Below are positions 1 through 64,000 of a stretch of 64,000 nucleotides of DNA, in pieces. This DNA comes from Spirodela intermedia. Taxonomy: Eukaryota; Streptophyta; Magnoliopsida; Alismatales; Araceae. The notes below the pieces were generated by a model. It was not told where the DNA came from and searched no databases. It saw only the letters and a program-made list of their open reading frames with translations. The stretch spans positions 7,501-71,500 of the forward strand of contig LR746265.1 of NCBI GenBank assembly GCA_902729315.2. The letters are read 5' to 3'. The number at the start of each line of letters is the position of its first letter. The first letter of the stretch is position 1. The position numbers were made by a program, and so were the translations under genes.

Positions 1-2
1 TT

Positions 3-2383
3 GCGATCGCCGATGCCTCGGCTGGGACGCTACTGACGTCATCAACGTCAGACACCGCGGACGATGGCTCGCCATCACGGGCCGAGCCCCGCTCAGCTGG
101 CACCGTACAGGCGCGGCCCGTGCGAGCCTCCGGCAAGGTGGCTAGAGCTGATCCGGCCCAGGTAGCGCCATCTGAGGCCGCTTTAGCCCAGGTCATGCCG
201 GCCCAGCCCATCGAGGCTGCGCCGGCTCAGGACGCACCGGCCCAGGCCCAGGTGGCCCAGGCCGAGCCTGAGCAGCCAGCTCAGGCTCGGCCGGTCCAAG
301 CTCTTGCCCAGGTAAGGGGCAACAGCCTGCGGCCCAAAAAGAAGATAGGACGCCGACTTTTACGTCCACCCTCGACCACGTCCTCTAGGCCTACCCTAAG
401 TCAACAGATTGAGCCGGTTTTACCTCTACCTACAGGGGCCCTTAGGCTCTCTCAAACTGAGCCCCTCGAACCAACTAGGATCCCAGCACTAGTTGAGACC
501 TCTATATTGGCCCCAAACACATCCCTTGGGCACACCATATCTACACCTAGTGGGCTAGACTCTACTGTGCCCCATAGGCCAAACCCGACTATGCCCACTA
601 GACACCTATCATGGGCGCAACGAGTGTTTGGACCTTCTGCCCCCTCGATAGAGACTGTCACACCACAAGAACCGCTGCATCAGGTACTATTCCCATTCTA
701 TGACACCACTGTCCCAGTGCGAAGCTATAGTGAGGATGATGGGAGGAGGACAATAGCTTTTACTTATGAGGAGGTCTCCCAGATGGTAACCACATTCCAA
801 TATACCTTAGTTGGTCGTTTCATTACGAAACGACCAACTATAGGTGACATAGAGAAGATTTACTTGGCACTTGGAAATTTCCAGGGCTGAGTCTCCATCG
901 GAGCTCGAGACTATCGTAGCATATACATCCGCTTTGAGCTAGAAGTGGATTATCGTCGAGCATGGAGCCGACCCACTTGGACAATGGGGGAGTCTACCCT
1001 CCATACCCACAGATGGACACCACAGACCAACATAAGGCACCGAGCACATCAATCCCATGCGGTTCCATTATGGGTGGGCTTCCCTGGCCTACCTGCCCAT
1101 TTATTTACGCCAAAGGCACTTGAGTCTTTGGCAAATGCGGTGGGAACATTCATATGCCTTGACCCAGGCGTAAAAATGTTCAACCGGCTAGGATATGCAC
1201 GAGTTTGTATAGAGGTGGACCTAATGGCCCCTCTATAGAGGACTCTCGTTATACGTAGTGGAGATGATGAGCTTTATCAGCCTATTATTTACGAGAGATT
1301 ACCATATTTCTACACACATTGTGCTATCTTGGGCCACACTGTCAGCACATGTCGTCAGAAGGCAGGTACACCACAAGCAACCACACGAGCCTTTTTAGTA
1401 CCGATCTCATATGACGATTATCTCGTCGAAATGAGAAAGGATGCTCAGAGTGCTCGTCATCCTCAAAGGTCGATTGCCCCTATGGCGGCTCCACCTTCCT
1501 TACGAAGGCACAGGAAAAGCCTAGTTCATTGATTGAGACACAGCATGCACGGTGAAAGCCGGCAATTGGACGCCCTTCTTCCATCCACACATGAGAGAAG
1601 AAAGGAACACGAGAGGCTACACCTTCCCCTTTAGGCAAGGGAAAGAAACCCCTAACCTCAAACACCTTCGAGGTCTTAGAGGCTTTAGATGAGAGAGACT
1701 TTGAGGGACCTGCACAGAGGGGAACTAGGCCTTCCAAAGGGCTAGCATCCCCCACTATGAGGGACTCACCTAGTCAAACTCCACATATTAGATCCCCTCG
1801 GGCTATCCGACCCCCCATACTCACCCACCCCACTCCACCCATTAGTGTCTCTCCACAACCCAGCTCCTCCCCGCCCATTCACTCTTCCCCACATAGCAGG
1901 AGCCCTTCACCTCTTAGTCCCCACCGACTGAGGTCTACCCCTTTCTCTGAGGGTATCGACTTGGGCACTACCCATCCCCCTCAAATCCCCGTCGAGGATC
2001 TACTAAGAGGGCCTACCCCCAGCACACTTCCTATTAGTACATCTTACGTAGCCCCCCGTTCTGATTCTTATACCCTCCCCCCCTCTCCCCCACTACACCC
2101 GCCAGATCAGTTCCCTATACTTGATCCACCACCCGCTGATTCTAGAGAGAGCCCCAATAGAGGACAGTGCTTGACGAATCGTCAAGCACTGCACCCATCC
2201 TCCTCATCTAGTGCTCATGATACTAGTGGCCACATGACTAGTACCCATGAGGATGGTGGATCTGAGACTGACATTGAGACTACCTACCTAGATGAGGGAT
2301 ATCAGACGGAGGCTAGGACCACACGACTCACTAGACGCTCACCTTACTCCACGAGATCTAGGACTCGTGGGGCCACTCATTAG
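3..2383 (+). pseudogene. LINE ORF1 remnant (DUF4283 domain, degenerate zinc knuckle), copy 1
   Basis: ORF1 proteins of plant L1 elements bind the element RNA. An Ala/Gln/Pro-rich N-terminal part leads to a DUF4283 region at about 740-1050 (FTYEEVSQMVTTFQYTLVGR, then ARDYRSIYIRFELE) and a zinc-knuckle-like segment near 1310-1360. The C-terminal part is Pro/Ser-rich. Breaks: TGA at 888-890 inside DUF4283 (shared with copy 2), a TAG near 1236, and a loss of about 4 bases near 1507 relative to copy 2 that shifts the frame; the rest reads on at 1757-2383. The final TAG (2381-2383) is three bases before the ORF2 ATG in the same frame. Confidence 0.85.
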
Positions 2384-2386
2384 ATC

Positions 2387-5300
2387 ATGATACCTAGCAT
2401 CATATGGAATTGTCGAGGTATAAGTAACCTCGAAACCCAATTCTATATAGCTAGCCTTATCAGACAGTATCGACTAGGTATAGTAGGCCTCATTGAGCCT
2501 ATGATATCATCAGATTGTATCCAACCTTTACTTAGGCGATTAGGTATGGATTATTTTCACTCCAACCCCACAAATCATATTTGGCTCTTTTGGACTAGAC
2601 CATACTCTATGGAGTTGCTAGTCGAGGGATCCCAGTATATCACTATGACGGTTCAAGATCTCACCCAAGAGTTCACCTTCTCGGTCATCTATGCATCACA
2701 TAGATCCGAAGAAAGGGAAACTCTTTGGGCGGACCTAGTTCAATACGTGAGGGACTACCCTACACTAGTTGAGTCTCCTTGGTACCTAGCAGGTGACTTC
2801 AACTGTGTTTGTAATACTAGTGAACGTCAAGGTGAGCGGATCCCTAGGGCCCGTAATATGGAGACGTTCAATGATTGTATTTTTCGATTAGCTCTTATTG
2901 AGCCACCTACATCAGGCGAGGTATGGACATAGAGCAACAATCGAGGGGACGCTTTGATCTATGAGCGTATCGATCGCTGTTTCATCAACAGTATCGCCAT
3001 GGTGCGACATCCCATATTAGTCACGATATTACCTCGTTATAGGTCAGATCACACCCCGATCCTCATACTCCCTAAACAGAGTATAAGCACTCACAGACCT
3101 CCCTTCAGATTTCAGATCATGTGGCTTCAACATGAAGACTTTCAAAGTTTCGTACGGAATCACTGGTACGGACATATCTCAGATTCTCCTATGGAGAACC
3201 TTAGCTATAGGTTAAGGAATCTCAAACTCTACCTTAAATGGTGGAACCGACATATCTATGGGAATGTCCATACTCAGGTTGATGCACTGCAAAAAGAGTT
3301 AGCAGAGGTTGAAAGACTACTGCAAGCTAGATATTTAAATGCTACTTGGGAAAAGAGGAGTAGAGTGAGAGACCAACTTGATGAGGTTGTGCGATGATAG
3401 GAGTTATTCTATCTCTAAAAATCACACATCTAGTGGTTACAAAAGGGTGATAGAAACACTCGTTTCTTTCATGCATCGGTCGCTCACCGCTCACATTCAG
3501 ATTATATCTCCCTTTTAGAGACATATGATCAGGACCTTTCTCGCATGCAGGAGGCAGGGGTTGAGTACTTTCGTACTTTCTTAACCTCTCAGCCGATCGA
3601 GATTTCTGATGATATGCTCACTTCGATCCCATCATTAGTCACTCACTATGAGAGCTCTCTCACGACGGTCATACCCACGAGAGAAGAGATCAAGGAAGTA
3701 GTTTTCTCTATGAGCAGACATTGTGCACCCAGGCCTAATGGTTTCCCAGCTGATTTTTATGTTTCATGTTGGGATATCGTTGGCACTGATCTCATCCAGG
3801 CTATCAAGGAAATCTTTCGTCGTAAAGTCTTTACATGAAGTTGGAAGGCCACCTTCCTTGCACTTATACCGAAAGTGACTACCCCAACTTCATTTAGAGA
3901 CTTTCGACTTATCAGTTTATGTAACGTGTGTTATAAAGTTGTATCTAAGATCGTTACACGTAGATTGAGTAGTTTCCTTGATAGACTTATATCTCTAGAG
4001 CAATGCGGATTTGTCAAGGGACGGTACATTCACGATAACATCATGCTAGTACATGAACTAACATAGTCCCTTGGCCATGACTGTCGAGGCTCCAACATCA
4101 TCATCAAATTAGACATAGAGAAGGCCTTTGATAGGATAGAGTAGAGTTTCCTCATTAAGGTTCTTAGATGCTTTGGGTTCACCAACGACTTCATTGACTT
4201 AGTCGATGCATGTGTTAGAGAGAATCACTTCTTTTTATTGGTGAATGGTAGCTCTACATCATTCTTCACGGCCACGAGACGTCTACGACAGGGCGATCCA
4301 CTATCACCCACCCTCTTCATTTTGGTCGAAGAAGTCCTCAGTCGATCCCTCACTCGAGCGATCAATCAAGGACTTATCCGACCATACTACTCGAAGAGGG
4401 GTTGTCTGATCATCTCACACTTCCTCTTTGCTGATGATGCGATACTCTTCCTCAATGGATGTGAGACATCCATTAGAGGGCTCATGAGTATTATCTCGAG
4501 GTATGAGCGAGTTGCAGGTCAACTCGTAAATGTCTCGAAGAGTAGCTTCATGGTAGGCCCTTCTACCCCCATAGGGACCATACGACGCATCCAGGGCCTA
4601 ACAGGGTTCTCTCATGGACACTTACCTTTTGAATATCTAGGATGTCTTATTTTCCTCGGCCGTAGGTGCATACACTATTTTGACGCCCTAGTGGGTAAGT
4701 TGAGGAAGAAATTAGCGGGATGGAAGTTACAACTTCTATCCCCTGGAGGACGGATTCAGTTGATACATCATGTCCTCATGAGCATGCCATTACACCTTTT
4801 GGCAGTCCATGAGGTACCAGACACCGTCTTACAGACTATTAGACGAATATGCACGTCCTTCCTTTGGGATGGACAACTTGAGGGACCTCGTCGCCAACGT
4901 CGAGTTTCTTGGGAGAAAGCATGTCGACCTACGGATGAGGATGGCCTAGGTATTCGGCGCCCTCAAGATGTACTCAACATGCTTCAAAAGAAACTCGTTT
5001 GGAGGATGAGGACCACACCATCGGTGCTAGGCTCTTTTGTGTCAACCAAATATGGTGAGTGGGCTCGACAGCCAACTGACATCAAAGGAGTCAAACGATG
5101 GGCAGACTGGCAGCGACATTGGTTAGAGATGATGCCCCTTATTCGTTGGCGAGTAGGGCGAGGCGCGATCAGTGCCTGGTACGACACTTGGTTAGAGGAC
5201 ACACCATTGGCCAATTTTACCACTTTCACATCCTCTTGGCCTCGCTTGACGGTAGCCCAACTTCTCCAAGGAGACACTCATCTACTTATTGAGAGGCATG

Positions 5301-6535
5301 GACTACCGTCGGACTTGTTACCAGCCATCACCATGACTGAGACGAGTTTTACAGAGGACCAACCCATCTGGACACTTACCGTAGATGGTAGTTTCTCTTG
5401 TAGCTCCTCTTGGGAGCACTTTAGAAACCGCTCCCCAAAGACATTTTGGGGAAATCTCATATGGCATCCAGCCATCACACCTCGTGTTTCGTTCTTCCTG
5501 TGAAAGTTCATGCACCGAGGACTACCCACCGACGATCGAGTGATTCTCACCGATCAAGAGGTGGAAAGGAGATGTCATTGTTGCTCCATCACGACGGACG
5601 AAAGCATGGAACATCTATTTTTCTATAGTGATATCGCTGTCGAGTGTTGGCGTCAACTTCTAGCAAATTGGCTTCCAATGCTCTCGTACAGACCTACGAG
5701 ACCACCACTATAGGTCTTTAGGAGAGTCATTGACTCACCGACGAGTGTCAAGCTTAGTCCCTTTATCCGTATCTCCATAGCATATATGTTATGGGAAATA
5801 TGGAAGGGACGTAACTCATCTCGATTTACAGGCCAAGTGATGCGTGTCACAAAGATTATGAGGCACATAACACAATGGCTTCGAAGTACTCATTCCTTAG
5901 TGCCAAACAAAACGAAACGCTCACGTTCTATTTGTGAAGCATTTGGGCTTTGGGGACTCCATATCATACCTACACAAACTTGGACTACTATCTGATCTGT
6001 TAGATGGACACCACCGAGGGTTGGGCAGTGGAAACTCAACGTCGATGGAGTATCTCAAGGTAACCCTGGACCATCTGGAGTAAGAGGTATTTTACGTGAT
6101 AGTACAAGATGCATTCTCTTTGTCTTTTCGAACTTTTATAATATACGAACTAATACTGAGGCAGAGGCTATAGTAATACGGGATGGTTTGCTTCTTTGTG
6201 AGGAGCAAAACATTACTAATATTGTCTTAGAATCTGATTCCGAAGTGTTAGTGGACATGTTACGTGCAGACTCTTGTCCTCATTGGAGGCTCAAGAATAT
6301 CTGGGTAGACATCATGCGATGCCGAGGACGCATCACAACCATTACGCATCAGTTCCGAGAAGGGAATCAGACAGCCGACGCCCTTGCTACGCATGGAGTC
6401 AGATCGCGTCGGAAGACAGTCTTCTTTTTTTGGCAAGACATGCCCATCGCAGCCCGAGGTGCTCATAGACTTGAGCGACTCGGCATACCCTCTTTACGCA
6501 TACACCGCACTCCACTACCGGCCCCTCCACGGTAG
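2387..6535 (+). pseudogene. LINE ORF2 remnant: APE endonuclease, reverse transcriptase, zf-RVT, RNase H (copy 1)
   Basis: Polyprotein that nicks target DNA and copies element RNA at the nick. Domains in order: APE-like endonuclease (WNCRGI at the start, GDFNC near 2800, SDHTPI near 3050), reverse transcriptase (about 3840-4700; GFVKGRYIHDN, KLDIEKAFDRI, RQGDPLSP, FADD near 4430), a zf-RVT Cys/His segment (about 5400-5690) and RNase H (about 6030-6400; LNVDG, TEAEA, ESDSE, REGNQTADALA). One frame is kept over 4.1 kb, with no frameshift that I can find, but about a dozen stop codons interrupt it (for example 2930, 3395, 3836, 4064, 4142, 5501). Most stops are explained by single C-to-T or G-to-A changes (CAG to TAG, CGA to TGA, TGG to TAG/TGA). 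Confidence 0.92.
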
Positions 6536-7876
6536 TGGCATATTGCTTGGAGGAGATCAAAGGTGGTTACTATTGGCCGCTGAAGACCACAATGGAGATA
6601 CAGGTACGTGTTTCCTTTGTTTCTATTTTCAGGTCTATCACAAGCCACAACCATGACATCATCATGGTGCTCATCTTATACCACCGATGTGGAATGCACT
6701 TTGCCTATCAACACAAGACAGACAACAAGGCATATCGTAATCCACTCGGGTACACTACTTCCAATCATTACTCTCTTTATAATCACCTCACATCTATTAT
6801 CTATCACCCCCAAGTAGTGAGGACATAGAACTATCAGCACATGTTGGCATCTGCCCACTTTTGAACTATAGGTCTATAGCACATCAGACCTGCCAAACTA
6901 GTTGTGAATCGTCAACCTAGCACCTCTCTCAAGATCTCATTAGTACCATCAGTCAGCTTGAACCTATGAGAAGAAAAGGATCTATATCCATAGGATTGAC
7001 CCTCTCTCTTCTCTCTCTCTCTTGATTCCCTATTTCTTTCTCCCTCCCTTTTTCTCTTTTTCTTAAAAAAAAGACAGCCTCCTTCTTTTCCCAAAATCAC
7101 TAGCCCATCATAGACAATTAGTGGAGGGTGAGGAAAAGGGCCCTCAAAAAAGCGAGCAACCTATTTCCTTTCCCCCAATCACTACACTCCAAAGGGAATT
7201 ACCCTTGTACACCAAATAATGGGCATTAGTGGAGGGTAAAAGAAGAGGCCCTCAAAAAAAAAAAAAAAAAAAAAAGAGAAAGAAGAGAGAGAGAATAAGA
7301 GAAAAGAAAAAGAGTTAGAAAAAGAGACCAAGTCATTCCTCGTGGGGTGAAAAGTTTCCTTACCTACTTAGAGGAAGTATGGCAACTGATGGTACTAACA
7401 AGATCTTGGCTAGAGGGATTAGACGCGTGAAACACTAGGAAGGCAAATTCATATTTGGGCTTATTGTCATACTCTAGCATAGTTCTATACTCCTCACTGT
7501 CTTAACAACTCTTTTCTCACCACTTTCTATCATTTTATTTCTTTCTTAGAACTACTTATTGCAGCAAATTCTTGTCTTGCAGCAACATCTCATGGTGCAC
7601 AACATGGAGGTTTACACGTCCTACTACTGTCAACCAGATATTCTAACTTCATGAACTCAAAAGCTCTTTCAGCCCAAATGCAGATCAACTGATTTCTTCA
7701 AATATGATGAGCGAACTGGAATCTATCTCTAGTATTATCACATCCCCTCTAAAAAAAGAGGTCTTTCACCCTCCATGTCATCCTCGCCCCTTGTGCGAAT
7801 GAGATCCCGCTTATGTAACCTCAGAATGAGGTCAAACTTTTATCACTCAATCAAATTTCTTCAAAAAAAAAAAAAA

Positions 7877-7894
7877 CCCTAAACCCTAAACCCT
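7877..7894 (+). repeat. Telomere-type CCCTAAA repeats at LINE copy 1 tail
   Basis: About 2.5 units of the plant telomere repeat begin immediately after the A-run of the LINE and end where the first 5S-type element remnant starts. The C-rich strand is the + strand. This is the first of a series of similar short linkers between elements. Confidence 0.9.
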
Positions 7895-8162
7895 CAAAGA
7901 ACGTGCCGAGAGGTACCCTTGCCACCATGCTGAAAGGTATATGTGGCATCTATCTCGCCATGCCAAGACGCTCCTAGCTCCGAAGAATGTGTTGAGAGGC
8001 ACCTCTGCCACGATGTCGAGAGGCGCAAGTGGCATCTATCTCCAAAGAATGTGACTAAGAGGCACCAAAGTGCTTGAGCGTGTGAAGTATTAGGATGGGT
8101 GACCTCATGAGAAGTTCGGCCCAAGACAGTTATAAAAAAAAAACCAAAAAAAAAAAAAAAAA
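7895..8162 (+). mobile_element. 5S-derived SINE-like unit S1 (head missing)
   Basis: Middle part and tail only. The middle consists of variants of the block with AAGAATGTG and GAGAGGCACC. The tail (about 8069-8132) matches the 3' half of plant 5S rRNA (GATGGGTGACCTC) and ends in GACAGTTAT plus an A-rich stretch interrupted by CC. Telomere-type repeats lie on both sides. The missing 5S head is what 5' truncation during reverse transcription would leave. Confidence 0.75.
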
Positions 8163-8172
8163 CCCTAAACCC

Positions 8173-8596
8173 AACCCCCCTTAGTGGGAGAGTTGCCACC
8201 GGATCCCATAAGAACTCCGGAGTTAAGCGTGCTCTCGAGTGGGAGCAGTCCCCGAATGGGTGACCTTCCTAGGAAGTCCCCGGGTTTGTGTGCATACGTT
8301 GCAAGACACTTGCTGTGCATGTGCTGAAAGGCACCGCTGCATGATCGTGCTGCCCAACATGTGTTATGAACCCCTCCGTCACTATGCCAAGATATCTTAA
8401 GCATCGAAGAACGTGCCAAGAGGCACCCCTGCCACCGTGGCGAGAGGCATATATGTGGCATCCATCTCACCATGCCAAGATGCCCCCAGCTCCAAAGAAT
8501 GTGCCTGAGAGGCACCAAAGTGCTTAGGCGTGTCAAGTATCAAAATGGGTGACCTCATGAGAAGTTCAGCCCAAGACAGTTATCAAAAAAAAAAAA
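8173..8596 (+). mobile_element. 5S-derived SINE-like unit S2 (complete architecture)
   Basis: Reference unit for the family. The head (8173-8290) follows 5S rRNA from about nucleotide 28 on (CACCGGATCCCAT, GAGTTAAGCGTGCT, GGGTGACC, GAAGTC), so it keeps the regions that act as internal pol III promoter in 5S genes. A middle part of about 200 bp contains TGTTATGAACCCCTC and CATGCCAAGATG blocks. The tail (about 8510-8580) is a second 5S-like segment. An A-run (8585-8596) and CCCTAAA follow. It codes for nothing; movement would need a LINE reverse transcriptase in trans. Confidence 0.82.
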
Positions 8597-8637
8597 ACCC
8601 TAAACCCTAAACCCAAAAAAAAAAAAAAAACCCTAAA
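8597..8637 (+). repeat. CCCTAAA repeats containing an orphan poly(A) tract
   Basis: Telomere-type repeats at 8597-8613, then 17 A residues (8614-8630) not attached to any element body, then CCCTAAA again. A tail with no body is the shortest possible product of tail-primed reverse transcription into a telomere repeat. A second orphan tract lies at 9230-9244. Confidence 0.75.
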
Positions 8638-8647
8638 CTCTAATAAC

Positions 8648-8949
8648 CTCCCTTAGTGGGAGAGTTGCCACCGGATCTCATAAGAACTTTGGAGTTAAGT
8701 GTGCTCGGGTGGGAGCAGTCCCCGAATGAGTGACCTCTCTGGTAAGTCCCCGGGTATGTGTGCATGCGTTGCGAGACGCTTGCTGTGCATGTGCTGAAAG
8801 GCACCCTTGCCACGATGTTGCCACCGGATCCAAAGAATGTGACTAAGAGGCACCAAAGTGCTTGAGCGTGTGAAGTATCAGGATGGGTGACCTCATGAGA
8901 AGTTCGGCCCAAGACAGTTATAAAAAAAAAACCAAAAAAAAAAAAAAAA
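8648..8949 (+). mobile_element. 5S-derived SINE-like unit S3
   Basis: A 5S-type head (8648-8765) is joined to a short middle part and a 5S-like tail (about 8840-8921). The A-rich end is interrupted by CC, as in S1. The middle is about 100 bp shorter than in S2: near 8810-8830 the sequence runs from GCCACGATG into a head-like GCCACCGGATCC and then into the tail block, which suggests a template jump or internal deletion. Confidence 0.78.
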
Positions 8950-8967
8950 CCCTAAACCCTAAACCCA

Positions 8968-9213
8968 ACCCCCCTTAGTGGGAGAGTTGCCACCGGATCC
9001 CATAAGAACTCTGGAGTTAAGTGTGCTCGGGTGGGAGCAGTCCCCAGATGGGTGACCTCCCTGGGAAGTCCCCGGGTTTGTGTGCATACGTTGTGAGACG
9101 CTTGCTGTGCATGTGTTGTCTGAGAGGCACCAAAGTGCTTCAGTGTGTGAAGTATCAGAATGGGTGACCTCATGAGAAGTTCAGCCCAAGACAGTTATCA
9201 AAAAAAAAAAAAA
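8968..9213 (+). mobile_element. 5S-derived SINE-like unit S4 (short form)
   Basis: A 5S-type head (8968-9085) is followed almost at once by the 5S-like tail (about 9118-9200) and an A-run. Nearly the whole middle part is missing. CCCTAAA stands on both sides (8950-8966 and 9214-9229). Confidence 0.78.
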
Positions 9214-9244
9214 CCCTAAACCCTAAACCAAAAAAAAAAAAAAA
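9214..9244 (+). repeat. CCCTAAA repeats followed by an orphan poly(A) tract
   Basis: About two telomere-type units (9214-9229), then 15 A residues (9230-9244), then directly the truncated unit S5 without a second telomere repeat. Compare 8597-8637. Confidence 0.7.
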
Positions 9245-9472
9245 CACATGTTATGAACCCTTCTGTCACCATGCCAAGATGCCTTAAGTATCGAAGAATG
9301 TGTTGAGAGGCATATATGTGGCATCCATCTCACCATGCCAAGATGCCCCCAGCTCCAAAGAATGTGTTTGAGAGGCATCAAAGTGTTTGGGCATGTGAAG
9401 TATCAGAATGGACGACCTCCTGAGAAGTTTGGCCCAAGACAATTATAAAAAAAAAACCAAAAAAAAAAAAAA
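9245..9472 (+). mobile_element. 5S-derived SINE-like unit S5 (head missing)
   Basis: Begins in the middle part (CACATGTTATGAACCC), runs through CCATGCCAAGATG blocks into the 5S-like tail (about 9378-9447) and ends in an A-rich tract with a CC interruption, followed by CCCTAAA at 9473. 5' truncated form. Confidence 0.75.
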
Positions 9473-9489
9473 CCCTAAACCTTGAACCC

Positions 9490-9752
9490 AACCCCTCTTA
9501 ATGGGAGAGTTGCCACCGGATCTCATAAGAACTTTGGAGTTAAGCGTGCTCTGGGAGTAGTCCCCGGATGGGTGACCTCCTTGAAAAGTCCTTAGGTTTG
9601 TGTGTATATATGGGTCACAATGCCAAGAGGTTGAGAAGCATCAAAGTGTTTGGGCGTGTGAAGTATGAGTGACCTCTTGAGAAGTATCAGGATGGGTGAC
9701 CTATTGAGAAGTTCGGCCTAAGATGGTTATCAAGAAAAAAAAAAAAAAAAAA
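9490..9752 (+). mobile_element. 5S-derived SINE-like unit S6
   Basis: A 5S-type head (9490-9600) with a small internal loss near 9550, an abbreviated middle part, and a tail in which the GGGTGACC segment occurs twice in tandem (about 9665-9715). A-run 9735-9752, then CCCTAAA. It is the last short element before LINE copy 2. Confidence 0.75.
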
Positions 9753-10410
9753 CCCTAAATGGTGAGAGGCACCAAAGAACTTTTTTCTCTCTCCTCACGA
9801 TCAGCGCAAATGGTGAGATCTCCTTCGTGTGACCTCAGATCGCGCTGAAACCTTTTCCATTCGATTCGGAAGGCCGACAGCTATCGGTTTCAAGCTATTA
9901 CGCATCGAAAACGCTGGATTAAAGCCTTTGTTTCGCAATTTCCTCATCGCGAAGGTACACTTCCAGAGTTTTCACTCCAAAGGTAATATCTTTCTATTGA
10001 CTGGGTGAAATTTAATTATTTTTAGTTCAATAGAATCGTATTTGCCTCGTTTACCATTTTCTCTTCTATATCATTTTTATTTGATGCTTAGCTGATAAGT
10101 AGCTCACAGATTCCATCGGGTGACCTCCGTCGCCCAGATGAAAACTCGCCCGACGAATGCGAGCGAACATAAGGCCGACACGTGGCAGTAACGGCCTCCT
10201 GTCCTCGCCTTCTCTCTCCGCCGGTTGATGTGACCGAGAAGACGGCCGTAAATGAGCTGCAACGGTTGAACCACGGACGTCCGTGATTCGACATCAGCTG
10301 GCGTCTTCCCGAGGCCGGAATCGGGGACAGCAGTCGACGCCGTCCACTCTCCCTCCGGGAACGAGGCGACGGCAGGCGAAGAGGCCCCCTCTGATCCAAC
10401 CATTGATCGT

Positions 10411-12954
10411 ATGATCAATGGTCAGAATCAGCCGGCTATAAAGGCCTCAACAGCCGTTACCGAGGCTCCGCCCTCGGACGGTCACGGCCATAACGGCCAA
10501 CTTGATCCAACCGTTGATCTTGAGATCAACGGAGGGGATCACGTGGCCATAAAGGCGCCGCAACCTTTTGCGATCGCCGATGCCTCGGCTGGGACGCTAC
10601 TGACGTCATCAACGTCAGACACCGCGGACGATGGCTCGCCATCACGGGCCGAGCCCCGCTCAGCTGGCACCGTACAGGCGCGGCCCGTGCGAGCCTCCGG
10701 CAAGGTGGCTAGAGCTGAGCCGGCCCAGGTAGCGTCATCTGAGGCCGCTTTAGCCCAGGCCATGCCGGCCCAGCCCATCGAGGCTGCGCCGGCTCAGGAC
10801 GCACCGGCCCAGGCCCAGGTGGCCCAGGCCGAGCCTGAGCAGCCGGCTCAGGCTGCACCTGTCCAAGCTCTTGCCCAGGTAAGGGGCAACAGCCTGCGGC
10901 CCAAAAAGAAGATAGGACGCCGACTTTTACGTCCACCCTCGACCACGTCCTCTAGGCCTACCCCGAGTCAACAGATTGAGCCGGTTTTACCTCTACCTAT
11001 AAGGGCCCTTAGGCTCTCTCAGATTGAGCCCCTCAAACCAACTAGGATCCCAGCACTAGTTGAGACCTCTATATTGGCCCCAAACACATCTCTTGGGCAC
11101 ACCATATCTACACCTAGTGGGCTAGACTCTACTGTGCCCCATAGGCCAAACCCGACTATGCCCACTAGACACCTATCATGGGCGCAACGAGTGTTTGGAC
11201 CTTCTGCCCCCTCGATAGAGACTGTCACACCACAAGAACCGCTGCGTCAGGTACTATTCCCATTCTATGACACCACTGTCCCAGTGCGAAGCTATAGTGA
11301 GGATGATGGGAGGAAGACAATAGCTTTTACTTATGAGGAGGTCTCCCAGATGGTAACCACATTCCAATATACCTTAGTTGGTCGTTTCATTACGAAACGA
11401 CCAACTATAGGTGACATAGAGAAGATTTACTTGGCACTTGGAAATTTCCAGGGCTGAGTCTCCATCAGAGCTCGAGACTATCGTAGCATATACATCCGCT
11501 TTGAGCTAGAAGTGGATTATCGTCGAGCATGGAGCCGACCCACTTGGACAATGGGGGAGTCTACCCTCCATACCCACAGATGGACACCACAGATCGACAT
11601 AGGGCACCGAGCACATCAATCCCATGCGGTTCCATTATGGGTGGGCTTCCCTGGCCTACCTGCCCATTTATTTACGCCAAAGGCACTTGAGTCTTTGGCA
11701 AATGCGGTGGGAACATTCATATGCCTTGACCCAGGCATAAAAATGTTCAACCGGCCAGGATATGTACGAGTTTGTATAGAGGTGGACCTAATGGCCCCTC
11801 TACAGAGGACTCTCGTTATACGTAGTGGAGATGATGAGCTTTATCAGCCTATTATTTACGAGAGATTACCATATTTCTACACACATTGTGCTATCTTGGA
11901 CCACACTGTCAGCACATGTCGTCAAAAGGTAGGTACACCACAAGCAACCACACGAGCCTTTTTAGTACCGATCTCATATGATGATTATCTCGTCGAAATG
12001 AGAAAGGATGCTCAGAGTGCTCGTCATCCTCAGAGGTCGATTGCCCCTATGGCGGCTCCACCTTCCTTACCTCGGAAGGCACAGGAAAAGCCTAGTTCAT
12101 TGATTGAGACACAGCATGCATGGCGAAAGTCGGCAGCTGGACGCCCTTCTTCCATCCATACATGGGAGAAGAAAGGAACACGAGAGGCTACACCTTCCCC
12201 TTTAGGCAAGGGAAAGAAACCCCTAACCTCAAACACCTTTGAGGTCTTAGAGGCTTTAGATGAGAGAGACTTTGAGGGACCTGCACAGAGGGGAACTAGG
12301 CCTTCCAAAGGGCTAGCATCCCCCACTACGAGGGACTCACCTAATCAAACTCCACATACTAGATCCCCCCGGGCTATCTGACCCCCCATACTCACCCACC
12401 CCACTCCACCCATTAGTGTCTCTCCACCACCCAGCTCCTCCCCGCCCATTTGCTCTTCCCCACATAGCAGGAGCCCTTCACCTCTTAGTCCCCACCGACT
12501 GAGGTCTACCCCTTTCTCTGAGGGTATCGGCTTGGGCACTATCCATCCCCCTCAAATCCCCGTCGAGGATCTACTATGAGGGCCTACCCCCAGCACACTT
12601 CCTATTAGTACATCTTACGTAGCCCCCCGTTCTGATTCTTATACCCTCCCCCCCTCTCCCCCACTACACCCACCAGATCAGTTCCTTATACTTGATCCAC
12701 CACCCGCTGATTCTAGGGAGAGCCCCGATAGAAGACAGTGCTTGACGAATCGTCAAGCACCGCACCCATCCTCCTCATCTAGTGCTCATGATACTAGTGG
12801 CCACATGACTAGTACCCATGAGAATGGTGGATCTGAGACTGACATTGAGACTACCTACCTAGATGAGGGATATCAAACGGAGGCTAAGACCACACGACTC
12901 ACTAGATGCTCACCTTACTCCACGAGATCTAGGACTCGTGGGGCCAATCATTAG
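10411..12954 (+). pseudogene. LINE ORF1 remnant, copy 2
   Basis: Same domain order as copy 1, with the N-terminus included: MINGQNQPAIKAS, an Ala/Gln/Pro-rich region, DUF4283 (about 11310-11630), a zinc-knuckle-like segment near 11880-11930 in which the first Cys is Tyr (YTHC..), and a Pro/Ser-rich C-terminal part. The frame stays open upstream of this ATG to about 10286 but holds no other ATG. One frame is kept throughout; TGA at 11455-11457 (shared with copy 1), TGA near 12379 and TGA near 12577 interrupt it. The frame ends in TAG three bases before the ORF2 start. Confidence 0.85.
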
Positions 12955-12957
12955 ATC

Positions 12958-13657
12958 ATGATACTTAGCATCATATAAAATTGTCGAGGTATAGGTCACC
13001 TCAAAACCCAATTCTATATAGCTAGCCTTATCAGATAGTATCGACTAGGTATAGTAGGCGTCATTGAGCCTATGATATCATCAGATCGTATCCAACCTTT
13101 ACTTAGGCAATTAGGTATGGATTATTTTCACTCCAACCCCACGAATCATATTTGGCTCTTTTGGACTAGACCATACTCTATGGAGTTGCTAGTCGAGGGA
13201 TCCCAGCATATCACTATGACGGTTCAAGATCTCACCCAAGAGTTCACCTTCTCAGTCATCTATGCATCACATAGATCCGAAGAAAGGAAAACTCTTTGGG
13301 CGGACCTAGTTCAGTATGTGAGGGACTACCCTACACTAGTTGAGTCTCCTTGGTACCTAGCAGGTGACTTCAACTGTGTTTGTAATACTAGTGAACGTCA
13401 AGGTGGGCGGATCCCTAGGGCCTGTAACATGTATTTTTCAATTATTGTTCGTAATCACAACCATTACGCATCAATTTCGAGAAGGGAATCAGATAGCCGA
13501 CGCCCTTGCTACGTATGGAGTCAGATCACATCGGAGGACAATCTTCTCTTTTTGGCAGGACATACCCCTTGCAACCCGAGGTGCTCATAGACTTGAGCGA
13601 CTCGGCATACCCTCTTTACGCATACACCGCACTCCACTATCGGCCCCTCCACGGTAG
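12958..13657 (+). pseudogene. LINE ORF2 remnant with deleted reverse transcriptase, copy 2
   Basis: The first part is endonuclease (GDFNC near 13370), although the early Trp of WNCRG is replaced by a stop codon. At about 13430 the sequence leaves the endonuclease, passes about 23 bases that match neither flank well, and continues in the RNase H C-terminal part (FREGNQIADALA) in a different frame. The zf-RVT and reverse transcriptase segments are absent. Confidence 0.85.
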
Positions 13658-15029
13658 TGGCGTATTACTTGGAGGAGATCAGGGGTGGTTATTATTGGCC
13701 AATGAAGACCACAATGGAGATACAGGTACGTGTTTTCTTTGTTTCTGTTTTCAGGTCTATCACAAGCCACAACCATGACATCATCATGGCGCTCATCACA
13801 TACCACCGATGTGGAATGCAATTTGCCTATCAACACAAGATGGACAACAAGGCACATCGTAATCCACCCGGGTACACTACTTCCAATCATTACTCTCCTC
13901 ATAATCACCTCACATCTATTATCTATCACCCTCAAGTAGTAAGGACATAGAACTATCAGCACATGTTGGCATCTGCCCACTTTTGAACTATAGGTCTATA
14001 GCACATCAGACTTGCCAAACTAGTTGTGAATCGCCAACCTAGCACCTCTCTCAAGATCTCATTAGTACCATCAGCCAGCTTGAACCCATGAGAAGGGAAG
14101 GATCTATATCCATAGGATTGACCCTCTCTCTTCTCCCTCTCTCTCGATTCTCTATTTCTTTCTCCCTCCCTTTCTCTCTCTTTAAAAAAAAAAAAAAAAA
14201 AAAAGAGACAGCTTACTTCTTTTCCCGAAATCACTAGCCCATCATAAACAATTAGTGGAGGGTGAGGGAAAGGGCCCTCAAAAAAAAAAAAAAAAAAGCG
14301 AGCAACCTATTTCCTTTCCCCCAATCACTAGACTCCAAAGGGAATTACCCTTGTACACCAAATAATGGGCATTAGTGGAGGGTAAAAGAATAGGCCCTCA
14401 AAAAAAAAAAAAAAAAAAAAAAGAGAAAGAAGAGAGAGAGAATAAGAGAAAAGGAAAAGAGTTAGAAAAAGAGACCAAGTCATTCCTCGTGGGGTGAAAG
14501 GTCCCTTACCTACTTAGAAGAAGTACGACAACTAATGGTACTAACAAGATCTTGGCCAGAGGGACTAGACGTGTGCAACACTAAGAAGGCAAATTTATAT
14601 TTGGGCCTATCGTCATACTCCAGCATAGTTCTATCCTCCTCACTGTCTTAACAACTCTTTTCTCACCACTTTATATGATTTTATTTATTTCTTAGAATCA
14701 CTTACTACGACAAATTCTTGTCTTGCAGGAACATCTCATGGTGCACAACATGGAGGTTTACACGTTCTACAACAGTCAACTAGATATTCCAACTTCATGA
14801 ACTCAAAAGCTCTTTCAGCCCAAATGCAAACCAACCGACTTCTTCAAATATGATGAGCGAACTGGAGTCTATCTCCAATATTATCACATACCCTCTAAAA
14901 AAAGAGGTCTTTCACCCTCCATGTCATCCTCACCCCTTGTGTGAATGAGATCCCACTTATGTAACCTCAGAATGAGGTCAAACTTTTATCACTCAATCAA
15001 ATTTCTTCATTTAAAAAAAAAAAAAAAAA

Positions 15030-15402
15030 CCCCTTAGTAGGAGAGTTGCCACCGGATCTCATAAGAACTCCGAAGTTAAGCGTGCTTGGGTGAGAGTAGT
15101 CCCCGGATGGGTGACCTCCCTAGGAAGTCCCCGGGTACATGTGCATGTGTTGTGAGACGCTTGTTGTTATGAACCCCTCCGTCATTATGCCAAGATGCCT
15201 TGAGCATCGAAGAACGAGAGGCACGCCTGCCACCATGGCGAGAGGCATATATGTGGCATCCATCTCACCATGCCAAGATGCCCCCAGCTCTAAAGAATGT
15301 GCCTGAGAGGCACCTAAGTGCTTGGGCGTGTGAAGTATCAAGATGGGTGACCTCTTGAGAAGTTCAGCCCAAGACAATTATCAAAAAAAAAAAAAAAAAA
15401 AA
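15030..15402 (+). mobile_element. 5S-derived SINE-like unit S7
   Basis: Starts with CCCCTTAGTAGGAGAG directly at the A-run of LINE copy 2, without a full CCCTAAA unit in between. A well-kept 5S head (15046-15150; GAGTAGTCCCCGGATGGG), a middle part of about 160 bp, a 5S-like tail (about 15310-15380) and an A-run (15383-15402). Confidence 0.8.
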
Positions 15403-15438
15403 CCCTAAACTCTGAACCCTAAAACCCTGAACCCTAAC

Positions 15439-15903
15439 CCCCCTTAGTGGGAGAGTTGTCACCGAATCCCATAAGAACTCACGAGTTAAGCGTGCTCGGG
15501 TGGGAGCCATCCCCGGATGGGGGACCTCCCTAGGAAGTCCTCGGGTACGTGTGCATGCATTGCGAGCTTGTTGTGCATGTGCTGAAAGGCACCACTACAT
15601 GATTGTGTTGCCCAGCACGTGTTATGAATCCCTCTGTCACCATGCCAAGATGCCTTAAGCATCGAAAAACATGCCGAAAGGCTATTCTGTCACCATGCTC
15701 CCAGCTTCGAAGAATGTGCCGAGAGGCTATTCTGCCACCATGCCGAGAGGCATATATGTGGCATCCATCTCACCATGCCAAGATGCCCCCAGCTCCAAAG
15801 AATGTGCCTGAGAGGCACCAAAGTGTTTGGGCGTGTGAAGTATTAGGATGGGTGACCTCTTGAGAAGTTCAGCCCAAGATAGTTATCAAAAAAAAAAAAA
15901 AAA
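15439..15903 (+). mobile_element. 5S-derived SINE-like unit S8 (long form)
   Basis: 5S head (15439-15560), a full middle part of about 240 bp with three CATGCC-type blocks, 5S-like tail (about 15815-15887) and A-run. Degenerate telomere repeats precede it (15403-15438) and follow it (15904-15953). Confidence 0.82.
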
Positions 15904-15953
15904 CCCTAAACCCTAAACCATAAACTCTAAACCCTAAAACCTTGAACCCTAAC
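15904..15953 (+). repeat. Degenerate CCCTAAA linker
   Basis: The longest telomere-type linker in the array, about seven units, several with single-base changes (CCATAAA, CTCTAAA, CCTTGAA). The decay suggests this junction is not recent. Confidence 0.85.
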
Positions 15954-16200
15954 CCCCCTTAGTGGGAGAGTTGTCACCAGATCTCATAAGAATTCCAGAG
16001 TTAAGCGTACTCGGGTGGGAGCAGTCCCAAGATGGGGGACCTCCCTAGGAAGTCCTCGGGTACGTGTGCATGCATTGCGAGATGCTTGTTGTGCATGTGC
16101 TGAAAGGCACCGCTGCATGATCGTGCTGCCCAGCATGTGTTATGAATCCCTCCGTCACCTGAGAAGTTCGGCCCAAGATAGTTATCAAAAAAAAAAAAAA
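15954..16200 (+). mobile_element. 5S-derived SINE-like unit S9 (internally deleted)
   Basis: 5S head and the start of the middle part (to about 16158), then an abrupt switch into the last part of the tail (GAGAAGTTCGGCCCAAGA) and an A-run. Most of the middle and the 5S-like part of the tail are absent. CCCTAAA-type repeats follow at 16201-16220. Confidence 0.78.
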
Positions 16201-16220
16201 CCCCTAAAACCCTAAACCCC

Positions 16221-16869
16221 CGTGCTTTCGAGGGCTCCTCCCTCTTTCATCCGTTCGGTTCTCTTGGTCCTTATTCCTCTATTTTCCGATGGCTGCTCCC
16301 GATGTTGAGTTACGTTGCTTCGTCGAGTCGAAGGTTATCAATGACCGAGAGACCGGAAGGTCCAAGGGCTTTGGCTTCATGACCTTTAGCAATGAGCAGG
16401 TGATGAACGATGCCATCAAGGGGATGAATGGCCAGGATCTGGACGGCAGGAGCATCACTGTCAACCAGGCCCAGTCCCGAGGCAGCGGTGGCTTCCGCAG
16501 CGGCAGCGGTGGCTACGGCGGGCAACACCGCGAGGGCGGTGGCTACAGCCGCGAAGGCGGTGGTGGTGGCGGCTACAGCCACGGCAGCGGGCGCGACCGT
16601 GGTTACGGCGGCGGATTTGACCACTTCTCCAGGGGCCAGGACAGTGGCTCGAACGGGTACTAGAGGAGCTGAGGCCAGTCCTGACGTGGTCTGGTTTTTA
16701 TCTTTATCGAGGTTCTTGTTCTTGATCGTTTCCATGTTCCTCCTTCCCCCAGGTTTGTCTCTACATTGTTCCCTGCACCGATCCACCTGCCCCCTGTCAT
16801 GTACGATTGCCAACAGTCCACAGACAGGATGCCAATGAATCAATCTTATCCAAAAAAAAAAAAAAAAAA
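16221..16869 (+). mobile_element. Processed retrocopy of a glycine-rich RNA-binding protein mRNA
   Basis: A cDNA-like insert with a 5' UTR (16221-16288), an ORF, a 3' UTR and an A-run (16852-16869), bounded on both sides by CCCTAAA repeats (16201-16220, 16870-16886). No intron is seen although plant GR-RBP genes have one inside the RRM. It lies in the same orientation as the LINEs and 5S units, so it looks like an mRNA copied in trans by the LINE machinery. Whether it is transcribed is unknown; no promoter came with it beyond the 5' UTR. Confidence 0.88.
16289..16663 (+). CDS. Retrocopied glycine-rich RNA-binding protein, truncated RRM (124 aa)
   Basis: Begins MAAPDVELRCFV and ends in a Gly/Ser/Tyr-rich tail, as in the GRP7/GRP8 family of RNA chaperones that act in RNA processing and cold response. 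RNP1 is kept (KGFGFMTF, about residues 33-40) and so is GMNGQDLDGRSITVNQAQSR. After RCFV the protein goes straight to ESKVIND: about 22 residues are missing in frame, comprising the rest of RNP2 and the first helix of the RRM, so the fold is unlikely to bind RNA normally. The ORF has no stop codon and ends SNGY. It may be an intact-looking pseudogene or a short expressed protein. Confidence 0.65.
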   Translation: MAAPDVELRCFVESKVINDRETGRSKGFGFMTFSNEQVMNDAIKGMNGQDLDGRSITVNQAQSRGSGGFRSGSGGYGGQHREGGGYSREGGGGGGYSHGSGRDRGYGGGFDHFSRGQDSGSNGY

Positions 16870-16889
16870 CCCTAAACCCTAAACCTTCT

Positions 16890-17416
16890 TAACCTCTCTT
16901 AGTGGGAGAGTTGCCACCGGATCCCATAAGAACTCCAAAGTTAAGTGTGCTTGGGTGGGAGCAGTCCCCTAATGGGTGACCTCCCTAGGAAGTCCCTGGG
17001 TATGTGTGCATGCATTGCGAGACGCTTGCTGTGCATGTGCTGAAAGGCACCACTGCATGATCGTGCTGCCCAGCACGTGTTATGAACCCCTCTGTCACCA
17101 TGCCAAGATGCCTTGAGCATCGAAGAACGTGCCGAGAGGCACCCTTGCCACCATATCGAAAGGTATATGTGGCATCCATCTCACCATGCCAAGATGCTCC
17201 TAGCTCCGAAGAATGTGCCGAGAGGCCATCCTGCCACCATGCCGAGAGGCATATGTGGCTGAGAGGCACCCCTACCACAATGTCGAGAGGTGCAAGTGGC
17301 ATCTATCTCCAAAGAATGTGCCTGAGAGGCACCAAAGTGCTTGGGCGTGTGAAGTATCAGGATGGGTGACCTCTTGAGAAGTTCAGCCAAAAATAGTTAT
17401 CAAAAAAAAAAAAAAA
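16890..17416 (+). mobile_element. 5S-derived SINE-like unit S10 (long form)
   Basis: 5S head (16900-17010), a long middle part with several CATGCC/GAGAGGC blocks, 5S-like tail (about 17333-17400) and an A-run to 17416. CCCTAAA repeats stand on both sides (16870-16886, 17417-17444). Confidence 0.82.
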
Positions 17417-17444
17417 CCCCTAAACCTTAAACCCTAAACCCTAA

Positions 17445-17542
17445 GTCCCTTCGGGGACATCTGATAAAATTGGAATGATACAAAGAAGATTAGCATGGCC
17501 CCTACGCAAGGATGACATGCACAAATCGAGAAATGGTCCAAA
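17445..17542 (+). ncRNA. U6 snRNA retrocopy (pseudogene) inside telomere-type repeats
   Basis: Starts at the exact 5' end of U6 (GTCCCTTCGGGGACATC) and runs to GAAATGGTCCAAA, so it is full length apart from the U-tail. Compared with the conserved plant U6 from memory I see five differences, all C-to-T or G-to-A, including ACAGAG to ACAAAG in the box that pairs with the 5' splice site, so it should not work in splicing. There is no USE/TATA promoter upstream, only CCCTAAA repeats (17417-17444); repeats follow directly as well (17543-17558). It is a reverse-transcribed copy and not a U6 gene. Confidence 0.92.
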
Positions 17543-17558
17543 CCCTAAACCTTAAACC

Positions 17559-17962
17559 CCCTTTAGTGAGAGAGTTGCCACCGGATCTCATAAGAACTCC
17601 AGAGTTAAGCATGCTCGGGTGGGAGCACTCCTCAAATGGGTGACCTCCCTAGGAAGTCCTCAGGGATGTGTGCATGCATTGTGAGTGAGACGCTTGTTGT
17701 GCATGTGTTGAAAGGCACTGTTGCATGATCGTGCTGCCCAGCATGTGTTACGAACCCCTCTGTCACCATGCCAAGGTGCCCCCAGCTTCAAAGAACGTGC
17801 CGAGAGGCACCCCTACCACGATGTCGAGAGGTACAAGTGGCATCTATCTCCGAAGAATGTGCTTAAGAGGCACCAAAGTGCTTGGGTGTGTGAAGTACTA
17901 GGATCGGTGACCTCCCAAGAAGTTTGGTCTAATACAGTTATCATAAAATTATAAATAAAAAA
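17559..17962 (+). mobile_element. 5S-derived SINE-like unit S11
   Basis: 5S head (17563-17675), middle part of about 160 bp, 5S-like tail (about 17870-17935), then an A/T-rich end (ATAAAATTATAAATAAAAAA) instead of a clean A-run, followed by CCCTAAA. Less well preserved than S8 or S10. Confidence 0.78.
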
Positions 17963-17971
17963 CCCTAAAAA

Positions 17972-18788
17972 CCCCCCTTAGTGGGAGAGTTGCCACTAGA
18001 TCCCATAGGAACTCCCGAGTTAAGCGTGCTCAGGTGAGAGCAGACCTTAGATGGGTGATCGTGCTGCCCAACATGTGTTACGAACCCCTCTATCACCATG
18101 CCAAGATGCATTGAGCTTCGAAGAACGTGCCCAGAGGCACCCCTACCACCATGACGAGAGACATATATGTGGCATCCATCTCACCATGCCAAGATGCCCC
18201 CAACTCCAAAGAACCTCTAGAGAGGCACCCCTGCCAAGATGCCCCCAGCATTGCTAGACGCTTGTTATGCATGTGCTGAAAGGCACCGCTGCATTATCGT
18301 GCCGCCAGGCATGTGTTACAAACCACTCTGCCTTTATGCCAAGATGCCCCCAGCTCCAAAGAACGTGCTAAGAGGCACCCCTACCACCATGTCGAGAGGC
18401 ATATGTGGCATCCATTTCACCATGCCAAGATGCCCCTAGCTTCAAAGAACGTGTTGAGAGACACCCCTGCCACCATACCGAGAGGCATATGTGGCATCAT
18501 CTCACCATGCCAAGATGCCCTTAGTTTCGAAAAATGTGTTGAGAAGCACCCCTACCATCATGCCGAGAGGCATATGTGGCATTCATCTCACCATGCCAAG
18601 ATGCCCCCAGCTCCGAAGAACATGCCGAGAGGCACCCCTGCCACTATGCCGAGAGGTGCTAGTGGCATCTATCTCTGAAGAATGTGTCTCAAAGGCACCA
18701 AAGTGTTTGGCTGTGTGAAGTATCAGGATGGGTGACCTCTTGAGAAATTCGACCCAAGATAGTTATCAAAAAAAATACCCAAAAAAAT
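17972..18788 (+). mobile_element. 5S-derived SINE-like unit S12 (expanded middle part)
   Basis: 5S head shortened (17972-18060, ending inside the GGGTGATC segment), a middle part expanded to about 600 bp, and a 5S-like tail (about 18700-18767). The expansion comes from tandem copies of an 86-bp block. A second CACCGCTGCATTATCGTG segment near 18283 suggests an internal duplication or two nested units. Confidence 0.75.
18336..18680 (+). repeat. Tandem 85-86 bp repeat inside S12
   Basis: Four copies starting ATGCCAAGATGCCC at 18336, 18422, 18507 and 18593 (spacing 86, 85 and 86). Each contains AAGAACGTG-, GAGAGGCACCCCT- and GAGAGGCATATGTGG-type segments. The same block occurs once or twice in S1, S2, S8 and S10, so copy number of this block sets the length of the units. 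Confidence 0.88.
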
Positions 18789-18791
18789 AAC

Positions 18792-19026
18792 ATTATCATA
18801 CCGCCAGGCACGTCTTATGCACCCCTCCACCACCATGCCAAGATGCCCCCAGCTCCAAAGAATGTGCTGAGAGACACCCTTGTCGAGAGGCGCTAGTGGC
18901 ATCTATCTCCGAAGAATGTGCCTAAGAGGTACCAAAAGTGCTTGGGTGTGTGAAGTATCAAGATGGGTGACCTCCTGAAAAGTTCAGCCCAAGATAGTTA
19001 TCCTAAAAGTTAAAAAAAAAAAAAAA
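18792..19026 (+). mobile_element. 5S-derived SINE-like unit S13 (head missing)
   Basis: Begins in the middle part (ATCATACCGCCAGGCACG), continues to the 5S-like tail (about 18940-19004) and an A-run to 19026. A degenerate CCTAAACCGTAAAT follows. This is the last recognisable unit of the main array. Confidence 0.72.
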
Positions 19027-19040
19027 CCTAAACCGTAAAT

Positions 19041-20290
19041 GTATAATATTCTTATTTGGAACTGTAGGTGAATATGAAATTACAAACAAAATACAAAATC
19101 AAAGAACTAATGAAGAAGAATAAAATCAAATTAATAACTATAATTGAACTTATACTAAAAAAAAGTAGAAAACATCATAAGAGAATAAAAAATGGATTAC
19201 TCATGGACCAACAAAAATGACAAAATATGACTCTTATGGCAGAATAACATCTCAGTTACCATCACAACGAAGCACAAACAAGTAATAACAATAGAAATAA
19301 TCCATAAAGACATAATAGAAAAAATTAGTACAATATATGGCTCTTATAAAGTGAATAAACACAAAGAATTGTGGGACCACCTCAAAGAAACTACAAAACA
19401 AAATAATCTCCCATGATTAATTGGAAGAGATTTCAACATCATAAGGCACTATGGGGAATGGGTGGTTAAATGTTGAAAATTGTTGTTAAAAAAATGAGAA
19501 CTATGGGGAAATAGAGGGACCAGTTGTAGGAATTACTTCGAACATATAATGCTAGAGAAAACAAGAACAAGAAAAAGAACAATAGAAATAATGTGTAGGA
19601 TACATATTTCATGCTTAATGTAAGAACTATGGATAGGAAGGAACAAAGTTCGAATGAATGGGGACAAAATCACCATTCCCCTCATCATGCATAAGTGTAA
19701 AATGTGGATGAAAATTATGGAGAGACTTAATAGTCCACAAAAATTGAATTACACAGAAAAATTAATCTACAAAGATGGAAAGTGGAGACTAGAAGTATCA
19801 AATGCAAACAAATAATAAACATCATCAAATGGATCCACCATATGGAGTGTGAATTGAAACTAAACACTGATGGAACATCCAAGGGAAACCTTGGGTTATC
19901 GAGTGGAGATGGAGTAATTCAAGACCTTGCTAATAATAACCAACATGGAGGCAGAATACAAAGCACTAGTTCACGAAAAACTAAAATTATGTAATATTGA
20001 CTCAGTGACACTCGTCAAGATGCTTGAAAAATGGGAATGTAAATAGTGAAAATTAAAAAGAATATAGAAAGAGATAGAATTATAGAGACATAGAATCAAA
20101 TCCTTAGAACATGTTTATCACATAGGTAATCAATTGGTTGACTATCTTGCTAATGTGAGCCTACAACAGCAAGGGGAAAAAATCTACAAGTGTATGCAGG
20201 ACTTACCTTGGGAAGGGAGAGGCATATACAATTTGGAGTGTTGGGGTATGCCATATAACAAACGAAAAATACAAAGGAGGCTTGATCTAG
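19041..20290 (+). mobile_element. Old LINE remnant (endonuclease and RNase H pieces)
   Basis: AT-rich, heavily mutated. It begins at a reading ILIWNCR, the start of a LINE endonuclease, directly after degenerate telomere repeats. Near 19420 it reads GRDFNI (endonuclease GDFN motif). From about 19850 a stretch LKLNTDGTSKGNLGLS identifies an RNase H domain. The reverse transcriptase between them is missing. Base composition and motif wording differ from the 1-15 kb LINE, so this is another, older family. The right boundary is uncertain. Confidence 0.6.
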
Positions 20291-21135
20291 TCTAAGAAGG
20301 ATGAAAAGTACCAGAAAAATGATGAAAACAACCAGCAACAACGAAAATCAGCACAACAAGAAGTATAATCAAAGTACGACAAAAGATAAGCTCAATTCTC
20401 ATAGAACTCACTCTTTATGTATAACACACGATACATTGTCATCTCCATGCAGCACACCTGAAATAGGCACATCATTCACCATGCAAACATGAGAGGAAAA
20501 ATAGTTAGAAAATATAAAAGAAGGAAAAATGAAAAATTGAGAAAACACAGAAAGTATGAGAAAATATCTCAAAATTAATTATGAAGATCATGCAGCTAAA
20601 CCTTGTTAGACCATACTGATGACCACAATTATGAGAGAGACAACATGAAGATCACATAATGGCAAGTGAAGACTGATGGGAGCGAAAAGGCCCAAAAGCC
20701 AACCCATTCAACCACAAAGGTTCAAGGAAATCAAAGAATCTAAGTACATGAGGAAGGGAAAAAAAAAGGGAGTGAAAGCACAAAAAGTCGATAACTTTCT
20801 CCCCCCCCCCCCCACCCCCTCCAAAAAAGAAAAAAAAAGAAAAGGAAAAGGAAAAAAACAAAAAATAGAACAAAAAGAAGAAAAAAAAGGAAAAAGGGTG
20901 AAGGAGGAAAAGGGAGAAACAATCGTGAGAAAAATGCTACCCTTTTGTCCAAACTACCTCCCTTGAAGAAAATATTTGGAGATGGAACTATCTAAGGGGA
21001 AGAAAGGGAGGCAAAAAGCTCTAACAGTCTTAGAAGTCTTCACAAACATGGTTCAATTGGAATAGTCCAATCGTAAGAAGGGTCACACTAGAGTGGACAA
21101 ATAAGGAACAGAAAAATATGTTTATTTCATAATTA

Positions 21136-21188
<53 letters not shown>

Positions 21189-21254
21189 AAAGAGAGAAAA
21201 CTTAGGGAGCTATAATATCACTTACCATTGAGGGAACCAATGACACAAATATAT
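20291..21254. repeat. AT-rich stretch with poly-purine, poly-C and GA tracts
   Basis: No gene seen. A purine-rich A/G tract runs from about 20750 to 20935 with a C-run near 20803-20816. A (GA)n microsatellite of about 40 bp lies at 21141-21182. The open frames here are simple-sequence artefacts (Lys-rich one way, Phe-rich the other). Confidence 0.7.
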
Positions 21255-21302
21255 GCACTTAACTCTCCCACTTAACTCGAGTTCTTATGGGATCTTGTGG
21301 CA
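21255..21302 (-). mobile_element. 5S-element head fragment in reverse orientation
   Basis: Read on the - strand it gives TGCCACAAGATCCCATAAG and GAGTTAAGTGGG, the 5S-type head of the short elements. It is followed on the + strand by CCCTAAACCCTAAACC (21303-21318). It is the one clear exception to the uniform + orientation of the array. Confidence 0.65.
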
Positions 21303-21318
21303 ACCCTAAACCCTAAAC

Positions 21319-21525
21319 CATTGAAAAACAAGGTATCCATTCATAAGAAATGTGGAACAAGCTGTTCGCGTAGTTGTTCTTAGTTAGGTTGAATTCGTTG
21401 CCTTTCTTTCTATTTTTGCTAGTAAAGTGCTTTTCCCCTCTCAATAAATGTACTTTGGTGTTCTCACATGTGACAGGAGTTGCTTGTTGTAATTTTCCCT
21501 TTGGTTCTAAATAAAAAATAAAAAA
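21319..21525 (+). mobile_element. Unidentified A-tailed insert between telomere-type repeats
   Basis: About 200 bp starting ATTGAAAAACAAGG and ending in an A-rich tract (AAATAAAAAATAAAAAAAATT), with CCCTAAA-type repeats on both sides (21303-21318; about 21530-21560). It has the look of an mRNA 3' end. I do not recognise the source. Confidence 0.5.
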
Positions 21526-21559
21526 AATTAAAAACCTTAAACCCTAAAACCCTGACCCT

Positions 21560-21665
21560 CACAAGTGGGTGAGTCATCATGAAGTGGAAAAGTAAAATCT
21601 ATAGTTAAGTGTGCACAAGTAGAACCACTCTAAAGTCTCTACTTGGCGAACCCAAAACCAACCCA
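21560..21665 (+). mobile_element. Decayed 5S-element head
   Basis: After CCTTAAACCCTAAAACCCTG the sequence reads CACAAGTGGGTGAGTCATC and then ATAGTTAAGTGTGCACAAG, recognisable as the 5S-type head with many changes. No tail is seen. Confidence 0.5.
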
Positions 21666-21976
21666 AGCACTAACTCATTAGATCTAGAAGCTCCATGACG
21701 TGACTTAGTCATTGTATAGTAAATCACGTAAAGTTAAAATTTATAAAACTAGAAAATATCAATTTTTAGATATTTAAAAGTATTTCTAAACAAATATATC
21801 AATTATAATTCAATAAAACTTTTAAAAATAGTGATAATTTTTCAAATCAATCACAAAGATGTAATATAATATCGGGTAATTTTTCAAAATTGTTTTCAAA
21901 GAATATGAGTTTTTATGAATTTTATACTAAGAAATAAAAATAAAATATATTTAAAATTCACAAAAAAGAGAAATAA

Positions 21977-22007
21977 GGGTGTGGACGTCAGGATCACGTC
22001 CACACCC
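21977..22007. repeat. Perfect inverted repeat, 12-bp stem and 7-base loop
   Basis: GGGTGTGGACGT (21977-21988) and its exact reverse complement (21996-22007) around CAGGATC. It is GC-rich in an AT-rich neighbourhood. No T-run follows, so it is not an obvious pol III terminator. Confidence 0.85.
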
Positions 22008-22937
22008 AAGGAACGTCAATTGAGCAAAAATAGAGTTCCACCCCATGATTCTTACATAAGCGATAACAAATAATTTAATTGATCAAATTAAGATTTGTAA
22101 AATTCAGAAGAATCATAATTAAATGAAGTCATAGCTTAGTAAATTTAAATCACATAAATTATCACTAAATGAAGCAAAAATCAAGTGAAAAGCAGGAAAA
22201 CAAAGTTTTGATGTTGTAGTGGTGATGCATTAACGATGCACTAGAATCCTCAATATTTGGGAGGATCCTCATGTAGTGTCCACGACCTCAAAGGCTCTCC
22301 TTAGACAAAGATAATGTGGGTAATCTCTAGATTTCCTTGCAAAGTCTAGAGATCAATGAAATGAGTCGTCAAATCATCTCCAATGGCTGTCACCCCACGA
22401 TGGCTGTCACCTAACGGAGAGAAGCTGAATGGAGGTGGGGCACATGTCAGGGAGCTTCATCCTCAGGTCCGCGCAGTAAGAAGAGGTTTTTCATCGCATC
22501 TGGTACACTCTTAGGAGTTGGCGACTCGTCTCCCGGTGGATCGTCCTCTTCTCGATGATGGCTTGTTCGTCGATCAATTAGAGATCCTTTACGCAATAGA
22601 TTTACGATCCTTTTATCACGAATCATTCAATAATTTTAGTAACAATGCTCTGCAAATTGCATTGACGAGATTTTTGCTAATGATCCAGTGATTCTGACAA
22701 CTTAATCCTTCACCACCGATCTGCAAGAAAGTCGCGATAATCAGATAAAAATACGAGTTTTGACTTTGAGAGGATTCGAACCCATGTTGGTTGCCTACCT
22801 ATATGAAAGAGATTGAAATAAATACTCTAATACCCTTATCAAGTAACGTCATCATGGTATATCTCTATTATAACGAAGGGGTAGTTTAGGTATTAAAATC
22901 TTTGAAGCTTTTTGGGGGAATGTGTGATGCGGGTTTA

Positions 22938-22980
22938 GTCCCACATCACTTGTGCATCGAAGTTTTGAGTGAATATATAG
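22938..22980 (+). promoter_or_regulatory. Possible plant snRNA-type promoter (USE plus TATA)
   Basis: GTCCCACATCA (22938-22948) matches the plant upstream sequence element RTCCCACATCG at all but the last base. A TATA-like ATATATAG ends at 22980, about 25 bases downstream, the spacing known for pol III-type plant snRNA promoters. The USE also forms one arm of an imperfect hairpin with GTGATGCGGG (22924-22933). I recognise no RNA in the sequence after about 23005, so this may be a relic or chance. Confidence 0.35.
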
Positions 22981-24559
22981 TAATATCACACTTCTAAACA
23001 ATGAGTCACTTTCTCCCACGTGTACGACCATTCCTTGCCCCATAGTCGGCTGGTCACCAATGACGTGGAAAGGGAGTGGCGCACACGTGCCCCCATCGAA
23101 CCTAGCCACTCGAGCCCCTACTCGTGGCTCCCACTGACTATGCTTCCAACTCACTTGCATGCCCGAGTGACTAGCAGGTCCCCCCCATTTTGTTATATTT
23201 TTATTTTTATTTCTTTTTCTTCATTTATCTCAAAAATAAGACTATAAAAGTCATATAAATTTAAAAAAATCACATAATTAGCCAAAAAATTACATTAATC
23301 AACTGAAAATCACTTTTCACACTTTAACACAAATATAAGTCTATTTATCATGAGTTAAGGCTAAAGCTATATTATTTACTAATTATTAACTCATGATAAT
23401 GAAGACTTATCACTCCACCGCTTGTTATTATGTTCCTCTAGTGACCAAGAACCTTCTTCCAAGTAAGTCACCTCCAAGTCGAAGTGGGCCCCCACTACCA
23501 CCACAGCCAAGAAGCCCAAGCCCTTTGAGGGGAAGGTGACCCTCGAAAGAGAAGTGACTACACACCATGACGAGCTAAGTCTTCTCCCTAATAATCCCCT
23601 CTCCAACCCAAGAAAACCACTAGCCCCCCGTATTCAACTCCTCAAGTAGTGGCAAGGACAAGCAATAAGATGGCTTTAATGACTCTAACTTCATTTCTAA
23701 TAACTCTCTGCCATAAGAAACGCCACATGCTGCCTTCGACAAGTTTCCACCTAAAAAGCTTGAATCTGATTCAAGCTCTAACTCATCAATATTGAAAGCT
23801 CTACCACCACCTACCCACCATTCCTCTCGTGGTCGAAAATCTTCCATCAAGCCCAATGCCTCTAAGTCGTTGGACAATAACGCCAAGTAGAAGCACATTG
23901 TCGGTGCCACCAGCATGGCTCAGAAGCATAAGCCCTCCAACATTGAGGTGGCCCCTGAGAAGAGGAAGTGTCGGTTCCTCCCAATGGCAGATGCTAATAA
24001 ACACTCTATTGTTACTATCGCTGGTAATAGTTATGGTGCAAATATGTTTATAAACAAGAGGTGGTTAGTCTCTTGGTGTTTTTTTCCATCATAAAATTAA
24101 AATAAGACATGGTCTCTACACATTTATATTTATACTCATACTTATAAGAGAGGCTATAATCTCAAATACTCAAACTCTAATAAATCACTTTAAGTAGGAT
24201 TAACTTAATAATAGCCTCATAATATATAATTTATATATATAATTATCCACATTGAGATTAATTCTAACACCACAACCAAGCCTTTTTTGAACTCTTGAAG
24301 AAGATTTGGGCCCCAAGGAAGTAGTAACATTGTTGCCCTCTAATAGTTGGCAATAAAACAGTTTTTGATGTTGTCATTAAAAAGTTAGGCATCCCCCCGC
24401 CATGGCCAAAAATAGAGAGTGACATTGGAGGGGAGAGATGTAGGGCATATGACTCACCCATATCTTAGAGAAGTCATCAACCTAATAGAGATGAAAGACA
24501 TGTACAATCTACCACTAAGCCACTTGTGAAAATATGCTCATACCATTACCATTGAATGA

Positions 24560-24650
24560 TCATACTAAGATGAGTGACCTCTTAGGAAGGGACTAAGCCT
24601 GAGACACATCCCATAAGAGGAACAAAAAAAAATCTCAAACCCTAAATCCT
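24560..24650 (+). mobile_element. Decayed 5S-element tail with telomere-type remnant
   Basis: ACTAAGATGAGTGACCTC followed by AGGAAGGGACTAAGCC resembles the 5S-like tail. A run of nine A residues and then TCTCAAACCCTAAATCC follow, keeping the order tail, A-run, telomere-type repeat. Confidence 0.5.
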
Positions 24651-25601
24651 CTTTTATATTGATTGTTTTTTAATCACCTATATTCCGTCAAATGGATGTC
24701 ACATTTATTTTTAATTTAATGTTGAATCATATTTACCCTTACGAAACATGTTTTTGAATCATGCATAATCTTCGACATTTATATCTTTTCAGAACAAATT
24801 TGCATTTACATTTGTTGAGGATTATCTTTCTATCATGTAGTTAATGAAGAAAGAAATCAGTAATTATTTCTTATCAACTCGTTGGAGTTTGATAATAGCA
24901 ATCAATTTTTTTCAGTTTATTTTTTACTTTGAAAGAACTTCAAGTTTTGAAATTAGTTTGTAGAATAGAATTATGATGCATGTACAAGAAAGTTTTCGCT
25001 TTTTCCTTTAGTGATTAATATGCATTTATTGTAATGGTTAACAACAAACACTTGAATGCTATCTTTTCATTCACATTACATGATTAATATGTTTCATCTA
25101 TGAGTGAGCGGCATAAAACTTGGAGAATATATACCTAAATAGAGTTAGTCTAGTTGGTGAAAATATTTCGTGTTTTGATTTAATACTCATTAGGTTTGAA
25201 TCACACATATTACTTTCAAAACAATATAACCACTATTTTTTATTTGACGTTAAGCTATATGTTTATTTCTTGAACTTATGTTTTATTCAAATAAAACCTT
25301 CAACATTGAAAATTCTTTGTAAATAATATTACCCAACTGATCAAAAAGTTTTCACACTTATCTTAATGAAATTAATGAGCATTAAGTTAATGGTCACTAC
25401 TATCGTGGAACAGCTTGCACAATAAGGAAACGGCTCACAATCATCAGTAGTATCAGTTCCCAAGAAACATAGACGAGTATAAAGACATGAGGAGGTGAAG
25501 TTAGGTGAGGCATCAAAGAGTCATGCAGTGAGTAGTTGAGTGGAGGTTGGGCCCCTCTAAGTGGCTTGTGGCAAGCAATTACCCAATCTCACCCAAGTCT
25601 T

Positions 25602-25604
<3 letters not shown>

Positions 25605-25642
<38 letters not shown>
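25605..25642 (+). repeat. (CT)n microsatellite
   Basis: About 19 uninterrupted CT units. The Ser/Leu-rich open frames over it are simple-sequence artefacts. Confidence 0.95.
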
Positions 25643-25647
<5 letters not shown>

Positions 25648-26312
25648 CTTTCTGGAGTATCATGTATCAAGGTTCAGGTTCATCCCCCTTATTCCATTTA
25701 TCAATTATCCTCATATCCCTCTCATATTCTCACTCCTATCATCAACCCCCTATCCTCGTAATCAAGCTCTCTATCTCTCTTTTTATCTATCTCTTTCTGT
25801 CCCAATCTGACCACTCCCTCCCCCCCCAGGGTAAACGAGCTTACCCCGTGCAGTATGTACAAAGGGAAGTGGAGCCCTAAATATTTTAACATAATTTATG
25901 TACTAACTTGATGTAGCAGCATACTAACTTCATGTACCACACTGTTAAACGACATTTATTATAATTCGTTAATTTCTTGATCCGTTCCAAACTTTTGCTG
26001 GCTCTAAATATTTTGATCTCTTATACTTTTTTCATTTTACATGTGCTGGAAAAATACTCAGATAAATATAACAAAGTCAGCGCCAAATATAGGGAATATA
26101 GGAAAGTCGATCGAGTAATAAATAGCATGTGCCAAAGCAAAATGAGTCTCAAATAGCAATTATTCCAAAACTGTCATTAGAATGTGTAGAAAATCGAGAA
26201 GAAAAAAACCAAGTAGATTTACCAGTACATTGCGCATTCGAATTGTGAGATAAAGCCAAAAAGAGCATCAAGGATAAGGTTTAGTCAAAGCCTGCCAGAT
26301 AGGGGCCCAACT

Positions 26313-29300
26313 TTAACTTGCAGTACTCGAAGATGATGCTTCGGCTGCCTTCTTCTCCCTCTGCTTTTCTCGTCGTTTCTTGTTTCTCGCTGCATTTTTG
26401 CTCGTTTCCCTAAATCCAGAAAGAAGGTCAGACATCCAAACGTGAAAAGAAGATTTATCAGACATCTATGAAAAAGGCACTGGAAGAGAATTCAACAGGT
26501 TGCAGCAACGAGTTCACTTACTCTGCAGAAGCCTGACCAAAAAGCTGCAATGGATAAAATAAGGAATGTCAGGAAATCCATCATATATCAAAAATTACAT
26601 GATACGTTAATATGTAGAAAAACTCGCAGGATAGACAGGAAATGATTGAACTGCTTTCCATTTCTTTTCAAATTCGAATTACCTGCAATTGATGGAAGTG
26701 AGACCCTCCTTGAAAAACAAGTAGAAAAAATAGAAAAAGAGAACAAGAGAAAACACCTTCAACATAACATTGAAAAAACATGGTTGAAAAAAACAGGCTG
26801 TGTTTTCGATGAATGCCCAGCATATAGGCCCATGCCTTTAAATCTCCCTCTTTACAAGCCCATCGCTACTACCTTCTCACTCATTTTCTGTCATATTTCT
26901 TCTGGATGATTTTTCTACCATTGTATAATTATGAAAGAAAAAGAAATAGCATGCAACTGTGCCCCAACTTCTCCTGACTCACACAAGTTGGATTGCATCT
27001 GCCTTTTTCAAACCTAAGCAGCTTCTTCCATGAATAATTAGTGTTATCTATCGCACGTCACTGGATTAATATGACGTATTTTTTATATGGATAGAATAAT
27101 ATTACGATTAAGCCTCTACAGGAGGGTTAGAATAATATTACGATTAAGCCTCTACAGGAGGGTTTAAGGATTGACGACAAATGAAGAATGACAATGCTCC
27201 AACGGTATATGCAAGACTCAAAGTTATATAGAGGAGATGAAGGAGATTTCCCCTAGACGCAATGTCACTTACCAAGATTACTGGGAACATCTTTAGACAG
27301 TTGGTGTATAGAACCTGCCCACCAATCCCATTACAGCAGAGTTTATAATAGTGGGTATAGCATAAACTCAAGCGCAATTAAGAACCCAACAGAGGTCCAT
27401 TCCAAAAAAAATTGAAGTACGAGTTGGAAATGGATTTTAAACTTGATGTTAGCAAAATCGGTGATAAACCTTAAACAGAAATATTAAATAAAACACACGT
27501 AAATACATTATGAAAAGTTGAGACAATTTCAAATAAAGATACAGTTTGTTGCCATCTCGTACTTCCTAGCTTTGAGCTTCATTTTAGAATTGCCTTCAAA
27601 AGGTAATAGAGATTAAAACATAAGATCAAAATCCCTCTGTACAACTTCAAAATTCCAATACTTTTTGGTTCCCATAAATAGCCTTTGTAAAAGAGCATAT
27701 CCATCAACTATTCTTCTTACAACATAGCAACCCTGCTGCAGAACTAATAGAAATCTCTAGTAGAACTCAAATGAGATTCAATAATTTCCGTGTCTTTATT
27801 TACCTCTGCCTGAATTGCAGCAGCACTTTTGGCATGTGGAGGACGATATGCAGCAGGCTTGTGTGTGGGCATTGCAGCAGTCTTTGTGGACGAGGGGAAT
27901 GACTTCGATTCGTGTCCTGGAAGTCAAAGTCCATCAGTTTAAGTACAAGGATTTTTATTTTACAGCCATTAAAAAAAGAAAGCACCTTGCTTTTTATTAT
28001 CGTCAATTTTCAAGGTGCTGACAGAATGGGCAAGATCTGAAAAATCACTGAATTTCTCGGGAGCCTCTGGTTTCCATTCTGCCTGGATAAGCACATACCA
28101 AAAAAACAAAAGCGATTGAAAATTTTGAATCTGCAATTTAATTTGGGGGAAAGTATGAATTACCAACCTGATACAGCCTATCAAACATTTTCCCAAAATA
28201 TAACGATCCATTGGTGCCAAAAAATTTTATTCTTCCATCACAAACAGAATAGGGTCAGCTCAAAGAACAGAAAAAAGCCCCAAAGGAAGAGCACGATGAA
28301 GAGCAGTTTCAAATACCCATTGTCAATCTGAAGTCTAGGGGCTGTTGTGGCAGTCATAAAATGGCGTCCATCTGGTGACCACTCACTTGTTACTGAACAT
28401 TCAGCCTTTGTATTCCCAAGTAGCTTTTTTTCTGAATAATCCCAAAATGCCTAAAATATCAAAGAACCTGATAAAATGAGAAAAAATACCAAGGTACACG
28501 AGATACGAGAATGTCTAAAACCAAAGACAGTCAGAGGGGTAACATTTCACTGCTTGCATTATGACTACGGCCTATGAAAAACTTTTCCTTTGATCAGTGA
28601 AAATTCCTGAAAAAAACTTCAAAATATGGACCTAACGAGGAAAAGAAATCTGACTCAGAAGGTAAGGCTTCTTTATTAAAAAAAAATCCTTGGCCATCAA
28701 CTTCTTTAGCTCCACAGAACACACTTGATCAGTTGACTATTCAACAAAAAGAAATTTATGTGCGTGAACCATAGATGGACAACAAATCATCTAAACAGGG
28801 TAGATCACACGAAACAAAATTTGGGATGCTGAAACTATAATGCCATTGGAACCAGCTCAAGCTAGAAGGTAGGCACCAGGATATGGAGGTCACATCTCTA
28901 ATTCACTTAGAACTTTCTCTAAGACCATGAAAGGAGCTTCCTCTATCAATATCGAGCTAGAATATTTTGCTTCCACATGTACTTAAAAGTGTATATATAA
29001 GATGGAAGTCTGACTTGAACTTCATGCGAAACAGTACATCTGACTATATTGGGCACGGCATTGTCATCACTAGGTAGACACGGATCAGTACAGTCCTGTT
29101 GGGTCTCAGTGATTTTATATCTTATACCAAACAGTGAAAAAAGTACAATAAAATCATTCATTCTGTAGACAGGACATAAAAGGAGGAGAAAAGGGAAGGG
29201 AGACATGCAAGTTACAAATAGCATATAAGAGTAAGTCATCCAGCAGCTACAGATGCCGCAAATCTTTAGAGCATACCATGTCACCAGGGAGGTTACCAAA

Positions 29301-31718
29301 ACCTGCCAAGCAAAGAACTGTGTATATAACAATTAAGGTGACAAGCGTAGTTTAGACACCAATCCAAAAGGATGCAGACAAGTTGTTATACCCTTGCTAT
29401 ACAACGAAAAGGAACCCCTTATCAATCTAATTACAGAGAATGTGATTCAAGGTTTTAGGATTTGTTAGGCCATGAGAGTAATACATGATGAAATTTATGA
29501 AAAAACTTCAGAAACCAAGCATCATATTAAAGTAAATAGTGGAGAGCTATCTCAGCGAGGTCATTTTCAAGTATTTCGGCTTGAAAACTGAATCAAATGA
29601 GATGAAAAGATTAATGTAATGCATGTGATTACATCTACTAGGCAAAAGTATAAAGAACTGTTATTGTACTCTATGACTGTTTCTTATAAAACGATAAAGT
29701 GTATAGAGGAAATCTGTCTCCCTAGCCCTAATTAGTAGCTATTATGACGACCTAAATAAAGGATACACCTTCCTTTTGGGTTAAACCTTATTGTGTTGTA
29801 TGGACCCGCCCCAAGCTCAACAATTGGATTGCACTTTCTGTCAAACACAGTGGCTTTCGCAGGCATAACTGAAAAGAAACGAAAAATGACATTGGAATCA
29901 AAAAATGACGTTTCCTGATCTTAAACAGAAAGAAAAGAAAATTAGTGAAATCAGGTATATAAATGGCATACATCCATAAACAACAGCAAACTCAAGTCCT
30001 GATGAAGACCACTGAACATCGTGAACAGGTCCTTCTTTACCTGAAATTTCCACCTGTCATCAGTAAATACCTTATCTTCGCATGCATAAATTTGGAAAGC
30101 AACAACAGATAACATACGAAGAGGAACAAGTCCTTCATGACTCCCATCAGTTGTCAAGTAATTCAATTTTGATTCGCCATAGTAACTTTGGTTTGTCTTG
30201 TCAACGTCTGATTGAGCCAAGACCAATAACCCAGTGGATATGCAATTCCAATGCAGTTGGACGGTAGAGCACCGAAAGAAGCTACGCCTAGCAACTGGCT
30301 GAGGTTGTTCGTCCTTTTTGGACGAGAAAATTTGGACACTGGCCGGCATACCCTGAGTTTTGAAAATTGATAACTATAAATAAGAATAACATAATGGAAT
30401 ATGAGGAAAATAAATTTTAAAAGAATAATGCATAAGTTCTATAAAAGCTAAGTTATATATGTCAGTCCAAATTCCATCCAGAAGTTCATCCGTCCAAGCA
30501 TTCGGTCTGAATGTTTGGAATTAGCGTGGAGTAAAAAAGGGGGAAAGGTAAAATGGTGTGGGTAGCACACTCAGTATCTGCAGAGCTGCCATGACGCGTA
30601 GCCAGTGATAAATGTCAATTAAGAAGCAAATAACATGAATCATCTTAGGGTATCATGTTCCCCTTTGTTCCAGACGTCCATATCCACCAAGTTTGGTAGA
30701 GAAAAGAATCAAAATTCTTTGTTGAATAAGTATAATTACCCTTTTACAAAGGAACAAACGATGGTTACCTTAAATTTTTCTATGTCAAGATGAAAGCTCG
30801 AAAATAGCAGAAGTCTGTATCTTGTTTATATATTATTATTTATAGGAATAAATGTCCTTTCATACTTCTGGCTTGTAGAATTACATCATCCACTTCATCA
30901 TCCTGCAGGTTTGGACTAGATTCATGCATGCGGTTCAAAGAACCTACATTAGCCTGGGTTTAATTCTAACCTTAGATTCTGCAACAAATGCAGCAATATG
31001 AGACCCAGCAGTCCTTGAAAGCTCCATTGCTGCTATTCCAGGTACCCTGAGCCTATTGATGATCCCCTTGGAAAAATCTTTTCCGTCAAATATCTGTATT
31101 TCATTTGTGCAAAAGCGGCAAGCAACAGATTCGTCAAAGCTAAATTGAATAGTTGGCCTACAAAAAAAACCATACAAGAAATTAATATACCACAGATTAA
31201 GTTGCCTATATAAAGGACACGAACCGGTTAAAAACAAACCATGTGGTTTTCGACATGTTCTTCATGGACTGGTGATAAACAGAAGAACCACTTTCAACAC
31301 TCCACAATACAACATTTTTCTCTTGTGGTGCGGACGGCTTTTGGAAAGTCTGCAAATAAGCTCCACGAGGAGATAACGAGGCTGCGAGGATGGAAGGGAT
31401 ATTGAAGCATCTGATCTCTGTAAACTTGGAGCAATCATAGATGCTGATGATGGAACTGTCTTTTATCACCATGAGCCTGGAACCGTTGTCACTGAACTTT
31501 GCACTACTGCAGGAAACTCTTTCAAGCTGGACTTGAGGTTGCCCGTTTCCAAAAGGCGGCCCCTTCCAGATGGAGAACCCCTCTGGTTCTCGAACTGGAG
31601 AACCCAAGAGAGGAAAAAATAGGAAATTGAACAGATTAATGTTAGGCAAACCGAAAAATCTAGAGGAGGAGGTTGTGAAGAACGTACCCAGAATCTCCAA
31701 GGCAGGTGACTTCTCCAT
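26313..31718 (-). CDS. EIF2A: Eukaryotic translation initiation factor 2A (eIF2A)
   Basis: eIF2A is a WD-repeat beta-propeller protein that can deliver initiator tRNA to the 40S ribosome without the eIF2 GTP cycle. Fourteen exons fit: 31688-31718, 31240-31594, 30971-31157, 30118-30352, 29972-30040, 29769-29868, 29392-29417, 29277-29302, 28317-28450, 28168-28231, 27986-28082, 27804-27916, 26522-26544, 26313-26409. They total 1557 nt, so 518 aa, close to the usual plant length. Diagnostic segments: REPEGFSIWKGPPFGNGQP, KNVVLWSVESG, QSDVDKTNQSYYGE, KLNYLTTDGSHEGLVPLR, GFGNLPGDMAFWD, PAAYRPPHAKSAAAIQAE and a basic C-terminal RNKKRREKQREKKAAE. All splice sites are GT-AG and phases agree. Exon 7 is a 26-nt microexon with unusual residues and is the least certain. 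The start MEKSPALEIL was chosen because it gives exon 1 in phase. Confidence 0.93.
27092..27163. repeat. 36-bp perfect tandem duplication in an eIF2A intron
   Basis: Two adjacent copies starting TAGAATAATATTACG at 27092 and 27128. They lie in the intron between the last two long coding blocks of eIF2A (26545-27803). No function is apparent. Confidence 0.9.
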
Positions 31719-33179
31719 AATTGTTCTCACACTATCTATTCGGATAGAATTTTCCAAGAATATGGATGATATCCTTCAATCGCGGCAAAAGAGAGCGAAT
31801 ATAAAGACAGAAGATTGATCGTGAAATTGAAAGAGAATGCAGGCACAATAGGAAGACGGTAAACGGAGGAAAAGATCCATATGGAAAGCATCCATCAGCC
31901 CAACAGAGACGAAGGTATTCATACGATAAAGAATGGTACTGGGCGTCGAGCCGAGCCCTACTCCTTTCGCGGAGGCTGCCTCTGGAGAGAGACGAGTGGT
32001 ACGGGACCCACTGGGGAGATCGGGGAGTCCGCGCGGACGAGACGGCTGGGACGTGAGCTGAACTGCCGAGAGAGGGTCAAGGCAGGACGAGTTTGAGAGA
32101 AGGTGCGCCGAAGCCCAAAAGACAAGCGTGGTGTCGTCGAAAGAACCCTCAATCGAAATTTAAGCTTTTAACACGAGGATTTTAGTTACCTCTAAAATTG
32201 GTCATCTTTGAGATACAGAATGGTTATAATTTTTTTTCCACGCGTGATAGACGGCTCTACGAAGTAGCGGAAATTGTATAGTCTGTATAGTATATATACA
32301 CCCTCAAACAATGAAGAGACGACTCAAGAGCGACCAGCTTCGACTCAAATGACGAGATGGTGATGAACGGTGGGAACCCGTCCGTCCTCGAGTTCTTTCC
32401 ATTTGAAGTTGAGGCTGGAAAATAACATTAACGTCACGAATGGGGGCGACCACAGTGAGAACTTAGAAAAGTGCAAAAGTTGAATGACTCTCAGGCAGAG
32501 GTCGCACGATGCTGGTGCCGATGACACATTTTGGGGAGGGGAGGCGGCGAACCCGTCCGACAAACACTCGGACTCGGTCGGCCTCCCACGCACGCACAAA
32601 CGGTCGGATTCGGGGAAATTCCGTCTTATGTGGAAACGTAGTAGCATAGCATATAGACGCCCTCTGACATGAGATAATACGGAATCAAACGCCTCCGACG
32701 TGAGCTCGTCGTATATAACGACGGGAAGCCGCCATCATCGGTGGAAGACGATTAAAGAAAGGTAAACGCCCCCTGCGAAATAGCAAAACACGCATACACC
32801 GCGGGGAGTCGTAGGGGTCCACCGGACAAGGGACAGGCTGCATCCAAGGCCTTCTGCTTATTCCTGAGTTCATAAATGTCATAGGCTTTTCGCTCCTTTC
32901 CTAATCCGGGGAAAAGATATGGCTCGACTGTTGGAAGAGGTTGGTTCCCATCACCATTGGCCAGATCGCTCTGTGGACCAGACAGCTGTCGGGGTCCTCA
33001 GACAACGGTTCCCTCATTCAAATTTGAATTGCCCCGCTACTCTGCGTGGGCCCTTTCCTCATCTCTTTAGTCTCTCTTCCTCTCTCTCCTTTAAGAGGGC
33101 TATCGTCCCCAAAGAGCTGAGCTTCCTCCGTTCGTCATCTCTCTCCAGTCCTGCGTTGCTCTTTACCGGCTGGCCTACC
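31719..33179. promoter_or_regulatory. Shared upstream region of eIF2A and the At1g65710-like gene
   Basis: The two genes diverge from this 1.46-kb interval, which must hold both promoters and 5' UTRs. A frame from 32919 is open into the + strand gene but reads an unconserved leader, so I take it as 5' UTR. A TATA-like TATATATAC stands near 32291. No other gene is seen. Confidence 0.6.
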
Positions 33180-35438
33180 ATGGGTATCTGCTTCAGTAAG
33201 AAGAAGAGCAAGAGACTGTGCTCTGCTACCACTCCTACTCAGAATCCACCCGCATCAAAACCTCTTCCACACCGACCTGCCGGAGCAGCAGCAACGCCAC
33301 CGCGAGCCCAACAGCAGCAGGCACAAGCCGCTACCGTCCCAGGCAAGAAGCAGATCTTTATCGCCGTACCGAGCAAGGAGAAGAAGGCCCAACTGAAAGG
33401 AACCGATGAACAAGCTGCAACGGGAGCGGCTGCCGCCGTTGCGGCTCACACAACGGACGCGGAGAAAACGAAATCAGCGGCGCCGACAGCGGCTACAAAG
33501 CACAGGAATGGACTCGCTAGTCCCCAGGATGAAGATTCCGGCAACGCCTCCACTGTCAGAACCTCCAGTTGCACAAAGGAGGAGGTCGAATCTATCCTTA
33601 TACAGTGCGGTCGTCTTAGTCGCAATTCCTCCGCTGTCGAAGCCGGTTACCATAGATCCAGGAAGCGGAGCTACGACTTCGACTGCACTGACAGGAGTGT
33701 CGAGGAGGACAGAGAGAAGCCACAGCTCAACAGGGCCTCTCCCCAAAGGCACCGGAGAACCCTGAGCCGGGACAGAGAATCTGGTGAACAGAAACGCCCT
33801 GGCAGCAGAGAGAGGGGGAGTGGCGGCAACGGAGGCAGGAGGGTGAGCCGATCCCCTGGGAGGAGATCGGAAAGCGTGGTGGCTTCCTCCTCCCAGGCCT
33901 CCTCAGCCCTTGAAAAGTCAAGGCAGACGCCAGGGAAGATGGTTTCGGTCCCAGCAAGAGAGAAACCTAGCGTTTCTTCAGAAGCTGGTGGTGGAGGAAT
34001 GGGCTCGAGAAAGCCGCCCCCACCGTTTTCTCTGGCTGACGGCGGCAACAAGAGAGGCGGCGAGATGAGGAGCGGCTCTCCTAGGTCCAGATCTCCCGGT
34101 AATCCCTCTAGATCCTGTAACGAGAATACACATTCGCTGAGCCGGAGCTCGTCCAGAAAGGCCGAACAATCGCCTTATAGAAGGAACCCCATGTCCGAAG
34201 TCGACGGCAACATCGTCCTCAAGGTGGACCAACCGCCATCCCTGAAGGCCGACCAGATGTCACACAACGACAACAACAAAGCACATAATAACAGAAAATC
34301 GGAGGAGGGGATGAGAAAGCCTACAACCTCAAATCACGTACAGGTGAGATGAAAGATCTGGTTCTCTCAAAGGCCTCTGATCAAGTTCTAAAACTGTATT
34401 TCTTTGTTTCCTGATGTATTTCATTGTTGCTTTTACCGGTAGAAAATCGGCGAGAACTCCGCCCCCCTGCGTAGGAATGCAGTTGTGGAGGTAATGAATG
34501 TGGTGAACAGCAGCAGCACCACCAGCAGCAACAGCAGATGCGTGAGGGAGCAGCTATTGAGCTGCAGGGCGAAAGAGCAACTGCAACGGGCGTCAGAGGA
34601 ACGTGAAGAGATGCCGAGAATGGTTCCCAAGGGTGGAGAAGTGGAAGTTCCGCCCAATCCGAGGGTCATAACAAGAAGCAGATCTTCTAGGAGGTCTTCC
34701 AGGGATCTCGACGCAAACCCGGACGACCTTCTGAACCAAACCTCTTACACATCCTTGCTGCTTGAAGATATCCAGAACTATCACCAACAGACAGCTGCTT
34801 TCTCCCTCCCGGCTTGTGTCTCGAAAGCCTGCTCCATCCTCGAAGCTGTTGCCGATCTCAACTCCTCTTTTGGCAGCAAAATCTCCGAAACTGATCGTTC
34901 CCGTGTCGACGAAGGACATTATCACTCTGTCAAAACTGGTAAGTTGGGACCGACGCAGGATGAGTTCGTGGAAGCTGAAGCAGTCGTCAAAGATGATCTG
35001 ATGAGGCCGAGTCTTCACAAATATGTGTCCTCGCGGGATTTGGGGGAAGACTTGGAGCCGCAGGAATCAGCAGGAAGCAATAGCTATGTCGGTCAGTCAT
35101 GGGCGTCTCCGTGTGAACCTAACTCAGCCGAGTCCGCCGACCGTTGCTGGACGTCCTCGTGGTCGAACAATGGGGCGGAGGAAATCGGTGAGGAGTTCGG
35201 TCCTCGAGAGGCCCAGAAGCAGCAGCATCACCAGAAACAGCCGTTGGAAACGAGTGAGAGAAGGTTGAGAAAGGGCGCCGCCGCGAATAATCAGAATCCC
35301 TCGGCCGCCGCTACGTCGGGCAGCAAGAGAACAACGGAGTCCAGAAGCCGTCATCAGCAGCCTGGGCGAGGCGCAAGCAGCAGCAGCAGCAGCAGTGGTA
35401 TCGGTGGAAGCGCCAAGGTGGCGGTGGGAGTTGTCTGA
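33180..35438 (+). CDS. Uncharacterised At1g65710-like protein (Ser/Arg-rich, N-myristoylation site)
   Basis: Two exons, 33180-34343 and 34443-35438 (GT-AG, phase 0), code for 719 aa. The start MGICFSKKKSKR has Gly2 and Ser6 of an N-myristoylation site plus Cys4 for palmitoylation, so membrane attachment is likely. Conserved family segments: CTKEEVESILIQCGRLSRNS and RSYDFD in exon 1; SRRSSRDLDANPDDLLNQTS, YTSLLLEDIQNYHQ and SLPACVSKACSILEAVADLN in exon 2. The rest is low-complexity Ser, Arg, Gly and Gln, with a poly-Ser run near the C-terminus. The family has no established biochemical function that I know of. The gene converges with PDX2, whose stop codon is 424 bp away. Confidence 0.85.
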
Positions 35439-35524
35439 TTTCGTGCTGTTTGCTCATCTCGTCGGCAATTGCTGCCGAGGTCGCACTGTTTGTTTGGTCA
35501 ACCGGCGGGGAAGGCGAAGGAACT

Positions 35525-35660
35525 TGCTTCCGCCCTCCAAAACCGACCGGCCTTTGTACGTGTCGGGCGGAAGGTGACACATCGCTTCCCGCGATTGCCC
35601 GATCTTTTCCTGTTGTTGTTGTTGTTGTACTTGTTGTACCAGTAGTACCTGTAACGATGG
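35525..35660. repeat. Intergenic segment present again at 42235-42360
   Basis: Between the convergent ends of the At1g65710-like gene and PDX2. The stretch around CCGACCGGCCTTTGTACGTG (35543-35562), followed by a TTG-repeat tract, recurs at 42256 and onward with moderate differences. It is one end of a local duplication; see 42235-42740. Confidence 0.8.
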
Positions 35661-35861
35661 GATGAAGGAAAGTAATCCATTCCTTCGCCCCGTGGATCGG
35701 GAGGGAGATTGACTAAACTAGATCGAAAACCTCACCCAGCGCCACTCCCAGCAGCAGCAGCAGCTGCGTATCCCGGCCACCAGCACTAAATACAATGTGA
35801 ACTTGGATAAGTAAGAGTCGGGTGAGACGGACAAGAACGTAGTACATCTTCCAAAGAAGTC

Positions 35862-38800
35862 CTATTCAAATATGGGGAGATCAATACGATCTCTTCTCTG
35901 GACATCTGGCCCTAGCGCGGACGTGGAGGCCTCTTCTTCGGTCCACTTCCCCATCTTCAAGAAGAACCTGTGCCTGCAAGACGAGCAGCCGATGTGAACA
36001 ATGCGTAGCCGAGAACAATTGTGCTTATCGCAGAATAAAAGAGGGGAAGGGTGCCCCACCATCGTACGTCTGCCGTCAGTTCGGGGTGGAAGGCCGTGCC
36101 CAACAAGTTGGCCTGCCTCACGGCGACAATCACCTTACCCTGTCAAACAGTGGCGGGGCGCACCCATCATCCATCATTCATAGAGAGAACTATAGATTGG
36201 AAACCGTGAATGCACACGCTCAACACCCCCAATCCACCAGGAAAGGAAGACGAATACAGAAAAACACCGAAGGCGTCGCTCAACTTTAGACGGTTAATGG
36301 AAGTAAAGCGGCCACGGGATACGCTCCCATTCTCGCGATTCGAATGTCGTTCTTCTAGGAGGTTCACATTAGCCTCGTCTAGCTTTCGGGGCAGTCACCT
36401 GGAATCTTACAGGGCGATGGAAGGTTCATTTCTACTCCATCAAGGAAAGAAATACTTTCGGCTGCTGAAAAAAAAAAAAAAAACTGTTCTATAGGAGCCC
36501 ACCGCCACCTCGAGGGAAAAAGGGCCAACCTAGTTTATGAGAAGGAACTTTCCAGAGGCGTTCCCATGATAGAAAGAACTTCACAAGGTGAAATCAAAAG
36601 CGATACGCAGGCGATCAAAAGCATGTTGCTTCTTGTGTGTACAAGACCGAACAGAAAACAAGCAGCTATTCGAAGAGTCAACAGGAGGGTTTCAAAATTT
36701 ACCATTCTGTTGCCAAGAAATTTGCTAAGCCACGAGATTTCTAATTGCGCCCTAGGTTGGCGTCTCTGGTCAACTCAAACAGTATGGATGGGACAAACGT
36801 GAATCCGCATGAAGTTTACCCCAAGACAATAGCCTGTCGAAGGTTCTGACGGCGATTCCTCAAGCTTCCTCCCGGATGCTAGTGAGAGAAGCATTGAAGT
36901 GGGATAGCTGCGAGAGGGTGTCTGCCTCCTCGGGACGGAGGAATATTCTTGGCCAAATCGCGTTGGGCTTTAAGAAATCAAATCGACTTCAAATTTGTGC
37001 AGTCCCAGAAGAAAAAGAAAAGGCGAAAAAGGATTTCGGGAGACCAAATCGTTCAAACATTTGTTTTCTGGGGAGGGATTGCGACAGCGCAGTCCAAATT
37101 ACCACGGCCCAGTTCGGAACTTTTACCCTTGAAACAGTGTATAAAAGAAAAAAGATCGATCATCCTCGCCTTCATCTGAAAACCCAATTCGGGCATAAAG
37201 AGTCTGCTAGATTCAGTTAGGATCCGTGGATTGCCCATTGTTTTTAATGCTCACTGGGATGGGAAGGAACTGTCGTCTTGGATTTGAAACTTTGTTCGGA
37301 ATGTGAGATAACAATCAACATAGCTGAGGAAAAGAACCTCGGGAAGAAGAAGATTCTTACATGGACTCATAAATGTGCCTTCGTGTTTTTAATACAGGCT
37401 AAGAGCAAAATGCAGGGCCATTCGCTTAACGCTTTCCCTCAGTTTTTACAAAACCTTGAAGAAGACGAAGAAGAAATAGCACAAGCTTTAGAACAACAAA
37501 CTTCAAGACTATGTAAACTCATATCCAGATAATTACTTTAGAGCAATGTCGATCCCCCCTTGACGGGCTAAACAGGCTCCTTTCTCGCAATCGACGATGG
37601 ATATCAAGCCCATTAGGAAGATAGGATATAAAACTATCCACGTGCAGACCAACAGTTTCACACAAGGGTAATCCGTAAAAAATGCTGTTATGTCGACGCA
37701 AACCAAAATACAAGGTGCGGTAAATGCGTTGAACTGAATGTTTAACGTTTTATGATGGCCCCGAGGCGCGCTGAAAAAAATTTCAACATCCCTATTTGAT
37801 AAAGCAACTGCCAGCTAATGTACAAAAAAACAATAGGGATAGGCAAAACCTCTTGGAGAGCTGCTTCTTCAATTGTAGGTTTACCGATTGGAAAAGAATA
37901 GCTGGCTAGAATTTCGACATCAGGCCCAGCTTCTAAGATAGCTGGCGCACGAATGAATACTGCACGGAAACAGGGAGGACCGCCTTCCTTAGCTGCGAGC
38001 TCGGGAACGGAAATCTGTGTCTCAAAGCTCTCAAGCTGCAAGAATTCAACAGCCCACAAAAAAAAAAGTCAAGCGCCCCAATATTTCCTAAAATCACGGT
38101 CGGAGTAGCGAGAATACAACGCAATTATAAGCCGTGCGTTCGTTCAGAATCACGAGCGCCTCGATACCTGGAATTCGCTGTCAACCAAATGATCATATCC
38201 CACCGTTACCTGACTACCAAAGAAGTTCCGATGGACAGTGCAGTCCAGGCCGCCGATAAGCTCTTGCCCTCCTGATTTTTGCCCTGAGACACAAGATCAT
38301 CGACTTTAATCTTCATTTGGAAACAATTTCACCGCACATCTTTAGTACGTATGTCTGCTCACCAACGGCCTTGTTTGCCAGGAAGATAAGTCCTGCACAA
38401 GTGCCCCAGACAGGCTTTCCAGTCCTGACAAAGTCACGCAGCGCCGGAAACTGCAAACACACACCGGTTTTCAGAAACTAGTCTCGTGTTTTAAGCTGTG
38501 ACACTTCCCATCCGTGCAATTTTCTTCATTCTATGACACAAGAGTACTTCTTGAACTGGAAACTCTATTCCTCGTCTTTAGAAAGATTTGTAGCTACGAT
38601 AATGAAAAATGGCAATTTAGATCCCAGATAATAGATGCTGCAGGATGCCTGATGCCTGATGCCACTACCAACGGCCGAAAATGCGGTTAAAAGATGATGC
38701 TGTACTGTGTTCCCGTAAGAAGATGGCACATCTGCGAGCAGATTAGTCACAGAAACCTATTTGGGTTCGGTTTGCATAAAAAGAAAAATGCTTCTCTCTT

Positions 38801-39731
38801 CGAGAATTGAGCATAGAATTCTACAGAGAAGCGTGCAGGAGAGAGAATCTTTCTCTCAAAACTTTCGCTCTTGTTAAGACGGCGCCTTGCATATGGGTAG
38901 TTTTTGAAAACCTAAGGTATTTGATAGTCTTCGCAGACAACGAAGTTTAGTGATGGAGGGAGACTGGTCAGTGTTTTCACATGTCCATCCATCTTTTTTG
39001 TCATCAGCGATGGATCAGGAACTAGACTGAACATCCGACGGTTTTTCCATCATAGAACGAACGTCGGGCACCCCTCCATTCCATTCCCCTGACGAAAGAG
39101 TGAGTCAAGACGTGGGAAACCCCTCTGTTTTTAAGTCTGGTTATTCTCGAACAAACTGCATGTTTTTGCTGCCCGGTGATTCTCGAAGAAAGACATCGCC
39201 GATGAAAAACAGGAATAGAAAATAATGGCCCCTGTCATGAAAAAATATACCTCATATTCAGGAACGGACAAAGTGGCAGAATTTCGCGCCTACCGCAAAC
39301 AGAGTGGAGAAATGAATACACGGGAGACAAAAGCCGAGGTTCTCCTATCTAGCGACGAGAAAGTAGCGGTTAGCGGCAGTGCACCCGGGGGCACTAGTCG
39401 CGCAATCAAGCAAGTACGGTAACAGAGGGTAGGAGAATTGAGTAGCAGCGGTACGGACCAGGTTGTGGTACTCGGCGAGCTTGGCCATGGTGGTACTCTC
39501 TCCTCCGGGAATGATGAGCGCGCCCAAATCGTTCAGATGCTCGGGCTTCCGCACTTGCACCCCTTTCACCCCCAACCTCCGCAGCACTGTGGAGGCAATT
39601 GAAGTAAAACAAAAGAAAGGGAGACGACGGAGTAAAGATTTCAACAAGAGGATCACAGATTCATGAGGCTCGCCTGCAAGATGCTCGTTATAGGAGCCTT
39701 GTAACGCGAGCACACCGACAGTCGCCGTCAT
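35862..39731 (-). CDS. PDX2: Pyridoxal 5'-phosphate synthase glutaminase subunit PDX2
   Basis: PDX2 releases ammonia from glutamine and passes it to PDX1, which builds vitamin B6 (pyridoxal phosphate) in the cytosol. Seven exons: 39674-39731, 39459-39586, 38363-38450, 38210-38283, 37850-38035, 36060-36139, 35862-35973, giving 241 aa in phase. Start [17 protein letters not shown]; oxyanion segment [17 protein letters not shown]; nucleophile Cys80 in [42 protein letters not shown]; His196 and Glu198 in [11 protein letters not shown]-terminus [11 protein letters not shown]. The catalytic triad is complete. Intron 1 has a GC-AG boundary (CAG then GCGAGC) and intron 5 is long (36140-37849) with a weak GTTTTG donor. 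A longer N-terminus from 39851 is open but unlike the family. Confidence 0.92.
36140..37849 (-). other. Long PDX2 intron 5, no internal gene recognised
   Basis: 1.7 kb between the exon ending EEAALQE and the exon starting GKVIVAVRQ. Open frames of 60 to 114 codons occur on both strands, but I recognise none of the products and none has a start or splice context that convinces. Confidence 0.6.
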
Positions 39732-40581
39732 ACTGATGATGCCGGTGCTGGAGCGGGGGATGAGGACTGGCAGGGAGGGGTGCACAGTTGGGTGACGGAA
39801 GGAGACCGGGAGGGCGAGGAGGTTGTGGTGGTAGGTTCTTATTCTCCCCAATTGCCACGCGCCGCCCCTCTTTACCGCGACCTATACGGCTTCCTCCACC
39901 CTCCATTCCGGTCGTCCACATTCGGATACAATAGGAGTCCCGTTGGAAAAGGGTAGGAAGGGGGTTTGGGTGTGTGCGTGAAGATAGAAGTCCCGTTGGA
40001 AAGCGTGACGCCACGAATAAGGCGCAATAAAATGGCCGAATTCTCAGCCGCTCCCTCGTGTCTTCCGGCCCGGCCAAAATACGTCAGCCAGCAGAACATC
40101 TCGCTATAATTCCGACGGGCGAGGGTTTCCCTAAAATGGAGAGAGCGGTCAGAATTTCTGGAGCCGCCTAGAAAAGACGTTTCTTCCCTCGCCAGACGAA
40201 ACAATTCGATGTGAAAGTTAGTTCTGAAAGACACGCCGCTCCATCCCTGAAAACTTCGCTCGAAATACGAGGTCTCCATGTGACGGGGGCACGTCTCTGG
40301 ACCGGATAACGGGTTCGAATTTTGCATGATATCCAAGTGACGTTGCCTGCGTTTCAATCTCTTCTCAGTATCCGCAAGTAGTAGGCGGTCCAGGGAAAAA
40401 CACGCCGGCGAAGACACCAGCGAGTACTACGGTTTCTGCAGAGCCGTCCAACGGGGACAGCCTCCTTCTAAGAAACCTTTATGGGGTCAAATTATTTCAG
40501 GGATACCTATGTTGATCCCGGTTACGATTACGATGCGCGAGCGCCACGGCTTGGAGGAAGGGGAGGCCCAATGCGTCGACT
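39732..40581. promoter_or_regulatory. PDX2 upstream region (about 39970-40570 duplicated at 42370-42740)
   Basis: Region 5' of PDX2. It holds the promoter and 5' UTR by position; I see no clear TATA box. The stretch about 39970-40200 (GAAGTCCCGTTGGAAAG, GGCCGAATTCTCAGCCGC, TCTGGAGCCGCCTAGAAAAG) recurs at 42370-42560, and ACGATTACGATGCGCGAGCG at 40527 recurs at 42674. Confidence 0.75.
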
Positions 40582-42228
40582 TATGGAAAAGGATACATTC
40601 AAATGGGAAAATTAGCGTAGATTGTGATCTAGTTTCGTCTTAAATTGCGTCGACTTATGTTTATGGCGTTCATATTTTTTGGAACTAGATGCCTTTTTAA
40701 AAAAAAATCATTTTTCTTGAAAGCATACATGCTTATCGGTGGGGTTCTCTATTTAGCTTCAATTTCGAACTTCAGACCAAAAGCATTGGATACGTACATA
40801 CTAGTAGAAATATTTATTTTTCATCTGTTCCTAGTTATATATACTAATCTCATTTTCTTTCTAGGACCCAAGGTTCCAGCCTGATAAATCAAGCACCTAT
40901 CAGCCGGTAAAATGTAATGCTGATTGTGCTTGTGACGATGAAAAGAACCAGTGTACATATGAGAGGCAGTATGCAGAAAGGAGCTCTAGCAGTGGGGTTC
41001 TTGGTGAGGATCTTATCTCATTCGGCAAGGAGAGCGCACTTGTGCCACAACGGGCTGTTTTTGGCTGTGAAAATTCAGAAACTGGCGATCTGTACACTCA
41101 GCGTGCTGATGGCATCATGGGCCTAGGCCGTGGTCGGCTCAGTGTGATGGATCAACTTGTTGAAAAGGGGGTTATCAGTGATTCGTTTTCCCTATGCTAT
41201 GGCGGGATGGGCGTTGGAGGTGGTGCGATGGTTCTTGCGTGGAAAAATGTGAAAACATTGTTGTCACATCAAGATGATCTTTCAGTTGATATGGGGAGTG
41301 AAAAAGAAATTTTGAAGTATCATGCGAATGGCTAGAAAGTGTGTACTGGAGAGGTGTATGACCTATGGTAGCTTAATATTTCCATCATAATGAAAGTCAT
41401 CATTGTTTATCTTTTTCCTTTCTGATTATTTCCGGGTGAACATAGATGGTCTCTGTTTCTAATGTACTTTTGGTGTTTAATTCTAGGCGAGTGGAATGTT
41501 TCGCTTATCACATTTGATATTCATGTAAGCATGAATAAGTCGGACCTGGTGCCACATATCTCAGAACTTGCAGAGTATATTGCACGTGATTTGGAAGTCA
41601 ATGCATCTCAGGTAATATAAAATATACTGTGTTTTGTTTCTTATTTAGATACGCTCTATGCGTTAACGAGGATGCAGTGTACATCCTCAGGTCTAAGTCA
41701 AACCTATGATTCGTGAATTCCTTGTTAATGATCTCTGTTATCGCGGAAACAAACAGGTCAGCTTAATAAGTCTCAAGAGTGAAAGCCAAGGGTCACTCAT
41801 AAGATGGAGTATCTCTCCTTCAGGTTCTGCTGATTTTATTTCCCGTGATGCTGCAGTGGTGAGGCTTTTTCGTGGTTCCAGTGCTTAGCTAGCCGACCAT
41901 GTTAGCGCCGAGTCTCCTGTTTTAAGTTGAATGGAACTCGTTTCAGGGGATAATATCTCGCTTAATTGAACACGGTGTCCACCTTCCGGAGAAGTTTGGA
42001 ACTTCCAAACTTGTTGACTGGAAAGTGGAGCGTCTATCTGAGAGGTAATAACTTAATTATGCGCTGAATGTTATGTTTTATTTTGCTTTTTGTGAATGCA
42101 TAATCTGGTTTAAACTAGAAGGTATTTTTATAAGTGAGTTTGACGTTTGAAATTCAGTAGATACACGTGGTTTAATTTAGCAGATACTCAAGGAAGAGAA
42201 CCATCTTTTCTCTTTTTAACAGATCCTA
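40582..42228 (+). pseudogene. Chimeric partial copy of the aspartic protease gene
   Basis: Two blocks of the neighbouring protease gene are fused. Block A, 40582-41235, corresponds to 44806-45459 (constant offset 4224): end of intron 2 and most of exon 3. Block B, 41236-42228, corresponds to 48560-49552 (constant offset 7324): end of intron 8 with exons 9-11 and the start of exon 12. I saw no insertion or deletion in either block, and the stretches compared by eye are identical. Exons 1, 2 and 4-8 are absent. At the joint, exon 3 runs into intron sequence and stops at 41333-41335 after AWKNVK. It keeps neither catalytic Asp and has no promoter, so it is a dead fragment. Confidence 0.92.
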
Positions 42229-42234
42229 AGAACT

Positions 42235-42740
42235 TTCTTCTGCGCTCCAAAGCCGACCGGCCTTTGTACGTGTCGGGCGGAAGGTTGCTTCCCTGGGTTG
42301 CCCGCTCTTTGTTGTCGTTGTTATTGTTGTTGTAGATGTACCAGTAATTGTAAGGATCGGACGAAGATAGAAGTCCCGTTGGAAAACGCGACGCCACGAA
42401 TAAGTCGCAACAAGATGGCCGAATTCTCAGCCGCGACGCCCTACTGTCTTCCGGCCCGGCCAATACGTCAGCCAGTAGAACATCTCGCTATAATTCGGAC
42501 GGGCGAGGGTTCCCCTAAAATGGAGGGAGGGGTCAGATTTTCTGGAGCCGCCTAGAAAAGATACTTTCTTGGTCCTCGGCAGACGAACAATTCAACCTGA
42601 CAGTTGGGGGGGCAGCAGCCGCCTTCGAAGAAGAAATCTTCATCAGGGATTATTAGTGTGAAGATGCAGATGACGATTACGATGCGCGAGCGCCAAAGGT
42701 GGGGTCGGATGGGGGTGGGGGAGGCCTAACGCGTCCCGAG
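42235..42740. repeat. Second copy of the PDX2 flanks without the PDX2 gene
   Basis: 42235-42360 matches 35525-35660 (downstream of PDX2) and 42370-42740 matches parts of 39970-40570 (upstream of PDX2), in the same order and orientation. The 4.3 kb between them in the original, which contain PDX2, are missing. This fits a duplication of the PDX2 locus followed by loss of the gene. The copies differ at many positions, so it is older than the protease duplication next to it. Confidence 0.75.
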
Positions 42741-43347
42741 TATCCATCTAGCGTTGACTTTCTTGCGGGAGTTTTTTAACCCGTGAGATGATGGCTATCC
42801 AGTAATCAGCGTTTACTCGTCTCCGCTTCTACTTAGTAACGAGGGCGTAGCTAACACGAGGACGCGTGTGAAAAAACGCGACGAACCCGTCATCATGTTT
42901 CCCACGAGGATGGGTTGAGCTCACGGAAGCGAAAAAACTTCTTTTTCACATGGGTAGCTAGAGAGGAGGAAGGCAAGTGGATACAACCAGATCTAATGAA
43001 CCAGTGATATTAACCAAACCATGGCAAAAGAAAGGCCTCGTTCGGCCTGGTAGTTCCCAGAATGTAACTTCCAGCGCGCATAAAAATATAATGATTACTT
43101 GATCACCGGCCCCTCGGAGGGCCATTCCTGTTTGTGCCCTGTAAGTGGGCCCCGCAGGAAGAAGGGGGAGAGAAGGCTCATATCTTGCAGAGAAATTGTG
43201 CGAGAAAGAAGATCCAGATTTCTGGTACCTCCTCCGTCGGCATCATCGTCGTCAACGGTGGAGGGGAGGGGACAGGACAGGACAGGAGAGAATAAGAAGA
43301 CAAAGTACCGAGGAAGGAGAGGCAGAAGTCCGACGCGGCGCCGGGCT
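42741..43347 (+). promoter_or_regulatory. Upstream region of the aspartic protease gene
   Basis: About 600 bp between the duplicated patch and the protease start codon. A frame from 43099 runs in phase into the protease, but its translation is Arg/Ser-rich without family likeness and would bury the signal peptide, so I treat it as 5' UTR. No TATA box that I would defend. Confidence 0.5.
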
Positions 43348-46300
43348 ATGGCGCGGTCGCCAGAACGACCGTCGTCCCAGTGCCATTCTCCTCCGCTCTT
43401 CTTGCTCTTGCTCTTGCTCCTCCTCGCAAGAGACGCGGGCGTCTCCGGGAATCCGGGCTCCGCACTCGCGCACGGGGGGACGAAGGCGATGATCCTACCG
43501 CTGATCCTAAGGGCGGCCAACTCAACACTACGGTTCCCCGCCGAGGGGGATCACTGGAGGCGACGGCTGCGGCATCTGCAGGGATCCGACGACCAGAAGC
43601 AATCTGCCCGCACGAGGCTTTATGACGATCTCCTCAGTAACGGGTTCTGTCTGCCACCCCTTTTCTCCTAGACTAACCGATCTACATCTTTCACCTTTTT
43701 TTTCTAGCTTTGAGCGCTTCCATCGGGCTAGAGGTTTCTCATCTTTTGCTTACTTTGGGTCGGATCTACCTCTTGCAGGTACTACACAACGAGACTCTTG
43801 ATTGGGACGCCGCCTCAAGAGTTCGCCCTGATCGTGGACTCGGGAAGCACCGTGACGTATGTCCCCTGCTCTACTTGCGAGCAGTGTGGTAAGCATCAGG
43901 TACGCTACGAACGTGTAAATTACACTGAGTGCTATGTCGTCTTGCAAAATTCGATTGTTTGAAAGTGGTTTTAAAATTTGAGTCATGAACATGACAATTA
44001 CCCAAGGCAGGGTGGTTATTATTTTTTGTAATTTGCGGACGTTTCTATTAAAAAAATGTGAAAGCTAGATTGGAAATTTCCCGTCACAAAATAATCGTCC
44101 CTACACAGACATTCACGCCTCTTTGACCTTGAAGTCATCGTCTGCCTTACTACTCCCCTTTTCTGCGCCAAGAATGCCTTGAATAGCCTTTCTACAGTGC
44201 CTCTGTCACAGTAATTATTTTGAATAGCAGGTTTGCCTTTTATAGTGGAACTATCTGCCCAGTAATTGGCTGTGACCCTTACGTGAGTTGATAGGTGAGT
44301 AGAGAAATGCTGATTTACACACTGGATTTGCGCTGCATTTGGCACTACTGACCTTGACTACGTGGTTTCTCTTACTATGACTTTTTTTCGCTTCGTGATT
44401 TCTTTTTTATTAATCCTTTGGCGAGAGGGAGGCAGTGAACCACCAGGGCTACTTATTTGTCAGTTGGTCGCCTTAGATTTCCACTTCCATGATGTTTGGT
44501 TCCCCGTGGAAAGAATTATCTGACTCAGGTGTCATCCTTTTCCCCTCAACTTCCACCCCTAATACCACACGTCCGCATCTGAGGATGAACCATTTTGAGT
44601 TTTCCTCAGGTTGACAAGATGATTCTCCAATTTTTGTTAGCAGAGGAAAACCAGTGATTCGAGTATTTTGTAAATCTCAAAAGTATGAAATTTGTATGAG
44701 CCGTACAAAATGATATGTTGGAGAAGATTTGTCAGAGAATCGTCTATTTAACGCTTGCCTCGACTGAGATCCAACATGAGAAATATTTCTATGGATAGTA
44801 GCTATTATGGAAAAGGATACATTCAAATGGGAAAATTAGCGTAGATTGTGATCTAGTTTCGTCTTAAATTGCGTCGACTTATGTTTATGGCGTTCATATT
44901 TTTTGGAACTAGATGCCTTTTTAAAAAAAAATCATTTTTCTTGAAAGCATACATGCTTATCGGTGGGGTTCTCTATTTAGCTTCAATTTCGAACTTCAGA
45001 CCAAAAGCATTGGATACGTACATACTAGTAGAAATATTTATTTTTCATCTGTTCCTAGTTATATATACTAATCTCATTTTCTTTCTAGGACCCAAGGTTC
45101 CAGCCTGATAAATCAAGCACCTATCAGCCGGTAAAATGTAATGCTGATTGTGCTTGTGACGATGAAAAGAACCAGTGTACATATGAGAGGCAGTATGCAG
45201 AAAGGAGCTCTAGCAGTGGGGTTCTTGGTGAGGATCTTATCTCATTCGGCAAGGAGAGCGCACTTGTGCCACAACGGGCTGTTTTTGGCTGTGAAAATTC
45301 AGAAACTGGCGATCTGTACACTCAGCGTGCTGATGGCATCATGGGCCTAGGCCGTGGTCGGCTCAGTGTGATGGATCAACTTGTTGAAAAGGGGGTTATC
45401 AGTGATTCGTTTTCCCTATGCTATGGCGGGATGGGCGTTGGAGGTGGTGCGATGGTTCTTGGTGGAATTTCTCCTCCTCCTGACATGGTCTTTTCCTATT
45501 CTGACCCGAATCGTAGGTACGATTAATTTCACTTTTCAAATGATAAGTACTCTTTTGCTTATAGCATAAATGCATTTGGTGCATCTCACACATTTACTCT
45601 AGCCTTGGGGTGGCAATAGTCCATATTATAATCTAGACTTGAAGGAAATACACATCGCTGGGAAGAAGCTGCCGTTAGATGCAAGGATATTTAATGGAAA
45701 GTATGGAACTGTTCTGGACAGTGGCACTACATATGCATATTTACCGACAACAGCATTTGATTCATTTCGTGATGCTGTAAGTTACCATTTTATTTTTTAC
45801 TACTATTTACTGAAGAAACCTGAAACATCTGCTGAAAAATATGTTATTTATTTGTAATCAGTTTCATCTGAAACATCTGTTGTTGATTTATTACTTTTAA
45901 TTGGGATTATTGGGACAATTGCTCATGAAAATATTTAATAACCAAATCTTTTCTACGCACACAGTTGACTTATCTTCAGGGTATCCATTAAAGTAGTGAA
46001 GCCTTTCTGGAACGAATCATGACTCTTACGATGATTACTGTAACAGTTCGAGAAAGGAAAAATTTCCAAGGGAAATGAAGTTAATGTTCGGCTTTGAAAA
46101 CGTTCTTGGGCCCTTCTTATCAAAACAAACTATGTGAGGTGATGGTGCCCACTGATACAGACTATCATATGACTGGTAGTATTATAAGGACTAGGCCAAA
46201 ACAGAGTAAATCGAACTTTGAAATGATTTAGGGATTTCTGTATCTAGGATCATCTGCCAGTCATTAGAAAGAGAACAAGAAATAGGTCCAGAAGACTGAA

Positions 46301-49300
46301 ATATTATGTTGTAGTTCAGCTTAGTGTGCAGTATAGTGTAATTCTTCTTTAAACGTTTCAATTTTAATGTGAAATTATTTATCTGTTCTTCTTCTCTCGT
46401 AGCTGCAAGATAGTAGTTATTTTTTAATTGTTCAGTGCGTTCTAGGTCATGAAGCACGTTGATTCTCTTCTCAAGCAAATCCCTGGTCCAGATCCCAGTT
46501 ATAAGGATATCTGTTTTTCTGGGGCTGGAAGGTACTGCACTGTTTTTTAGTTTAATTTCGTTGTTTGATGGATAAAATCCTCCTTTCTAATCTAAAAGTA
46601 ACTATTTAAGTGTTTTTTTTATCGTACGCAGCAACGTCTCCCACCTTTCCGAGACTTTTCCTGAAGTTGATATGGTATTCGGTAATGGTCAGAAGTTGTC
46701 ACTTTCTCCCGAAAACTACTTATTCCGGGTAATATAGTGATGACAGAGTAGATGCTCCTCGGTTAAGAGTTATATTGCGATTACTCATTATGTAGGATTT
46801 TTCTGTTTGTGATCCTTGTAAAATTCACTTTGGTTTATTCACTTTGTGCTTCTTTATTTTCGTGGTCTATGTACAGCATTCAAAGGTGCTTGGTGCATAT
46901 TGCCTTGGGATTTTTAAGAATGAAAATGATCCAACAACACTTCTGGGAGGTACAAGTTTTGAAATTGTCTTTTTGTTTGGCTAGTGATCATATTCCTTCT
47001 ATTTAAGCCATAATCAAGTTAACACAATATCAACACTTCCGCTTTTCTGCACACTCTATTAATGAGTTGACAACTACCGTACTGCGCAACCTGATAATGT
47101 AATAAATTATTGTTTCAGTTTTGTGCATCTAATTGAAAACCATCCACTGTACTAGAAGGAGAGAGTTTTTCTGCTCATCGCTCTTGTGTATCTTTCATTT
47201 TATGAGCTGGTTGAGTAGCAGTCTTTTTATTATATAGTAAGTCACAAGTTCTTACGATTCCTTTTTTTCTTTTACAGGAATTATTGTTCGAAATACTCTA
47301 GTAATGTATGACCGTGCGAATCAAAAAGTTGGTTTCTGGAAAACCAATTGTTCGCAGTTGTTGGAGAAACTTCATTTTGGTGATTCTTCTTTGCTAACTC
47401 CAGCACCAGCTCCTTCTGATCCCTTTTCTGGTAATTCAACTACGGCACCGCAACCTGTATTGTCTCCCAGTGGTTCACCAGACATGCTGCCAGGTCAGAT
47501 GACTGACATCTTAAAAGTTGGTCTCAATATTTGCTTCTGACCATTAATAACACCAGATCAGGAACCAATCGACGTTAGGGAATAATCGACTTGCTCTACC
47601 GGTTTAAGTATTTGCATGAAACATTTTTCTCCATGGAATAATATGATAATCCTGCCTCCATTTTTTTGGTCTTCGATAAAACAATGCACACCATATTCAG
47701 TTTGGAAACAGAGAATAGTTCTGGTGCTGAAAGTTGATTTGTTTCGACACAGGAGTGTGTTTGAAACGTTTGTTCAGGTTTATGGCCAATATTGGTTTTC
47801 AGGGAGATGGAAAGATGCATCCTAGTCGGTGTTGATAGGAGACAAATGAAGTTGATCAGTTTTGTCTTAATACTCGTTCACATTTAATTTTGACACCTTC
47901 AACCGGCCTCCAATAAAAAAAGCAAGTAAAAGAGCGGCTTACGCTGATCTACCAATTTTAGAGATAGATGGTTCGAGTTGGAGTGCCCCCCACGGATCTT
48001 GATAACAACACTTGTAATGAAAAGTTTCGTTGTTTCATCCTTGGGAACGCCTCAAGTCTTGAAGTCAGTGGATGTTTTTTGAATCGTTTTCTCGCTTCAC
48101 TTCACAGCGCACTATTTTTTTGCCTAAAGAGAGAAACAAAAACGTTTTACCAGCCAACATTTGAAATAGTTGTTTCAGTTAGTGGAGCGAGGCTTCGCCG
48201 ATTGAGAACATCTTCCGGTTGGTTTTATTTATATCTCCGGGCTGGGGAGTGAGGCTTCGCCGATTGAGAACACCCATCTTGCTTTCTCGGTTATATATAT
48301 ATATATATATCTCCGGCTGTCGAGCTGGGGAGGTGTGCTACATAAACTCACGAACAGTGTTGCACGCCTTGCTTAATACCTGAAGAATCTTGGTGAAGCG
48401 TCGACCCTGAATCTTTTAATCTTTGTTTTGAGCTCAAACACCAACAATTATTTAGTCATTGTTCTCATTGTGTTTCGCGAAATAGCCGTCAGCACTCTTC
48501 AACGAAATGTTTAGGTCTCAATAACAATCTTGTGCCTTAGATTTATTAACCTAGTAAATTGCGTGGAAAAATGTGAAAACATTGTTGTCACATCAAGATG
48601 ATCTTTCAGTTGATATGGGGAGTGAAAAAGAAATTTTGAAGTATCATGCGAATGGCTAGAAAGTGTGTACTGGAGAGGTGTATGACCTATGGTAGCTTAA
48701 TATTTCCATCATAATGAAAGTCATCATTGTTTATCTTTTTCCTTTCTGATTATTTCCGGGTGAACATAGATGGTCTCTGTTTCTAATGTACTTTTGGTGT
48801 TTAATTCTAGGCGAGTGGAATGTTTCGCTTATCACATTTGATATTCATGTAAGCATGAATAAGTCGGACCTGGTGCCACATATCTCAGAACTTGCAGAGT
48901 ATATTGCACGTGATTTGGAAGTCAATGCATCTCAGGTAATATAAAATATACTGTGTTTTGTTTCTTATTTAGATACGCTCTATGCGTTAACGAGGATGCA
49001 GTGTACATCCTCAGGTCTAAGTCAAACCTATGATTCGTGAATTCCTTGTTAATGATCTCTGTTATCGCGGAAACAAACAGGTCAGCTTAATAAGTCTCAA
49101 GAGTGAAAGCCAAGGGTCACTCATAAGATGGAGTATCTCTCCTTCAGGTTCTGCTGATTTTATTTCCCGTGATGCTGCAGTGGTGAGGCTTTTTCGTGGT
49201 TCCAGTGCTTAGCTAGCCGACCATGTTAGCGCCGAGTCTCCTGTTTTAAGTTGAATGGAACTCGTTTCAGGGGATAATATCTCGCTTAATTGAACACGGT

Positions 49301-49649
49301 GTCCACCTTCCGGAGAAGTTTGGAACTTCCAAACTTGTTGACTGGAAAGTGGAGCGTCTATCTGAGAGGTAATAACTTAATTATGCGCTGAATGTTATGT
49401 TTTATTTTGCTTTTTGTGAATGCATAATCTGGTTTAAACTAGAAGGTATTTTTATAAGTGAGTTTGACGTTTGAAATTCAGTAGATACACGTGGTTTAAT
49501 TTAGCAGATACTCAAGGAAGAGAACCATCTTTTCTCTTTTTAACAGATCTAAGAAACTTGGGTTTTTCAAAGAGAGGAAGTTTCTGGTGAATTATAGTCA
49601 TTGTTACGGGACTCTTAATCGACAAGGGATAATTCCAATTCCCCTCTGA
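43348..49649 (+). CDS. Pepsin-like (A1) aspartic protease, secretory
   Basis: Twelve exons: 43348-43643, 43779-43899, 45089-45516, 45620-45776, 46446-46531, 46632-46728, 46877-46949, 47278-47493, 48811-48935, 49081-49182, 49271-49368, 49547-49649. They total 1902 nt, so 633 aa with all phases in agreement. A signal peptide (FLLLLLLLLARDAGVSG, about residues 18-34) is followed by the catalytic halves: Asp119 in IVDSGSTVTYVPC with a Cys-rich loop (CSTCEQCG), and Asp315 in TVLDSGTTYAYLP. C-terminal parts after the protease fold (EWNVSLITFDIHVSMNKSDL, QGSLIRWSISPSGSADFISR) match plant members that end in a membrane anchor. Here the last exon codes for SKKLGFFKERKFLVNYSHCY and ends without a transmembrane segment. 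Substrate unknown. Start chosen for the signal peptide. Confidence 0.88.
47494..48810 (+). other. Protease intron 8 with local repeats
   Basis: Contains a 22-bp direct repeat beginning GAGGCTTCGCCGATTGAGAA at 48189 and 48251, and a (TA)n run at 48291-48310. The left break of block B of the chimeric copy falls near its end (about 48558). Confidence 0.75.
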
Positions 49650-52600
49650 TATACTCGTGTTTAGTTTGTATGCCATAATCTATACCTTTGTGTTTGGTGA
49701 AAACCATAGTCAGGTTTGGATTGGGTGATTTAGAGCGGATATGGTCAAGGGTGGAGGGACATGAAAGAAGCCAGACAATCCAAGCCAAAAAAGCTGGGAG
49801 TTAGCCAATCCAATGTGGTATGCCCGGCATTGGTAATTGGACATGAAGAAATTAAGAAGGCTATCATTTTTGTTCCGTCTGTCGATTTGGCTAATCCCAT
49901 CCTGATCCCCGGACGTATGGGATCAGAACTCGCTATTCAGGCTTCACGATCCAATTGTATGTCTCACAGAGACAGAAGAGCAAACACTTGGATGATGCGC
50001 GAACATTCAGGCCAATCCATAGCAAACTTTCATTTGTTAGCTTAAAGTGTCTTTCTTCAATTGGTAGATTTTAATATCATAAAACTCTTTCATTTTTTTT
50101 CAATTAAAAATGTATCGTTTTCGAACTTATGGGAAGGGTTTTAGGTCGAGCTTGATCCCATGTGAACCTTGTCGACGAGGGGCCATTCGACATCCATTTA
50201 GTCTGTCGCATTATGCGTGTGCTCCTTGTATTGACTTAAACGCCCGTCAATCCTCACAAACCACCGGAAAATAAATGAAAGGAGAGAAAAAAGAACCTTG
50301 GACCAACTATTAGGAATATCTTTCCATTCTCTTCCTTTTGTTTCTTCCCTTCCTGAAAGTTGACTATGAGATGACCTTCCATCCTTCACTAAACTCCATG
50401 AGCTCTTGGATTGCATGGCTACTGTTGATTGGCAACTGATTTCCGATCTGCAATACAAGTTGTAAACCTTGGTCCAAACCTGGCAATTCCCACGAGAAAA
50501 TATAAACCAGTTTTCTATAGTCCTTGCTTGTTCTTGATAAATTCTCACCATCAACACTCATCAGTGAATGCACATAACTTCGCCTCAGGGTTTTAATTTT
50601 TCTCAGAATGACATTTGTACTGGTTACCGTAGACCAATCTATGTGCACAGTGGTAGTCGGATTCAACACCACCACGAGAAGCAAATTTTGGTGTCCTTTT
50701 GTATCCGAAGATGGTGTCAAACCCTGAAATTCCTGAGTCAGTGGTCGGTAAAGTGACTTGATTACTTTGTGTATGGTTCAGGACATGGTGGAGAGGGCAT
50801 CAATCGGTCATTGTAGTGGGAGTTTCGGTGTTTGTGGTGTTTAGTTTTTCAGCATTTTTCGTGTGGCATTTTTGGAGACATCGGCTGGGGGGAACAGCGT
50901 ACAGGCCTGTGGATTCTGCCCACCCGGAGCAAGAACTTCAACCTTTGTAATTTTGCTCTTTGCGTACCATGAAGGTAGCGCTCCCCCCCCCACCCCCCCC
51001 TCCCGCCCCCCCACCCGCCACCTGCCTTGGTTGGTTGGCTACTGCAATGACAGAATTGTCGGATGAAGGAAGATCGTCTATAATTTATACTGAAGCACAC
51101 TCACGGTTGAGAAAGAAACCTTATTCTGAGGCTTGCACGAGCTTGTCAGGAATAATAACGATGGCGAATGGCACGAATTGCATTTCCATCTGCGGAGTGG
51201 CGAATTGCTGTATTATGCAGACCATAGGTCGCGCACTGTTTGGAGTGGCATATCTTCTCGGTTAGTTTGGCTCCGCGGCTATTCACAGAAATATAATGTA
51301 CGTAACCAGACCGATTGTGATGGGAACGTTCTGCCTTCGTGGGCACCAAAAATGATTGTCCTTCAAGGTCGAGAACTGACCGAGCGTGTTCCCCCCTCTC
51401 TCTTAATCTTCGCCGAAAAGTTGGCACCAACCGTCGGACGGTGCAGAAATTTCTTCTTGTTTGTCGAACAGAGAAAAGCCACACGATGCGATGGGAGATG
51501 AGGAAACCGAAATTACTGGAGGGAAGGTTGTTCAACAACTCGAACTGCATCCTTAAAAAAAAAAAACCCTAAACGTTTTGAAGTCTGTTCGTCTTCTATA
51601 ACTCCCACGTGGTTCGATAATCGATGGAAGAAGGGCAACATTGATGAAGAACTGTTCATTTCTATTTCAGATGGACACTAAAATTTCAAAGAAAAAAAAA
51701 GTTCAAGAGAAAAAGATGCACAGGGGAAAAATTAGAAATCCATAGAGATAGAGGTAAACACAAGCATCAATCCTCCCTCATATCGTCGAGTTACCCCTAA
51801 CGATAGTTCGTGACATTGCCTACGAATTTAGAATAAAGATAGTAATGAGACATCATTGCAAGATACTACCGTGAACAAATAAGTTTACCATCGTAGCAGT
51901 AGACGACAATGCCTTATAGAGGAATTAAGATGAGTACCGCGTTGGTCTGCGTTTGCAAATTGAAAGATCGTAGGCGTGAAGAGGAAGGGGACTGTTCATG
52001 AACTATTCAGTGCGCGATAACTATCAATTCTCCATCTACTGTCAATGAAATTGTCATGAAGATGAGGCGCAAATCGAAAGAACCATAAATCAGATAAAAT
52101 GCAGGGAAGAAAAAAAATCGTAGTGCTGTGACGGCCTCTCTGCCGACGTCAGTCCCCCGTTTTACGATGGTCCATCGACAAATGGGTGACAGCAAGTCAC
52201 ACAGGCTTTCCCATATCTCGCCGACAATCAACAGAACAAAGATGAAGAAAAAGACGCACAGGAAATGGCTTCGGGATGTCGACGTCCCGCCAAAGTTCCG
52301 GATTATTGAATCCCGACCACCGCCTGGAGAACGGGACGGGGGGAAAACGCGAGGGTAAGCGGTAACGCAATGCGATTTTGGGGTGTTACAAAAGATAATG
52401 GCCCAGAAAGTGATACGTACTCTAATGAGGGGAACAGACGGATTGCTCGCGCTGCCATCGGGTAGGGAGTTTCGTGATGATATGGGGGACGGAGAGTAGA
52501 GAGAGGACTTGGATTTATCGGCGACAGCGAGAAAGGACTAGAGGGAGAGAACGTCCGGAAATACGGGAGCAAAGACCTTGGCCATTCACGTCTCCTCTGT

Positions 52601-54608
52601 AGATTAGTTGGGAGGGGGGGAGGAGGCGACGTTCCGGAGAAACAACCAAGAGAAGAAGGTAGAAAAGAGGAGGAGAGGCGGCCGAATGCCCGAGAGGCAA
52701 CAGAATAGAGGTTACGTTCTCTCGCAACGTCGGAGGAGGTCCGGGGAGAGAGCCTTCTCTATCTTTCTCCTCCTCCACCGCCACCGCCGCCCCCAGCCCC
52801 CGTTAACCTTGAGGCGCCGTCTCTCTCCTTCGTCCCGAGCCTTCACCCGCAAAACTACCACCGAATAGGAGCAGCTGTACACGTAGACGGCCAACGTGGC
52901 GCGAAGGGGCGAGCGAGGTGACCCATCTACTACTATACCAAATGAAGGACCGATTGGTCGTGGCATGGTGGAGTCGCGAGAGCCACTTCGCCATCTAGGA
53001 ATGGTTCCTCCTCGCCGACGGTTTTGTTTTCCAGGAGGGCTATTGAGATGCTCTAAGAAATGGCGGCTTACAGCAACGAGGAGACGGCAGGGCAGGGGCT
53101 GCCTGTTCCGGCGTGCGGTCCACCCCAACCATTTTCACCGTCCCCAGCTCGGCATGGCGCCGCCGGCATTTTCGAATCACGACTCTTGCTGGCTACATAG
53201 CCTCCATCTGGGTACGGACGATGAGGAATGGGTGCACTTGTTCTCATTTCTCTCATTCGGGGCTTGCAGGCCACCCGACACTCCGTCCGCCATTTGATGT
53301 TACAACTCATGCCCCCCCCCTCCCCCCCTCCCTCTCTCGGGGAGTGGAGAGGAGGATGCGGAACCCTCGTCCTGGCGGCCACGAGAAGGGCCGGACGCAG
53401 TGCCGGGCGAAGGCAGGACGAAGGGCTTGGGAGTCCCCCCCCGGTGACCAGCCAAGCAAAGAACCCCTGCAGTTTGTGTGTGTGTGTCTCTCTCTCTCAC
53501 TCCGGGAGATGCGTTCCAAGCTCCTGGCAGGTTAGCGTAGCAGTCCCCTCCACTGCCTGAAATGAACATCTGGGAGAATATCCGACCGGGAGCACGAGAG
53601 CGACTGCATCTCAGTGAGGTGAGTCTGGACACGCGCAGGCTCAAACCGACGCCCGGCGACTCTGAATTCAAGGAGACGGCAAGAGGGAGAGGGTGGAAAA
53701 GGCGAGAAAGGGCGATAGCGGCGGTCTGTCCAACAGTCCAGTCCTGTCCGTAGTCTGTCAAACCCCGGCGGCACAAGTCATTTGGACCAGACGCCGACGC
53801 ACCACAAAAACCAAGGGGAACAGCCTGTCCTTTCCCGGCCCAGCGTGGCTCTCATCATTGCCTGGATGAAGTAAAGGTGGTCTCGTTTGAGTAGAGGGCG
53901 TCGCCGCGAGGAGCGCAGCCTCTGCCGAGAACAGCGGAGCCTCCGGAAGAACTGCCAAAATTCGTCGACGTCCTTGTTGTCCATGTTCACTGACATGGTC
54001 AAAGAAAGAGCAGAGAGCTCCCCCTCCAGCCAGACAGAGCAGAGAGCGCCACCGTGGCGCCGCCAGGGGGGATGCCCTTCTTCGCGGCTTCCCCAGTCTC
54101 CTCCCTCCGCCGCGCGTACCTAACCGTGCACGCAATCGAAGGGCCCGTGAGGACGCGACTCCCCAGAGAGCACCGAAATTCTTCACACGTGACGTCTCCT
54201 CTGACTGTACTCGCTCGCCCCCGTTGTTCCTTGCAAACTCTTTCGGGTAACTCGCTCATCCTCGAACATGGTCAGAGAGGCCTTGGGGTCCAGCGGTTGC
54301 GTCCAGGCGTGGCTCGGGACAAGCAGACGATCGGGCAGGGAGCTAAGAAGCAAGAAAAGAACTCGAGAGAGCGGACCGAGATCCCCAGAGAGGAAAAAAA
54401 GGTCTTGAGATGGCAGCGGTAGATTTCTTGTCGTCTTTCCCGCAGTAGAAACCAACCATTGTTTATGCAGCAGCGAGAGAACGAACTCCGCCGCAGGCAA
54501 TCATTTATCGACGAGAAGCGATGGGCAAGGGCGAGGCGACTGACGAAGAAAATCCAGAGATGATGCAGACGTGGTTAGCTGCCGACCTTTTTTTTCTCAC
54601 TTTCATAG
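49650..54608. other. Intergenic region without a recognised gene
   Basis: Five kb between the protease and the lipase gene. Open frames up to 158 codons exist, mainly in the GC-rich part from 52300, and overlap on both strands; none has a product I recognise. A C-rich stretch lies near 50989-51020. At 51555-51573 an A-run is followed by CCCTAAA, as in the left-hand array. Long unspliced transcripts or a lineage-specific gene in 52300-54500 cannot be excluded. Confidence 0.55.
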
Positions 54609-56579
54609 TCAGATTAGGCCGCTTCCTCTGGGAATAGGCCGAGGCGGCAGTATCCTTCGCTTTGGGGCGGCCTGCTTGAACGCCACCGTGGGAGCGATTC
54701 TGCTGTTCCTCCTCCGGTGCTCCAGCACAAGCTCGCCCGCGAACCACTCCAGCTTCTCCAAGTTCGTCTGCTCACTGATTCGCTTCCCCCCAAACAAGAC
54801 AGATTCCACGTTTCTCTGCTTCAGCATCTCCTCTGCCACTCCCAGCAGCATCTTCACGTTCCCCGCGCCCGCGTCCGAGTCCACATCCGGATGAAAGGAG
54901 CTCGAACCGGATGTGTTGGCCTGAGGCAAGGAAGAAACAGGGGGGAAAAAAACATTAGATGTCTCGAAAGACATCTCTTAAATGAGAAGAAGCCTACAGC
55001 AGAGTTTTGTTTTGCGACGTAACACGGGGGCAGACCCGAAGACTTGGGTTTGTACCACCCACCTACGCGCCGGGGGGGGGGGGGGTCTCCTCTTCTTCTG
55101 TTTCTGTTTCGCGGCAAGTAAGAGCGATGAGAGCTTACAAAAGCCGAATTCTCATCTTCCGGTGAGACTGGGAGTATGACTGGGAGCCACCAGTTTCGGC
55201 CGATCCCGTCCTTTAGGACCGTAAATAAAACTCAAACTAAAGACGAATACAAATCGCCGCACCATCGCCGCCCAACGTACCTGGATACGGACGTAGTTGC
55301 TGCTCTGGCTCTGTCCGAAGGCCAATGCCACCGAGTGGTCTACGAGGTCCGCCGACCCGTCCGACGCGATTCGGGCGACAGGCCGCGCCCACTCTCTCGC
55401 TTTCCACCGCTTCACCTGTTCGTACCCATTCCACTCCTGCTGCCTCTCGCCGTGCGCTCCAGCCACCGAAGATGGGGAAGCAGCGGTCGCCGATGACGGC
55501 CAGCATGGCCTACTCCCGGGGACCTTCTCCGCCCCCGCCGAAGCCGAAGCGGGAGCAGCCGCCGGGATCACCACGGACACGCCCCCCCCACTTCCCAGCG
55601 ACAGTACCAAGAGGTCCTCAACACCACGCACGAACGGGAACTCCTGCTTGTTGTGGAGAACGTGGGTAATAGCTGCCGCCGCCGGATTACTCATAGCCAG
55701 CCCCCCGTCGACGCCAACACATCGGGTAGAGCCGTCGACGGACCGCATGTCCACGGGCTCGAATCTCCCTGGCTCCGCCCACGTCGCTCGGCACACCTCC
55801 CACAGACGGAAGTCAAAGCCATCCGCCTCTAGGGCGTCTGCCCGTGAGAAGAGGAAAGGCGCCCCACTGCGCAGGTCGTAGCAAGGTATCAGCACAGGCT
55901 TTACTGTGTCCCGCAGAGTCAGCTCCTCACCGAAGGCCTCCTTCATTGCCTGCTCCACCCCGGCCGTCGCTGCCGTCATTCTGCTCTCCTTCACAATCTT
56001 TACCCCACTTCCCTCTCCACCTCTGCAGAACGCTCCTCTCAGTAAGCGGCGTCGACTTACCCCTCTTCCACCCTTCCTGTGGACGAAGAACCGATTCCCC
56101 TTGTCGGCGAGGAGGCGCCAGGTGTCATCTGCGCAGAAAATGGGGCTGGTTCCGTCTCGGGTCGCGAAGAGCATCAGGGCGAAGACGCCTCCGACGCCGG
56201 TGCCAGCGGCGACGTCGAAAAAGTCGGAGATGCAGGCCTCAGGGTCACCGGACTTATTCTTGAGGAATTGTTCGAGGTATGCAAGAGCCCGACCAGGGAG
56301 GATTCCACGCATGCCGGCGCCGCCGTCAATGCTAAGAACGCAGACCTTCCCCCTCTGGCTCTGGATGTTGCCACTGTTGGGCGGAGAGGCTGGGGTTGCC
56401 ACGGCTGCAGCGTCGGCAAGACCAGGGGGGAGGGGACGGGGAATCCACAGCTGCCTGTTCTCCTCGTCGTAACCGAAGAGGAACTTCGACTCGAGGATGG
56501 AAAAGATCTCGTAACTCAGCTTGTCCGTGTCGGCGCTCGGCTCCTGGTTCTGCAGCTGGTGTTGTTCCGTCGCGTCCAT
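54609..56579 (-). CDS. Patatin-like phospholipase, group III (pPLAIII type)
   Basis: Two exons, 55281-56579 and 54609-54920 (GT-AG, phase 0), give 536 aa. Patatin-like enzymes cleave acyl groups from membrane lipids; group III members affect lipid and cell-wall traits. The glycine-rich oxyanion loop is SIDGGAGMRGILPG (about residues 83-96). The nucleophile motif of classical patatins, GXSXG, is here GTGVG (126-130), with Gly in place of the catalytic Ser, which is the known group III state. The Asp motif is VDGGLAMSNP (Asp291). The C-terminal exon carries EEMLKQRNVESVLFGGKRIS and TNLEKLEWFAGELV, typical of the group. GC-rich coding sequence. Its start is 2.4 kb from that of CDC5, which runs the other way. 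Confidence 0.92.
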
Positions 56580-63860
<7,281 letters not shown>

Positions 63861-64000
63861 TGAGGGATGGAGGTGAGCAGGGTCGAGAGTAGTAGAGCGA
63901 TGGACGTGGAAAGAAAGTACCCCCCCCGATGGTGAGTGACCACCCAGGCTTCTCGGCGGGAAATAAAAGACTAAAACATGGGACAGCCACTTTCAGCCCG
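63861..64000 (+). other. CDC5 3' flank (partial 3' UTR)
   Basis: Follows the CDC5 stop codon. A possible AATAAA polyadenylation signal is seen at 63961-63966. The window ends here. Confidence 0.5.

Follow-up and report, generated by a model that had tools for sequence, protein, structure and literature searches.

One-way arrays of LINE, SINE and other RNA copies among telomere repeats at the chromosome ends of a duckweed

The chromosome ends of the duckweed Spirodela intermedia carry retrotransposed arrays set among telomere repeats, and these are more widespread than was first described. Copies of one LINE lineage, of a SINE with a 5S-like head, of U6 and of a spliced mRNA sit amid CCCTAAA with their 3' ends inward, and the same LINE lineage also occurs in the chromosome interior; the family prefers telomeres and is not telomere-specific. 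The reading that we favour, and consider probable, is that the chromosome end grows by L1-type retrotransposition into its own telomere repeat while telomerase is still present. The window (the whole 64,000-nucleotide stretch analysed, C2:7501-71500 of an 18-chromosome assembly) begins 7.5 kb from the contig end, directly after sequence masked as N, and gene-like ORFs lie to the right of the array, which bears out the earlier sequence-only reading that the array is subtelomeric with its left side distal.

That reading had described a one-way array on the + strand of two LINEs, about 13 SINEs, a U6 and an mRNA copy. Inspection of the sequence together with domain and Rfam matches recovers this content (two LINE copies, 13 SINE 3' ends, one U6 copy and one spliced copy of a GRP-type mRNA). 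All features given below lie on the + strand with their 3' ends inward, and the motif CCCTAAACCCTAAA, allowing at most one mismatch, has 16 matches in the window, all on that strand, with 0.05 expected. CCCTAAA, said to separate nearly all inserts, is indeed the usual joint, but no complete telomere repeat separates the tail of LINE B (15013-15029) from the SINE next to it. Weak last traces of the array at 21301..21600 (CCCTAAACCCTAAA at 21304, A8 at 21520 and CCTTAAACCCTAAA at 21535) extend it to ~21.6 kb of the window.

LINE copy A, of plant L1-type, occupies 1..7862, its 5' part being cut by the window start, and contains ORF pieces at 120-890, 1757-2383, 2387-2932 (endonuclease-like) and 4238-5503 (RT, zf-RVT); a poly(A)14 and a CCCTAAA linker follow at 7863..7897. 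LINE copy B (9760..15012, with a break at 13448/13454) is 97% and 92% identical to A and lacks ~3.45 kb of it (A 2879-6331), a stretch that includes the RT ORF at 4238-5503. A Pfam scan of seven window ORFs matched RVT_1 in LINE A (7.7e-11) and DUF4283 in LINE B (5.5e-16), and three of the seven had no Pfam match. Exo_endo_phos (4e-4), zf-RVT (6e-5) and CCHC fall below the cut-off in these broken copies, and zf-RVT is well over it in other copies in the genome. By its domain set the family can be classed as a plant L1-type LINE with a predicted endonuclease, the endonuclease domain search covering the window copies alone, and it displays the L1-type traits of a poly(A) tail, 5' truncation and target duplications of the 10-20 bp class.

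Six SINE 3' ends lie between the LINE copies at 7898..9752 (tails starting at 8134, 8585, 8922, 9200, 9447 and 9735), in units that are partly 5'-truncated and joined at poly(A)/CCCTAAA; a single CCCTAAA (9753..9759) links a SINE tail to LINE B. The poly(A) of LINE B is followed within 15013..16215 by three SINE units, with tails from 15383, 15888 and 16187 and linkers from 15403, 15904 and 16201. Another unit, with a 5S-like head and poly(A)15, occupies 16889..17416 and precedes a CCCTAAA linker at 17417..17444, while internally repeated units at 17557..19026 have 3' ends at ~17943, 18768 and 19002, the last SINE poly(A) (19012-19026) running into CCTAAACC. These short elements had been called 5S-derived; six heads do match Rfam 5S_rRNA (RF00001, E 6e-5 to 0.25), but all fall below the gathering score, the best by 0.3 bits, and with matches this weak per copy the heads are best described as 5S-like. 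Among four isolated interior SINEs, clear target duplications flank two (19 bp at C9 4.737 Mb and 13 bp at C4 7.715 Mb), a short duplication is present at C11 0.548 Mb and none is clear at C18 1.187 Mb. The SINE ends in poly(A) and appears to be moved by the LINE with target duplications.

The segment 16216..16851 (RRM_1 3e-11) is a processed retrocopy of a spliced glycine-rich RNA-binding protein mRNA. Its source gene (C3:5282205-5283014) has one 95-bp GTACTG...CTGCAG intron, exactly absent from the copy, and the two correspond up to CAATCTTATCC, where the gene continues and the copy passes into a foreign poly(A)18 and a CCCTAAA linker, CCCTAAACCCTAAACC (16852..16888); a further 69 nt, from the coding sequence, are missing from the copy. 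The U6 snRNA copy extends from 17445 to GGTCC at 17539 (Rfam match to 17547, 94.5 bits) and is followed by the linker AAACCCTAAACCTTAAA at 17540..17556. Two genomic U6 loci read GGTCCAAATTTTTTT and GGTCCATTGTTTG and the array copy reads GGTCCAAACCCTAAACC: its junction is at AAA and the U tail is missing, the AAA after GGTCC being assignable to either U6 or the linker. The spliced-mRNA and U6 junctions are both clean.

Within the array, 8041-8335 and 8829-9131 form a local duplication of 92% identity that includes a junction, so not every junction represents an independent insertion. It is possible to suppose that a few ancient insertions were copied among ends by unequal exchange or break-induced copying, the layout being inherited rather than targeted. 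This duplication would fit such a history, as would a block common in register to the right ends of C1 and C6, LINE 3' ends at C14R and C5L that are identical over 692 bases, and a regular SINE array with near-equal linkers at C9L. We nevertheless find it quite unlikely as the general explanation: near-end copies of U6 and of the mRNA are found in this array only (9 and 7 genome match rows), at C11L, C12L and C10L the elements next to telomere repeat are truncated at different points, and the other window self-matches printed (at least 80% identity over at least 250 bp) are only 80-87% alike. The array is not one tandem-duplicated block, an outcome that had been named in advance as telling against the sequence-only reading.

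Genome-wide, the poly(A)/CCCTAAACCC junction has 77 matches and its reversed control none. Among 74 placed junctions, 67 point inward at no more than 60 kb from a contig end, one points outward and six are interior; near ends, 67 of 68 thus have the 3' end inward. A zf-RVT census, in which all 147 candidates were scored, yielded 110 matches (57 inward, 6 outward, 45 interior, of which 24 minus and 21 plus, and 2 unplaced), and the outer 75 kb, which make up 2.0% of the 18 contigs, hold 63 of them. A LINE, SINE or junction lies within 75-100 kb of all 36 contig ends. Orientation and, by the junction phase given below, position within the telomere repeat are fixed features of the end copies. Insertion is not near-exclusive to telomeres as in TRAS and SART, since 16 of 42 LINE 3' rows and 45 of the 110 zf-RVT matches are interior. 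The proposal of a telomere-targeting system accordingly stands for the ends and needs widening for a lineage that also inserts in the interior with ordinary duplications; copies in random sequence, the other outcome named as adverse, form a minority of the LINE 3' rows (16 interior and 1 outward, with 25 inward at ends).

All four placed stop-free LINE frames of 1399 aa and 13 of 16 frames of at least 600 aa lie near ends, so that most long open frames are found there; the interior does hold two copies with open frames, 735 and 1089 aa long. In a tree of 27 copies, interior and end copies are mixed, with at least 7 label changes, 3 of them forced by strong branches. A LINE inserting without preference and surviving only at gene-poor ends would be consistent with the location of the long frames and with the interior copies at ordinary sites. 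As sole cause, however, such passive accumulation is very unlikely and is contradicted by the one-way orientation (57/63 and 67/68) and the CCCTAAA at the 3' junction, neither of which it explains, although it may add to the enrichment.

Telomere repeat terminates nine of the 18 right contig ends, as well as C9L and C11L; the other nine right ends are without it, although the paper matched to this assembly, in its available text, says that all have it (PMC7645714). Together with an error-rich appearance of C9L and the same end block on C1 and C6, this could suggest that the assembler misjoined repeat-rich ends. We regard such an artefact as scarcely credible: the junction is seen again and again, at many ends and beside different neighbours, the spliced-mRNA and U6 copies are cleanly joined, and long reads and FISH are reported for the assembly in the same text (PMC7645714).

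The linkers had been proposed to be the target and not part of any element, which holds: they adjoin LINE, SINE, U6 and mRNA alike, and the 17 LINE rows that are interior or outward all lack CCCTAAA after the LINE 3' end. Another interior LINE copy, picked up through the junction motif (L099, C6:5653534), does carry two telomere repeats at its 3' end. Nineteen inward LINE copies have a 3' end readable by eye; three of these lack a following telomere repeat and one has a degenerate repeat, a point against the model set out below. Junctions are in CCCTAAA phase in 42 of 51 cases (44 of 51 on adding two script-shifted ones; 4/7 expected, p ~1e-5, the rows being partly non-independent). Target duplications are invisible within telomere repeats; elsewhere, four of five 5'-truncated LINE copies tested have duplications of 13-15 bp and one has none. 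The nicks deduced from these four LINE sites and the two SINE sites with clear duplications fall at T/A in 6/6, TT/A in 5/6 and TT/AGA in 3/6, each position being uncertain by as many bases as the A run is long. TTTA sites number 143/kb on the telomeric G-strand and 0 on the C-strand, and 4-5/kb per strand in the window from 31 to 64 kb.

These observations suggest a model whereby the predicted LINE endonuclease would cut at T/A, with a preference for TT/A, a site that telomere DNA offers on the G-rich strand only, as TTT/AGGG once in each 7-base repeat. The TTT 3' end released there would pair with the A tail of any RNA bound by the LINE protein or, for U6, with an internal AAA, omitting the U tail. 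Reverse transcription from the nick would then extend the cDNA outward, placing its 5' end distally and leaving a poly(A)-CCCTAAA junction; the distal tract, kept or re-extended by telomerase, would provide the next target, and later duplications would rearrange older parts of the stack. This nick rule would account for the one-way layout, the form of the junction and the RNAs mobilised in trans, and since insertions into telomeres presumably harm no gene, copies would accumulate. The step at the nick has a counterpart in TRAS1 of Bombyx mori, whose endonuclease cuts the T-A junction of TTAGGG and which inserts between this T and A, according to the available text of PMC2868851.

Linker length sits less easily with nicking. 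Random insertion into a tract of at least 0.7 kb should leave hundreds of bases, and the linkers are short (median 23.5 bp in 68 complete rows, 61 of them at most 60 bp), so either the base of the tract is the favoured site, or the tracts of that time were short, or some other mechanism is at work. One such mechanism is that at critically short ends the LINE reverse transcriptase primes, without a nick, on the G-strand 3' end (TTT) and copies a poly(A) RNA outward, whereupon telomerase adds a few repeats, the future linker, and the cycle recurs. The short linkers give this scheme some standing: three of the elements with the longest tails (A38, A44 and A44) are followed by 22, 33 and 29 bp, although the next, A32, is followed by 221 bp. 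Orientation and junction phase fit it equally well, the U6 junction, at AAA and with the U tail missing, is compatible with an annealing TTT end, and TERT is present. At C4R and C11L, moreover, the outermost elements lie against a tract that reaches the contig end, and the same holds at C3R and C16R if the 334 and 163 bases left unread there are telomere repeat. On the other hand, 8 of 45 hand-selected linkers are longer than 60 bp (the longest at least 226 bp), seven of them beside tails of at least A20, no bare end was seen, and the ordinary target duplications of the same family elsewhere mean that nicking suffices. We judge priming at the end possible but unlikely, and assign the same standing to its wider implication, that two reverse transcriptases extend the ends in turn, telomerase adding a few TTTAGGG ending in TTT and the LINE enzyme priming on the bare end. 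If true, A-rich RNAs (LINE, 5S-like SINE, mRNA and U6) would make the ends a running record of cellular RNAs, and a flowering plant would possess a working mixed telomere between the silkworm and Drosophila states.

The duckweed family can be compared with several known systems. Human-type L1 reverse transcriptase can prime on dysfunctional telomere ends independently of its endonuclease in cultured mutant cells, whereas the duckweed stacks are a standing genome-wide feature. Zepp is, likewise, a LINE of the green lineage at chromosome ends, with poly(A) facing inward at a TTTAGGG telomere; we know of no SINE, U6 or mRNA cargo in it. Its host is a green alga, and the duckweed family is set apart from Zepp by description, not sequence. 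The available text of PMC10088271 lists telomere-located LINEs as of 2023 in insects, fungi, Giardia, rotifers, a lizard and one green alga, naming Zepp of Chlorella vulgaris telomeric regions as the sole Viridiplantae case; in Coccomyxa, each chromosome has one Zepp cluster, mostly in its interior and probably centromeric (PMC3446292, in part). No land-plant case of retroelements amid telomere repeats was found in the open-licence literature searched, as far as its accessible text goes. Telomere-invading LINEs are already known; the angiosperm host and the mixed cargo appear new. MoTeR of Pyricularia and FoTeR of Fusarium, in the accounts available, are likewise retrotransposons in or at telomeres, of fungal hosts. 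Elements at 36/36 contig ends of a small long-read plant genome with a TERT domain, and mixed trans-mobilised cargo in the window, are accompanied by a simple rule, testable in vitro: a plant repeat with the LINE nick site on one strand only predicts orientation and junction. A fast-growing plant also opens experiments on how telomeres come to house retrotransposons or to be served by them, and unannotated stacks of similar kind may exist in other plant subtelomeres.

The array had been likened to those of HeT-A/TART and SART/TRAS. HeT-A, TART and TAHRE of Drosophila are LINEs stacked at the chromosome ends, their 3' ends pointing inward, and one-way stacks at ends are what the duckweed has. 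TRAS1 and SART1, of R1 families, are LINEs that invade telomere repeats, but they are sequence-specific insect elements, whereas the duckweed family is L1-type with many interior sites; moreover, TRAS and SART are oppositely oriented in Bombyx (PMC10088271, available text), and the likeness to them is only partial. The Drosophila elements reportedly make use of the chromosome end's 3' OH (PMC5738225, in part); in the duckweed, insertion by nicking would explain as much as such priming at a naked end. Drosophila is without telomerase (PMC10088271, available text), whereas the duckweed has interior insertions too and retains contig ends in TTTAGGG tracts and a stop-free TERT RNA-binding domain (109 bits); nor have retroelements taken the place of its telomere repeat, as they do in a telomere of HeT-A/TART type.

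The sequence-only reading, of retrotransposed RNAs arrayed all in one direction and linked by the plant telomere repeat, is borne out between 7863 and 19040 of the window by the copies and junctions read there. LINE A, on the + strand, reaches its 3' end at 7862 in A14 followed by CCCTAAACCCTAAACCC, and LINE B (9760–15012, + strand) is without about 3.45 kb present in LINE A. A Pfam scan places the domains of both in the plant L1 type, some of them under the cut-off. The roughly 17 opening bases at the LINE B 5' end (window 9753–9790) are SINE-like (GGTGAGAGGCACCAAAG), a feature that, judged from the bases themselves, may stem from the reverse transcriptase jumping templates as cDNA synthesis came to its end. 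The array holds 13 3' ends of the short element (SINE), six of which have heads matching Rfam 5S rRNA (E no higher than 0.25, each match falling short of the gathering score). The U6 copy begins at the first U6 base, stops at GGTCC and runs into AAACCCTAAACC; the two other U6 loci compared read GGTCCAAATTTTTTT and GGTCCATTG. The mRNA copy (16216–16851, + strand) derives from a source gene at C3:5282205–5283014 with 94–97% identity; the 95-bp intron of that gene is exactly absent, 69 nt of coding sequence are also absent, and the 3' end is A18 followed by CCCTAAACCCTAAACC. Near the right end of C18 (C18:4495050–4495500), A17 and then three CCCTAAA repeats follow sequence without assigned identity, perhaps another mRNA retrocopy. 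The telomere repeats are not part of the SINE, since two interior SINEs start ACCCCCCTTA(C/G)TGGG with no preceding repeats and the repeats adjoin the other kinds of insert too.

The chromosome end was expected to the left of the array, and this placement holds because an ORF scan finds gene-like ORFs from about window position 31 kb rightward. The assembly comprises 136.5 Mb in 32 contigs, with C1–C18 each at least 3.8 Mb and C19 154 kb; the window occupies C2:7501–71500. On the right, nine of the 18 contigs terminate in telomere repeat and nine do not; the left ends readable, those of C9 and C11, both begin with it. The right-end count does not fit the statement, in the accessible text of Hoang et al. 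(2020; PMC7645714), that all 18 pseudomolecules of S. intermedia clone 8410 are telomeric at both sides. The same text describes LINEs as a minor fraction of the genome, and no mention of LINEs at telomeres was found in it.

At the C4 right end a SINE, and at the C11 left end a 5'-truncated LINE, sits directly under a tract reaching the end of the contig; SINEs occupy this position at the right ends of C3 and C16, provided that the 334 and 163 intervening bases are telomeric, and a truncated LINE lies beneath the terminal tract of the C12 left end, where the tract is readable in part. Other ends depart from this arrangement: at the left end of C13 a 1-kb tract gives way to sequence without assigned identity, and at the right end of C8 GACAGGGACG sequence precedes the terminal tract. 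At the left end of C9 the terminal tract gives way to a CCTGGG-type tandem repeat from position 1380 of the end stretch; the SINE array of this end has many single-base losses resembling uncorrected read errors. At least one LINE, SINE or poly(A)/CCCTAAA junction was found within 75–100 kb of all 36 ends, with SINEs taken from the first 56 of 155 matches.

The junction search across the genome, named in the sequence-only reading as a check, returned 77 occurrences of A8CCCTAAACCC and none of the reversed motif. On the chromosome-sized contigs (n = 74), 67 were inward, that is, with the 3' end facing the chromosome interior, at most 60 kb from an end; one was outward and six were interior. The element surveys counted the terminal block common to the right ends of C1 and C6 twice except where stated, and those of LINE 3' ends, SINEs and RT domains scored part of their candidates, with split copies entering the LINE 3' and RT counts as separate rows. 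Among the matches listed, 42 LINE 3' rows divided into 25 inward at ends, one outward and 16 interior. The refuting alternative, that copies elsewhere mostly sit in random sequence with ordinary target duplications, thus fails for this majority and applies to a minority. The first 56 of 155 SINE matches, at a 100-kb limit, gave 46 inward, five outward and five interior (42, three and five of 50 without the C6 copy of the common block), and the first 59 of 112 RT rows gave 38 inward, three outward, 16 interior and two unplaced. For zf-RVT LINEs, all 147 of 147 candidates were scored and the end zone, the outer 75 kb, represents 2.0% of the 18 contigs; the 110 matches comprised 57 inward, six outward, 45 interior and two unplaced, four of the six outward matches being two loci in the common block. 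Open frames of at least 600 aa contained 16 zf-RVT matches, 13 of them inward near ends, two interior (735 and 1089 aa) and one unplaced, and all four placed stop-free frames of 1399 aa are near ends.

The 25 inward LINE 3' rows represent 23 copies, 19 with a readable 3' end; a telomere repeat comes next in 15 (a single repeat in one), a degenerate one in one and none in three. Among the matches listed, CCCTAAA follows the 3' end in 0 of 17 LINE rows that are interior or face outward; 14 of these rows are independent because four have one common flank. These four copies (C2:8531585, 8579909, 8600149 and 8756306), given their nearly identical 3' flanks, are probably one insertion within another dispersed repeat. 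The junction motif also located an interior LINE 3' end at C6:5653534 (79% over 87 bases) followed by two CCCTAAA repeats. There and at C11:952752, interior poly(A) tails are followed by two repeats and then unrelated DNA; the repeats may be small interstitial telomere sites or may have been added in repair. Five 5'-truncated LINEs, four interior and the outward C16 copy, showed target duplications of 13–15 bp in four cases and none in one. Five interior SINE loci were examined, one of which (C1, 11.106 Mb) is itself a telomere-linked array; the other four had clear duplications in two (19 and 13 bp), a short one in one and none in one. The six clear duplications place the nicks at TTT/AGA, CTT/ACA, GAT/ATA, CTT/AGA, CTT/AGA and GTT/AAC, ambiguous by the length of the A run.

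In a tree of 27 LINE 3' ends, 14 interior copies (including the outward C16:50852 and one of the four common-flank copies) and 13 end copies, labelled by position, are intermixed, giving no support to a separate telomere-only lineage. Two tight clusters of four rows each consist exclusively of copies near ends, and one of these eight (C6:11491) has no telomere repeat after it. Because interior copies carry target duplications and the tree is mixed, the LINE lineage has a preference for telomeres but is not telomere-specific; the proposed telomere-targeting LINE/SINE system is supported within that limit. A stretch some 350–380 kb inside the right end of C1 (C1:11083206–11118327) holds LINE and SINE copies, some CCCTAAA-linked, and is perhaps a former chromosome end. 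As to relatives, a 2023 list of telomere-located elements, in its accessible part, names Zepp1 of Chlorella alone for Viridiplantae (PMC10088271); for land plants no case was found in open-licence literature, a source that leaves most subscription papers and bioRxiv-only preprints outside its coverage and whose silence is not proof. The 'telomere-specific LINE' of a barley paper refers, in the text accessible, to Drosophila.

TTT/A sites occur at 143 per kb on the telomeric G-strand and 0 on the C-strand, compared with 4–5 per kb per strand at 31–64 kb of the window; together with the junction motif counts, these counts rule out a chance origin of the array and its junctions. Because TTT/A is confined to the G-strand, an L1 endonuclease cutting T/A steps would be predicted to insert into the repeat in one orientation, with poly(A) priming and an A-CCCTAAA junction. 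This phase is seen in 42 of 51 junctions, or 44 counting two shifted by the script, in a set that was drawn from the retrieved stretches and includes a few interior or doubtful A runs and some interrupted tails counted twice; the same applies to the set of 73 linker rows. The silkworm element TRAS1 is stated, in the accessible part of PMC2868851, to cut the T-A step of its repeat, the same step as the nick proposed here.

Nicking at T/A does not explain why linkers are short (median 23.5 bp in 68 complete rows; 61 at most 60 bp). These lengths would fit priming of reverse transcription on bare short ends that telomerase then re-extends, a route we regard as rather unlikely. The 5' junction phases, being few and varied, favour neither nicking nor end priming. 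A TERT RNA-binding domain (109 bits, no stops) is present in the genome. Alternatively to end priming, insertion may favour the tract base, or the ends may already have been short when hit. Decay with age as the cause is rejected, as tail and linker length are uncorrelated (Spearman 0.17, p 0.26) across 45 junctions hand-picked from the 73 rows. Beside the longest tails (A44, A44 and A38) the linkers measure 33, 29 and 22 bp, and beside the tail that ranks after them (A32) 221 bp. It is nevertheless likely that age has shortened linkers to some extent, because they exceed 60 bp in 7/20 junctions with tails of A20 or more versus 1/25 with shorter tails.

A single tandem-duplicated block was ruled out as the whole story of the array and is retained for 8041–8335/8829–9131. 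This local duplication within the window, the identity of the C14 right-end and C5 left-end LINE 3' ends over 692 bases, and the regular SINE array at the left end of C9 show that the stacks are shaped by exchange as well, both from one end to another and inside a single end. The right ends of C1 (C1:11382877–11466831) and C6 (C6:10086231–10170165) share a terminal block: their LINE and SINE matches correspond with an unchanging offset and their final 1.5 kb agree, reflecting either genuine exchange or the assembly of a single end in two places.
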